Notes under the pieces: generated by a model
What the model saw: the letters and a program-made list of their open reading frames with translations, nothing else
Databases searched by the model: none
What the model was told of the DNA's origin: nothing
Part shown: positions 1-64,000 of the stretch, in pieces
Numbering within the stretch: the stretch's first letter is position 1
Layout: the number at the start of each line of letters is the position of its first letter
Made by a program: the position numbers and the translations under genes
Source of the DNA: Turritopsis dohrnii
Taxonomy: Eukaryota > Cnidaria > Hydrozoa > Anthoathecata > Oceaniidae
Length of the DNA stretch: 64,000 nt
Direction of reading: 5' to 3'
NCBI GenBank assembly: GCA_027922465.2
Contig: BQMF02000372.1
Location: 389,425 to 453,424 of the forward strand

Positions 1-244
1 TAGTCGGCATTGTGGATACATGCTAACACTTCTAAGCCCTGGCGTTTGTTGAATTTCGATCGAAATGACGGTAACCTGAATGTCTCTATGGACCAGAGAA
101 ACCTGACAGTGATAAATCACCCAGACACAATGCTAACCATTCCGCGATATATTCAACACAAACTGCGGGGAAGTGCGCACTCATGCAAGTTTTACAACCA
201 GAACATGAGAGATCTACAACCGCCGAAGTATATATATACTTCCT

Positions 245-325
245 CTCAGACGAACTGCGTGGGGTTCGAACACACGACCTTGTTGTTACAAGTTGGCGTT
301 CTTATCCACTAGACTACGCTGATCT
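245..325 (-). repeat. tRNA-like head of a SINE
   Basis: On the minus strand the segment has a tRNA-like internal promoter. An A-box-like stretch (AGCGTAGTCTAGTGG) is followed about 35 bases later by a B box (GTGTTCGAACCCC). The flanking acceptor arms do not pair well, so I read it as the head of a tRNA-derived SINE rather than a working tRNA gene. The rest of the SINE would extend towards position 1, but I could not delimit it. Confidence 0.5.
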
Positions 326-329
326 GTGT

Positions 330-1131
330 GTCATATGTATTGTTAGCTCATTTATGTTATAAAAATGAAACTGCTACAAACTGCTTTTTACTACATTTTT
401 ATGAGATATTTAATTGTTTACATTTATGAGTAATTTGTGGTTATAATAATAATAATAAAAACTGTTTATGCGTTGTTATTTGAGAATTTTGTTATGTAAT
501 CAAAATAACACGTTTCATAACTCGTATCGCGTTATGAAAACAAAGATCTTATATGATGATAATATCAGCTATGGTAGGGAAATTCCCGAAATCATATGAT
601 TTCCATGTTATGAGAGAATAATTGACAGGGATTCTCGCTTATGATTATGAGGGACACAATTTCTGTCCTAGAATCCGCACTTTCCTATCTCTATACTTGA
701 TCTTGCCAAATGAGCTCCGTTCCGCTAAAAAGCTACACTCCGCAAAAACAAAGTACTCGTATATTGATGCTAAATAACTCACTAAATCACAAAATCACAT
801 TGATATTGAAAGATTTGATCACAGAAGTTATATATTCAATTATTTATTTTCATAATCTTTGCTGAAAACACTTTCTTCGGCAGCCATTTTTTGAGTATGA
901 TGAAAATAGTAAAAGTGCCAGGATTACTCTCGCGGATACCTCATTACGTCATAAAGTGTAAGACGAAGACCGAGGAAAGAGGAAAAACATAGCGAAACAA
1001 ATATTTTCAAGACGTTTATTAAAATCAATGTTCGACCCCCGTTTATTTACTTCAGCTAATCTTTAATAAATAGTGTACACAACATTTTAGTCGATCTTTC
1101 TGCTTTTAAACATCTTTTTTTACATTTTACG
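330..1131. other. Non-coding stretch before the THAP gene
   Basis: AT-rich sequence without a convincing coding segment. The only recognisable item is a dispersed repeat at 694-751. The promoter and 5' UTR of the THAP gene starting at 1132 should lie here, but I cannot point to a core promoter. Confidence 0.4.
694..751 (-). repeat. Dispersed repeat, inverted copy of 13357-13413
   Basis: The reverse complement of this segment matches 13357-13413 nearly base for base over about 55 bases, including GCGGAGTGTAGCTTTT and GGAGCTCATTTGGCAAGATC. The similarity stops on both sides. It is a short dispersed repeat of unknown class. Confidence 0.65.
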
Positions 1132-4100
1132 ATGGCCTGGTGTGCAGCAGTTGGTTGCACAAATTATAAGAGGAAAAATAAAGAACTTACTTTTTTTAAA
1201 TTACCAAATGATGAAAAACGCGCCACTGTTTGGAAAACAAAAATTAAGCGTCAAGATCTTCCCAAATCCGGATCGATTTTTCTCTGTGAAAACCATTTCG
1301 AAGACAAATATTTCGATATGTCTGTGGAAATCCAAAATCGCTTACTAGCAGGTATGTAATGTTAGAAGTGTTTCTGTGGGAACTCAAACAGACAGCTTGG
1401 AGTTGAAGGTACTGAGTCAGGAAACACAAGCCAACTTAAAGGTACTGATAAACTCGTTTCAAGAGTAAAAAAGTGAACCTTTTTATGAATATTGTATCAA
1501 TCTTGTGAAATTTGAATTTTAGCCACCTTCGAAATCGAAGCATTCACAAACAATATCAAAAAAATATTAAATCAAAGTGTGGGCTGCAATTTAACGACAG
1601 AAGGTGTGTGCAATTGGGCTGTTTCAATGGCGCTGTGAATCCCATGAGTGTGAAAAGCTTCTGTTTTTTCAACATTATTTTAGATGCAGGCCATCCTATG
1701 TTATCCGACGATATGAAGAAAAAGATTGAAACACTCGCCGAGTTATTAGGATTGCCTTCTTTACCCAATACCATCGAGTAAAATGTTTTCATTGTTTCTG
1801 AACTTTATTACAATTATCAGTTTTTTACCCGCATAACATTTTTATTCACTTTCATTCAAGGCAAATATATTTGAATGCAAAATCTGTAGCAACCCCGATG
1901 ACTGATCAGGAAGCAACTGAAATCTATAGTAATTCGCAGGAAGAGATTGTGACATGCAATGATGTAGCTGTTAATACTTCATTTACATTAACCCGTAACT
2001 CATATGTATATTTTACTTAATTACCTCCATCTTTTTTTTTCGTTTTCATGTTTATCATCCCATTTTATGTTCCTCGTGTTTTTAGATCACCTTTCTCACC
2101 AATGGCATCTTCGAGCGCTGCTAGGGTTATGAATTATGATTCGGAGAGGTACTATTTGTCTTATTGAAACAAGCATCACCTTTTATCCAATACTTAAAAC
2201 ACGTGACTCCTTTTATCAGTAAAACAGACGAAGACGATGAATGGTTACTGAAATCATTAAAGAAAAGTGACAAAACTGACCCTGACTTCACCGTGAATGA
2301 TGAACCATGTGAAGAACGGTTGTTATTAAAATTACCGAACAAGAGCAATTTTAATAAAGATAAAGTATTGTTGGTATACAAGTCACAGTTGGATATTCTA
2401 TAAACATCATGTTTGGAATGTGGAGGGCCCATTATCAACAAATGGGACTTGAAATTGAATGGCTGCAACTATTCAGTTAAAATGGAATGCTTGAATGGTT
2501 GTGAAACAAAGTGGGCCTCGCAGCCAACAATTTCTGCAGTTAATGGTATGAATAAATTATTGGAGGAGGTACTTGGGAATTTCATATAAATAAAAAAAGA
2601 AATGGAATTGTTGCTTTTGAATTCATAGGTGTGGGGAATTTAATGGTTACAGCCGCTGCTGAATTAGCTGGAATCTCCTTTCCAAATTTAAAGCGTTTCG
2701 CTACTACCCTTAATTTAAAGTTCTTTGAAAGAGATACGTTTTTCAGATTGCGTGGTATGTTTCTTATCCTAATAATCCTGTTATCAATTCCTGAATATCA
2801 ATTTTTTTCTAACAATGATTATCTGTGTACAGGTGCTTACGTCTTTCCACAAATCCACGAAACTTGGCAAGCACATCAGAAAAGTTTAATGACGGAAATT
2901 AAAATGAAAAAGCGAACGGTGGATATAGGTGTAGAGGGTCAATGTGACAGTCCAGGTCACAATGCAACATACTGCACTGTGACTGCCATGGACGTCACAA
3001 CCAATAAAGTGTTAGATATGGAAGTGGTAAACGTAAAAGATGTAAAAAACTCCCAAGGTACAACAATTTTCAAAAACTTTGCCAGCCATAACATTACAGA
3101 ATTTAGCTATAGTTAAAAAACCGTAATTATTTGTCCAACAAAATTATAGGTATGGAGAAAGATGGTTTTGTGCGATGCGTCCTTAGGCTTGATGATGCTG
3201 TTGGTGTGCGTGCAGTGTCTACTGACCGTCACGTTCAAATAAAATGTCTCATGGCGAAAGACGATCGCTTTAAGCACATCATCCATCAGTACGATCCTTG
3301 GCATTTGGGCAAAAACAAAAGGTATGGTGTGCATAAGAACTTGTGACGTAATAATGACATAATTATTTATATAGATTTCTGATAAACAATCCCAATACTC
3401 TTCTGATTATTATCCTTTTTTTAAAGATTGTCACGATCTTGGGGAATGGATTCCTTCCATTGTGAACCATCTATATTGGTCAATTGCAACTTGCAATGGA
3501 AATGGTGAAGAGTTAACAGAGAGGTTTCTGTCATCGATCCATCACTGTGTAAATCGTCACACATTTCCAGGAAACAGTTTTTATAGAAAATGTCCCCATG
3601 ATAAATATGATAAGGATAGCGAACATGAAATTGGGTGGCTTAGACCTGATTCACCATCACACAGGGCGTTAAAATCTGTAATCTTCGACGATAAACAACT
3701 TGTGAAGGACTTGCAAAAACTAACAGAAAACATTTTTACAATGCACCTTGAAGTGTTTCACTCCCTAAAAATCCGCTACCTACCGAAGCAGATTTTTTTT
3801 GAACATGAGAAAATGATAGCTGGTGTCGAACTTGCAGCTCTTGATCATAATCTCAATATTGGTCGGAGACAGGTATAGTAGCTACAGTTCACTGTTATTC
3901 ACTTGTTAATGAATTTAAGTATTGAACGATAATAGCAATAACAATACCTTTTTCCCCCTTAGCTGAAAGGTAATCCTAAATCAAAAGAGGGTCGCAAAGT
4001 TCCACTTTTTAAAATATCTTGGCATCGGTACTCTAAGCGATTTGTTACCAAACGAGTAATGGAGAAAAAGTCATATTGTTTTCTTCGAGAGATAGCTCTT

Positions 4101-4238
4101 GGATCCTATTATAGAGCGGTTGACAGAGAAACGGACGGAAGAGTGTCAAGGAAGAGATTGTACGTCACTCCAAGCGAAAGACCAGAAAGGAAGGAAATAA
4201 TAGAAAAAACAACAAAATATTCGAGGATGAAACGATAA
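1132..4238 (+). pseudogene. THAP-domain DDE transposase, Kolobok-like, degenerate
   Basis: The first exon (1132-1351) encodes a THAP zinc finger: an early Cys pair (CAAVGC), then a C-x2-H pair (LCENH), with a strong donor after it. Later exons with matching GT-AG borders encode a transposase. It shows VDIGVEGQCDSPG with a candidate catalytic Asp, a TDRH motif, HQYDPWH, and a basic C-terminus ending at 4236-4238. Splices at 2549/2630, 2753/2834, 3055/3151 and 3873/3961 join in frame. There are lesions: an in-frame TAA near 2402, no clean continuation after the THAP exon, and a one-base frame mismatch between the DPWH exon and the exon at 3428. THAP plus this catalytic segment is known from Kolobok-type and related transposons. 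Assignment to that superfamily is inference, as I found no terminal repeats. Confidence 0.65.
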
Positions 4239-4271
4239 TCCAATTTTGTTTTAATTTTTTTATATTTGTTT

Positions 4272-5020
4272 TTATTTTTCTTCATCGTCGTGGTACATCC
4301 AGGGAAACTGGTTCTCATCAACAATTTTACCATTCATGTAACCACAGTATTTATTATCAGGCGCTGGATATGCTTTTCTTATTGCATTAACAACACACGA
4401 AGGTATTACCCGTCGTACTGCCTTTCCCAATCTATTTTGTACCCACCATATAAATTGACGATAAGCGGCATATCAATAGCTTCTAGAAAAAATTATTTTC
4501 AATATTTTCAATTTTTGTAAAAATCATCCGTGTAGTACTGGAGTGAATTTATTCGGGTATACTTATTTGGTACGCGATCTCTAACCGGAAGAGATGTTGA
4601 TTCTCTATCGTGCATTGAAACTGGTGCCGTCCAAAGATTATCTTTCAATAAAACTATTGCATAAAAATTTTCATGCTTTGTGATGCATTGAAGTTCTAAA
4701 ATAAGAGATATACTTTTATGACGGTAAAAGGATTCGTATGCATCTGTCACGACACTTTAGTAAATCTTTAAGTGTTATATTTTATACATTGACATACCAT
4801 TGATATTGAAATAGCTCGAACATTCCAATTCATGACAGCACAAGTTTTCCTTTTCTGTTTCCATTGTTTTACAGGACTGGCATTTACACCAAGAATCCAC
4901 AGTACTTAACTTAACCCGAGCATCATTACATAGATTATCTATTTGATCATCATCTTCATCATAGTTATGCCATGACGAGGTTCTCTCCGTATCTTGCCTT
5001 CTTCTGGAAACCAAGTACAA
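4272..5020 (-). pseudogene. P2X7-like C-terminal domain protein, convergent with THAP gene
   Basis: Three minus-strand segments match the cysteine-rich domain known from the cytosolic tail of P2X7 receptors, which also occurs in many invertebrate transposon-linked proteins. Segment one (about 5020-4775) has WCKCQSCKTM...ENLCCHE. Segment two (about 4750-4510) has LQCITKHENF. The last exon (4482-4272, preceded by a TTTTTTCTAG acceptor) has YRQFIWW, RRVIPSCVVNAIR and a C-terminal CGY. The stop is at 4274-4272, 33 bases from the THAP gene's stop on the other strand. An in-frame TGA just before the YRQF motif suggests decay or a misplaced exon edge. No N-terminal receptor or membrane part is visible, so this is not a P2X channel. 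Confidence 0.6.
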
Positions 5021-6110
5021 TATTTCATTTTTGTGTATTGTATTCGTTTAAGCTATTTATACATATAAGAGATAGAAATTATATTTTCTTATGCATAACT
5101 GAAGTTAAAAATATGATTTGTTTTTTATCAGACGTGACCTTTAAGATCGACTTTCTTAAATGCTTATTTCCTCAAAACAACGGTCGGTCGATGGACGGGA
5201 ACATACATTTTGTGTTTTATTTATAAGCATTATGAAATTTCGTTGAGGGTATTCTTAACGTATTCTTAACGTTTCCTTACACTTCAGAATAAGATTCCAT
5301 GTCACGTTGTATACGATATACAACAATTATACAGATGGCTCTGTGTTCGATAATTATATTGATTTTCCCGTTTCTGAATATTTGTTTATGCATATACAGT
5401 ATCTGTTTTTCACCATGCTCTGTCATTCTCACGAAACTGACCCTGGTAATATTCTTACAAATTCGGCGATTTTCATTCCTGATATTCTTGATAAAAAAGC
5501 CTGTATTAGTAATCTGCACGACGTAATAGACCGTTGGCCAAGCATTAAAAATCATCTTAGAAATAGCACTTCTGTGGTTTACCTCTTAGAACCAGAATGT
5601 TTTTGTATATATTTGTGTGTTAAGATGTGGAGAATTCAAAACCAAAAAGCTGACATCTCAAAAACCCGCAGTTTTCTCATAAATCAGTCTTATCGTGCGA
5701 TATGGGGTTTTTGATTTTTCATTGCTGTATATGAAATTCTCATATTAAAAATAGTTCTGGGTTATTAGTTTTGGTCAATAGGAACGTAAAAAAGGCAATA
5801 GTATAACATAGCATCGATTGACCAGTAATTATATATATTTTCGTCAATTTACTATCAATTTATTCGATAAGCTATTATTTCTGTACCAACGACACGTAAT
5901 AATAATTACAAAACAACTGTAATAAGCGTTATAGTGTCTCAAGAATATAAAAAAAGAAGGTTGGCATGTTTTACATTGAAATATCAGATTTTAAATCAAC
6001 ACTTTTATCATGTCATCACTCGATTAAATTTTCGATCTGCATCTCTAAACGATCTGTTTGTGAGAGGTTTGAAAATAATTGACTACTTTTTTGATTTTTA
6101 AAAAATTGAT
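5021..6110. other. Stretch without a recognised gene
   Basis: Reading frames on both strands (for example 5307-5714 on plus) resemble no family I know, overlap antisense frames of similar length and lack clear splice context. I see no terminal repeats that would mark the edges of the THAP/P2X7-like element. Confidence 0.35.
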
Positions 6111-6471
6111 CTATGCATTCACTATAACACCTCCTCCTGTTCTATCGACCTGGTTTCGACATCCTGTACATCCACAAAGATTTGTACACTTAAAAGATTC
6201 TTTCACACAAGAGCACCGCTGCGTACTACAACCAGACAAGCATTTACAGGAAAGGAATGCAACATATCATTTGGAGCTACTGGCTCCGTTAACCAAACGA
6301 TGTCAATTGTGCCGGTTTCTTCTTTCACGATCCAGCCATGCCCGTTTGGGGATGTAACATATGCCATAGGAAATACTGCATTTCTCCAGATGAATGTTTG
6401 ATAGTTACATCGTTTTGAATGTTGAACTAATGCATCGTAAGTCGGTGGTAGTGATTCTTCGTCATACTTAC
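6111..6471 (-). pseudogene. Cysteine-rich (CXC-like) exon of a transposon-associated protein
   Basis: An exon begins after a pyrimidine-rich acceptor (TTCTCTCTTTCAG at 6472-6484). It reads GKYDEESLPPTYDALVQH... with YQTFIWRNA, then PNGHGWIV, then a dense cysteine block (SCKC, GCSTQRCSC, CTNLCGCTGC) before a stop at 6111-6113. The two halves are in different frames, so a one-base indel lies near 6240-6250 and the copy is broken. The same order of an LPP-x-x-DAL-like segment, a W-rich segment and a C-x-C block is common in repeated invertebrate genes of unclear function. I do not assign a role. Upstream exons were not found. Confidence 0.5.
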
Positions 6472-6740
6472 CTGAAAGAGAGAACAAAGGCTGGTAACTG
6501 ACAGACAAATGCATTTTATTAACATAACAAGAAATATAACTGACCAGAAGTAAACAGCAAATAATGAAGTTCGTTGACAGATGATGCATTTTTTCTGTTA
6601 TATAAGCAACAGACAAAGTTTTCCAAATTTTCAAGAACACTCTCGTCAATTTGTAATGATACTTCCTCCCTCATAGTTATTTTTATGCTGAGTATGATCT
6701 GCAATCTTTTAAATCCAAGGTTAATCGCTACCTTGCTCTG

Positions 6741-6851
6741 TCTTTATAACTCTTCTTCCTTTTCTCATCCCTCTCATCTGTCTTTATAACTCTTCTTCCT
6801 TTTCTCATCCCTCTCATCTGTCTTTATAACTGTTCTTCCTTTTCTCATCTT
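6741..6851. repeat. 40-bp tandem repeat, 2.8 copies
   Basis: A 40-base unit starting TCTTTATAACTCTTCTTCCT occurs at 6741-6780, 6781-6820 and partly at 6821-6851. The first two units are identical and the third differs by one base before it diverges. Confidence 0.9.
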
Positions 6852-6854
6852 GTA

Positions 6855-6900
6855 GCTTTTTGCCTAGTAGTGCCTTCGGCCATGCAGGGAGCAACTCATT
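6855..6900 (+). repeat. SINE 3' tail fragment
   Basis: The stretch resembles the 3' end of the SINE at 37555-37800: AGTAGTG, CTTCGGCC, then a run of A after a TCATTTAAAA-like end. It is an isolated tail without a tRNA-like head. Confidence 0.45.
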
Positions 6901-7049
6901 TAAAAAAAGAAGGGTATCAGTGCTGTAAGTACTTTAAACTTTAAATATAGGAGCACAGAACAGTCGTTTTACTTGGAAGATCTTAAACCCATCAAAAATA
7001 AAAACACGCGCTGTGTGTGGCTTTTTTCACTCTGTAAAATAAATTATAT

Positions 7050-7200
7050 TGATTGAAGATGCAATGCAATGGTTCCCCATGATGAAACATCTAATGTCAA
7101 GCCATGTTCAGCATGGGTCCAATTCACGAAAGATAAAATGAAGAATTGGCAATGATAAGTTTGCCCATGTTGTAGAGTATTGAATATAACTGGTAATAAT
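7050..7200. repeat. Partial copy of the 43.8-kb Helitron-like repeat
   Basis: Segments such as CATGTTCAGCATG, AATTCACGAAA, TTGGCAATGATAAG and CCATGTTGTAGAG recur in the same order at 43780-43860. GATGCAATGCAATG also recurs at about 42917 and 44083. This is a rearranged fragment of that family. Confidence 0.6.
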
Positions 7201-7908
7201 TTTTACCAGTTTGAGTCAATGTGAGTTCAACCGAGAGGGAGGATTAGTCAATTAAATATTTACCAACTATTTACCTAATCATATCAAAGTAACTTCTACG
7301 TAAAACAAATCATAATAAAACTAATGCAAAGAAACCAACATCCCCCTATTATAATAAAGCGTATAAATGCATATGTGTATCACTGGAACTGAACCGAATA
7401 AAGGTTTCGAAAACTTATTTTTTACCCTGGAGACGGAAACAAACATTGCAACACTTAAAATGCCCTATTTCAGACCAAAATCATGTTTTTACATGCAGAT
7501 GATTTCATGCAGAAACAAATAGCAATACAACAAAGAAGTATAATATCGTATACACAAAATAGAAGTAACGTTAGTGTAAAAAAAGCAATACATAATACAG
7601 AACACAAAAGCAAACATTGAATAACATAACATAATGTGAATTGAAAACAAATCGATACCTTCCAACTGTGTTTCTTTCGTGTTGAAGTTACATTGGACAG
7701 AATTTTCTAAATTGATTATCTGTTCTTCACCAACCATCAACATCATGATTTAAACCATGAGTTTCATTTCTTTGTGGTTATTGTATTTTTTATTTTGCTT
7801 ATCTAAAAGGAAAAAGATTTCGAATGCATAATGATTCAAGTACCTAACGTATTATGAAAAACAAACAAACAAACAATAAAAAAGGAACTTCGAGAAATAT
7901 ATGTATAT

Positions 7909-8048
7909 ATATCTACACTAAAAGGTTAAAAGCTGCATAGGTATAAAAACAATAAAAACAACAGCTTGTTTGGTTAACTATATTTCGTCATCTTACGTGA
8001 CTTCATCAGGTTCGAACCTATCCAGCTTTTAACCTTTTAGTGTAGATA
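7909..8048. repeat. Small inverted-repeat element with hammerhead-like core
   Basis: Arms of about 32 bases (left 7909-7942, right 8017-8048, containing CTACACTAAAAGGTTAAAAG and its complement) can pair with one mismatch around TGC/TCC. The centre on the minus strand holds CTGATGA (8009-8003), a four-pair stem GTCA/TGAC with a seven-base loop, and GAAA (7986-7983). These are the elements of a hammerhead ribozyme core, with the long arms in the place of stem I. One extra A lies between CTGATGA and the stem, so activity is doubtful. Flanking TA-rich runs may be target duplications. Confidence 0.5.
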
Positions 8049-8171
8049 TGTATGTATATATATATATATATATATTAAACTTAAAAATAATAATTAAAGA
8101 AAAACAAAACAAACTAAATGAAACCTTGAGAAAGCATTAACCTTAAAAAACACAACCGTGATGACAGAACA

Positions 8172-9690
8172 TTGTTTATTTATTTATTTATTTATTTATT
8201 TCTCTTTATTTAAAGTCGATACAATTGTATAGTAAATAAAATCCAATAAATCAAAATAAAAAGTTAGCCTAATGGCTAATTTAAATCGACTATCATAAAA
8301 ACTTAAAAACACATTAAAAATACTAGTTTACATAACCTAGTCTATATATGTATGTGGCACAGAGACGGCAGTTGCACTGTATATGTGGGATGCTATCAAG
8401 TTCTCGTTGGAAAAGAGGCAAAGACGAAGCATTTCGACACGAGTTAGGAAGATTCTCCCATAACATTGCTGCAATATAAGAAACAGTTTGTAAACCGTGT
8501 ATTGATGTACGAATTTTCTTCCGTTTTAGGGGATTTGACGACCGTAAATTATATATCGTGTCTTTAAATTCAAAAACATCATTCATGTAGGAGGGATTCA
8601 TGCCATGTTTGGTCTTAAAGACTTCCTTCAGTAATAACCTGCAAAATTTGTCATGAATGCTGAATTTGTTATTTCCTTTAGACGTATCACATAAAAGCCT
8701 ATCCGTCTGGTCATGAATGGTATCAATTTTATGCAATAAGCATCTATTAGAAAAACCCCAAATAAGTGGGCAATAATTGAAATTACTAAAAATAAATGAA
8801 TTGGAAATAATACGACGTTTATATGGACATAAATAGGGTGATAAACGTTTCAGTGCATTGATCTTGGCATTAGCCCTCTTGCATAGAGGGCGCACATGCT
8901 CATTGAAAGAAAGCTGATTGTCAAGAACAATGCCTAACAATTTTACATGTTGTGACTCTTTCACAATAATATTTCCCAGATTCAATGTAAATATATCTAC
9001 ATTCTTTGATTTTCCAAGGATGAGCAGTTTACATTTATCAGCATTTAACTGAAGCCCATTGTTGGAAAACCAAGTACTGACTGTTGAGAAAGATTTTTCC
9101 AAATGAAACTTAATGTCTTCAAGTTTCTTTCCGGATGTATAGAGTGTGTTATCATCTGCGAAGTTGCATATGCGAACATCAGTTCTCTCATTAAAAATAA
9201 ACATAAGATCGTTGATAAAAATATTAAACAATAAGGGCCCAAGAATTGATCCTTGTGGTACACCACTAATAATCTCAAGCCACATGCTATAAAAACCATT
9301 GATTCCCACTCTTTGAGATCTTCCACTGAGATAACTTTTTATCAGACAGAGAGCCTTCTTAGAAAAACCATAAGCATGTAGTTTCGCTATTAATAGATTA
9401 TGATCAATGCAGTCAAATGCTTTACTCAAATCCATTAATAACGCTCCTACAGCATTTTTTTTGTCGAGATCTTTATGCCACGATTCCAGCATGTGGAGTA
9501 AAACATGTTGGCTGCTATACCCCTTGCGAAAACCCGATAAGAAAGGAGAGAGTTTACCATCCATAAAACTAAGTATTTGATCATATAATATACGTTCAAA
9601 TATTTTAGATGTGCTACTCAATTTACTGACAGGCCTATAGTTGACATCTGTGGAACACTTTTTAAACTCAGTGAAAAACTCCTCTGGCTA
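8172..9690 (-). mobile_element. CR1-like LINE, 5'-truncated, with (TTTA)n tail
   Basis: A minus-strand non-LTR retrotransposon. The frame at 9621-8323 encodes a reverse transcriptase with DLSKAFDCIDH, SGVPQGSILGPLLF and the catalytic FADD. The upstream part reads VNYRPVSKLSS in the same frame to about 9660, but the endonuclease and the first RT blocks are missing, as in a 5'-truncated insertion. On the plus strand it starts with a (TTTA)n run at 8173-8200, which is the element's 3' tail. The reading frame left is about 430 codons without a stop. It lies inside repeat family X. CR1-like placement rests on motif style only. Confidence 0.85.
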
Positions 9691-10060
9691 ATTGACAACA
9701 GTTATTCTTTACTCATCCAGCATACTAACTGTCTTCTTAGTAAATAGATCTATATTATTTTAACTTTGGTTTAACTTCAAACAAAAGACGATTATATATA
9801 CCTTTCAATAATCAATTCACATCATCATCATGTTAGTAAACAACATTTTCTGCTCTTCTGCTTTAGCCATTTTTAAACACTTCTAAACTTTTTACTTTCT
9901 ATATTTCATACCTGTAAACTAATAACTAAATAAAGTATTTACTTTCCAGCACACTTTCCTACTGCAAACATTACTAAATACCTCTGTAAACTTTCTTCAC
10001 TTTCCAGTAAGTTTCTACTGTACATGCACAGAAATATGCTTTCTCCCCCACTCAATCTCG

Positions 10061-10340
10061 CAACCGACTGGTAGCCTTGTGGTAGAGTGCTCGCTTCCTG
10101 TTCAGGAGGTCGCGGGTTCAATCCCCGACCGAGTCATGCCAGCGACTATAACAGTGTGAATGATGTCTAGGGTGGTTGTGTAGTTGAGCGGTTTCTGTCA
10201 TTACAGCTTCCGTAGCCAAAATGGGGGCTTTAAATGCTCTAGGACCTCCTTCGCAGGACCCTCATTGATAACAGTACCTTAAGGAACTTAAGAGGCTATC
10301 CTGGGTAAATATTCGTAAATAAATAAATAAATAAATAAGC
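10061..10340 (+). mobile_element. tRNA-derived SINE with (AAAT)n tail
   Basis: The head (about 10069-10136) folds like a tRNA: GACTGGT pairs imperfectly with ACCGAGTC, the A box is TGGTAGCCTTGTGG and the B box is GGGTTCAATCCC. A body of about 180 bases follows and ends in AAATAAATAAATAAAT. The tail motif is the complement of that of the LINE at 8172-9690, so mobilisation by that LINE type is plausible. Confidence 0.75.
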
Positions 10341-10584
10341 ATTTTGTGCTTTCTGACTTGATATTGGTCCAGTATTGATCGAAGATTAAAAGTTTTTGTA
10401 ATAAAAAATTCACCCAGTCTTGATTCGTGCTCAACCAAATTCACCCTCTTCTGTCTGTAGACTAACGGATTTACTAACCGTTCCGCTGCCACCGATTTTT
10501 GATTTTCGGCAGCCAATCAAAATGGCGAAAAAAACATTTCTTGCGTTTTGATTGGGTTAAAGAAAACTGAGGTTAGATACTCCA

Positions 10585-10715
10585 TAATCGTGAATGTGTC
10601 TTGCGTGATCTAACTGCCGCTATATGACCACGATTAAGAAGATTTTGACCATTAAAAAAACAAAAACAAAACACTCTCTAAGTTAAATGTGTTACACACA
10701 ATTGTGGATTATTAT
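10585..10715. repeat. Copy of the Helitron-like repeat of 42.4-43.1 kb
   Basis: About 125 bases, starting TAATCGTGAATGTGTCTTGC and including GCCGCTATATGACCACGATT and CACTCTCTAAGTTAAATGTG, are almost identical to 42965-43093 and partly to 42440-42530. Confidence 0.75.
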
Positions 10716-12049
10716 AAGGAGATGAAAAAACAGCAATGTGGGTGCAATGACTTCAAACTACGTTTTTCATTAGTCAGCGTACATGAACTCAGTCACTCGG
10801 TAGAATTTATTACCACCAAGATTATTGAGAGTAGTTTCCTCAGTTTGATGTATGATATTTTGATTAAACTATCCCTTAGCTACCATTAAGGTGAGTGCCA
10901 CACAATGACCATAAAATATTGGACCCATACCTGTTGCATAGTCGACATGGTAGTGGTTGCGCTATGTTATGGTGATCAATTTTCATTCGGTACAGATAAA
11001 GTCTGACTTGGTGTGATTTGAAAAGATGTGCTTTTTCTTCATTCCAGTGATGTTTTGATCCTGACAAGTGTCTGTCTATTCTCTCTCACGCAAATGAACA
11101 AAATTTCGCTCATGATTTTAAGAAAAGCGTCCCTATAAATACCGCCCATTCTAAATACACACTCAAGGGTTCGCAAACATTTACAACTCGTCCTAAATTA
11201 AATTACTATTCTGATTTTGTTTGTTAATTAAAACAAATATTTACTCAAGTCTTACTTTTTTCAGAAAAGATGTTTTCAATACATTCTTTGTAATTATTTG
11301 GAGGAGTCCCTTAACTCATTTCTAAAATGGAAAAAAAAAATATTTGCTAAAGTCTACTATAGAAGTTGAAATAACGGTTTTGTTAAGCAACCAATACCTG
11401 ATGTGAGATATTTAATTGTCACTTGCTTTATTGCCCTTCTTGATTTTTCAGGAATCATTTCTGTTCATCGTACTGTTTAAGAGTTACCCTTTCTTCAATA
11501 AAAAACGAAACTTTTACTTTTTGCAAAGAACAAATCAACAGGTTTGTTTATGCTCTCTTTCACTAAGCGAAGAACATCCATTTAAATTCGCAAAATAACT
11601 TGGGACAACAATCGAGACAAACATAGAACCTAAAAGAAAAACATATATACAAGCGTAAAAGATATCAAAATCCATGAACATCGTAAAAACTGCTTTAACA
11701 CTGTAAATACTTTAGCGGTTATGTAAAGCGTTGCCGCACAGTTCTGTCCAGATTCTTAAACGTTTCTACCAAATTTTACTGCAGCTAAGTGAATCTTTGC
11801 TTTCCTGTTACCAGGTGCAAAAAGTTAAGGGTTTTTAGAAAAATAAATAGGCGAAGTCCACTGATCTTTTTCAGATGTTCTACAAAGTTTAATGGTTATA
11901 ATTTAACTAGTGACACAACTTCCTTAAAGGTACTCACTATTACAAACAGATCTGATGTTAGCATCAACAAATCAAGTAAACAAATGACTGGCTCTCTCAC
12001 ATGGAAAATTGCTAACTCGATTTTCTCAACCATATCATCTTTAATTACC
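10716..12049. other. No recognisable gene
   Basis: AT-rich sequence with only short frames and no domain, intron or repeat structure that I could recognise. Confidence 0.4.
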
Positions 12050-12053
12050 TTAA

Positions 12054-12334
12054 GGGAAGAAATTTTGTCAGTGTTATAATGTGGCGGTCGACAAAATAAC
12101 GCCAATTTTCGGGAATTTAATTTGGCGGTTGAAAATTTTATTTAAATTTGACGGGAATTTAATTTGTTAGTGACAATTTTTTTTTAATTTGGTGGGAATT
12201 TAATTTGGCAGTGATGAATTTTTTTTAATTTGGTGGTTGGTGCTTTTCTTTACAATTTTTCGGCAACTTAATTTGGCGGTTTTGAGCAAAAAACGCCAAA
12301 CTGCTAAATTTTCTTCCTGCCAAAATTTCTTCCC
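12054..12334. mobile_element. MITE with GGGAAGAAATTTT ends and TTAA duplication
   Basis: A 281-base element flanked by TTAA on both sides (12050-12053, 12335-12338). Ends are GGGAAGAAATTTTG and CAAAATTTCTTCCC. The inside contains repeated variants of GGGAATTTAATTTGGCGG. The TTAA duplication points to piggyBac- or Kolobok-type mobilisation. It shares ends and internal motif with the element at 14524-14689. Confidence 0.75.
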
Positions 12335-12559
12335 TTAAGGTGGCAGTCTACCCTAGCCGAAAAAATTTGGTCTTCAACTTTAAAGCGTGATTACTCCTTC
12401 AAAAATTATCGAAACAACTCAAAATCTTAAAATGTTATATGATAGTATTCTGACATTGGAAAATTTTGAAATTTCGGAGAAAATGGCTTGACAATATGAC
12501 AGTAGCAGCATGACAAAGAAAACAAAGCAATTTCTTTGAGTAAAGATAACTTGAGTTTT

Positions 12560-13350
12560 AATCAAAGTCATGAAACAATCTGGAATCTTTTTGATGGTAA
12601 AGGCACCAGACAGGTATTACTTTGCTGAACTTTTGTCTTTCTTCCTGGTAAACCGAAGCATTTGACGCTGTTTTCGGTAGCGAGATGAAACCTTTTTACT
12701 TGCATGGTAGATTCGGGTTTCGTTTTCATTTCGGAAACTGGCAAGTGTGTAGAATCCAATATCAGCCAGACCAAGTTTTTGGAGAATGGTTCCCTGTCCA
12801 GCAGATATGCCACTTGAAATAAGTCCGTGACTGGACCTGATATTGATTTCAGCAGCACGATTAATCTTTTAATGTTGAATAACTGCATATTGAGCATTGT
12901 ATAACCAGTGATTCACTTAGCCCATACCCTCTTTGAATCATCTTGTAATAAAGTCAATTTGCTTTAAGGATCTTTACACTGCTTACATATTGCAGAGATG
13001 TTGATAGCATTTTGCATAAGACTACTATCGATGATCTTATTGCCATAACACTGTTGCTTCACCTGGTTTGGAGTTGATGAGTTGATACCCAATTCAGAAA
13101 ATGCTCGTTTCCTGGTAATAATTTTGGACATTCCTTATTGTTTTAAGGGTCAATTTCTGCTAATCTTTTCAAATGAACGATTTAATTTGTCAGGAGAAGT
13201 CTGCTGTGAATTGGATGATGTTGGTTGTTGTTGTTGTGTTGATGATGGACTGCTGTTGTCATTATTTCAGCAGACAATGTTCTGCTTCTGAACACCACCA
13301 AAACCTTTCCTTTTCCTCTTATATTTACTTCTTTCTTTTTTTCCTGGCAT
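12560..13350 (-). pseudogene. Mutator-like transposase-domain remnant
   Basis: From an ATG at 13350 the minus strand reads MPGKKERSKYKRKRKGFGG, then a Gln/Ser-rich stretch and RAFSELGINSSTP. Next comes CYGNKIIDSSLMQNAIN followed by a C-x2-C pair (CKQC), then LTLLQDDSKRVWA. A basic N-terminus followed by an I-D-x-x-x-L-Q segment and a CxxC resembles the domain described in Pfam as Mutator-like transposase domain. At least four in-frame stops interrupt it. The downstream part (12890-12600) keeps coding character in a different frame (SRYRKQRQ, FTRKKDKSS). It is a decayed fragment, and the family call is tentative. Confidence 0.4.
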
Positions 13351-13356
13351 TGCTTG

Positions 13357-13413
13357 TTAATTTTTGCGGAGTGTAGCTTTTAGCGCAACGGAGCTCATTT
13401 GGCAAGATCAAAT
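13357..13413 (+). repeat. Dispersed repeat, inverted copy of 694-751
   Basis: Near-identical inverted match to 694-751 over about 55 bases. It sits directly upstream of the start of the Mutator-like remnant on the opposite strand. Confidence 0.65.
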
Positions 13414-14519
13414 ATTGTCATCAAACACTAACAGAGAGATGCATTTCGGCTGCCGTAACTGGATACAACCTCCTACAGGGTCATACAAAAAGTGCGATTT
13501 GGCTCACTTACCTTTGATTTTCGCAAATTTTGAGGTAGGTAATAATTTGGATGATCAAGCTCACAAGTGTTCAGGGTATAGCGTTTAGGCAAAATTGTCG
13601 ATCTGTACGGTGGCAGTCAAAACAAAGTGGTTGCTTTTTGAGTTAAGTAGACATTTTCCCCCGAGAAATCTCCGAATGCTCCGAGGTTTGTTATGAACTT
13701 CCAACTGGGAAACCAGGAATACCTCTTATCCTATACGATATTGTAAGCTAATGAGAATATTACTTGTTGATACTTTTGAAAATTTAAATCAAAGCTTCTG
13801 AAAGTGCATCTATGGATGCTCACAAGCTGTGTCTGTGAGGAATAAAAGATAAAGCTGTTATTTCTCTTCCATATTCATATGCTAATATCTTTAAGCCATG
13901 TTTATTCAACTTTGTGTTGTATTTTGATCCACCTAACTGTTTTTATTTCCACACACAACACAAAAAAAGACATAAAAGTCCAATGATGATGATAAAATCT
14001 AATGTAAATGTTTATGTTTATGAGGTGTGTTGCAGCAGACACACACCACTATGATGATGCCCCATAAAGTTTTATTCATAATATAGATCCTTTTAGAGAT
14101 TTATATATCCTTTTTGAATTCTTAATTGCAAGCTTATTATTGTTCATGGGAAATGATTTGCATGTTTCGTATTATATGATAAACTTTATGCTGACGACAG
14201 GTTAGGGAGAATATGTGATGTGTGTGTGCAGAAAAAAATGGCTTTGATATTTTCTATGTCTAAATCACTGAGACATCAAAACAGTATACAGTACATCACC
14301 ATACATGGAATTTGTCTATTTAAAAGAGTACAATCGTAGTCACATTTTATGATCAAATTGGACTGCTTAACAACAAAAAATGTAAACAATATATAATATT
14401 TTATCCATCATATATATATTGTAAAATATTCTCTGATTTGGAATTCAATTATAGTCAACTCCATTGTAGTATTTAATACATGTGTCTGGGTGAAATTTTA
14501 TAAATTCTAGAGAAATACC
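13414..14519. other. No recognisable gene
   Basis: AT-rich sequence with short frames only. I see no domains, terminal repeats or tandem arrays. Confidence 0.4.
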
Positions 14520-14523
14520 TTAA

Positions 14524-14689
14524 GGGAAGAAATTTTCGCTGGAAGAAATTTTCGCGGAAGAAATTTTCGTGGAAGAAATTTTCGTGGAATTTAATTTGGC
14601 GATTTTTGCCCCTAACCGCGAAATTAAATTCCATGAAACACGTCAAAATTGCTCAATCGCGAAATTAAATTCCGCGAAAATTTCTTCCC
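14524..14689. mobile_element. Short MITE, same family as 12054-12334
   Basis: A 166-base element flanked by TTAA (14520-14523 and 14690-14693). The left end GGGAAGAAATTTTCG is followed by three further GGAAGAAATTTTCG copies. The right end is CGAAAATTTCTTCCC. Long internal inverted segments (GGAATTTAATTTGGCG-like versus CGCGAAATTAAATTCC) would let almost the whole element fold into a hairpin. Confidence 0.85.
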
Positions 14690-14693
14690 TTAA

Positions 14694-16819
14694 GGGAACT
14701 GAAGTTAAAATAGCTACAGCTTACAAATTCTTTAATTGGATAAGATAATTAAAAGAAAACAACAATGAAGAGCAAAAGAAACAAATCAGTTAATTTGTTT
14801 TTGTGTAATTGTTATTACTTTACATAATGCTACTTGAATTATTTCTAAAATTACAGTTACGTATATATAGATATACTGTAATAATTATAATTACATAAAA
14901 TATATATAATATTATGTTAAATAAACAAACAGATGTCCTGTGCGTATGTTGTGTTGTGAATTATGTATACACAAGCGAACGAAATAAAACACATAATTAT
15001 GTTAAATAATTTTGTTAAATATATAATGATTTTGCTTAGTATCGTGAATGGGAAATTTATGCTCTTAATAATTTGTCTGTTGGTTTTACTATTTCAGGTG
15101 TATAAGGCATTATCAAGAGTAATTGATATCAATTTATGAATCACTATAGTCATGGAATATCTGGTATACTTGAAACAAGGGAACTGCTGAACCAAGACAG
15201 GAGTAACAGATGTGACGTGTTGGGCATTTCCATCATATATGTGGTCAGGAAACTTTGATTAAAATTGGTTATCGTTCTTTGGAAGGAACATGTGACCAAT
15301 TCAAGAATGTTTAATGTATACAAATTGAATTTTGTCAATTGACATTTAAAGTTGCAACATAAAACTGGATGTTGTTCATTATATCTGGGTTAAGTTACCT
15401 GAACAATTTGGCAAAGTTTAAAAGATGTCTGTTATGTATTTCTTGTTGGTTTTACTTCCTAGTGTTTCTTTAAGCATTCGAAAAAGCTATTTTTTCATAA
15501 TAGATCATTTTTATTCATGCTCTTTTTGCCACTACGAGTGTCAGAATTTTTTTGACTCTGTACTTATACATAAAAGAACTGGAAATTATTGATTCATAAA
15601 GTATTTTGTTTTCCTTCTCTTTTCTATCTCCATCCCACATTCATAAAATCAAATCCTTGAATGCACGTTATCAGACTATCAAACCTGACCTTGTTTTGAT
15701 TTTTTATATTGTGACATCACTTGATATTAATTTCTTCATAACAGAAATTAGCTATGGGCCAATTTCTGATCATCAAATTACCACATCAAAACGAAGCAAG
15801 GGAGCACGTTTTCATATTTCGACATTTGAATTAATAAGGTCTAATTGCAATATAACTAAAGTACATTACATTGATAGGATACATTTCAAGAAAACTAAAA
15901 AAAATTACATATATTCTTTCAGTGGTGCTATTTCGTTTTCCCACTTCCCACTTTCCGTCCAGGATGTTTTAGGGTCAGGATTAAGGGTTAGGATAAGAGT
16001 TATTTTTTATCTCCATGATGAAGAGCCAATAGTAAAAAAATATGGCAGATACATTTAGGGGGTGTGAAAAGGAAATTATTATTCAATTTGAATCACAATA
16101 TAACTAAAATGTATATTACATTGATAGGATAATACATTGCATTAGTTTCCAGAAAACTAACAAAAATTACAGATATTCTTTCAGTTATGGATGCGTATTC
16201 AACATGCATTCAACTCGCTCGTCGGAAGTTGTTGAATGAATATCCGGCTTTCACGCATTCCATATTTTCGCTGGCGAACAGGTGATTCCAGGTACCCACT
16301 CCGCAAACCTTATATATTGATATTGCTAACAAGAACTAAAAACCAAAACTTTGCACCATAAACCAGTTTAACACAGACGTAAACACACAGCAGCACAGTC
16401 ACAGCATATCCAAAGTCAAATGGCTTGAATTTTGGCCTCATGTTCAAACAACACGAAAAACAGCTCTGAATTTATTTATCGATTTCCCGGAAAAAGGTTT
16501 TACCGTGATTTTTGATGCATTATTTAAGCCATTATAGGGTAAAAACACCCTAACAACCACCTTGATTCCTGTTGCTATGGGAATTTTCTTGTAAAAGATC
16601 TATATGTAGGCATTTCAAAAACTGGAATTCTTGGATTTGGTGTATGTATTGACAAAATCCTTTTAGGAACTGTTAGTAGATAGTGTAGAGGCTTTTTAAC
16701 CAAAAAAATGAAAATCCCACCTTAAGGCAATTGAAAGTTACTGTAGCAAAGCGTATTGAAAGCATAGTAGCCAGGTTCTTAGAGACAGTTGAAAGGAAAA
16801 TATGATAAGAATCAAATGA
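14694..16819. other. No recognisable gene
   Basis: Mostly low-complexity AT-rich sequence. A near-duplicate of about 60 bases (AACTAAAATGTA..TTGATAGGATA..TTCCAGAAAACTAA..TTACA.ATATTCTTTCAGT) occurs at about 15855-15925 and 16095-16190, which indicates a local duplication. The frame at 15606-16058 overlaps it and resembles nothing I know. Confidence 0.4.
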
Positions 16820-17250
16820 CTAGTCCTCTTCATAATCAGCTGGAAAATGACTTTTGTCATTATATTTACAATGCACTGATATGCCTTGGCTTCTAAGGTA
16901 GTTAAAAAATTCAAAAGCTGTATAATCGAAGATATATTCTTGGCATTTGTCATATTCGTTGTGAAACTCATCGTCATAGCAGATTGATTTACATCTTAAC
17001 ATCTCTGCGAGGAACAATTCTTCTTCGCAATACACTACAGGGGGCAAAATGGGAGATTCTATTCGTTCAGATTATCGAATAACCACATAGCTGCTTTTGC
17101 TTCGCTCGGGAATTTCTTTTTACAGAATGACAAAAGTTTTTCTAAAAATAAAAATTCCCAGAAAAGGTGCTTTAAGTTTGGTTCCATTGCAACTGCCATG
17201 AAATTAGAAAAAGGAAGTTGTGAAATATTTGAATTATCATTTTCTACATC
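16820..17250 (-). pseudogene. Unrecognised protein fragment
   Basis: On the minus strand two frames joined by a break near 17050 read like a real protein: HLFWEFLFLEKLLSFCKKKFP, then PPVVYCEEELFLAEML, an acidic Cys-containing middle and a C-terminal SHFPADYEED before a stop at 16820. Codon use and composition look coding, but there is an in-frame stop and no recognised domain. I do not know the family. Confidence 0.3.
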
Positions 17251-17435
17251 AAGTTAACAGAAAATGGCATAGATAAAAATGGCAGAAATGATTCTATTGG
17301 GTAGTCAATTTGTTGAAATTGTTATTCTTCAACTTCTTTTCAGATTTCTTAAGAAGCTAGGTGTAAACTGGTTGTGCAACATTAAGTGCATTTCATACAA
17401 GCTATGTTCTGTTTAATAGAAGTCTTATTAGCGCA

Positions 17436-17550
17436 TCTATATATTAATACCTGATTCTTGATTGAGTTGTGAGCGAAATTATTTCTTTTTTTGTGTGCGA
17501 CGTGAGTTCGAAGCAAATAAATTGCAACCCCAATCGAACGTGACTTTTTT
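17436..17550 (+). repeat. Helitron-like 5' end, copy of 29077 element
   Basis: It starts A|TCTATATATTAATACC and continues with GATTGAGTTGTGAGCGAAAT, GTGTGCGACGTGAGTTC and TTGCAACCCCAATCGAACGT. The same blocks follow the 5' terminus of the element at 29077. The segment between the terminus and GATTGAGTT is shorter here. I could not find a matching 3' hairpin/CTAG end, so the copy seems truncated. Confidence 0.6.
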
Positions 17551-18385
17551 AAGAAGATACCCTGACAGGTATAAGGATTTCTATAAAAGCAGCTGAAGCA
17601 TGAAAAATGAAAGACTGGTGACAGAAGGTTGACTGACTTCTACAAAACAGCATGATATACATTTTTGATCACACACTCCCCTAGGAAGTCATGAAAGCAT
17701 AACTGATACTGTTATATGAAATATTCTTTATTCTGTTGGTACAATACAATAATAATAATTTAAGAGCCATATGACACAAAACAGTAGCAGCAATTAATGT
17801 CCAAATATGCAAAACGAATAGATCTAAAGTTAATCCTGCTTGAAACTTTTTCAACCGAAGCGGGTTTTAAAGTATTTCTTACATTTGCAAAAATCCGAAA
17901 TGCTTTTGAAAACAACATGAAGTGAGTACACCATGAGACAATTCAAGGAAAAATCAAAATCAAATATGAAAATTAACGGTGAAAAAACTTACCATTTTTC
18001 TCATCATCAATATCATTTTCGTGAGAATTATCAATATCCATATCCATACCGTTGTTGCAATAAAGATTGGTATCTACTTAATAATAATAATAATAACAAG
18101 AAGACACTGAAGGCGTGACAACCAGCCTGTAATGGAAATTGATGCCTTTCTAGACTGGATCCCCCGTCTATGAGAAATGAGTTCATTTATTGGGATTAAA
18201 TTCATAATGCATAAGTGACGTGGAAAAATAGTACTATTCTTTCTATTTTTATTAGGACAAGGAGTATTGGACAACTGAAAAGGATGTGAGAAAAAATAAC
18301 ATTTTTTTTATAATGCTTTCAAAAAACGAACCAGAATATACAAAAAACTAAAAACATGTTGAATGCATTTCATAAAAAATGCCGC
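17551..18385. other. No recognisable gene
   Basis: AT-rich, with a short (AAT)n run near 18080. Nothing else is identifiable. The 3' terminus of the Helentron should lie here or further right, but I did not find a hairpin with a CTRR-type end. Confidence 0.35.
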
Positions 18386-18387
18386 GA

Positions 18388-18640
18388 CAAAAATATGGTT
18401 ATATCTAAGTTTTCAAGTAAATAACAGAAGATTGATTGCGCCACATCGTTTTCGAACCAATTTTTTTTGAAACCACGAGTTGACTCAAATAACAGAAGAG
18501 TGACTATCACAAGAATGGCACTAACAAAATATGTTTATATTTAAGTTTTTAAGTAAATATTAACAAATTAATTGCTCCACTCGAATTTCAAACCATATTT
18601 TCTTTGAGTTGGCTTAGAGTAACAGAAGACTAAGACTAAC
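18388..18640. repeat. Two diverged direct repeats of about 137 bases
   Basis: Blocks AAATATGGTTATATCTAAG, TTTTCAAGTAAAT, GATTGCGCCAC, TCAAATAACAGAAGA at 18388-18500 recur as AAATATGTTTATATTTAAG, TTTTTAAGTAAAT, AATTGCTCCAC, TAGAGTAACAGAAGA at 18527-18640. They lie just 3' of the RPA-like gene and may be subterminal repeats of the Helentron. Confidence 0.6.
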
Positions 18641-18688
18641 AGAAGAATGACTATTTATAAGAGTACTAAATAAAATGACCTAGGCAAT

Positions 18689-20409
18689 TTATGTTGAATC
18701 CGTTTTATCAAGCATGTCACTAGCGTTAGCAGGAGTGTCACTAACCGTATCAGCAATGTCGCAAATGTCTGTAACTTTTTCACCAATCATGTAAAATTGT
18801 TTTTTGTTTCTTAAGATTTCACGAACCATGTCCAGCTTGTCCATTGACAAATCAATTTGGTATGCTTTTGAGATCATATCCATGTTAAGCTTGGCTCCAA
18901 TTATACTTCCATCACCTTTTTTTATCTTTACGGAGATAACACTGGCCGGGACCTTACAGTCATCTGCATCTGCAGACATGTGGCAGGAATGGCAAATACA
19001 AATACCATCATCAATATTTGTCTGTTGAACATTGCAGTTTAAACAGTGATAAGTAGGCTCGAAAGCGTTATTGTCAATCATTGCAATTTTGCCGGTAAAT
19101 TTTTCGGACACTGGCGTTTTCACATTAATGTTGTGATGTTGCAATTCTTTAACTGTTGTTCTATCTTGTGTTTTCAGAATCCTGTTCATATCGAATGTAC
19201 TTATTGTTATATTCGATATTTCATAACAGTGGTTTTTTTTAATATCATCGGCAAGTTTGTTGTAAAACTGTATGCCAATTTCACCAGTTTCATCATGTGC
19301 CATACCTTGTCTCACATCTAATGTTTTTCCAGCCCCAAGTACTAATGTTTCTTTTGGGGACAAATGAGTCACAACAACCTTGACGCTGACACGATCGTAC
19401 ACTCGCTTTTCATTCAAAACATCAGATAATGACACGAGAGGACAAGAATCTTCAATCTTCTGAAAATCAAGACCCATTTTAGTTACTGTGGTTCTCTCTG
19501 ATAAAATCAAATCTGTACCACTTGAACTCAATTTTGCCTGCTTCAGTTCAACCCCACATCCATCGAGCTCGAGAATACGCTTTCTTTTCTGCGGAGAAAA
19601 GCAAACTGCTCGTCGAACTTCATTCTTGGAATGCAACAGAAAATCAAAATAGCTGCATTGTTTACGACCTTCTTTTGGAGCTGACATTTTTAACTCAGAA
19701 ACCATGCTAACAAAACCAGTGAAATTGGAATTGCCTGAAAAACAAAGGCAACTAAATTACTCCATTCATATTACAACACATTTTTTATATGGAACTTTAA
19801 TATTGCTTTGAATCTGAAAGTTTTTCAGGAATCTTAGGCATATGTTTCTTATGAGTTAAAATTTTCTACTGCTGAGGTGTCTCAATTAAACAAAACAGAG
19901 GCTAGCAGTCATTTTTTACACCTATATGATGCTGAAAAAGGAGAATCTTATTTTAAATCTTTTGCAATCTTGAACTACAGTCTAGATAGTTCTTCCTTAA
20001 TAAAAATGTGTAATGCCCTCAAAACTGACAAGGGCATTCAATATGTTAATAATTAAAAAGCATTTCTTAATAAGTGACATTAGCATTTGGCAAATGAAAT
20101 ACATGGTCAAGGCAGGCAAAGACAAGGAAATTTTAAACTTACTATCTTTCTTTTGTGCCGTTTTCTGAGGTGTGCTAGGACCACCTGAAAATAGAAATCT
20201 CTGATAATGTATTTCCTTATTTAAAAAAAAAAATGTGCAGATCCAAAATTACATTTTCATAATAATTACCAATAGACCTCCTGTTGATCTTTTCAAATTT
20301 TTATGCTATATATGATCTAAAATCTCTAACCATTCTTATTTTGTGAAAAATGTAGGAGCATGCAAAAATTGGTTCAATCTTTACCTTTGCTGGGACTTGC
20401 TGCTGCCAT
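18689..20409 (-). CDS. RPA1-like single-strand DNA-binding protein of the Helentron
   Basis: Three exons join in frame: 20409-20385 (MAAASPSK), 20184-20143 (GPSTPQKTAQKKD) and 19734-18689, each with GT-AG borders. The product is about 370 residues. It begins with a low-complexity leader. An OB-fold-like first half follows (CSYFDFLLHSK, AVCFSPQKRKR). A central region typical of RPA-like OB folds comes next, then a zinc ribbon (CLNC ... CICHSC) placed as in the DNA-binding domain C of RPA70. Helentrons commonly carry such a gene, thought to coat single-stranded DNA during rolling-circle transposition. No stop or frameshift is present, unlike the neighbouring Rep/helicase gene. The start was chosen because the exon phases (1, 1) match exactly. 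An internal ATG at 19705 gives a shorter form. Confidence 0.8.
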
Positions 20410-20569
20410 CTCTTAAGTGTCTAAAAATTGAATTAAATATATACAACTTTTTTCTACATAATATAATACAAAACTTTTGGTCCCCCTCCCTTGTAACTAA
20501 AATACAATGCACAAATATAAATATAATTTGATGTATAAAAGAACATATAGACAAAATTGTGAAAAAATA

Positions 20570-22622
20570 TCAAGATTCAGTCAAATGGTGATACAATACA
20601 ACTGTGTCATGGTCTGAAAAGTAAGTTGTAATTATGTCTGATGCAAGGGGCTTCCTACTTAAAAATTCCCGTGTAACATACACATGATCAAGTAGACTAC
20701 CTAAAATATGTGTTGGTTCATGTATAATTTGGACAAATTGAAAATTACTAAGTTCATGAAAAATAGATGAATTTTTATATACATCATCATTAAAATCTCC
20801 AAGCAAAATATCAACACTTTTTGTAGCAATTGTATACCTCAGAAATTCTAGAAAATCGTGCATTGAAGTTCCATGTTTACGATATACCAACATTACAGAT
20901 AAATGGTCATTCTTAAACTTAAATCTTGAAATTATGACACCATTAGTAATTTCATACTCCTCACAAATTAGAAATCTAGAATCATAAAGCATGAGTACAC
21001 TTTGAAACCTATCTAAATGATTATCATTTCTGATAGCTTTGTGATATGTAAATTCTGTGAACAGTTCTGATAAGTCTGTGTTTTCAGTTGTCTGTGTTTC
21101 TGTGAAGCATATTATAGATGCATTTTTGAAAAAGTTACAACAACAAACATCAAGTAGATGTTTTGGCAAGCTTCGCACATTTAATAAAGCGCAGAAGACA
21201 TGAGATATTTGTTTAGTGTTGTTACAGGCTTGTGTACGGAGTCTTTTGTACTCTTCTATAGCACTTTGGTCACATTTTATATATTCCCTTTCAATAGAAC
21301 CTATGATAAAAAGACCATTTAATGAGCGTGCTCTACTCAATGCCACATACAGTTGTCCCTTAGCAAAATACTTTTGTTTTATCAGCTCTGTTGATACAGC
21401 AACTTTATCTAGTGTGAGACCTTGAACTTTGTGTATTGTACATGCCCAAGCTAGCATTAAGGGGAATTGAGCCCTAGATATTTCTATGAAGCTGTTTGAC
21501 TTGCTGACAGAAAATGATGCCTCTATCATCTCAATTGGTACAACTTTATACTGCATTGCATATCTGTCATGTGACATTTTATTCACACCTGCTGGGGTGT
21601 CTTCAAAACGAATGTAAATCTTTTTCAAGGTACAATTTTTATAAAAAAAATCAAAAACTGTACCTAACTGGCCATTGATCAAACGGTCACCTATATCAAC
21701 ATTAGAAGTTAACATGACTTTGGCACCCTTCTTCAATTTGAGACTGAATGCTAAACCACCTGTTTCACTTATTGATTTGTAACGAACTTTTTCTACCAGC
21801 GATACTGGAGTATTACTTGGGATTTTATCAATAGCTTGAACAGTGACTAGGGGAGTGTTAATGGAGTCAAGCCTAACTGAATTAAACTCATCTTTTGGAT
21901 GGTTTTCTGCAAACAAAACAACTCCATCCATGGGAACTTGGCTCCAATTAACTTCTCTAGATCTTAATAACTGTATATCCTGGACTGTAACTTTATCCTC
22001 TCTAAGATTATTTAGTAGTTTAATAAACTTATCATCACCTTGCTGACGCATAACTTCTGTCAATTCCCAAAGCAAGAAAGACTGCCAAGGATGAAACATA
22101 TCAAAAAAGACATTTTCATATAACTATACACCATTTTAGCTGATACAGGTGGTAGCTGTAGTAAATCTCCTACACATAGGAATGTACGATTTGCAAACAA
22201 TTTATCTTCGGAACAACCAAAAATTTCACACAATCGTTTGTGAACATGGTAAAGTCTCCAATTTGATACCATTGAGATTTCATCACAAATGACAGCTTCA
22301 AGCTCTGAATACAAATTTTGAAGGCAAGATTTTTTCTGGTCTGACATCTTTGGAAGTGTCTTTCCTGTTTTAGGGGGAATAGCTAGCCCACTATTAATAG
22401 TGGTACCATTAATATTGATAGCAGCTATGCCAGTAGGAGCTATGAGAAGAACCTTCGGTTTTTCTACATTTCCAACATGCGAATTAAACATTCTGTTCCA
22501 AACATTGTAGATAGTTTTAACTACAAAAGATTTCCCTACACCTGCACCTCCACTGACAAATAATTTTAAAGGTTCAATTTCAGTAGTTACTAAGCCATTG
22601 CGATATTTTATCTTTTTACGTG
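20570..22622 (-). pseudogene. PIF1-type helicase fused to EEP endonuclease (RepHel C-terminal half)
   Basis: Walker A GGAGVGKS (about 22550), Walker B CDEIS, GDLLQLPPVS, and the late motif CTIHKVQGLTL with LYVALSRAR identify a PIF1/RecD-type helicase. The same frame runs on into an endonuclease/exonuclease/phosphatase domain: NVRSL, FTETQ, LGDFND, DHVYVT and a final SDHD, ending at 20570. This fusion is the hallmark of Helentrons. Lesions are an in-frame TAG just upstream of Walker A (about 22625, DKCF*WARKK) and a one-base loss in a T run near 22105, where the frame shifts between VYSYM and DMFHPW. The protein would act on DNA in the nucleus during rolling-circle transfer. Confidence 0.85.
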
Positions 22623-22625
22623 CCC

Positions 22626-25600
22626 ACTAAAAACATTTATCAAACAAACCTCTTTGTTTTTCATTTAGACATCTGATATTTGAAAACAATTCATTATCAG
22701 AAACTTCAGGCATGCGAGACAAAAATATTGCTGTTGATTCAGTAAATTAACAGGACATTCCTCAGAATCAGAAATATTCAGGGGTTTGCATAATTCTTCC
22801 GTACCTTCAACAGAATCTAAGGACGAAGGGTTTTCTTGAATGAAATTATAAATTTCATCAATTAAATCAGCACCTCTCTCAAATTTTGCTCTATTTTCAT
22901 TCACAGTCTCAAGAACAAAACTGTTAGCTAACTTATCAACAAAACTTCCATTAGAACCTTTCAGATCACTTTCTTTGCGAAAAAGATAAAAAAGCAAAAG
23001 TAAATGGTAGGCATATTTCTCTGGGTATAAATTTTTATTTGGTTGATAGTACCTTAACACAAGTTTGGAATTTCTCCTTTGAAGTTTTTCTTTGCTTTTC
23101 ATGCAAGTAATAGATTTTGGCAAAGCAGAGGAACTGTCAGTCATTTCTGCAGAGTCATCTCCTATCAATTCTGGTTGGTAGTCATTTTTGCTTCCAAAAA
23201 TTTTGTAATACAAGGAAGCAAATTCAGCAAAACAAAGAGAGTCCAAAATATCATATTTTCCTTTCATAAAGGATTTATCAGGTCTATCCATATAGCGATC
23301 AACATTATTGGACTTGAAAATATCAGTGCTTTCATCTGGTAGTTCACTTAATTCTTACCTTGATTTAAGTAATCTTATTCTATTTTCAGGTAAATTAGTA
23401 TTAACATAAATTATGCCAGGACAACATTTACGAAGCCAAAGATTTTCAAGTGACAAATACACAGCTTCTTGGACAGAAACATGTCTTGTTTGCGTAAAAC
23501 GATAGGCTAATTTTTTCATTGCCGCTCTTGCATGTAAATTTTGTTGTTTTATTTCTTTTGCTGCGAGTTGTAGGGCATTTGAAGTAGCAGTTATGGCTTT
23601 GTAATAATTGTAGACAGGTTGCAAGTCCATGTTAGCTTGCCAAGCTTTTAACATAGTAGGGTTGTAATTGTTAACAAAACAGGCATTCGGCATACGTTTA
23701 AGATGAATCTGAAAATCATCATCACTCGAAATTTGCAAGGCCCAGTAATAACTATGATCAGGTATTTGAAGATATTGTAAAATATCTTTAATTGAGATTT
23801 CATCTTTAAAAGTTTGTTTGTTAGGATCTAAAAAGACATCAATATAGTTTTTTACACATGTCAGTATCCTCTCTCTTTCTGATAGTATAGCTGTTTTTTC
23901 GAAAGTTGTTTCACAAACTAATGGTATTGCAACAATAGTTTTATCAGTAAAAAATCTCCCAAAATGATAACGACAATTTTGATTTTTACACTTCCTACAA
24001 GATTTTGAGTGACAATGAATTTGATATGTTTTGACTAGGTTGTGAAGAAATGGATCCCTATCTTGATTTGGTATTTCAGCAGTGACTATTTTATCAATAA
24101 ATGCAATGTATATATCAAGTGACTCCAGTGACAAAATTGGTGGATTTTTTATCCAAACAAAACTATGGATGTGAGGTGACCCACGCATCTGAAATTCAAC
24201 CCTGATAGCATAATATGTTACTTTTCCCAGTGGTCCTAAATCTATTAACACTATTTCTCTAAAAAAAGTTTCAACGCGATATTGAAAATGTCGAGCTAAC
24301 AAAACAGGATTGCTATTCAAAACCTTGCACCTTTCAAAATAATTTAATGAATCAAGTTTTTTATCAATTTCAAGACTGTTGAGTTTAGCTATAATTTCAA
24401 CTAGCTCATTCCATCTTAAATCAGCACATGATAATGTTAAGAAAAATGTTGGACAACCTAGCTGTTTGACCATTGCAAGAACTTCTAATTGGAATCACTT
24501 CCAATATGCTGGCGTTCCACGTACAGTTTTCATGAAGCTAAATCCTAGATTACTAGCCACTAAGTTTTCAATAGAATCGTTATAATTTTTAAATGAGCTT
24601 GCTGTGTATGAACCACTGCACTTTTTCATTGCAAAATTGATTTGATTTTGAAAAGCTGTTTGTTGAATTAGAAACTGTACAAAGAATATGTAATCACTTG
24701 AAGAAGCAAATATTTGTTTATAGTTCAAAAGTCGTTGATTTACATACTTTGAAAGTGATATACTGATATCTCTTTCCATGGACAAACCATTTCTACCATT
24801 GCTAAAAAACTGTGGAAAAGCCATCTCCTCACAATTGGAATCAGCTAATATTGATACTGGTGTAACGTCTTCACCAGGAGCAATTTCATAAGTTGTTGCA
24901 CTATCTTCTGCAGCAAAATCATTTGTAATAACAGTTTCATTACATGGCTGTTTAAATTTATTCAAAGGGTCATCATTTTCTTCATCAGATTCTGGATTAT
25001 CATTTGCATTGCTTAAAGATCCAGATTCATTAACCTCAAAAACATCTGCAGTGTTATTGCAATCAATATGAATATCATAATAGAAGGGATTATTTTGTTT
25101 TAAGTATAGTAATGCAGAAACTAGTTTTGAACTAGAGACTGGTTCAAAAAAGACATGGCCTTTAAAAGAAAGTCTACGCTTGAGTTTAAGTAAGACAACT
25201 CCATTTTCACTTAAAGGGCGTGGTAATGATTTTGCAATATCAACACCATCAATTGGCACATTGCAGATAGAGCCGTGAATTTTAGGTGATTGACCCCTGG
25301 GCATAACTAAAATCCTTTTAAGCAACATTCTCTTGCAAATTAAAAACACTTCCAATTTGTTTAGGCACTTTAATTCAGGAGGAATGTCATTTACTTCCAA
25401 GTTATTTACAACCGCTTGACAGGGGATTATACTTTTCTTACATTTAGAGAAGCACGTTGTACATATGTAAAGTTTGCTGTCAGAACTTTCTATATTTGTA
25501 TTAACTGTGTCTAAAAATGACTTTTCAAAAGCATTATAGCTAATATACTCAAAGTTTAGAGCTGAATTGTTGTGCAGAATCTCTTTAACGCAACTTCACC
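22626..25600 (-). pseudogene. HUH Rep domain and linker (RepHel N-terminal half)
   Basis: The frame runs from a zinc-ribbon-like N-terminus (ICTTCFSKCKKS, about 25460) through the Rep domain to a linker. Rep features are YWK-x-FQLEVL, CPTFFLTLS, the HUH motif in RGSPHIHSF (about 24175), and a tyrosine-rich NYNP...VYNYYKAI segment in the position of the catalytic tyrosines. A LYPEKYAYHLL-type linker leads to the helicase. In-frame TGA (24497-24495) and TAA (about 23357) codons and frame breaks near 25595 and 22745 show decay, but the remaining order is colinear with intact relatives. Confidence 0.8.
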
Positions 25601-25827
25601 AGAACTGTCTACTAGTGATACTAATAGATCACTTTCACTATCTGCATTACTTGAACTTTCTGCTATCATCTCACTTCTAATGTTTTGGTGTGATAAATCA
25701 CCGATAAAGTGCAGTCAATTTTTTGTGTGTAAAAACAAAAACAAAGAAAATGAAACGACACAAATTTTAAAAAAGGAGACTTACTAAAGTTGATATCAAA
25801 ATCCACTTCCATTGGTTTCTGTTTTTC

Positions 25828-28560
25828 ATTATTATTATTATTATTATTTACGAATCTTTAAATACAGGATGACCATTCAAAAATTAGCAATATATACATA
25901 CAAACATATTTACAAAATTTCTGTTCTCCTATGGGTCCTGTGTTAATAACTAACATTAAAGTTAGAGAGAGAAGAAAAGAGAATGGAGAAATAAATAGTT
26001 GTAAAGGAAAAGAAAAAATTGTGAAAGCCTAATGTGTAGAATGAAATTAAATTGTTAAAACTGGTAAAAATAATATCTTCCTACAAGTTAAAAACTTCAT
26101 TATATATCTTTAAAAATTCTTTTGTCGTTGCAGCATTTCGCACTTTAATTGGTAGTTAATTATATTCACTTGCACCCGTGAATCTAAAACTCCGCTTTGC
26201 TGATTCCAGCGTCATACGAGGTAGCCTAATCAGTTTATTTGGATTTCATGTATTGTTTGACATGGCTTCAAAATAGTTCTTAAGATTTTCACAGACGTTT
26301 CCTTTGATGCAATTAAAAACTTGGGTGCAAATGCGACGTTTTTGCAGGCTGGGAATCGATACCATTTTCTTGTTGTTCGGGGCGTGACATTTGAAGATGA
26401 TGCGGTGAGCTCTCTTTTTGAAGTTTCTGACTTTCTTCTCGAATGTTTCGATATATAAACTGGTAAGTATGGAGCAGTAGGTGAAGATTGGAAGTAGCAT
26501 GGTCTTGTATAGCGTTAGGGCTGCATCAGTTGTCAGTTGTGGACGTATACGTTTTAACAAGTAGAGTCTACCAGCAGCCTTGTTATAAACGTTGTTGGTA
26601 TGTTCTCATAAGGACAGTGCTTGGTCCAGCTTAACTCCAAGGTACTTGTAACTTTCCGTGGTCGAGAGTTGCTTAAATCGGTAACAAATATCAAGCACAT
26701 TGTTGGCTTTGAGTTTTTGCATGGTACTAAAGAGCATTACTTCAGTTTTTCCTTTTTTCATGTTGCTTACCATATCCATAGACTCTAACCAGTCAGCTAC
26801 CGCGGTAAAGTCCTCTTGTAGTAGTTTCTGGATTTCCTCCGCCGATTTTCCTGGAAGATAGATGACTGTATCATCTGCGTACGTAATGATTTTTGAATGT
26901 TTCAGCTTTGATTCGATATCGTTAAATGTTAACAAAAATAGTAACGGGCCCACAATGGAACCTTGCGGGACACCACACATAACATTTTCTGCTTGCGAGA
27001 CTTCCTCACCGATTCGAACAGATTGTTTGCGGTTAAAAAGATAGTTCACAAACAGTTCTCTTTCATTACCATTTATACCATAATTCGACATGTTCTCGAT
27101 GATTTGGGCGTGGCTCAATGTGTCAAAAGCCTTACTTAAGTCGATGAAGATGGCACCTGTCATTTTACCATTGTTCATATTCTCACAAATCTGATCTAGA
27201 AAAATAGTAGCTGCATTTTCGGTGTTTCTGTTTTTGCTAAATCCAAACTGGGTTTTCGAAAGTAAGTTTTTCTCCTCTAGGAAATCCGAGACTTGGTTAT
27301 GTACACATTTTTCGAGCACTTTAGAGCATATAGGCAAGACAGTAACTGGCCGATAGTTGTCCAGTTCTTGCTTTGGCCCAGATTTGTAGATGGGTGTGAT
27401 GATTCCATACTTAAAGTCTTCAGGAACGATTCGTTTTTTCAAAATGGCATTTATGACGTGAGTGAGTGGTTTAGCGATTGATGTCTTTGCGGTGGAAATA
27501 TTTTCCTTTGTTGGGAAAATCTTTTTCAGGGTGTTCCAGAACCTGTTTGGGTTATTTACAGACTCTTTCAGGATTTCTTGGGTATGTTTGTTTTTCGCCT
27601 TCCTCACCATAATGTTGACTTTGTTGTGTTGCCTTTTGAAAGCTTCGAAATCCAAGAGAGACTTAGACTTACAAAATTTAGGATGAAGTGCGTCACGGGA
27701 GTTCATCTCTTTCTTGATCTCACGATTTAACCAGGGAGACTTTTTTCCCTTCACTCGCTTTGTTATCATAGGAGCATGGTGGTTGAATTTCTCTGACAGG
27801 ATACTTTTTAATAATATCCAAGCTTTGTGGGGATTATGTTCTGAGTGCACTGAATAAAAACAGTCGTCTGTTAATTCGTTGCGTAAGTCTTCAGACTTGT
27901 ACTTTGAGAAATCTCTGCAAGTTATAGTTTCAAAAGATTCCTTTCTGTTATTGGTTTTCTAGTACAACAAACTATGTTTGGTCACTCAGCGTGGATGGTA
28001 TCACTGTAACATCCATTAATGACTCTGGTTTTTTGGACAAAATAACATCAATTAGCGTTTCTGATTGCGGTGTTATGCGCGTGGGGCTTTTGATCGTTTG
28101 TATAAAGCCATAAAGTGATACAAGATCTTTAAACGGTTTGTCACTTTCGTTGTCAAGGTAATTGCAATTTACGACTCCAATAACAATTATTTCTTTGTTT
28201 TCGGTTGACAATTTTGATAGCATAGTTTCAAACGTTTCCATAAAGTTTCTGTTTGTGTGCTTGGAGCTCTTTGGTGGGCGATATAAAACACAAAGAAAAT
28301 ACGGTTTTGTGTGTTTTGAATGAATCTCCAAGCAAATCAATTCCATGTCTGGTTTTTCGATGTCCTGCCTCCTTATATAATCGGTAAACAACTCAATCTT
28401 TCCATATAAACCACGAATATTTAAGTGTCCAAGAGAAAACTTGTTTCTTCTAATAGGAGTTGCATTACAACTTTCAGCATTGCCAGTCAAAAGTAGTATA
28501 ATAAAAATCCATATGACAAAAACATTTCTGCACGCCATCTTGAATATAAAACGGATATTT
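25828..28560 (-). mobile_element. CR1/L2-like LINE nested in the Helentron
   Basis: It begins at its 3' tail, an (AAT)n run (complement at 25828-25850). The RT frame 27850-26606 has DLSKAFDTLSH, CGVPQGSIVGPLLF and YADDT. The C-terminal part continues at 26560-26246 in another frame. The N-terminal piece (28538-27972) starts MACRNVFVIWIFIILLL, a hydrophobic start often seen in CR1-like ORF2. It then jumps from the first endonuclease block (LNIRGL) to a later one (CVLYRPP), so part of the endonuclease is deleted. Frame breaks occur at about 27960 and 26590. It resembles the LINE at 47380-48560 (shared NHHAPMITKRVKG-like segment). Confidence 0.85.
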
Positions 28561-28976
28561 GTTATTTACGCTCGAAAATCAACCACGACAAGGGTCCAAT
28601 TAACTCCTGCCCCAGTCGTAATCGAACTTTGAGGTAAAATGTCAACAATTTTAGTAGTTTTGATCAGTATTTGCAGTAAAATCACCAATAAATATGAAGC
28701 TAAACTGACACGAATCATCATTGTTAATAGGTCCATCTGGGCATACGCAGACAATTAACTTATAATTTCAGTAAGATATTTAATTCTTATCATTAAAACA
28801 TGCTTTAATTTATTTTATACAATGACACTGATGATGGCGAAAGGGAAAAGTTTATGCAAAAATTAATTAAAACATATTTTAATAATAAAATTAAAATGTG
28901 GCAAATATTTTTATTGATTAATAAAATTTATTAACATGTATATTTATTATAAATCATAATAATAAAAATAACTTAC

Positions 28977-29058
28977 TATCATCAAAGAAACTGTTATTTA
29001 GAGGCAAAGTAAAAAGCTTTGTGAATGATTCATCTTTGTTCTGCCGTTGATTTTCCAT
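28977..29058 (-). CDS. Possible first coding exon of the Helentron Rep gene
   Basis: ATG at 29058 opens MENQRQNKDESFTKLF...NNSFFDD and ends at a strong donor (GATA|GTAAGTTA) at 28976. A following mini-exon near 25818-25785 (CCAATGGAAGTGGATTTTGA, donor GTAAGT) lies just past the nested LINE. The phases of these two do not join cleanly, so the exon chain is a proposal. Confidence 0.4.
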
Positions 29059-29076
29059 AGTCTTCACTTATTTATT

Positions 29077-29925
29077 TCTATATATTAATAGCCGATTCTC
29101 CGTCTGTTTGTTTGTGTGTTTGTTTGTAAGTCACGCAAAATGTTAGATTGAGTTGTGAACGAAATTATTTATTTTTTTGTGTGCGACGTGAGTTCAAAGC
29201 AAATACATTGCAACCCCAATCGAACGTGACGTTTTTTGGCTGATGAACTAATAGGAATAACGTTTTGTTTTTATCATTATTGTAAGATTTATATTCCACG
29301 TTGACTTGGCTTTGAAAACAGTACATTAACTAAATACAAAGAAACTAACTGATTAAACATTTTGGACAAAAAGCAGCAGTGGCAGAACGTGGTAGCATAT
29401 GTTTGGTGTGCCACTAACTCTTGCCTGACTGTCTGAGACGGGTGAACTTTTTTTTGAGCAATCAAAATGTTTAAAAACCGATAGGTAAAAAAAAGTATCA
29501 TATCAAAACAAAATGTTTTTTTTTTTGCTTTTCTTTTAATAAATTAATTTCTTCTTTTAATTGTTAAGCGTTCTGAACGAACGTTTTTTTATTCTATTTA
29601 TTCATTTAACACGTGCCTTTTTTCTCTCCTCCTTGTGAACTTTTTAAGAAGAGAAACCATTTTCCCCCTGTTTGATAGCACCCATGTTAGAGCGCGTAAC
29701 TTTTTTGAAACAAAAGCTAATAAAAAAATGAAGTTTTCTCTCTCTACGTTTTGAGTGTATTGTTACACTGATGAAAGATTGGTTTTACCAGAGGTTGTGA
29801 CTTCGACTCTGGTTCTGGTTGAGCACAAGTTGTACAAGCCGCTTATAAGGATATTTGACGTTTATTGATAGAGTGGTACAGAGCAGGTGGATATCGGCGG
29901 CGAGCGACGTCGCCTTGGCCGCTAG
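29077..29925 (+). mobile_element. Non-autonomous Helitron, complete ends
   Basis: The 5' terminus is TCTATATATTAATAGCC. The 3' terminus is a GC-rich hairpin (29896-29914, seven pairs including one G-T, loop AGCGA), then TTGGCCG and CTAG, followed by T. TC at the 5' end and a hairpin a few bases before a CTRR 3' end are the Helitron signature. The length is 849 bases, with no coding frame of note. Its 5' end lies 18 bases from the start codon of the proposed Rep leader exon, on the opposite strand. Confidence 0.75.
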
Positions 29926-30810
29926 TAATTCAACAATTTTTCTTTATTGAATTTATAATCTAGTTTTACTGGCGAGGATACACGCTCCAACAGATGCTGA
30001 TAAGTAAAACGGCCAAGCAAAATTAATGGTAAGACACCTAGAAACTTAAATAATAAATAATAATAAATCAATTAAAACTGAGGTGATGCATATATACCTT
30101 ATTTTACTCCTGTCAAATGTTTATTTATACCGAAATCTGCCATTTAGAAATTTCAATCTTTCATATTTTTTTCGAAAAAGGAAAACATTGCAATCAGGGA
30201 TGAAATATCCAACTTTGAGGTGCTTTTCCTCACCGAATTGAGTGATATTTATAGGAAAATAATTACACAGTTGGAAAGATGAAGGATTTAAGTGTCCAAT
30301 TTTGTACCAGAAAAGAAAAAATTTTTTCGAGCGAAAAAGTAGAAACTGATATAGTAGAAAATTAATTGAATGTCATAAAAGGGCTACTCAAAACAACTTT
30401 TCTGGGCGATTTTTGGGTTTCCCAGCCCTTTCTTACATAATCTACAAAGTTTGACATCGATTCAGCAAGATAATCTACGGCGCTGAACATCAAAGTGATT
30501 CTTGGTAGAATATTTCTGTGTCCGCTGGCGGGAAAACTGGCAAATCAGATCATTTCTCACCAGTAATTTAAGTTTTTCACAGAATACCAGACTGGGCAAA
30601 TTAGATCTCACCGGAAAGCCAAAAAATCAAAGAAGACAATAAAAAAAAAAACACTATCGGCTAGCGCGATCCAAAAGAAAAATAATAACTGTTGAAGTTG
30701 AGTGAATTTTCAAATATTTTGTATGACGGCAGGATTTTACACAACAATCTTTGGAAATGCTAACATGGTCTAAATATAGAAGAAAATGTAAATAGTAGTA
30801 ATATCAATTT
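29926..30810. other. No recognisable gene
   Basis: AT-rich sequence without domains or identifiable repeat ends. Confidence 0.4.
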
Positions 30811-30817
30811 TGTAATT

Positions 30818-31620
30818 ATGGAAGAAAATGTAAATACTGTAAATATCGATATCAGTCAACCAACCAATTTTGAAAAAGCTAATGCGTCTTCCAGCAATGC
30901 TGTACCTGAAAAAAATGAGGCGTGTTTTTCATTTGACGAAGACCTACTCATGTCCATAAACTGCTAGTGTCCATAAACTACTAGTAGACGCTAGCCTAGC
31001 CAATGCAACTACTAAGATTAGTCAAAATCGTTTTGTAATTAATACATTTTTTAGAGTAACGCATTTTATGATTCTGAAAAATTGGGCATACACACAATTT
31101 TAAAGACATTGTGCAGCTAATTGCAGATTGTGGGGGAAATGAGATTAAAAGCCATTTGATTTCTGGTCCCCAAAATGCCTTATATACATCTAATATATTG
31201 GGAAATTTATTGATGTTATTGACGAGTATATCAAGCTTCCATTTTTGGCATCTCTTAGGGAAGGTTATTTTACGTTCTATAACAACGAATCGCAGGACAT
31301 AACATGGGTAGAACAAATGGCTGTTTGTGTAACGTTTGAGCATAATAATTGGATTGCAGAACATTACGTTGGTATTTATCCTGTGAGTAAAGTTGGTACG
31401 TCTCTTTCTGCTTCCAACATAATGTGTTCATTAGAAAAGTTTTTTGAAGATATATCAGATGATTTGAAAAAAGCTGTCCCTGCTTGTATGGATACAATCA
31501 ACGTGAATTCGGGAGAAAGAGGTGGGCTCAAGCGATACCTCATGCATGCTGTTCCTCATTTAAGTTGGGTTGGCTTTATGTTTCAAGTATCTTTTTAATG
31601 AGTTTTTTAATATGAGCTTA
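30818..31620 (+). pseudogene. hAT-like / KIAA1586-like protein, N-terminal part
   Basis: From ATG at 30818 the frame reads MEENVNTVNIDIS and soon meets stops. A later frame gives ILKNWAYTHNFKDIVQLI, and 31245 onward gives FYNNESQDITWVEQMAVCV, EHYVGIYPV and RGGLKRYLMHAVPHLSW. These segments are in the order seen in hAT-derived proteins related to KIAA1586/ZNF862, which carry an RNase-H-like core. The gene has several frame breaks. A piggyBac element sits in its downstream part, and the remnant continues after 34247. Confidence 0.5.
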
Positions 31621-31736
31621 AATTTCTAAATACCGCCCATTAGCCATGAATTTACTAGAAAAGTCTGCTGAAATGTATGAAAAAAATGTTGTTACCCCAA
31701 TTACACCAAGCGTTTCCCCGCTAGACAGCACATTAA

Positions 31737-34242
31737 CCCTTTGGCGGTCTAGGGGGGTCAAATTGACCCCCCCTGCTATTCCGGACGATTTTGAACTGAA
31801 ATCGCGGGCTTTCCGGCTGAAATTTCGTATGTACAGTTTCAAAGTATCAGACAATCGATTAAAGCCGTTTTTGATTGGTTAAATTTTGTTGTTGTGCTAT
31901 TTCAAGACTTTAGAAAATTGAAAATTTTGAAAATAAACAAATTCAAAGATGGCTTCCAACCAAGCAGTTAGGTTGACTACAGAGCAAGTTTTAGAAGCTA
32001 TTCTCAACTCAGATGAGGATCAATCTGATCTTGAATCTCTCTCAGATGATTTTAGCAGTGATGATAGCTGTTTGGGAGATGTTATAGATGAAGAGGGCAA
32101 TGAAATAGACCTAAGTTCACTGCCAACCTTCGGTCAACACTGTCTTCCGGACCCATGTAATAGAGATAGCTTATTGATTGGCAATGTAAGTACATATTTG
32201 TCTTGTGTATATAACCCAACTACATTAGTAATTAAACAATTCTTCTCAATTTGTTCTAATAATGCATCAGTCAGTTTCTGCTCCTTGTGTAAATAATGTT
32301 TCAAATTTTTATTGCAGAATTCTGGAAATGAAACCATTCTCTTACATTTTACCTAGGTTGATATTGATGATGAATGTGAAGCACTATACAAGCCCTTGTG
32401 CTTCAAAACAAAGCCCTGCAAAACTTGGAAGCAAAACAAGGACATCATCCAAACCAACTAAAAATGGCAAATCGAAAGTCAAAAATGTAACAAAAACGAC
32501 GATAAAAAAAATAACAAGAAAAAAAAATGTAACCGCTGAAACAACGAAACCAAACAAGAATGATGAAGCTAACAGACTTTGGAAGAATGTAGATGAAACA
32601 TTCCTGCATCCAAATGCCAATACCCATTTTGTTGAGTATGTGGGTCTGAAAAGACCAGCATATCAAGCTGACTCACCATTGGAGTGTTTACGGTTATTTT
32701 TGACCGCGGAGGTACTCAATCAAATTGTGACGGAAACAAATCGGTATCGTGCCCAGCAGAATGCTGCAAAACCATCACCATTGCCATGGCATGATTTGAC
32801 AGTAGAGGAGCTCTTGGCATTCTTTGCTATCATTCTAGCAATGGGGTTGATAAAATTACCAGAACTTGAGCAATACTGGCGTCGCAATTCAATTTTCGAA
32901 ATGCATTGGTTTGGTTCTATTCTTACCATCCGGCGATTCAAACAAATTCTTAGATATCTTCACTTGAGTAATAACGAGGCTGACTTACCCCCTGGTGATC
33001 CACACCGTGATAAATTGTTCAAACTTGGAATGTTGCCATCAATTTTATCACAAAGTTTTTTTGCGATGAATGGTGGAAAAAGGTTTTCTTCCGTCTTTTA
33101 GAATTGTGTGTCGTGAATGCTTTCTGTATTTATAATGCTAAACATCCCAAGTTCAAAGAGTCAAGGAGATCTCATCAAAAATTTAGAGAAGCCCTAATTT
33201 ATGAGCTAATCCAACCACTGATCAACAAGAGAGATCAAGAAGAAGCAAACAGCAACGCTACAATCCCAGAGAACAGACCGGTCAAGCGCAAAACTGTTTC
33301 AAGCACAAGGCTGAAAGGGAAACATTACAGCTCTGAGACTGAAAGACGAAAAAAATGTACTGTATGTGCTTATCAAATCAACCAAAAAACTGGAAAAAGA
33401 CGTGACACTAAAACACGTAATTTCTGCGAAAAATGTAATGTTCATGTATGCAAGAAATGCTTCAAGAAATTTCACACTACTGTAAATCTCAAAAAAAAAT
33501 GACAGTAGAAACGTTGATAACTAAGATTGGTTTATTTTCTTGTTGATATATTATATATTTTATGTGTTTAGGTGGTTATGATAGGGTTTTTTTGGTAAAA
33601 ATTTCTAAAGAATTTATGTTCCAGTCAGAATTTTCACAATGTTACGGGATATTTTTTACAATATTTTCTTATTTTTTCTAGGAAAATCGGTTGCCATGGC
33701 AACAAAATGTATAAAAAAACCTATTTTTAGTAGTTCTGGTAATTGCATTTCAGAAACATAAAGTGATTACAAAGTTTTACCAGTTATTGCCAAATAACAA
33801 AGCGGATACCCCTCTCAAACCAAAAATCATGCGAAAACTGGTCAATTTTTTTATTTTACGTTTTTGAGAGTTACTTGACAACGACAAAAGATTTTTCATC
33901 TCTTTTTTTTTGTATTTGTCTTCAACATATTGTAGATAACAAAAAAGTATGTTTTGATGGGCTATATGGAGTAAATTGTTACAATATTTCTTAGAATATC
34001 TGAAATTTTCCTAAAAAATCACAATTCTGGCTACCATTTTACATTATTTAATGGCTAACATTAGTTTCCATGGCAACAACAAAAAAATTTCATTTATGTC
34101 ATTTGATAGATATTTTTATTAGCTTTCAGAATATATATAGTTTTATAGGGTTATCTTTTCCATGTCAAGATTTATATTACTTTAAATTACTATGTGTACA
34201 AAATTTCTGAGAAAGTCCAAAATCGAAAAGACCGCCAAAGGG
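31737..34242 (+). mobile_element. piggyBac element with TIRs and TTAA duplication
   Basis: The ends are CCCTTTGGCGGTCT and AGACCGCCAAAGGG, perfect inverted repeats, each flanked by TTAA (31733-31736 and 34243-34246). The element is 2506 bases. Just inside the left end lies a perfect palindrome (31751-31772, a run of G, TCAAATTGA, a run of C). It carries one transposase gene lacking its catalytic core, so it could move only with help from an intact relative. Confidence 0.92.
31949..33502 (+). pseudogene. piggyBac transposase with deleted DDD core
   Basis: The N-terminus (MASNQAVRLTTEQ, acidic stretch) is followed by a GT-AG intron (32186-32356), then a frame change near 32400-32450. The frame next reads the N-terminal half of the piggyBac transposase domain: NRLWKNVDETF, VEYVGLKRPAY, LTVEELLAFFAI and FKQILRYLHLSNN. 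At about 33072 the sequence jumps from ILSQSFF directly to WWKKVFFRLLELCVVNAF, a segment near the end of the domain. The region that should hold the three catalytic aspartates, about 250 residues, is therefore missing. The C-terminal cysteine-rich finger (CTVCAYQ ... CEKCNVHVCKKCFKKFH) is complete. Confidence 0.85.
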
Positions 34243-34246
34243 TTAA

Positions 34247-35160
34247 AGGGCTCGCAAGTCAGTGATTAAGGGTTACCAACAATTTGTGTCATCACTGGTT
34301 GTCTGCTACAGTGAAAGAAAGGAACCTGAAGCTATGATCTACTTAGGCAGTTACACAAACTAACCATCCTGGCTACCATCCTCATGTTGTTAGAAGTATT
34401 TGAATGGACAGCTCCTCTCGGCCTAGGTTTACAAAGAAGTGGGGGAACTATTTGCCTTAGTAATATTACAACATACGTCAAATTACCTTATTACAATTGA
34501 TTGCTGCTAAACAATCACAGAAATGGTTGAAACAAGCTTTGTTTCAGGAGTACGTAAATCGGCTAAAGACGAAATAGCAACCTTACCTGTAACAGCTGGA
34601 GTATGAAGTACAGAGAATTTATCGTGGGATTCCTTCATGATACAAACATATTATACCTTTATCGATAGATTCATTGATGAAATAAAGGAAGTTTTTGAAC
34701 AGCTGAATTTCTGGGATAATTTGACAACTGTGTGATAATTGCGTTCAAACCAATGAAACATGACTACTTTTCTCATTATACAAAGTAAATTTCAGAGTTG
34801 GGTCTAGTAAATATCACACTTTTTCATTCAGTAACTTATTATTATCAAAATAATATGGCGTGGTGAAGCTATCGTGTTGGGACGTAATGTTTTTAACATG
34901 TTCTCTGCCATCTAGGAGTATACTCGTAGTAAAGAGGAAACATTTGAAGTAAACTTGCATTTCATTGGCTTATTTAGTGAGAAAACATTATTTTGATTCT
35001 GTTCTGTCAAATATCAAACATACTTGTAGTGTGGCGCTGCGAGAAGAAATTCCTCGTGCAGTGGCAAAATACGAGTATAATTGTAGTATATTTTTATTTT
35101 CAAAACTTGCTTTTATAACTGTCCTTGTGACAAAGGTTATTACTACAAATTATTAGCTTT
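34247..35160 (+). pseudogene. hAT-like protein, continuation after piggyBac
   Basis: Beyond the TTAA site, broken frames give YQQFVSSLVVCY, LLEVFEWTAPLGLGLQRSGG, CLSNI and IDEIKEVFEQLNF, as expected from the middle of the same hAT-like family as 30818-31620. Many stops and frame changes. Coding character fades after about 34740. Confidence 0.4.
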
Positions 35161-36680
35161 GCAATATTTTGATCACCCTAAAAAATTCGATTCAGCCATG
35201 TTTTGCCACCGTCACCGAACGGTCCACTACGGAAAAAGCAGCGGCAGCAAACCTGTTAAGGGTCAATTTTAAAGGATTTGGGGATGCCTTTTAAGCCAAA
35301 GCTGCAGTGGAACGATCACACAGTGTGCACTTCAAAGAGTACAAAATCTTAGTAACAGCATCAAATACTCCAATCAATATTGGTTAGTCATAATTTTCAT
35401 GCATAACATCAATATTTGGAGCTTCTTCATCAACTATTTCCACTCTTCTTTCAGAATATGTCGTTAAATAGACTTCACCACCAAACTCTTTAACCAGTAG
35501 ATTTTGAATTTTAGATATTCATGTTTATTTTCAATTAGATTTTTAAGAAAAGGAATCCATTCATCTCAGGCTGTAAATGAAATAACACCACTGTCATTCA
35601 ACAAATACCTTTTATTCAAGACACAGGCATTCCTGGAACCACCAACAAGGACAGTTTTTTTGTGGCTTAAGAGTTGAGATGGAAATGTAACTTACTTTTC
35701 CTCCAATACCAAACCAAATCAAACAACAACAACATGTTTACTAAATTTCACGTGGTCATGTGTGGAGCACTATTGGTAATTTTACCCACAATTCCAAAAA
35801 TATGGCTGGGTACTTGCTTCGTACAAACCCCCTAACCTATGTCAACTCACTCACTCACGGGCTCACTGCATGGTAGCGTCATTTCTATACCATCTTTTTC
35901 ACAGCATGTGGTTTTGTAGTTTACTTTTACTTATTTTTTATCTGTCGGTCAGCTCTGACTGATATTTGACTGTGTATAATATTTATTATTTGTGTTACCT
36001 GTTAGAATAAAAAAGAAATAATTAAATACAATCCCCCTAACATCAGTTTAGATCGCAAGGGGGTAAGGTCCATTAGTTTTGATTTTGCGTTATTTCTTGA
36101 GAACTTATTTTGCTTTCCCTCATTAGAAAACAAAATGTAAAAGAAAGGATGGGGGAGATCTAAAAATAGATTTTATACCTTCTCATATTTTTTTTAGATT
36201 AATTATTATTGGAAAAGTGTTGATGTAGTTCTTTTTCATATTTGTGATGGATCCTTAGTGGCTGATTTAAGAGTTCTGTCATTCATTGATATGCACTTGC
36301 TTGCTACTTTCGGACCATGCCCTTTATTAGATTTCTGCGAAAGCAAGAAAGCTATTACAACCGGCTTTCGTTTTTTTTTTCTTCTTCTTTTTTTTCTTAC
36401 TGTCCAAACCTAGCGGTTTTTTGAAATTTCGTGCGTGCACATACATGAAACCAAAGCACCGTGCATGGCATGCCAGCGATATATTTACAAAAGTTTCTTT
36501 GATCAATATTAAATATATTTTAAGACATAAAACATATTTTCAGTTAAAAAAAGAAAATTTGTAGAAGAAACTAATAACTATCTTGGACTGTGATCATCGT
36601 TTCTTACTGAAAATAAATTCTCAACGTTTTGTAAACAGAAGTGTCGAAAAAGCTTTATAATACAATATTAAAGTACACGT
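35161..36680. other. No recognisable gene
   Basis: Short frames only. Pyrimidine-rich tracts lie near 36370-36400. No domains or terminal repeats were seen. Confidence 0.4.
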
Positions 36681-36682
36681 GC

Positions 36683-36757
36683 TTGCGTGGCGCAGTTGGC
36701 TAGTGGACATGTCTGATAACTGAAAGGTCGGTGGTTCGAGCCCACCTAGGTCGTTCA
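36683..36757 (+). repeat. tRNA-like SINE head
   Basis: A box TGGCGCAGTTGGCTAGTGG and B box GGTTCGAGCCC at tRNA spacing, with the T stem GGTGG/CCACC paired. The anticodon stem does not pair (CATGT against CTGAA), so it is more likely a SINE head or decayed tRNA than a functional gene. Confidence 0.5.
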
Positions 36758-36894
36758 GCATTTTCTGTCGAATTTTATAAATTTCATAACATATTTCATT
36801 TTTCATGCTTCAAAAGATTTTGCAGAAATCTTTCTGCCCGTAAGGGCATCTTGTTTTCTTTGTTAAGCTCTTATCCTAACATGTTTAAATGATG

Positions 36895-37364
36895 TGTTGT
36901 TAACTTTTTGGTCTTATGCTGACCGTATTCATTTATTGACGACAGTGGACTTACAGGCTCATATCACCGACACTTATTGTATATACTTAGAAGGGTTATA
37001 GCTTCTCTAGTCGTGTTATGTTCATATTCTTAAGCCTGTACATAATCATACACGCAAACAAGACTGTTGTATATACTTTATACACGTGTGGCGTTCCCAA
37101 CACGTGTAAATTTGTTCATTCTGACACAACATTTTGGCACTGAGATCAGGATTATATTTTTTTTGCTATTACTTCTTCTTCTTACCATACCTTCCTGATC
37201 AGATTATCTCTTCTTCGAGATGGCAAAAGTAATTGATATTTCTGCACCAAAAACATTCAATATTCATGGTGATCCTACAAGCCTAGGAGTCAACTGGAAG
37301 AAATGGAAACAAAACTTTGGTGTTTATCTGATTGCAGCTGGCATCACTGATGATAACCAGAGAT
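36895..37364 (+). mobile_element. LTR and Gag start of a retrotransposon, remnant
   Basis: A probable LTR spans 36895-37131, beginning TGTTGT and ending ACAACA. A TGGCAC... segment that could be the primer-binding site follows within five bases. An open frame from 37220 reads MAKVIDISAPKTFNIHGD then WKKWKQNFGVYL, typical of the N-terminus of Gypsy-type Gag proteins of the kind found in invertebrates. It is cut at about 37364, where LINE sequence starts. No second LTR or pol is present. Confidence 0.5.
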
Positions 37365-37369
37365 AAAGG

Positions 37370-38990
37370 AAAGCAAGATTCAGCTATGCAATTGTTATAT
37401 AGATGTGAAAGTACAGGAGATAATTCGGGTGCGCACTTTTGAAACAGGATGACAGGAATTCCAGCAGGGCCAGTAGCCTTACAAGGATCAAGATTTGAAA
37501 TGATGGAAGATATTTTAACTGGTGTGATACTGCAGCTATCCAGTACTTATGCAGTAGTGGCTTAGTGGTTAAAGCATTGAGCATAGGAACCCAATATTGA
37601 GGGTTCAAACCCTGCTTAGGTCGGGTGTTGAAAAAGTCACGACTCCCGGAGGTACTGCAACCAGGTCGATTTCCTGATATATTTCAGGGAAAATGAAGGC
37701 TAGTCGAGGAGATAAATGCTGTGATGAACATCCAGACTATGTTGCCCCACTCCTTGTAGTGGCTTCGGCCTTGAGTGGGGTGAGTGAGTTAAAAAAAACT
37801 TGATTAGTCCTCAAGGGAAATTCAGGAACAGCATGAGTAGAGTTATTACTGAAAATATTAGAGAAGAGTTCAGCTTTATCCTTAGATGATGAGGAAACAT
37901 TTGGGCCATTGAAAATAGGATGACTGGATGACCTTTTATTGTTGGTGACACTTTTAATGATGCGCTAAACATTTCGTGAGCCAATTTTTTGTGAAGAGAA
38001 ACAATTGAGTTTCTTGCTGATATGTAAACTTTGCATCATTAATGACAGGTTTGCAGTGATTTTGTGCTTGGTTGAAAAGAACTTTATTATAAGAAGATTT
38101 CTCACGTTGATATTTATGAAAGTAAAGATTTCTGTGTGCAATTGCTGCAACACAAGCAGGTGAGAACCAGGGAGAGGAGTGAGGTTTAACACAAAATTTT
38201 CTTTTGGGAATAAATGCTTCAATACCGGATGTAAGCCAATATGTGACTTCCTCTTCATTTGAAAACACAATAGACCAGGGGACATCGTGAAGAAAGTTAC
38301 AAAAGTTATCCCATTCACCACGTTCATAAATGAAATGGAGATTCAGAAGCAGCTTTGCAATTAAGAGATGTTAAGACAGAAACTACTCCATGGTCAGAGT
38401 TGCTACTAGGAGCTTCACTAGATGCTTTACAGATGTCAGGATTTGATGTTGACAAGGGATGAAGTAGAGATGGAGATTGATCACCACGATCAGGAAAGCC
38501 AGTAAGGAAGTCAATGATTTGGTGAAGAGATTGAGAGGCAAAAATAAGAGTATGAATTCCTGAGTGAGAGATTCTGCTTGAGAATTTGAGCCATTTTTCA
38601 TGATGAACATTGAAGTCACCAAAAACAAATATGTTGACACTGTGGTGAATTGATAGGGCCTTGTCAATACTCTCAGATATAGAGTTTATAACAGAACTGT
38701 CTTGGGATGATGGAGATCGAGAAAGAAACAGATAGCTTGTTGAATGGAGCAATGAAAGACGCATGCACATATATGGCAAATCACTAAAGACCACTAAAAC
38801 AAGTAATAGGTATATTATCTCGAAGGTATACAACAAGGCCATGCAAGTGGGTTTTAGAAGCATTGCGATTTCTGTGGCCAAAGTGCTGTTGGAAAGAGGC
38901 GAAACATTTGGTATGATTGAGATAACTGAAACATAGGCATTACTGTCATTGCTGAAACGTCTGGGGTATGTTAGAAGGTGGCCACAATCG
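37370..38990 (-). mobile_element. LINE fragment (endonuclease and early RT) carrying a SINE
   Basis: On the minus strand the endonuclease shows HLHGLVVYLRDNIP, LLHSTSYLFLSRSPSS, FVFGDFNVHHEKWL and SDHGVVSV. The linker HSSPWFSPACVAAIAHRN follows, then the first RT block DPCKATGPAGIPV near 37480. Frames change several times. The fragment stops at the junction with the Gag remnant, so the catalytic RT blocks are absent. A SINE (37555-37800) interrupts it between linker and RT block. Confidence 0.75.
37555..37800 (+). mobile_element. tRNA-derived SINE
   Basis: The head AGTGGCTTAGTGGTTAAAGC (A box) and GGGTTCAAACCC (B box) is followed by a body with CGACTCCCGGAGGTACTGC and a 3' end TGGCTTCGGCCTTGAGTGGGG, GTGAGTTAAAAAAAA. 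The 3' end recurs, diverged, at 6855-6900. Confidence 0.75.
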
Positions 38991-39195
38991 TGGTGTCTTA
39001 TCTCGGAAGATGAAATTTTGTCAGGATATTCACGAATGTATAACGTAGATTATGTCGATTCTGAAGATGAAATGGAAATGAGCCAGGGAGCATTTCATGA
39101 GATCCAAGAGATGCATGAGATGAATGAGAATTTCTTGTGTATTTTAAAGTTTATGTTAGCATTTTCAGTTTTCAGAGAAGAAGTATGTTCCTTAA

Positions 39196-42100
39196 CCCCT
39201 TAACTGTGTTTGACAGATATATCCGTCGTTACTATTAGGCCATAATTTTTGTTTGACGGATATTTCCGTCCCTGAGGGTTACATTTTACAGATCTTGGTT
39301 TTGAGCCTTGGACCCACTAAATCGGGTCAAAACACTTCCTTGGGTCCTTGGTCTGTGTTTTTGACTGTTTTTCATTTATTTGCGTCTGCGCAGGACAAAA
39401 ATGTTTCACAACAAACATGGAAGAAGGAAGCAGTGCAGAGCCTCCAAAAAAACGTTTTTATACTGTTGAAGAAGCAGCTAAATTTATGCTTGAAAGTGAT
39501 TCTGAAGACAACTATTCGGACTTTTCTGACTCTGGAAGTGAACTAGAATGCAATATCGAGTCAGAAACAGATGAAGAGATTGTTTTGAGTGCAGAAGAGA
39601 CAACAAAGACAACTGTTGAGGAAGCACCTCAAGTTGATTTTGGTGTTGAAGATGTTCCAGTGCAGCAAAATAATGAAGTAATATGGACTGATGAACTCCC
39701 AGAGAACTTTGCCCCAGGGAACAAACGTTTTGTGGTTCCCCTGGGGTTAGTGAAATAGTTCAAGATGATGATCCTTTATACTTGTTTGAATTATTCTTTG
39801 ATGATGAACTTGTTGAAGAAATACTTACCCAGACTAACTTATATGCTGAACAGTACTTACAAGCACATAAAGATAATATAAGTGAAAGATTTAGAATGAA
39901 AAATTTCAAACCAATCCTAAAGGAGGAGCTGAGAGTATCTTTTAGAATTATTTTGTATGGGGTAGTGTGGAAACCAACATTTGCCCATTACTACACGGAA
40001 AATGCTATCTTTAGTACACCGATGATCAGGAAAGTTTTGTCGTACAACCGATTTCTGATGATTGAAAAATTCCTGCACTTTGTTGACAATACAACATTAT
40101 GAGAAAACTATGACAAAACATCCAAAATTTTGCCATTACATGATAATCTCTCCAAAAAGTTTTCATCATTATACACTCCAGAGAGAAATATAAGTATTGA
40201 CGAATCGTTACTTTTATGGAAAGGGCGGTTATCGTGGAAGCAATATATTCCTAATAAACGAAGTTGCTTTGGTTTGAAATCTTTTGTTTTATGTGAAGCT
40301 TCCACTGGCTATATATGGAAAAGCTTCTTGTACATTGGCAAAGAGTTAACAGAAAAGTTAGATCAGACCCTCGGTCAATATAATTATGTCGCAAGCAAAA
40401 AGTTGTACTATCGTTGATGGACGGTCTACTTGATAGTGGCTATCGTTTGTTTATCGATAACTGGTATACCTCTGTTGAGATTGTTCAAGTGTTATTACAA
40501 CACTATAAACCCGGGTAAAAATTTTTACCAAACTTATCTTCGAAAACAGTAGGTCAAATCCACCATTCCCATGTACATACCCCGTGACGAAAAAACAGAT
40601 CATAGAATCACAGTCCAAAAGTGTATCTATGTTGTAGAGCTCGAAAAACTGATCAAAAAAGTTTATGGGATCGTTTCGCTACGACCAACCGTTACAGAAT
40701 CATTGCAATGCAATGATTCCTTGTGATCATAAAACATCTGACACAGCAATACATAACACAGAACTATATACCCAGCCATACAAAAGCAAACATTGAATAA
40801 CATTACAAATATGCGAATTGAAAACAAATCTATTCCTTCTAACGGTGTGTCTTTTTTTCAGAATTTTTTAAATGGATAATCTGTTATTGACCAACCATCG
40901 ACATCATGATATCAAACCATGAGTTTCATTTATCTATTGTTAATGTATTTTTTATTTTGCTTTTCTAAAAGAAAAAAAGATTTCGAATGCATATTGATAT
41001 TACAGAAAACCTAATCGTATTATTATGTAGATATTGAAAGAAAAAATTCCAACTTAAAAAATGTTCGAGAACAAATTTACCTTAAAAATAATAATTAAAA
41101 ACACAAACATAAAGACAGAAATTTGTATAGCTAAAGAATTTTTAACAACTGAAAACATTCTGTGGAACCATTTTTAAAAACAGGGTAAAATCTCCTCTGC
41201 TGGCTAATTCAAAGCACAACTAAACAACCCTGCATTCTTTATTTATTCAGCATACTAACTGTGTTATAACTAAATAGATATATGACATTTCAACTTTGGT
41301 TTAACTTCAAACATAAGAGGATACCTTTCAAAACCAATTCACATCATCATCATGTTTGTAAACAACAACACATTGATCATCTTCTGCAGCCATTTTCAAA
41401 CACTTCTAAACTGTTTACTTTCTATATTCATACCTGTAAACAATTATCAATATCACTTTTTATAACACTTTATTTACTTTCCAGCACACTTTTCTACTGC
41501 AAACACATAAAATGTCCTTGCTCCTACTCTCTATTTCTTTGTTACTGAAATTTGTCTGCCATTTTTACAACACTCAAAGACAAAAACACTGGCTTCTAAG
41601 TTTCCCAGCACTGTTATTATATCGTTTTTTATGTAAATCTCCCGTTAATAATCTATATATACTAATTCGCTTTGTGCATCCCACTTTTATTTTAGAGAGT
41701 GACATATTTGTTTAATTTTTACGGTCATCGTCCTCTTATGTGCGCGTAAAACCACGTAGAGGCGAGAGACACTTTTTTCACGATCATTCCAAAAGCACAT
41801 ACACTTTTTTGATCAGTTTTTCGAGCTCTACAACATGGGTACACTTTGGAGTTGTGATTCTATGATTTATTTTTTCGTCACGGGGTACGTACACGGGAAT
41901 AGTGGATTTGACCTAATGTTTTCGAAGTTAAGTTCGGTAAAAAGTTTTTACCCGGGATACTTGTGTCTTTTATATACCTAAATTACGTAAATAAACCCAC
42001 CAAACTTCCCATCAAAAGATCGTCGTGAATGTGACAAAATAAACATCATCTTTTCTGCAGCCATTTTTAAACAACTTTCACTGCACTTTGCACTTTGCAC

Positions 42101-43740
42101 TGCACGTCTGAATAGTAATACTTGATACTCACACATGATCTACAATACAATACAATAACAGTAAAAGTATAACAATAAAAATTTTAAATATATATAAAAC
42201 TTTCCCGTTTCTTCTTCAAAAGAGCAGCAGAAATGAGGAACCTTATCAACGGACTCTGTTGCTATGAATTTTTCAGCCAATCAAAATAGCGCATTTCAAG
42301 AGTTTTCCTTTATTAGCCAATAAAAACGATCAGCGCCGGGGCTTCCCCATATAAAAGATCCTTTTGTAAAACCACCGTTCCCTCATTTTGATGCAGTAGG
42401 AAACGGTTTTATTTGGGCATATAAGCCCATTGGCAAATGGACTTACTACCGCTATATGACCACGATTAAGAAGATTTTGACCGTAAATTTTGAAAAAAAC
42501 CATCACTCTCTAAGTTAAATGTGTTACACACGCACGCGGATTAGTATAGCGCGATAGTAATCGCGTAAAACATTTTTACGGCTTTAATTTCGAAAAGGAT
42601 GTGCAGAAATCCCACGTTCCCGTGTATGTACCCCGTGACGAAAATTTTAATCACGGAATTGTGAATGGAAAATGTACCCATGTTGTAGAGCTGGAAAAAC
42701 TGATCAAAAAATTGTATGGGGTCGTTTCGCTACGACTAACCGTTGTAGAGATATCGTTGATCAAAGATTTTGATGTCGTCATAGCCGCAGTACCAAATAA
42801 AATTTAGGCCCAAATTTTGCGTCACTCCATCACCCGTTTCGCGGACCCTAAAAAACGTCAGTTATCCCTATTGGTTCTCGAGATGTTTCCCTAAAAACGT
42901 CGCGTTCGATTGGGGATGCAATGCAATGATTTCCCGTGATCATAAAACATCTGACGTCAAATGCCACGTGCTATTATACTAATCGTGAATGTGTCTTGCG
43001 TGGTCGAACTGCCGCTATATGACCACGATTTAGAAGATTTTGACCATTAAAAAAACAAAAACAAAACACTCTCTAAGTTAAATGTGTTGCACACAACGCG
43101 AATCAGTATATATAGATAAAACAGATTGTATTGGTACCTTACGGAAAGATCGCAAGCATCTACCTAAAGATATCACAGGCAAAGATTGCAAGCTGAAAAT
43201 TGGTGAACGGGCTGTACGTTACGAAACACACACTGGGATAATGTGTACTCAATGGCGAGATAAAAAAGATGTTCATATGATGTCTACTTGTATTGAAGAT
43301 GGAGTTGTTGGAGTAACTAGAGCTGGAAAACAAAAAGAAATTCCTTTAGTTGTTGATATTTACAATAAAAGCATGGGAGGCGTGGATCGAAGTGATCAGA
43401 TGCTAACATCTTATGACATTGAATGGAAACGTCATTTTCCATGCATTGTACCACCAACTGAGAAGTCACAACGTCCTTCCAGAAGATGGACTGTATGTAC
43501 AAAGAATAAAATTAGAACTGATACTAGATATCAGTGCAAAAAATGTGATGCTGGTTTGTGTGTTGCACCTATCTTTGAGTTTTATCACACAAAAAAAGAC
43601 TTTTCAATGGCTTACGCTTAAATTTTTGTGTAAAATTTCAAATATTTCATGTGAAATTATAACTTTTAGAATTACAAAGTATTATCTACCTTATTTCTTT
43701 CCCATATTTAGTGTCCTAGGGGGCTTAAAAGATGTTTGAC
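39196..43740 (+). pseudogene. Second piggyBac transposase gene, split by 2.6 kb of repeats
   Basis: The left end is TTAACCCCTTAACTGTG (TTAA at 39192-39195) with two near-copies of a palindromic GACGGATATTTCCGTC motif inside. The frame from ATG 39417 (MEEGSSAEPPKKRFY) carries an acidic stretch. A one-base shift near 39738 leads to the core: FELFFDDELVEEIL, SIDESLLLWKGR (first Asp), FIDNWYTS (second Asp). The C-terminal part resumes at about 43117 with MGGVDRSDQML (third Asp) and a cysteine-rich finger, ending at 43621. Lesions are an in-frame TGA at 40100, a shift near 40395, and the insertion at 40510-43116. The right terminal repeat was not found. The family differs from the element at 31737. 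Confidence 0.85.
40510..43116. mobile_element. Composite repeat insertion inside the piggyBac gene
   Basis: The coding sequence breaks after QVLLQHYK and continues at KTDCIGTLRK, with TAAA on both sides. The insert contains an inverted pair (40510-40680 and 41790-41956, both ending CCCGGGTAAAAA), a copy of repeat family X (40740-41530), and two tandem copies of another repeat (42400-42560 and 42960-43116). On the minus strand the right edge reads TCTATATATACTG, like a Helitron 5' end. The outer left edge carries a hairpin GGTAAAAATTTTTACC. No coding capacity seen. Confidence 0.65.
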
Positions 43741-43753
43741 CAATATTAGAAAA

Positions 43754-44289
43754 CTAGCCGCCAGGGCGGCGTCGCTCGCCACCCATGTTCAGCATGCGTC
43801 CAGTTCACGAAAAATAAAATGAAGAACTGGCAATGATAAGCTTTCCCATGTTGTAGAGCTCAAAAAACTGATCAAAAAAATGTATGGGATGGTTTCGCTA
43901 CGATCAACCGTTGCAGAGATATTGCAGTTCAAAGATTTTGATGACGTCATAGCCGCAGTACCAAATAAAATTTAGGCCCAAATATTGCGTCACCCCGTCA
44001 TCCGTATCGCAGACCCTAAAAACAAAAGTTATCCCTATTGGTTCTTGAGATATTTCCCCGAAAACGTCGCGTTCGATTGGGGATGCAATGCAATGATTTC
44101 CCAGTGGTCATAAAAAAACTGACGTCACGCCAACAATACTGTGTAATAGATTGTTGTGTGATCTTATGTGACGAATCCTTATTCAAAATCACTGTTGTCT
44201 CATTTTAATGCAGAAGCAAAAAGTTAAGTTTTACCTTTTTTAATTGGGTATGTAAGCCCATTGACGTGTACTTTTCATGAATATATAGA
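43754..44289 (-). mobile_element. Non-autonomous Helitron, complete ends
   Basis: On the minus strand the 5' end is TCTATATATTCATG at 44289. The 3' end is GGCGAGCGACGCC hairpin, GCCCTGGCGG, CTAG at 43754, followed by T. The 536-base element shares the terminal design and the loop AGCGA with the one at 29077-29925, and shares internal blocks with 42600-42960. It lies just past the piggyBac coding end. Confidence 0.72.
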
Positions 44290-44800
44290 GGTGATTTGCA
44301 CCTAAAAAAACGTTTTTTTTAAAAGAATAAATACAATTTTTAATTATAGCTAATTTGAAATAATACACAGTTAAACAAACTAAGAGTAGTCATTTTTCAT
44401 AATTTTTTGAAGTATTTTACTGTTAAATTCAATTTTTGATTTTATTTTTTTTTTAGTTTTGAGGCATCCCTGAAGTTTTCTGCATCCGCGAAAATTAGTG
44501 AGATTAAAGTAAAGTAATCAATGTATAAGATTTGCAGAGTGGGTGCGTGTAATCACCGGTGCTGGCTATTTCCTCAGAGATTTTCGGCAGATTCATACAA
44601 AAAGTGTTCTGCATAATTCATTCCGTATTTTATATACATGTAGACAGACATAGGGAAAAACAAAACCCAGTTCCAGCTGACTGGCTGGCATGCATAGGTA
44701 AGTAGTTTTTATGGACAAAACATACAAATTGCTATAAGATTGAGCTTACGATGGAAAGAAGCACCTCATATACAAATAGTAAGAAATGCTAGAATATAAC
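44290..44800. other. No recognisable gene
   Basis: T-rich and A-rich tracts. The expected right end of the second piggyBac could lie here, but I could not find it. Confidence 0.35.
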
Positions 44801-44802
44801 TA

Positions 44803-45400
44803 TAACAAGACAAGACAAGTATAAAAATGATGCACTATAATAGTGCATTGGATCATGAATTTGCCTTTTTCTGTGACAGTGTCATTATCAAAAAATGTAT
44901 CCCTACAGGAACAATATAGGAAGGTGACTGGATGACTTGATTTCTTCACACTCTTTGTTGTTTCTGGAAATATTGCAATTTTTCCTTTTTTTAAACATTG
45001 AAACAGATGTGGTCCCTTTTCCTTTATATATCGTTTCTGATCAGGTCTTAGACCATACGCAAGATTGGTTGCAATTTCAAACACCACACAGCCAATTCTA
45101 TTAGTCTGTTCTTGCACAGAATTGTGAAGAATCTCTTATGTGTGCGGAAGCACTTCTTCGTAAAAAGCATGTTTGTCTCATAAAGACTTTTCTCATTTTG
45201 GCATCAGCAGAATCATAAAACCCAATGTCATCACTTTCATCTGCAGCTACAACTGTCCAATGAGTGGATCCAAACAGTATCTGTATAAATGCCCCTTTCC
45301 TTTTTGTTAACTTGTTGTGAATACCTTGAATATGAAACAAAATTATTGAGTGTAAGACACTGACAAAAGAAATTAGAACATAAATATGAAAATAATTTAA
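44803..45400 (-). pseudogene. Ulp1-like (C48) cysteine protease fragment
   Basis: The minus strand shows the core of an Ulp1/SENP-type peptidase: GSTHWTVVAA (catalytic His), DIGFYDS (Asp), then EQTNRIGCVVFEIATNLAYG with the Gln and catalytic Cys at proper spacing. KKGKIAIFP follows. Between the YDS part and the Gln-Cys part the frame shifts near 45110-45125, so the gene is broken. Upstream exons are not visible, although a stretch of hydrophobic sequence before HNKLTKRKGAFIQI looks like intron. Ulp1-like domains are often carried by transposons in invertebrates, and no partner is identifiable here. Confidence 0.6.
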
Positions 45401-45499
45401 CAATGTTTAACCAGAAACAGTTCATTCTGTGTCTTCAAAACCTTCAATTAAAGGAAATTGTTGATGTAAGAGAAGTTGGGCATAAGTTATAATCCAGTC

Positions 45500-45680
45500 A
45501 CTGGCTCTGCTGGCTAATTCAAAACAAAACAGTAAACAACCCTGCATTCTTTATTTATTCAGCATACTAACTAAATAGATATATACTATTTTAACTTCGG
45601 TTTAACTTCAAACTTAAGAGGATACCTTTCAAAACCAATTCACATCATCATGTTTGTAAACAACATTGATCATCTTCAGG
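45500..45680. repeat. Partial copy of repeat family X
   Basis: Blocks CTGCTGGCTAATTCAAAAC, CCAGCATACTAACT-like, TTAACTTCAAAC..AAGAGGATACC and ACATCATCATGTTTGTAAAC occur in the order found at 41195-41370 and 9680-9850. Confidence 0.65.
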
Positions 45681-45924
45681 GTATCCACAGGCTTCGGATG
45701 TAAACATTCCAGCCTTTTTTGGGAAAAACCTACATAAATTCCAGCCGATAAGAGTTGATTTTGGTACCTTTTTCTAGCCGTTCTATGCAAAAATTACCCT
45801 TTTTCCAGCTACAAATTCTGGACGATAGAAATAGTGAAAAAATTACTTGTTTTAAAAATGACAGATAAGAACATAGCTATAAAGAAATTTTAACAAAACA
45901 GAACAAAACGAAACCACAGCATCC

Positions 45925-48900
45925 TTAAACAAGTTTCTTCCTTTTAATCTCCAGCTCAGAGATCTCACTGTCTAGAGATTCTGACTGTTCCTTTAACTCT
46001 CTGGCCTTTCTTTTAAGAGTGTTTGCCTTAACAAACACAGTAATGTCCATTTTCTCTTCTCCTTTCACCATGCAGTCTGTTGATTCTAATTCTAACAGTG
46101 TGATCGATTTGTAAAGACTGACTTGTCTGCTCTTTAATTTCTCAATGTCATCTAAAATCAGTCTTGACTTTCTTTCATTGTCCGACTTTTCACGCCTTTC
46201 CTTCCCATCCTCTAAATGGGTTGCATATCTCTGGCGAGCTTATCTGAACACTTTTATCATCGGCTGGGTTATTTCAATTGTCTGAGTTTTTAATAAGCTT
46301 TTCTTTAGGTTAAACCCACGCTCAACAGCAGCTTGTCCATGACTTAGAGTTTGGACAAGTCTGACAACAAAGGATAATTCACCATGCTTGGTGACTGAAA
46401 TAATAATCATCTAATCAATCACTTTTTTCCGACAATGTATGAGGTGACGATTTCATTAGATCAACGAATGCTTTGAAATCTTTCAATGCTTGTTCAGCTT
46501 TGTGCGCAGGCATGATTGATTTCAGCATTATTCTAAACTTTTTAACAAGGAAACCTTTTTATTGTTGAAAAGAACATTAGGATCTAGAACACTTGCAGCT
46601 TTCAAAAACGTAGAACAGATAGGACTTCGCTCAAACAGTTTCCCCAACATGGACACTAGAAAGGTACGTGCACTGACTAAGAATTCTTTCATTTGCTTTG
46701 AATTAACATCATCTTTCTTTCTGCTATCAAATAACACCTCTACTGCCAAACCAAGCTGAAGATTTTTAACTGGGATTAAGTTTTCTTCCTTCTCGAGATC
46801 AATTTCACTCCATTTCTGTGGTAGATTTTTCGCAGCAGCTAAAACAGAAGGCTTCACGACAAGCTCCAACAGGTTCTGAATTATACTTTTAAGTTCATGA
46901 TACATAAATAGGACCATCGGTTTATCAGCCCGGAACTTTTCAAGAAAAGGCTCAATAAGATTAGCAACGTATGAAAAAAAAGTGCAATTTGGCTTTCAAA
47001 AATGGGTCAGATAATGCTTCTTTTAAGTACTGTGAAGCTTTGACATTTTGGCTGCTTTGATTTCGGCAGAGATTCCCAAAACTTCATGACTTGCTTCAGA
47101 TTATCTGTTATTTCAATCAAGCGTAGAGCAACCTTCTTGTTTTCAACCTAACTAAAAAAGAAAATTGAAAGTAGAACAAAATCTCCTTTCGTCTGCTGTA
47201 AATAATCAAGCAAGATAAAACAATTCAAGGGGAATTTGCTTTGCATAGACCTTATCATTATTATTATTATTATGAATGTTTTAAAAGGATATATACATTT
47301 CAGAAAATAAATTCTGCTATTACTATGTGTCCTTTAAAAAACTATATAAAAGTGTGTTCATGTTAAAAAAAAATTAAAATTTTACCTTGTTACATATATA
47401 GAAAAATTAATCATTAGATCTGCATCCGACATTTTAACGTGCGCAATGACACTGTAAGGAAGATGACCCTTATCAGCCGACTTTCTGATTTCGTCAGTGA
47501 GCAGAGTTGTCGCCATTTCAGTAGATCGCTTCGAACGGTACCCATATTGGTTCTCTGACTGTAAATGATTTGATTCGAGATAGGTCATTAGCTGATTGTG
47601 AACTGCTTTTTCCGTTATTTTTTACAGAACTGGTAGGATAGAAATCGGCCTAAAGTTGTTGTAATCAGATGAATCACCACCTTTATGCAATGGAATCACT
47701 TGTGCAACTTTCCAGTCAGCTGGAACTTTTCCAGAACGTAAAGATAAGTTGATTAGATATGCAAGAGGTTTCGCTAGTTCATGTGCAACATCCTTCAACA
47801 TACCACATGGTAAGCCATCGATCCCTGTGGATTTATGACGTTTTAACTTTTTCAATTGCTTCTCAACAAACACTGCTGAAACATACATAAACTGTAATGT
47901 TGTATCAGTTTGTTTTTCGATTTTCGATGTCGGTTGCCAAATAAACGTTTTCAACTGGAAACTTTTCTGTTTCAAAGTTTTTGCACCTGTTGAAAAGAAT
48001 GTGCAAAAGTTGTTTCCTTTCAAAAAGTTACTTTCCGTCGGTACATTGTTTGTAATTTTATTTCCCGGAAATATAGATTTTATTGTTTGCCAAAACTTTC
48101 TCGGATTTTTCCTGTTTTCTAGAATGAGGGACTGATGATATTGACTTCTAGCTTTTTTTATTTCGTATGTACAGGCGTTTCTCAGCTGTTTGTATTGGAC
48201 CCAGTCCACTTCGTTTTTGGTTCGACGGTATTTTCTCAAGATTTTATCTCTACGATTCATTGTTTGCTTAATTTCTTTCGTTAACCAAGGACAAAAAGTC
48301 CCCTTCACACGTTTTGTAATCATTGGGGCGTGTTTGTTGAAACACTCAAATAATTTGCTTCGAAAAAATGTCCAACATTGGTTAACATCAGTTATGGAAT
48401 ACAACGGGTTTAGTAATTCATCATTTAATTCCCTCCTCATGTCATTTGGATTGTAATGAGAATAATTTCTGCATCTGATTGTTCTAGCTTTCGTTTTCTG
48501 ACTGTTTAGTTTCCTAATACAACCAACAAGATCATGATCGCTAAGACTCATGGGACTGGTTGTTATGTAGACCTTGATAGCCTTTTATGGTAGAGGGTGG
48601 TAATCCATATGCCCGGAATATCAGTAAGCAGAAGTAAGCAATATATCACAGGCAAATGTACCAGTCTTTATGTGTTCATTATTCCAAAATGAAAGAAATG
48701 TAAATCTATACAGAGTAGCAGAGAAGCTGAAAGGATACAATCAGGATCCAGTGGCAGAAGCGTAGTCTTCTCTTCGAGCAGGACTGTTGTGTAAAAGGTA
48801 GTACGGAGCCTTCATTATCTTCTTTAATCCCCATCCAGTAGCAGTTTCACCAGTTTTCATACTGCCATGAAGCACATGCAAACTGCAGTATCCTATGTCG

Positions 48901-49747
48901 ATAAGAGAATGGATAGCTTCACTTTCTTTAAACGTAACAAATTCTTTATAAAACTTCAAATTGACATTTTGGCCCATCCATTGAAATTTGGTACAGTTTA
49001 GAAAACGACAGTTCCTCAGTCACCTTGTTAAAATGCCTCAAAAGGTCAGTATGGGTAGCATGTCCAAGAAAACTCAATCCAAGATATCTAGATTTTACTT
49101 GGCTACGGTTAACATCCCAGTACCTCATAATAAGATCCATTTCCGAAGTCTGGGTGACATCATTCAAACTTTTGTCGAAGCTGTATACATTGATATCAGA
49201 TACGTTGATGTCATCTAGTAAACACCTTTTAAAATGTGGTGTGAGTCCGTGATTTATAACGTACATTGCTTTCGATCTTCCCATACGAAAGTCTTTCGCG
49301 ATTTTGCTATCTGTAAACATAGCAACTAAAGCATCACTCAAACCGTCATTAGATCGTACCGAAAATCCATTTTGCACGGAGTACAGAGTCCATATTATTT
49401 CGGCCCTTGTAACAATATTACTATCATTGAGATGATCAAGAGTGACTTGCTGTTTCCCTGAAGAGCTAGAGTAGGCTGTCTTGTCTAATGTATGATTAAC
49501 TTCCTTTTCAGGTTTCCTAAAAAACGCCTGTACTTTGTTTAAAGCATCAAGATGCTTTTTTCCCTTTGTGATGACCCGTCAAAGCTGAATGGCCACTTGT
49601 TGACAATTCGATTGTTTTACGACGAACAGCACATCTCGCAACTCTGTTATCGTTTGGATCTTTCCTCAACCAATCTTTGAATTCTGTTTTTTCTAACCAA
49701 GATTCTATAAAATACTTTTGTTTGCTTACTTTCTTATTACTACTCAT
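45925..49747 (-). pseudogene. hAT-like transposase with BED/TTF-like N-terminus, split by a LINE
   Basis: The gene starts MSSNKKVSKQKYF (ATG 49747), with a zinc-finger-like segment FKDWLRKDPND...C...SGHSALTGHHKGKK. The second Cys of the CxxC pair reads Arg. The middle shows YSVQNGFSVRSND, RYLGLSFLGH, and DIGYCSLHVLHG with NSPARREDYASATGS at 48741. The LINE 47380-48560 follows. The gene resumes at about 47150-46250: FKADKP-like, LFERSPICSTFLKAASVLDP, and a hAT dimerisation-like LSHGQAAVERGFNLKKSLL. A coiled-coil C-terminus ends ELEIKRKKLV at 45925. One-base shifts at about 49555 and 48955 and an in-frame TAA near 46245 mark decay. The family resembles proteins often annotated as KIAA1586-like. 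Confidence 0.65.
47380..48560 (-). mobile_element. LINE fragment inserted in the hAT-like gene
   Basis: The frame 48551-47622 starts SLSDHDLVGCIRKL (end of the endonuclease). It has the linker NKHAPMITKRVKG and reaches the early RT blocks IDGLPCGMLK, ADWKVAQVIPLHKGG and FRPISILP. After a stop it continues ENQYGYRSKRSTEMATTLLTDEI in 47588-47450 and then loses similarity, so the YADD-bearing half is gone. This is the opposite of the usual 5' truncation and implies a later deletion. Confidence 0.75.
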
Positions 49748-49797
49748 TATTAGTTAAAACCTGAAACGACTAAATTGAGAACTAAATTACAAATCTA

Positions 49798-49838
49798 CAT
49801 AATGATAATGATAATGATAATGATAATGATAATGATAG
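49798..49838. repeat. (AATGAT)n microsatellite
   Basis: About seven copies of a six-base AATGAT-like unit. Confidence 0.85.
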
Positions 49839-49839
49839 C

Positions 49840-51640
49840 GATCTAGTAGTATCTTTTCATCTTCATGATTAAACGACTCCCTCTAAACAAATAACGAAAT
49901 GTGTCCCTACCTAACACTGGGAAATTACTTTTTGTGGCAAAAGGAATGACAAGCCCAATTATCAGTACACGAAGTTCTCAAGCCATGTTTCAAACGACAC
50001 TCTATTTCAAATAATACTATCATATTAAAATATCTCTGAAACGAAAGAGACAGAAATTTTTGGGGAGATATTTCGGGAAAGTATTAAAGTACCATAGGGG
50101 CTATTAAATGATATAAGTTTCAACCAAAGTTTCCAATAGTAAAATTTGAAAATATGGCATTTTCTCGGAAGATCGGGTAGGTTGTACCACTTAGGAGCGC
50201 ATTAACACATTCCATTAAAGCCTTACTCTCTGAAAATGAATTTTCTGTCTGTTATACGTTTATTAAATCTAGGAAGGCAGTTGTGACCGTGTTTAACCAA
50301 ACGTTAAAGCAGCAAAATTAAGAACCCATTTTTGGGGTAATGAAGGCCAAATTAGGCCAAAATTGCCATGAAAATGATTTCAAATGCGGAATAATACTAT
50401 AAGTTTTAATAGTGCGTTGGCTCAGCAAACTGTAATTTTTTGCGCACCCTTTTACGCACTGTTTTCATTAATGGTGTCATGCCAACTAAGTGTACAACAA
50501 CAAAACGTGGGGTGATGGCTAGCAAACCCTATGTTTGAGAGTTGATGCTTGTTTTATACCATGCTTTTACTGTTAGCAATTCATGCATAGTATGCTTGGA
50601 ACTTTTAGAACACAGCTACTTTGCCTTTTCATCAAGCCCGTAACGGTTATTAAGCAATTTACAGAGTGTCAAATGTGTTTTTTATGCTATAACTACACAT
50701 GATTTCTTTCATATTGAATTTTTGTTTTTGCTGTCTTGGCTGACTGTATGTGCTTGGCTATAGAGTCAAATTCTCTCTAACTTGAAAGAAGTTCAAGGTC
50801 ATTCAACCTATCATTTCTTTACAAATGAACCTCTGTATTTCCAATTCTCCACTAATCAAACATTTTTTGCCCCCCTTGATGTTCAAGTTACAGAGAGTGT
50901 ACTGTAGATGATTATCTCGATCTTTTTAAAGAAAGTACTAGCTACTGTCATATGTCCTTGGGTACACAAAACTTTAGAATCCTTTCTCCTTCCTTATAGA
51001 TGAGTTTCTAAGTGACGTGATGTTTATAAACATTAGTGTTTTTGCTCGATAACTGCTGCTGTGAGTTTCAACATAAATGCTTAATAGATTAAGTCAATTT
51101 CCTACCAATATGCGCACGCATCTTGGTTGGCAATTAGATGCTCTCTGCACACTGTCGGTTAAACCGGCTCTCAGGAGGCGTTTTTAAGACAAAAAAAATT
51201 ATTAAAAATAATACTCATTAGCACTCGAAATCTATTTTTGTGAAGTTTATTAAATTTTTAGTTTAAACAGATCTTTAACTGGTAATTAACATCAGAAACT
51301 CATCTATTGAAAGCCATTTATATATACTTCTTTCAACATGACCATTAAAATCTCCAGCTTTCACTGCAACTTTTCTCCTAGTTTCCTGTAACATTGATCA
51401 AATTATCTTAGAACAAGTCTTTTTGTGCATCACCCAAACCAGACTGAGGAGTATGTATATATTGAGATAACTGAGAGAACTCTCTCCTGGACCATAAGCT
51501 CAATCAAAATTAATGCCTCACTTCCCCTCACTGTCCTGTTTACATCAATAACTTTATCCATCCACTTTTCAACTAAGGAATTCCAACCCTTTCGAAACCT
51601 GTTTTTCTAGTTTTTCTAATTTTTTTCTGTTTTGCTAATT
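49840..51640. other. Intergenic stretch upstream of the recombinase gene
   Basis: No coding frame of note. A splice acceptor (CTAATTTTTAG at 51636-51645) precedes the start codon at 51652, so a non-coding 5' exon and the promoter should lie somewhere here. I could not locate them. Confidence 0.4.
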
Positions 51641-51651
51641 TTTAGGCAATT

Positions 51652-54600
51652 ATGGTTAGGTGCGTTGTTTGCGAAAATAGAACAAGTAATATTAAAAAGT
51701 CTTTCTATGGTGCTTTTAGCATTTGTGAAAAATGCTATGGTAAGTAAACCTTTATTTTGCTGATGTATCAAATGACCACTGTTTTCCTTCATTGATTACA
51801 ACATTTTTTATTAGATGAACATTACGACCAAGATTGTCTTTTGAGTTCCTCCAAAAAGGAAAATAAGCTGGCAATTGGTAATCTCTCTGATGTTTTGTCT
51901 ATTGTTACAATATAACTTGTGTTTTACATATCACGTTTTCACGTATTATGTTTCACTATCACAGCTTTGGCTTCATTAACTGATGACTTAATTCAGTCAG
52001 TTGGAGAAGGAGATACCTTAAAAATGATCATGTCTGGTGAAGTGAGTCAGTTTTACGTAAAATAGATAAATATAAATATATCATTTTCTAAGGTTTACAA
52101 ATCAATGATTACAATATGTGATCTATTTTATATAAGGCTAGTAAAATACTAGAAAATGACAGGAGGCACACCTAATAGCCATTCAATTAATCAAGGAGGT
52201 TGGCACCAGATTAAAAAACAATTAGCTCAAATAACATAGACTACTCACAAACAAGTAACAAATCAATATTAAAATATTAGCCAAGGTACTAACCAGTCGA
52301 GGATGATCTGAAAGTATGATCTAAGTCACTTATATATTTTGTCTTAAGAATCCCATTGCATAATGCTGTATTAATTGCCACTTATTTTAATGGTTTTTGA
52401 AGAAAATTAGCTATCGACACTATCTGTATCACAAGGGAAGCAAATTTATCAGTATGTTTTCACTGTTACTTTAATATTTATGTTTTTTGTTGTGAAGATG
52501 GTGGTTTCAGGGTGGTATATACTTGCTCATTTCAGAAACAATATGTGATGCCCATCTGTTACTCCTTCTGTCCGACGAACAGCTATCCCAACTTAATAAG
52601 ATCCTATTTCAAAGGTTTAAAAAGAATGTTGTAAGTACATTAGTACAAGTACTTATTTTACAGATGTTTTATGGTATTCTAATGTTAAAATTTCTTTCAG
52701 AAATCAAATTACATTGATTATGTCCTGTTACCAGAAGCAGTGACAGTAATAATAGTTGAACTAACAGGTTGGAAACGTCTCAAGGTAGTATTGATGTTTA
52801 CATATTTTAAAATTGTTTCAAGATAATGGTTTGGTAATGGTTTTCATAAAAAGAATTAAATTGAAACTCTAGGTAGAATTGTTTCTTGAATCATACTTCA
52901 ATGATGAAGATGTTGATGAAGATGATGATGATTCAGGTAAACTTCTTAATCAATTTTATCCTTATGCACCTTAACACTTGCAAAGGTTGTGATTTAGATT
53001 TGGTTACAGCTAAATGAAATAACTACCCTGATTTTTTATAGTGGCATTGTTTTAAGCCTTTTACATCATAATTATTGTGGTTATTTTTTATGTTTGCAAT
53101 CTAGTGGTACTACTTGATAATTAAATACTACAGTTAGATTTTTTCCTCTGTGAAATAACTAACTCTTGCTCGTTTTCATTTGCTTTCATAATTATGAAAG
53201 AATCTTTGTGTAATCTTGTTTGTCAATTTTCAACAAACATGTAACTAATTATCTAGTTAATTATGTAATTATGTAATAATTTCTGCAACAGGGCAATCCC
53301 GTTAAAATTTAAGAAAATGTGACTTACTGTAAATATCATTTCTTATATACACGAAATGCAACTGCCCTAGTCAGAATGATACTACCAATAATCAAATGAC
53401 CTTATATGTCTATTTACTTTCTGTTGCTTTAGATGACGAAGGTTCATGTTCAACTTTCTTTGATATTGTTAAAAATATGATGATAAGTTCTGATAGAAAA
53501 AGTAAGGATAATACAAATTCTTCTACAACTCAGTAGCAAACATATGTTTTTATGGAGTGCCAAATACTTTTATAGGAAACGTCTTTCAAAATAAGGTGGC
53601 ATATTGGAAAGGTATCATCATTATTGTATTTTCTGGTTTTATGTTAGCAACAAGCATTAATATGACTTGACAAGACATTATAAAAGAACATTATGGTAGT
53701 ATATGACCTACATATGATCTATTTCAAAGTTAATGTGATGATTACTTTTCGATCTATATTGTAGAGAAATTACAAAGTTCAGGCAATGATACAGAAGAAC
53801 TAAGTGACATAGATGATTTTGAAAAACTGTCCCTGGAAGAACTGTATAAGTCCAGAGACAAATTAGAAAAGGCTATCACAGCAGCTGAGAGAGAAATGGG
53901 AGGATCATGTGAACCAGATGTTGAGAAATCACCTGGAAAAGAAATAAAAAAGAGAAAAGGACCAAGGCCCAAGAATAGTGTTCAACAGAAAAGTGTTTTG
54001 TTGAAAAAGAAAAGACTGCTGGAAAAGAAGAAAACAAAAGAAAGAGCTTCATTAAAGAATTATCTGGGATCAGTGGATGCTGTAAAGGAAAGAATGTGTG
54101 GTACCAAGAGAACTTACACGTACAAGTGCCCAGAATGTAAAGAAAGCATCAAGTCTTTACTTTCTAAACACTTGGTAAAGAAACACAAGTACACTCAAGA
54201 AAATGCTGAATTGAAACAGTCTGAAATGAGAGTTCTCTATCTCTGGTGTAGAGGCACTAAACACGGAAAACAATTGCCACTTCCCTGTTACGACTGCAAC
54301 TCATGGCATCTCCGTCTTGATCATCACATAAAGAGAAAACATTTTCAATCTTCAGCTGATTTGAAAAGAGTTTTAAATGATGTTCGAGCCAAGGTATGGT
54401 GTGGTTCTGGGTTAAGAAATTCTTCTCCTGAATTAGAAAATCGACCAGTTGAAATGTCACATGGCACTAAAAAACTAAATGAAACAGAGGAAGAGGAAGG
54501 ATACTCATCAGCGTCCTCAGCAGATTCTTTTATCATCAGAGCAAAAAATACTTCTCTGGAGAACAAGACGTCCAATCCTGATTATATTCCTAGAGGTTCT

Positions 54601-57600
54601 TGCCATTTGACTGCTGAAATTATGGAGAAGTGGGGCATCAATAGTGGAGACTATTTTCACATTTACTATCCATCTAAGGATATGCTTTTCAAAGCTTTCA
54701 CAAGGGACTTGAAACAAAGAAGTGATGGGGATACTGCGAAACAGCACTCTAATCAAGTCTCTTTAATATGGGGGATTTTAGATAAAGATTATCAAATTTT
54801 TCCGAAATCTGTGTTTGCCAACAAGTATGCGTTGCAAGATGTTTATCATCTTCCATCTGTGCGTGAGATTGGTAAAGGTGGTGTTGAAGCTTCTACATTA
54901 AGGGCAAGATATGTATCGTTGAAGTTTTTTCTATCTTTTCTTCGTAAAAGAGGGATATATGCAGGTTTATCAAGAGCCGATATTACTAACTTAGAAGAAA
55001 ATATCAATGACCTGAATAAAGAGCTTGGGCCAAGGATTGCTCAGAGGAAAGTGGAATTGCGACAACACAAAAAGAAACACTTGATGGATGCTGGTCATAT
55101 GATTGCTTATGGTCGCTCTACACATGTTCAAGGTATTATAAAAGGATTGAATAAGGTGATCGAAAATAAAATTTCGATGCAAGCTGCATTGGATTGCCGC
55201 GATTATATGATCAGTGAGCTGACAATCATGAATGGACTGCGAGCTTCAAACATTATAGAGTTAACATTAAACGATGTAGATAATGCGAAGATCCACCCAG
55301 AATACCCAGGTCAACGGGTTATAGAGAACAAGAAATACAAGACTTCTAGCGTATATGGAGAAAAACTTATCGCAGTACCTCTTGCTCTGTATGAACAACT
55401 TCAGAAGTACATCAAATTTCATCGGCCTGTTATCGCTGGTGATAAAAGGTCAAACAATGTGTTCATATCCAATGGTATGAGTTTAAAGATGAACCAAAGT
55501 AATGTTGCTAGTGCGTTAACATCATCGTTTCTCAAGGCAAAAGTATTTAAGAAAAACGACTATGCCAGAGTATCATGCACTAGAATTAGAGTAGCATGTG
55601 CTACCTTCGCTTGCAATCAAGGAGGTGTGGAGATGGACTACCTGGCTAAGCACTTCATGAAAAACAGAGAACAAACAACAGCTGTCCATTACAACATGTT
55701 TGCAAATTACAGACATGCATTGTGTTTGGCCAGTTTAATTGGAGATTCTTTTGAAGTATATGGAGGCCAGATCTTAAAGCCTAAGGTGGAGCAAAAAAAT
55801 GAATTAGCTGAAGCTATGAGAACTACGAAAGAATTACCTACTAAGGAAAAAGTTGTTGAGTGGATGAAGCAACAAGATCCTAATCTTTCGAGAGAGGAAC
55901 TTGGAAAAATGCAGAGTGTTTTAAAAGAGCTCCCTTCCCAAATCAAAGTGTCTAACACTAGCACATTTTATGAAAAGGTAGGCATATTGTTGTTTATATT
56001 CTGTAGTTCGTTATATGCCTTAAGTGTTGAATTTACCATATCACTTTTCAAAGAAACAAAAGCAGCAATGTGAAGCAACTATAACAGAAGATATTGATTT
56101 TGATGTGGTAAGTATCCGATTCTTCTATGCAAACATTAAAATCATGAATTATTGGTAAATTGTTTCTTTACCTATATTAAAGGAAATTGACTTAGATGGG
56201 GAAAGAAACATTACAGAAGACTCACAGTTAAAAGTGAAGGTAACGATTATTTTAAATTCGCGCCAACCATTTTTTTCTAAAGTATTTCTTTATTGTTTGA
56301 ATGTCTCCAGAATTCGCAAGAGCAAAACAATATTTTGGAAACTCCGCATAAGTGTTCTGCAGATTTGAGCGAAACTGTTACAATGCTGACCAAGGTGATA
56401 GTTTTTATTGTTCATGAAACGTTAAGTTATCATAAGCTCGTAGTTCCGTGTGTATATTCATTAACATTTTTAGAAGGAAAATAAGGCAGTCAAAAGAAAA
56501 AATCTGATTAGTAAGAGAGAGGAAAACGATGATGTGAGCGAAAATGTGATCATGCCCACTCCAGAATCAAAGCCAGCAAAGAGGATAAAAAATCTCATTC
56601 ATAAGGAAAAGAAAAACATTTTTTTGGAGGTATAATTCAATTCTTTTTTATTATTCGTAAAACATCAATTCTTTTTAGCCTAAACTTAGTGTTTAATGAC
56701 TTTTGACAGGAACAAAGAAAACAATATCCGAGAAGGGAAGCGAAGAAGATTTACGATGTAATGTATTTTCTGTCTCTCATATTGGAATTTTACTGTTACG
56801 TATTTTTGTTTGTTTGTTTGTTCGTTTCAGAGTGTAATTTTCAATCTTAAATTCTTAATATGCGAAAAATGTGTCAGTTACGGCTTCCCAGTAGTCGTTT
56901 AACTACTTTGGTGTAAATCCAAATTGTGTCTATAGCGTTGCATGCATTTCAAAATTCAGAACGATCCTACCAATCAATTGATACTTAACCTTTAATTTAA
57001 AAACTCACTTTATACAGACTAAATATATCCAGAGTTTCACAATTAATTTCTATTTTGCGCAAGTAAATATATTGAATTTGAAATGTAACTCAATTTCAAG
57101 AATAACTGCGTAAATATAGAACTAGCAATAAAACGCTTGATAAACTGTAATGAACGCCTATTGGGAGCCGACCTTTAACACCGAAAGCCTTTATTTCTTA
57201 TAATTATATGTTAGGTTAGTTGTTGTACGGATGAGGAACTGGAAAAGCATTCGCCTACTACTCATTCGGTTAGTTCAAAGTTTTATTTGGTTTGTGTAAA
57301 GTTTTGGCTCGATGATAGATGCATTATATCGTATGATTTTATAGATGCTTGAATTTGATAGTGCTGATTGTAAAGAAGCAGAAAGTAGTGACAGTGAGCC
57401 GAAAACTCCGTCAGTCAAAAGAACGAAAACATATTCAGTGAAAGAAATTCGTCTGATTAGAGAAAAATGTCTGGAAATAATAAGCAAAGGCCCGGTCACT
57501 GAATATAGAGTAGTTAATGCGCTGGAAGGCACTGACCTTTTAAAAAAGTATACATTTTCTCAAATACGTACTAGAATCATGTATGAACGTAAGAAGAAGA

Positions 57601-57605
57601 AATGA
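51652..57605 (+). CDS. Zinc-finger tyrosine-recombinase-like protein, 14 coding exons
   Basis: Exons 51652-51739, 51815-51877, 51965-52041, 52511-52630, 52701-52784, 52873-52936, 53433-53501, 53765-55977, 56054-56107, 56183-56239, 56311-56394, 56474-56629, 56710-56757 and 57345-57605 all have GT-AG borders and matching phases. They give 3438 bases (1145 residues) without a stop. The N-terminus has two Cys pairs (CVVC, CEKC). Two C2H2 fingers lie at residues 310-329 and 363-381. A recombinase-like region follows: NGLRASN with Arg681, basic NKKYK near 711-714, CTRIR (794-797, where most relatives of the superfamily have HxxR) and Tyr831 in HYN. The tail is acidic then strongly basic. The layout suits a Crypton-type or domesticated recombinase that binds DNA. 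The C-terminal exons are less certain. No terminal repeats seen. Confidence 0.82.
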
Positions 57606-58005
57606 TTACTAACCAAGCAATTGTTTTTTTTCCCCGTCAAAAATTTTATGTCAACACTTTGTGTCCATGCTTAATTGTGGAATCGATTTGCCCATTTCTA
57701 ATTCGTGCAAATCAGAGAATGAACTACAGAAAGTCCTAATTTTGTTCCAATAGGGAGAAAGACTTTGGAAAAACTATTTAAGTAAATAGGCTTTGTGAGG
57801 CTCAAACATAAAAATTTGTTACGTGTGGGAGGAGGCCCGCGAAGCTTTTACTTAATTGGAAAAATGAAGGTTCTGAAAATTGTGAAGGTTGACGTCAACA
57901 GTAGTATCACCCCACCCCACCCCCGTCAACTACCGTCAACTTTGGCATAACTCCCCCTAAACTCTGGATTAAGACGGTTTATTGTTTTATATACTTCTAC
58001 TAGAA
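57606..58005. other. Downstream flank, no gene
   Basis: Short frames only, with a C-rich patch near 57905-57925 (CACCCCACCCCACCCCC). No clear AATAAA polyadenylation signal follows the recombinase gene within the first 150 bases. Confidence 0.4.
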
Positions 58006-58008
58006 GGA

Positions 58009-58470
58009 ATTGAAGAATTACGTAAGGGCGCGCAGCGCAACTCTGGACTAATCGCAATAACATTGGAATCCCAACGGACGTTTTTATACTACCTAGGTAA
58101 GAATAATACTATCCAAGTCAGAATAATACTATCCAAGTCAGAGCGATCCTACCAATCAAATAATATCTGAACTGATCAAAATAAACATAAAAAGTAGTCA
58201 TAAACCTGATATTTGAAGGGAAGAGCAATAAAGAAACGCATAACCAATTTAGGTTAAAGGATATATATTTTCCTTTACATAATGTACAAGAAAGTTAGTA
58301 GAAGTTTAATACTTGCTTTCTCTGTTACCTAAAATGAAGAGACAAAGAAAATTTTAGTGTTACTCTGTTCCATAGGGCTGGTGGGAGGGACAATCTTAAA
58401 TCGTACTCCGATTTTACTTATAAAATCGGAATTACGTTGCGGGCGCCGCGCGCCCTTACGTAATTCTTCA
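58009..58470. mobile_element. Element with about 25-base inverted ends
   Basis: Left arm ATTGAAGAATTACGTAAGGG then CGCGC (58009-58033). Its complement is at 58446-58470 (GCGCGCCCTTACGTAATTC...). The interior has a 20-base tandem duplication (58101-58140) and a hairpin CCGATTTTA/TAAAATCGG near 58405-58430. It is non-coding. It could be a MITE or the end region of the neighbouring DIRS element. Confidence 0.65.
58101..58140. repeat. 20-bp tandem duplication
   Basis: GAATAATACTATCCAAGTCA occurs twice in direct succession. Confidence 0.9.
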
Positions 58471-58609
58471 ATTTTATTACGTAATCTCCGTACAGATTTA
58501 AGATTGGAGTAGTCGAGACAAATCTTAATAACATTGTAAACCCAGTTTCCATCAGCCTTTGTTCAAAGCTTAAACATGATTCCCAAATAAAGTCGACTCA
58601 TAACTAGTA

Positions 58610-60035
58610 TTATTCTCAATCTGTTTATTATAAAATTTCTGTCATGTTGACTTCCTAGACCACTGACCTCTATTCAAAATGTCCTTCAGAGAGAGTCCTA
58701 ATAGCCTAGCTTTAGAAGTAGAGGCCGACCTACAAAAATGAGCCTTGTACTTCGAGACATCAATACCTGCAAGTTTCAGTGTCAATTTTACCCAATTAGA
58801 AATCGTTGACGATTTAACTTCCTTGTGGGGCTTTAAATGACTAAGCAACAATTGACTTTGGCCATCTTTCCTCCACATATCAGACCTTTGCAGATAGTTT
58901 TCTAGACAATCCACCACACATAAACGCTTATCTTGAGGAAATTCCTTAAATTCAAGCGTAGGAGGAGGCTGACCTTTCTTCAAGTCTTAGTTACTTTGGA
59001 AAAGAAAAACTTAAAGGAATCTGAAGTCCTGACCATAAATCTTATATTGAGGTAGCAAATCTCATGGCATCTACTAGCAGATGATAAAAACAAAAGCATG
59101 GACAGTTTTAAATTTAACTCTCTGTCTGAAAGTTGTGTATTGTCTGGCAATAATTTGATGTAGGATAAAACCTGCTCCACATCCCAAATGAAAACATACT
59201 TAGGTTTTGGTGGGTTTTCATTAAATATGCCAGTCATGAGTGAGCAAACCTGATGTTGGCCCACAGGTTTGCCCTCAACCTTTTGGTGATAAGCCGAAAT
59301 AGCTGATCTATGACTGTTAATAGCCGAGTACTCATAGTTCTGTTCATAAAGAAAAGCCAGAAAATCTAAAACATAATTCACATTGCAGTCATAAGGATTA
59401 ACTTGTTGCTCACTACACCAGCTGACCCACTTCCCCCAGGCCGATTCATAATTAGATGTAGTGCCTTTTCGTCTGGCCTTGAGGATAAGGTTTGAAGCCC
59501 TTGTTGAAATGCCCTCTGCAAGTAAATTTTTCCGGAGATTTTCCATACTACTAGAGACAGTGTCCTGTTTTCCACTAGTGGGTGCTTGTCTCCTTGTGGG
59601 CTCATTAGTAGATCTGGTCTGCATGGAAGGTAAAGGGGTTTAGCTATGCACAATTCTAAAATCTGATTGTACCATGGTTGGCAGGCCAGTTTGGAGTCAC
59701 TAAGATTGCTGTCGCTGACTCCATCCTGACTTTCCGTAACACCCTTCCTATCAATGAAAAGGGAGGAAACATATAAACTAGACCCGTTGCCTTCCAATTT
59801 GTTGGAAGGCATCTGTTGAATGACTCTGAGGATCTGGCTTCCAGGCTACATAAAGAGGAAGCTGATGACATGCCCTTGAAGCAAAGAGGTCCCTAGCCTC
59901 TGGCAAATTTGGCGAAATACTTGAGGGGATAGCAACCATTCGCTGGAGTCCTTGAAATTCCTTGAAGCCCAATCCGCCCTGATGTTCAATTTGCCTGGGA
60001 GATATTCTGCAGTAATCGTGATCCTTTGAAGTATT
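58610..60035 (-). mobile_element. DIRS-type retrotransposon fragment (RNase H end, tyrosine recombinase)
   Basis: On the minus strand the first part (about 60030-59690) reads ITITAEYLPGKLNIRADWASR then LFASRACHQLPLYVAWKPDP, the end of a DIRS RT/RNase H region. From 59624 the recombinase follows: NLILKARRKGTTSNYESAW, LSSASRCHEI (first Arg), a frame break near 58985, then AHFCRSASTSKA (HxxR) and GQWSRKSTWQKFYNK with the Tyr, ending about 58610. All catalytic residues of the tyrosine recombinase are still present, but frames change at least twice. The RT itself is missing, because LINE sequence is joined at about 60030. Confidence 0.8.
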
Positions 60036-61690
60036 GAGAGCATTAATCTTTTGATTGGCCTTGTTACAGATTTCAGATATGTGATCGTTAAACAAGAGAT
60101 TCTGATCAATATTTATGCCTAATAGTTTTACATATCCTGAACTATTGATTGTAGCATTATCAATAGATATAGAATGACTTTGTTTATCACAGCCAAGAAA
60201 CATAGCTTGGAATTTTTCAGGGTTGACAACCATTTTAGACGAAATCATTTAATAACAATAAGTACATCGGAAAGTAGTTTCTGAACAACGGCATCAAGCG
60301 AGATATCACATGAGTACGGAGTGTCGTCATCTGCAAAATTACAGATTTTTGACTCAAGCTGAGAAGAACAAATCAAAAAATATTGAAAAGTAGAGGGCCC
60401 TCACCACTCACTAAAATGATTCCCGATATGTACACGCGTCTTTCTATCAGTGAGGTAACTCAATAAAAACTTCAATACATAGTATCCAAGCCCATATGCT
60501 CCAAGTTTAGCTACTAGTAGGTCATGAGGTAAACAATCAAAAGCTTTTGACAGGTCCATTAGAATAGTGCCTACCTTATCGAAATTTGACAACGATTGCT
60601 GCCAGGCCTGAAGAAGATGGAGAAAAGAATATTGAGTTGAAAAGCCTTTCTAAAACCACAAAGGTATTTTGACAGCTTGCTCTGCATAAATTGCAGTCAT
60701 TGCTTACATACAAGCTTTTCAAAAACTTTCAATAAGGCAGATAATAGACTAATTGGTCTGTAGTTGTTTTTGTCAGTCTTGGATCCATTTTTATGGCCTG
60801 GGATAACATCCGCAAGTTTAAGTTCACTAGGGAAAATACCTGCGTCAAGCGAACTATTGAAGCAACGTGTCAGGATAGGTGTGATCTCCCTAACACTTGT
60901 TTTAAGAACCCTTATTGGAACATCACCACTTACTCTCTTTGCCTCATCTAAGTGTAAAATTTCATGGTACACCTCAGATTCACAAAAATGACGAAACACG
61001 AAGAAGTATTTGGAAGAAATTTTGTTTTGGATGTTGATTACACTTAAGTGGTCTTTAAATTTATTCAGTGCATTGAGAACGGGGTCATCACTGCAAGGAA
61101 TAAAGTTTAAATTCCATCAAAAGATTGGCAATGAGCTGTAATGGTACTAAAAAAAAAGCTGATGAAAGTCGTGTCAATATCCTCGTTGTTTGAAATAATA
61201 ATATCCCTCTCAACTAGAATAATCCTTGATATATTTCCGGCACGCTTCTCTGAAAAGAGAGGCTTGAAAATTTTCCAAAACGATTTACTGCCCGTCAGGT
61301 GCTAACTTTATAAAAGGATATTTTGTGTTCCCTATTCAAACGTACAACCAAATTTCTCTGCGCTTTCTACCTCGATATGTCCTCTAGGAGCTAAGATAAA
61401 TTTGCAATGTTTTTGAGACGAGCTTTTGTCATTATGGCTGCTCGGAGGGTCTTAGTCATATTTGCGCGAAGAAATCTCGTTTTGAGAGGCACTACTTCGT
61501 TTAAAGTTGCCGTAAAAATTCGATGAAATATTTCATACGAGGGTTCACAGTCACCTAAATTTGATAATAGTTTGTCCTGAAAAGTAAAATCTACACCATT
61601 TAAATTTCTATAATTAAACTTTCTAGGCTCAAGCTTGTTGAATGTTAATTTGAGCATTGAATATAAGTGAATGGTGGTCACTCAACCCAG
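60030..61690 (-). mobile_element. LINE remnant fused to the DIRS fragment
   Basis: Minus-strand pieces run from the endonuclease-RT linker (61681-61391, EPRKFNYRNLN, TRFLRANM) to RT blocks. These are VSGDVPIRVLK and NNYRPISLLS (60999-60697), GFRKAFQ, ILMDLSKAFDCLPHDLL (60592-60401), CNFADDDTP (the catalytic FADD, near 60330) and GYVKLLGINIDQ (60248-60040). The frame is broken at each join. The RT thumb is followed without a gap by DIRS sequence, so the 3' tail is lost. Confidence 0.75.
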
Positions 61691-61699
61691 TCTCCACAG

Positions 61700-62335
61700 C
61701 ACCCGTAACTTATGATAGCAAATTTACCAGATGTTCTTCATGGATCAGGGTAACCGCTTCAATATTTCTTCAAGTGATGAATGGGAATGCTAGATATAGA
61801 GCTTTCCTTTCCTCCGACTTTTGGAGTTTGGAGGAAATGTGTATCTACTTTGCGTCTTAATGTATATACTAGGTATCAATGAAACACATTTCAGAAGCCC
61901 GACTGGCTGATGTCAATGATAATAGCAAGGTCAACTTACCAGTATGGTCTTCTATGTTCAGACTGTCAACAAAACGAGGTAGGTCTTAAGTTCAAATCTC
62001 CTGGCATCAAGAAACATATTCTCCTACTGGAATAGAGTTTACTGGATAGTAGTAAGCTGAAATGGTTGAACTATGAATAATAAAAACTCACACATTTTGT
62101 TACACATAGTGAGTTAAAAGTTGTTCTTATAGATCACTAAACAGCTGAAGGGTGTGGTGGTGATCACTAAATGGGGGTGAGCCACCACACCCACACACGT
62201 ACCAGCAAATGAAGTAACAGTCGACATTCAAGCAGAGTGGTAAATCCAGGAGGCTGTACTCCTCGCGAATCCAACTGGATTACCGGATATAGTGGGATTT
62301 GACAATTAACACTCGTAGCTCCTCCATAGCCTCAC
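61700..62335. other. No recognisable gene
   Basis: Short frames only. The 5' end of the plus-strand LINE that follows should lie in the right half of this stretch. Confidence 0.4.
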
Positions 62336-62339
62336 AAGC

Positions 62340-64000
62340 ATGGTTGCTAAAAAGCTGATGAAGAAAGTTAGTTTTATTTCGCAAAATGTACGTGGTTTAA
62401 AAACAAATACGAGACTTGAAATGCTCTTCAACGCTCTATCGAAACGAGAATATATCTGGGGAGCTTGTTTACAAGAAACGTGGCGTGTTGGTCATGAGGT
62501 TTTCGATTATAAAGGTTATAAACTTATTACCGTTGGTCTTGAAACTGCCACAAATAATCGTGGCTCCTAAGAGGTTGGTGTTGTTCTTAATAAAGACGGT
62601 TTAACAGCTTGGAAAGCTGCTGGCTATGAAAAACATGTCATTTTCGGAGCAAGAGTCATGGCTCTGCGTCTCCTCTTCAAAGACATTCATAACAAAGAAG
62701 TTGGAGTATTTCTTGTGTCCGCCTACGCACCCGTTGGCAATGCTTCCGATCAAGAGTGGGACTATTTTGATAACTTATCTTCTTGTATGAATAAAAGACA
62801 CAGTGGAGATATTTTGATTGTTGGTAGTGACTGTAATTCTAGCATTGGTTGCAAATCTGATAATGTAGATGGTCCATTAGGCAAATACGGTCTGAGTCAC
62901 ATGAATGTATCTGGGCTACGCTTTTTCTCTTTTCTCGCAATACACCAATTGAAAGTAGCAACAACATGGTTTAAAAAGAAGATCTAAGCCACCTGGATCC
63001 ATCCCAGAAGCAAAACTCCACACCAAATCGATCACTTTTTAGTATACGGTGAAATGTTCCCTCGAATTTTGAATGCAGCAACAGTGATCATTCAGCGATT
63101 ATCATAAACATTCGAGTAATGAAACGGTTGAAACGCAACATTGACAACCGTAAAAAACTTTTAAATCTCGATTATTCATTACTACCACAATCTGATGTCA
63201 AGGATCGTTTTCATGCAGAAGTTGTGCGCCTCACTTCTCAAAATGACAATCCAAATTACTCAAACCTTGCAAATGCTTTAAAGTGTGCTTCAGAGACAGT
63301 TTTACCGAGAAAAATCAGAACACAGCCAGACTGGTTTAGTGACAAACAGGACATCTTACTCCGACTGATAAATACGCGAAATGTTTATATGCAGAAGGTT
63401 TTACAAAGACGAACCCGTTCGAACTGTACAAAACTACGAGCTGTTCATAAAAAGCTCAAAAAGGAAATCATTGACACAAAAAATGATTGGTTGAGAAAGC
63501 AATGTTTGAATTTAAACTGTTTTGGAACCAAGCAAGCTTGGGACTCAATTAAAAATCTTAAAGGATCACTCACAAAAGTAAAACCATCGTCTACTAAACC
63601 GATGAAAAAATCAGATTGTACCGTATGTAGTACTCCTGAAGATAACGCCGAAGTTTTTCATCTCCATTTCCAATCATTATATGATAGAGAAGGCACATAC
63701 GATCCTAACGTCCTTGACGAATTGCCGCAATGCCAAGTCCATAACGGTCTGGATCATACACCCACAGACAAAGAAATTCGTACAGCAACACTCAAATTGA
63801 AAGACAAGGCCCCAGGAGAATCAGGTATCGTTCCTCGTGTGTTTAAATGTATTATCGACTGTTCTCAGACATATACAGTTTTCAAATCCGTTTTACTCGA
63901 TATATGAAACAATGAAAATATCCCAGAAGAATGGAATCTAGGACGCTCAATTGTTCTACCGAAAAAAGGTGACTTGTCTCTACCAAATAACTACCGAGGC
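62340..64000 (+). mobile_element. Non-LTR retrotransposon, 5' part, runs off the window
   Basis: From ATG 62340 (MVAKKLMKKVSFISQNVRGLK) the frame encodes an EEP endonuclease: LQETWR, VFLVSAYAPVG, ILIVGSDCNSSIG, TWIHPRSKTPHQIDHFLV and SDHSAIIINIRV. From 63119 the linker and the first RT blocks follow (WFSDKQDILLRLINTR, LKLKDKAPGESGIVP, EEWNLGRSIVLPKKGDL, NNYRG at the window edge). In-frame TAA codons at 62568 and about 62987 and a frame shift near 63080 show it is dead. It belongs to a clade different from the CR1-like LINEs in the rest of the window. Confidence 0.8.

Follow-up and report, generated by a model that had tools for sequence, protein, structure and literature searches.

Tyrosine recombinase (YR) transposons are poorly known in animals. 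Cryptons encode a YR transposase without reverse transcriptase (RT), with excision as a circle as their proposed mechanism; they have been described as bearing an R-H-R-Y tetrad, and the animal groups as having neither a C-terminal domain nor terminal repeats at their ends (PMC3212892). YRs are also found in the DIRS/Ngaro elements, in the Starships of fungi and in the endogenous nimaviruses of crustaceans.

The locus described here lies in a 64,000-nucleotide stretch of the genome of the hydrozoan Turritopsis dohrnii (contig BQMF02000372.1; hereafter the window) and belongs to one YR family (family 1). Three of the genome's YR families were looked at, the two extra ones (families 2 and 3, 50% and 42% identical to that of the window) being chosen because each has two near-identical copies. 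The window element resembles CryptonA and CryptonI in having a YR as its putative transposase, apparently without RT, and may share the circle excision proposed for them (PMC3212892), but its R-H-R-Y tetrad is incomplete, with Thr in place of His. It may differ further in its ends, which abut AAT arrays and have inverted arms, and, given the predicted splicing, in a C-terminal domain added by exon 14.

With DIRS/Ngaro the element shares the YR, but here the copies retain their introns, and reading the ORF list of the family 2 unit by eye revealed the YR alone, with no RT. The likeness to Starships consists in a single YR close to one end and, in family 1, passenger DNA that includes LINE-like pieces; unlike Starships, families 2 and 3 measure 10–12 kb and the passenger is made up of dead transposons. 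DUF3435, the Pfam family of the Starship captain, is absent from the 22 Pfam families matched at E ≤1 by the 12 members of our alignment, as is the Crypton-derived DUF3504, the latter a weak negative. The telomere-repeat-inserting YRs of endogenous nimaviruses have a C2H2-type zinc motif, lack some key residues, are inserted at short tandem repeats and have relatives in multi-exon genes, traits that recall the present case, where insertion in such repeats is one possible reading of the arrays; by description, they differ in their (TAACC)n repeat, virus-sized carrier genome and crustacean host (PMC10871703).

A multi-exon recombinase gene and its active site

The earlier note described fourteen exons joined in one frame with consistent phases for about 1145 residues, and this gene model holds, at 1142 residues (Table 1). 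The joined frame has no internal stop, and all 13 introns are GT-AG both in the window and in the five other copies that span the whole gene. The predicted start codon is directly preceded by a tract resembling a splice acceptor. Exon 8, which contributes 737 residues within a 779-residue open frame, is certain to be coding because it has 11 database relatives at 39–53% identity; two database alignments extend beyond it, P0017 to residue 1083 and P0013 to residue 967. Exon 14 is matched by a corresponding sequence in family 2 (40% identity, E 1e-10), whereas none was detected in family 3. Exons 1–7 and 9–13 are predicted from splice sites and phase: pieces of exons 1–6 scored no better than shuffles against families 2 and 3, and the N-terminus of Hydractinia P0014 matched weakly, at a level equalled by 3 of 500 shuffles. 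A search with the full-length protein returned P0001 and P0002 alone, covering 56% of the query and having no bearing on the N-terminus.

Table 1 Features of the element and its YR gene (window positions)
Feature	Positions	Strand	Remarks
Left trinucleotide array, (AATGAT)n, at left end of element	49801..49836	+	
13-bp motif of left arm, in opposite orientation to right-end copies	49845..49857	-	Coordinates hand-derived from C148 copy
YR gene, 14 exons, 1142 aa	51652..57605	+	
YR gene, exons 1–7	51652-51739, 51815-51877, 51965-52041, 52511-52630, 52701-52784, 52873-52936, 53433-53501	+	
YR gene, exons 8–14	53765-55977, 56063-56107, 56183-56239, 56311-56394, 56474-56629, 56710-56757, 57345-57605	+	
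Exon 8, finger-like Cys/His pairs and YR core	53765..55977	+	Certain coding part
First Cys-pair/His-pair, CPEC ... HLVKKH	54127..54186	+	Read by eye
Second Cys-pair/His-pair, CYDC ... HHIKRKH	54286..54342	+	Read by eye
Arg-I box NGLRASN (R492)	55231..55251	+	R in 31/31
Lys-beta box YKTSS (K525)	55336..55350	+	K in 31/31
Box II CTRIR, Thr605 replacing His, Arg608 kept	55576..55590	+	T 29/31, R 29/31
Catalytic Tyr box HYNM (Y642)	55687..55698	+	Y 29/31, gap in 2
Exon 14, predicted C-terminal domain	57345..57605	+	Counterpart in family 2
Internal copy of right-end block, iterated motifs	58084..58160	+	Possible right end of 8.3 kb core element
Passenger part of larger unit, LINE-like and DIRS-like broken frames	58161..64000	.	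By eye

The reported combination of fingers with a recombinase-like core corresponds to two finger-like Cys/His pairs and a YR core within exon 8. Pfam finger models match the pairs weakly (zf-Di19 in five of 12 members, best E 0.058). The core contains the altered CTRIR box, the first Arg and the Tyr, as had been reported. Across an alignment of 31 sequences, two of which (P0025 and P0026) stop short of the Tyr part, the position of the HxxR His is occupied by Thr in 29, by Ser in two that are unreliably aligned there, and by His in none. On this comparison of sequences, the replacement of His by Thr is a family-wide trait and not peculiar to the window locus, so that it does not point to the new role suggested as one option for this gene. 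The family-wide Thr at this position also provides a natural test of how important the residue is.

Judged as a member of the YR superfamily, the protein has the fold and the catalytic R, K, R and Y and lacks the His of HxxR. The structure model, which the earlier note had called for, is a modest one (mean pLDDT 70.9, pTM 0.39), with residues 616–656, Tyr642 among them, below pLDDT 50. Pfam PF00589 matches the window protein with an E-value of 6.5e-5, yet below the cut-off (23.2 versus 27.1 bits), and at E ≤1 it matches 10 of the 12 alignment members, this protein included. Searches of PDB sequences gave chance-level matches only, the top YR being a 34-residue piece of an XerC-like protein (E 0.29).

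Copies, ends and flanks

In the genome the gene has near-identical copies on six further contigs. They sit within a repeated unit of 18–21 kb, whose left start lies at 49.8 kb in the window and which extends beyond the window, the end of the window being that of the contig; across the three families the units measure 10–21 kb. Several copies are located close to contig ends. Since the copies retain introns, retroposition is ruled out. Differences are rarer in exons than elsewhere in the C15, C341 and C427 copies (p about 0.01) but not in those on C148 and C824 (p 1.0 and 0.83), and the C28 copy is without constraint, with 13 synonymous and 39 non-synonymous codons and one stop. The right-end matches included no instance of the 8.3 kb core standing alone.

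All 19 readable element ends in the window family and the two others adjoin AAT arrays, (AATGAT)n in one case. A 13-bp motif is present in inverted orientation at both ends, and each of the three families has it at a distance of 24 bp from the left array. The arm consensus was drawn up after the ends of all three families had been inspected, so that background figures for it are optimistic. Families 1 and 2 also have right-end sequence in common. The C15 copy terminates in a LINE-like reading frame, without AAT. Within the window, arrays of the AAT type are scarce.

The left end could be read in six copies, whose left flanks are of five unrelated kinds, one being common to C341 and C824. The earlier note had held that the gene would simply be an active transposon if it had many nearly identical copies in identical surroundings: the copies are there, but not the shared flanks. 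The C763 copy interrupts, precisely at the array, a repeat that matches the genome at no fewer than 40 places, its own included. The right flank of the C763 copy differs from the continuation in the single uninterrupted repeat copy examined, on C812, so that C763 is no clear case of simple insertion. Our first idea, landing in pre-existing AAT microsatellites, is weakened by the same C812 copy, which has no AAT array. The C341 left flank, where a repeat halts at the array, was dropped as proof of insertion, two other copies diverging there too. Among the insertion sites compared, none yielded a clean empty site.

A probable mobile element and the alternatives

We consider the element to be a recently mobile YR DNA transposon, with the multi-exon YR as its only recognised intact gene, at a probability of roughly 0.78. 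Its near-identical copies at unrelated places, its sharp ends beside AAT arrays, an end anatomy that recurs in three diverged families and a YR fold with its Arg, Lys, Arg and Tyr retained support this reading. The best reading is that the element is Crypton-like in mechanism; because the His is missing, membership of the Cryptons is not established. The proposal of a recently active Crypton-type element thus stands as regards mechanism (many copies, recent ones elsewhere, a YR fold and defined ends) and not as regards the name.

The other proposal, a domesticated recombinase, would make the locus a gene of the host that had acquired a new role and happened to be duplicated in segments. A multi-exon gene with an intact frame, a replaced active-site His and fewer exon than non-exon differences in three of five compared copies would suit it, but not near-identical copies on six other contigs with unrelated flanks, many broken relatives across the genome or ends of like kind in other families. 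The catalytic R, K, R and Y are moreover retained family-wide, whereas in the seven Crypton-derived DUF3504 domains both the second Arg and the Tyr have disappeared (PMC3212892). The multi-copy gene and the conserved catalytic residues rule domestication out as the main reading, and we regard it as quite improbable. Segmental duplication through recombination between AAT microsatellites, with the YR gene as a passenger, is unlikely. It would explain arrays at every readable end, the passenger DNA of family 1, the lack of a clean empty site and the copies near contig ends; against it stand the scarcity of such arrays in the window, the occurrence in three diverged families of a YR together with a shared arm motif, always equally far from the left end, and the right-end sequence common to families 1 and 2, which blind recombination would not lead one to expect. 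It is hardly credible that the unit is the remnant of a larger element or of a YR-using endogenous virus. Nimaviral YRs typically have C2H2 zinc-binding and SAM-like domains, retain five of the seven key residues and are associated with telomere-repeat insertion (PMC10871703), but the repeated units here measure 10–21 kb, no viral gene was recognised in their listed ORFs, fewer than half of which were scanned, and viral contigs scanned once with exon 8 and once with the 12-sequence profile contained no relative of either.

As a mobile YR transposon, the element may work as follows. The recombinase would bind the 13-bp arms, facing each other across an AAT core, and Tyr642 would cut at that core; the element would exit as a circle closed by an AAT junction, then re-enter at an AAT-containing site. 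The AAT arrays at both ends in the three families may belong either to the target or to the element. The window lineage might have used, in place of the internal right end, another lying about 10 kb further out, and so carried along its passenger of dead transposons. Since three diverged families have the same end anatomy, the recombination site can be formulated for a test in vitro, and should crossover take place at an AAT core, arrays of microsatellites would be either a landing place of the recombinase or its by-product.

More tentatively, these families might constitute a YR transposon superfamily new for animals and probably confined to cnidarians, characterised by an AAT trinucleotide crossover core, family-wide loss of the active-site His and the ability to use a distal right end and so transport several kilobases of foreign sequence, much as fungal Starships do on a larger scale; we think this possible and somewhat doubtful. 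The literature matches listed, including the available parts of PMC3212892, PMC3537659, PMC10871703 and PMC3627910, contain no description of an AAT-bounded YR element.

The surroundings of the gene are broadly the field of dead transposons that had been reported: 10 ORFs were scanned, four of them without a match, and the matches obtained, to LINE reverse transcriptase, Helitron and piggyBac-type sequences, lie in broken frames. Elsewhere in the genome there are many broken relatives of the YR gene itself.

Copies, flanks and integrity of the element

We put the probability that the window carries a real, intact and recently mobile tyrosine recombinase (YR) transposon at about 0.78. This element (family 1) holds the 14-exon YR gene, whose exon 8 encodes both finger-like Cys/His pairs and the YR core. 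Counting copies across the genome, a check proposed in the earlier note, revealed near-identical family 1 copies on other contigs, with differing flanks. In the 435.9-Mb assembly (891 contigs), exon 8 is found at ~100% amino acid identity on C274, C484, C15, C341, C824 and C427 (the last with two stops), at 98–99% on C148, where it is interrupted by an insert, and at 91% on C28; genome-wide, at least 70 stretches match, including remoter and often broken relatives. The window spans C372:389425-453424 and reaches the end of that contig; both C372 and C824 stop at window position 64000 and C274 and C484 start at 53750, so that the latter two may each represent the right half of a locus, with the left half placed elsewhere in the assembly. 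As, in addition, C341 and C824 have a common left flank, these sequences point to about five independent insertions. Distinct flanks number five on the left (C372, C15, C427, C148 and C341/C824) and five on the right (C148, C274, C484, C427 and C341). The repeated unit is 18–21 kb long, the range arising because several copies hold additional inserts.

The gene is intact in four of the six whole-gene copies (C372, C15, C341 and C824), that on C15 being 9 bp shorter and still in frame; the disrupted copies are those on C427 (two stops) and C148 (the insert). With gaps excluded, the five other whole-gene copies diverge from the window by 0.12–0.18% in exons, 0.20–0.40% in introns, 0.28–0.50% upstream and 0.05–0.56% downstream; the C274 and C484 copies, which cover the gene from exon 8 onwards, diverge by 0.03% in exons. 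Exon differences are lower than the remaining differences in C15, C341 and C427 (p about 0.01) and not lower in C148 (p 1.0) or C824 (p 0.83). No constraint was seen in the older C28 copy (13 synonymous and 39 non-synonymous codons, one stop). Pairs from two other YR element families of this genome give dN/dS values of 0.41 (family 2, on 21 differences) and 0.16 (family 3, on 8 differences).

Active site of the recombinase

Our YR alignment comprised 31 sequences, namely the window itself, 26 proteins from databases and, for each of families 2 and 3, two ORFs. All 31 carry Arg492 and Lys525. The position of the HxxR histidine is Thr605 in 29 sequences and Ser in two, Arg608 is kept in 29/31, and Tyr642 is likewise present in 29, with a gap in two. 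The exceptions at these three positions are the database proteins P0025 and P0026, both of which stop upstream of that region. Preceding the conserved FMKN is His (23/31) or else Asn, Thr, Val or Arg (8/31). Since threonine stands at the His position in 29 of the 31 sequences, the altered box (CTRIR) is, judging from the alignment, an old trait of the whole family. The earlier note had weighed a recently active element against a domesticated recombinase with a new role. The former is supported by the near-identical copies at differing flanks; domestication finds no support, the copies being multiple and the altered HxxR box family-wide.

Among the YR relatives, only P0013 and P0014 carry a species name; both are predicted in the hydrozoan Hydractinia symbiolongicarpus, which makes a cnidarian host probable. 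In P0013 (LOC130626107, 1243 aa), the YR core is followed by a SET domain (E 2.9e-12), possibly a fusion or an annotation join.

Element ends, insertion and known systems

At its left end, family 1 has an AAT-type array and then TATAGCGATCTAGTAGTATC, which in the window reads GATAGCG; at its right end, GATCCTACCAATCAAAT precedes an AAT array. Family 2 (C763 and C686; 50% amino acid identity to family 1) is a 10.3 kb unit, its two copies 98% identical, with arrays at both ends and differing flanks; family 3 (C156 and C326; 42%) follows the same plan at about 11.5–11.7 kb and 97–99% identity. All 19 readable ends adjoin an array with four or more AAT units or, in the case of the window, (AATGAT)n. 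These are six left and five right ends of family 1 and two of each for families 2 and 3, leaving out C28 and the right side of C15, which stops within a LINE-like frame; at most 18 are independent, C341 and C824 having one left flank in common. Five AAT/ATT arrays of at least four units occur in the window's first 49.8 kb, giving a random point a chance of about 0.0055 of lying within 20 bp of one.

A 13-bp motif, GAATNATNCTAYC, was derived from iterated copies in the family 1 right end, where it recurs every 20 bp, at distances of 18, 38, 58 and 78 bp to the array. The right ends of families 2 and 3 hold matches as well, 21 and 61 bp from the array in the former and, in a looser pattern, 39 and 89 bp from it in the latter. 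In the left ends of families 1, 2 and 3 the motif occurs in inverted form, each time at exactly 24 bp from the array, with 3, 2 and 2 of 11 positions mismatched. The corresponding background values, for the best match within a 40-bp stretch, are 0.075, 0.0105 and 0.0105, figures that are optimistic because the consensus was drawn up after all these ends had been inspected; the fixed 24-bp distance is the stronger argument. Such an arrangement, with inverted arms flanking a core, is what one would expect a YR site to look like.

The C763 family 2 element interrupts a repeat (C763:19699-20124) that has at least 40 matches in the genome when it is itself counted; the break falls precisely at the AAT array, at ...CGCTATAT. 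An uninterrupted copy on C812 reads AATTATG at the corresponding place, without an array, and comparison with it revealed no continuation of the repeat in the C763 right flank. The arrays may thus either travel with the element or expand after insertion, and some insertions may have been accompanied by rearrangement. By analogy with YR biochemistry, the element would be excised as a circle, with Tyr642 acting as nucleophile and AAT serving as crossover core.

Cryptons and the window element have the YR plan in common but, as described in PMC3212892, Cryptons differ in having R-H-R-Y and, in animal groups, in lacking a C-terminal domain and terminal repeats. The nearest precedent comes from the endogenous nimaviruses, where a zinc-motif YR is linked to short tandem repeats, the associated repeat being the telomere repeat (PMC10871703). 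The portions available of PMC3537659 and PMC3627910 deal with other elements. No description of AAT-bounded YR elements was found among the literature matches listed, which covered titles and abstract openings, with subscription journals and Repbase reports largely outside.

Passenger DNA and other transposon remnants

In family 1, the DNA separating the internal right end from the distal one (roughly 9–10 kb) contains broken LINE-like and DIRS-like frames, identified by eye with part scanned, that are common to the family 1 copies. No copy of the core alone was present among the right-end matches (20/20 candidates scored). The likeliest reading of these sequences is that the family 1 lineage changed over to the distal right end.

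Features of the window in and around the family 1 element
Feature	Position (strand)	Remarks
Broken Helitron	20573-25595 (-)	Five overlapping or adjacent frames, two of them scanned
Helicase and endonuclease matches	20573-22123	Slightly under their cut-offs
Helitron_like_N match	in 23358-24494	E 1.7e-25
piggyBac-type transposase pieces	31937-33499, 39321-40414, 43082-43618 (+)	
DDE_Tnp_1_7 matches	32232-33098, 43082-43618	Pfam scan of these two pieces
Family 1 left end	49.83 kb	
Stretch resembling family 2 DNA	50995-51307	0.32 kb
Additional GATCCTACCAATCA	56963	In intron 13
Internal right-end block	58084-58160	0.5 kb past the gene's stop
Piece of another, DIRS-like tyrosine recombinase	58983-59639 (-)	Passenger part; labelled by sequence reading; Phage_int_SAM_4 match under its cut-off

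The 0.32 kb stretch is 94–95% identical to stretches within the family 2 elements on C763 and C686, where its orientation relative to the gene is opposite; elsewhere families 1 and 2 are about 65% alike in DNA. It is perhaps an independent short repeat.
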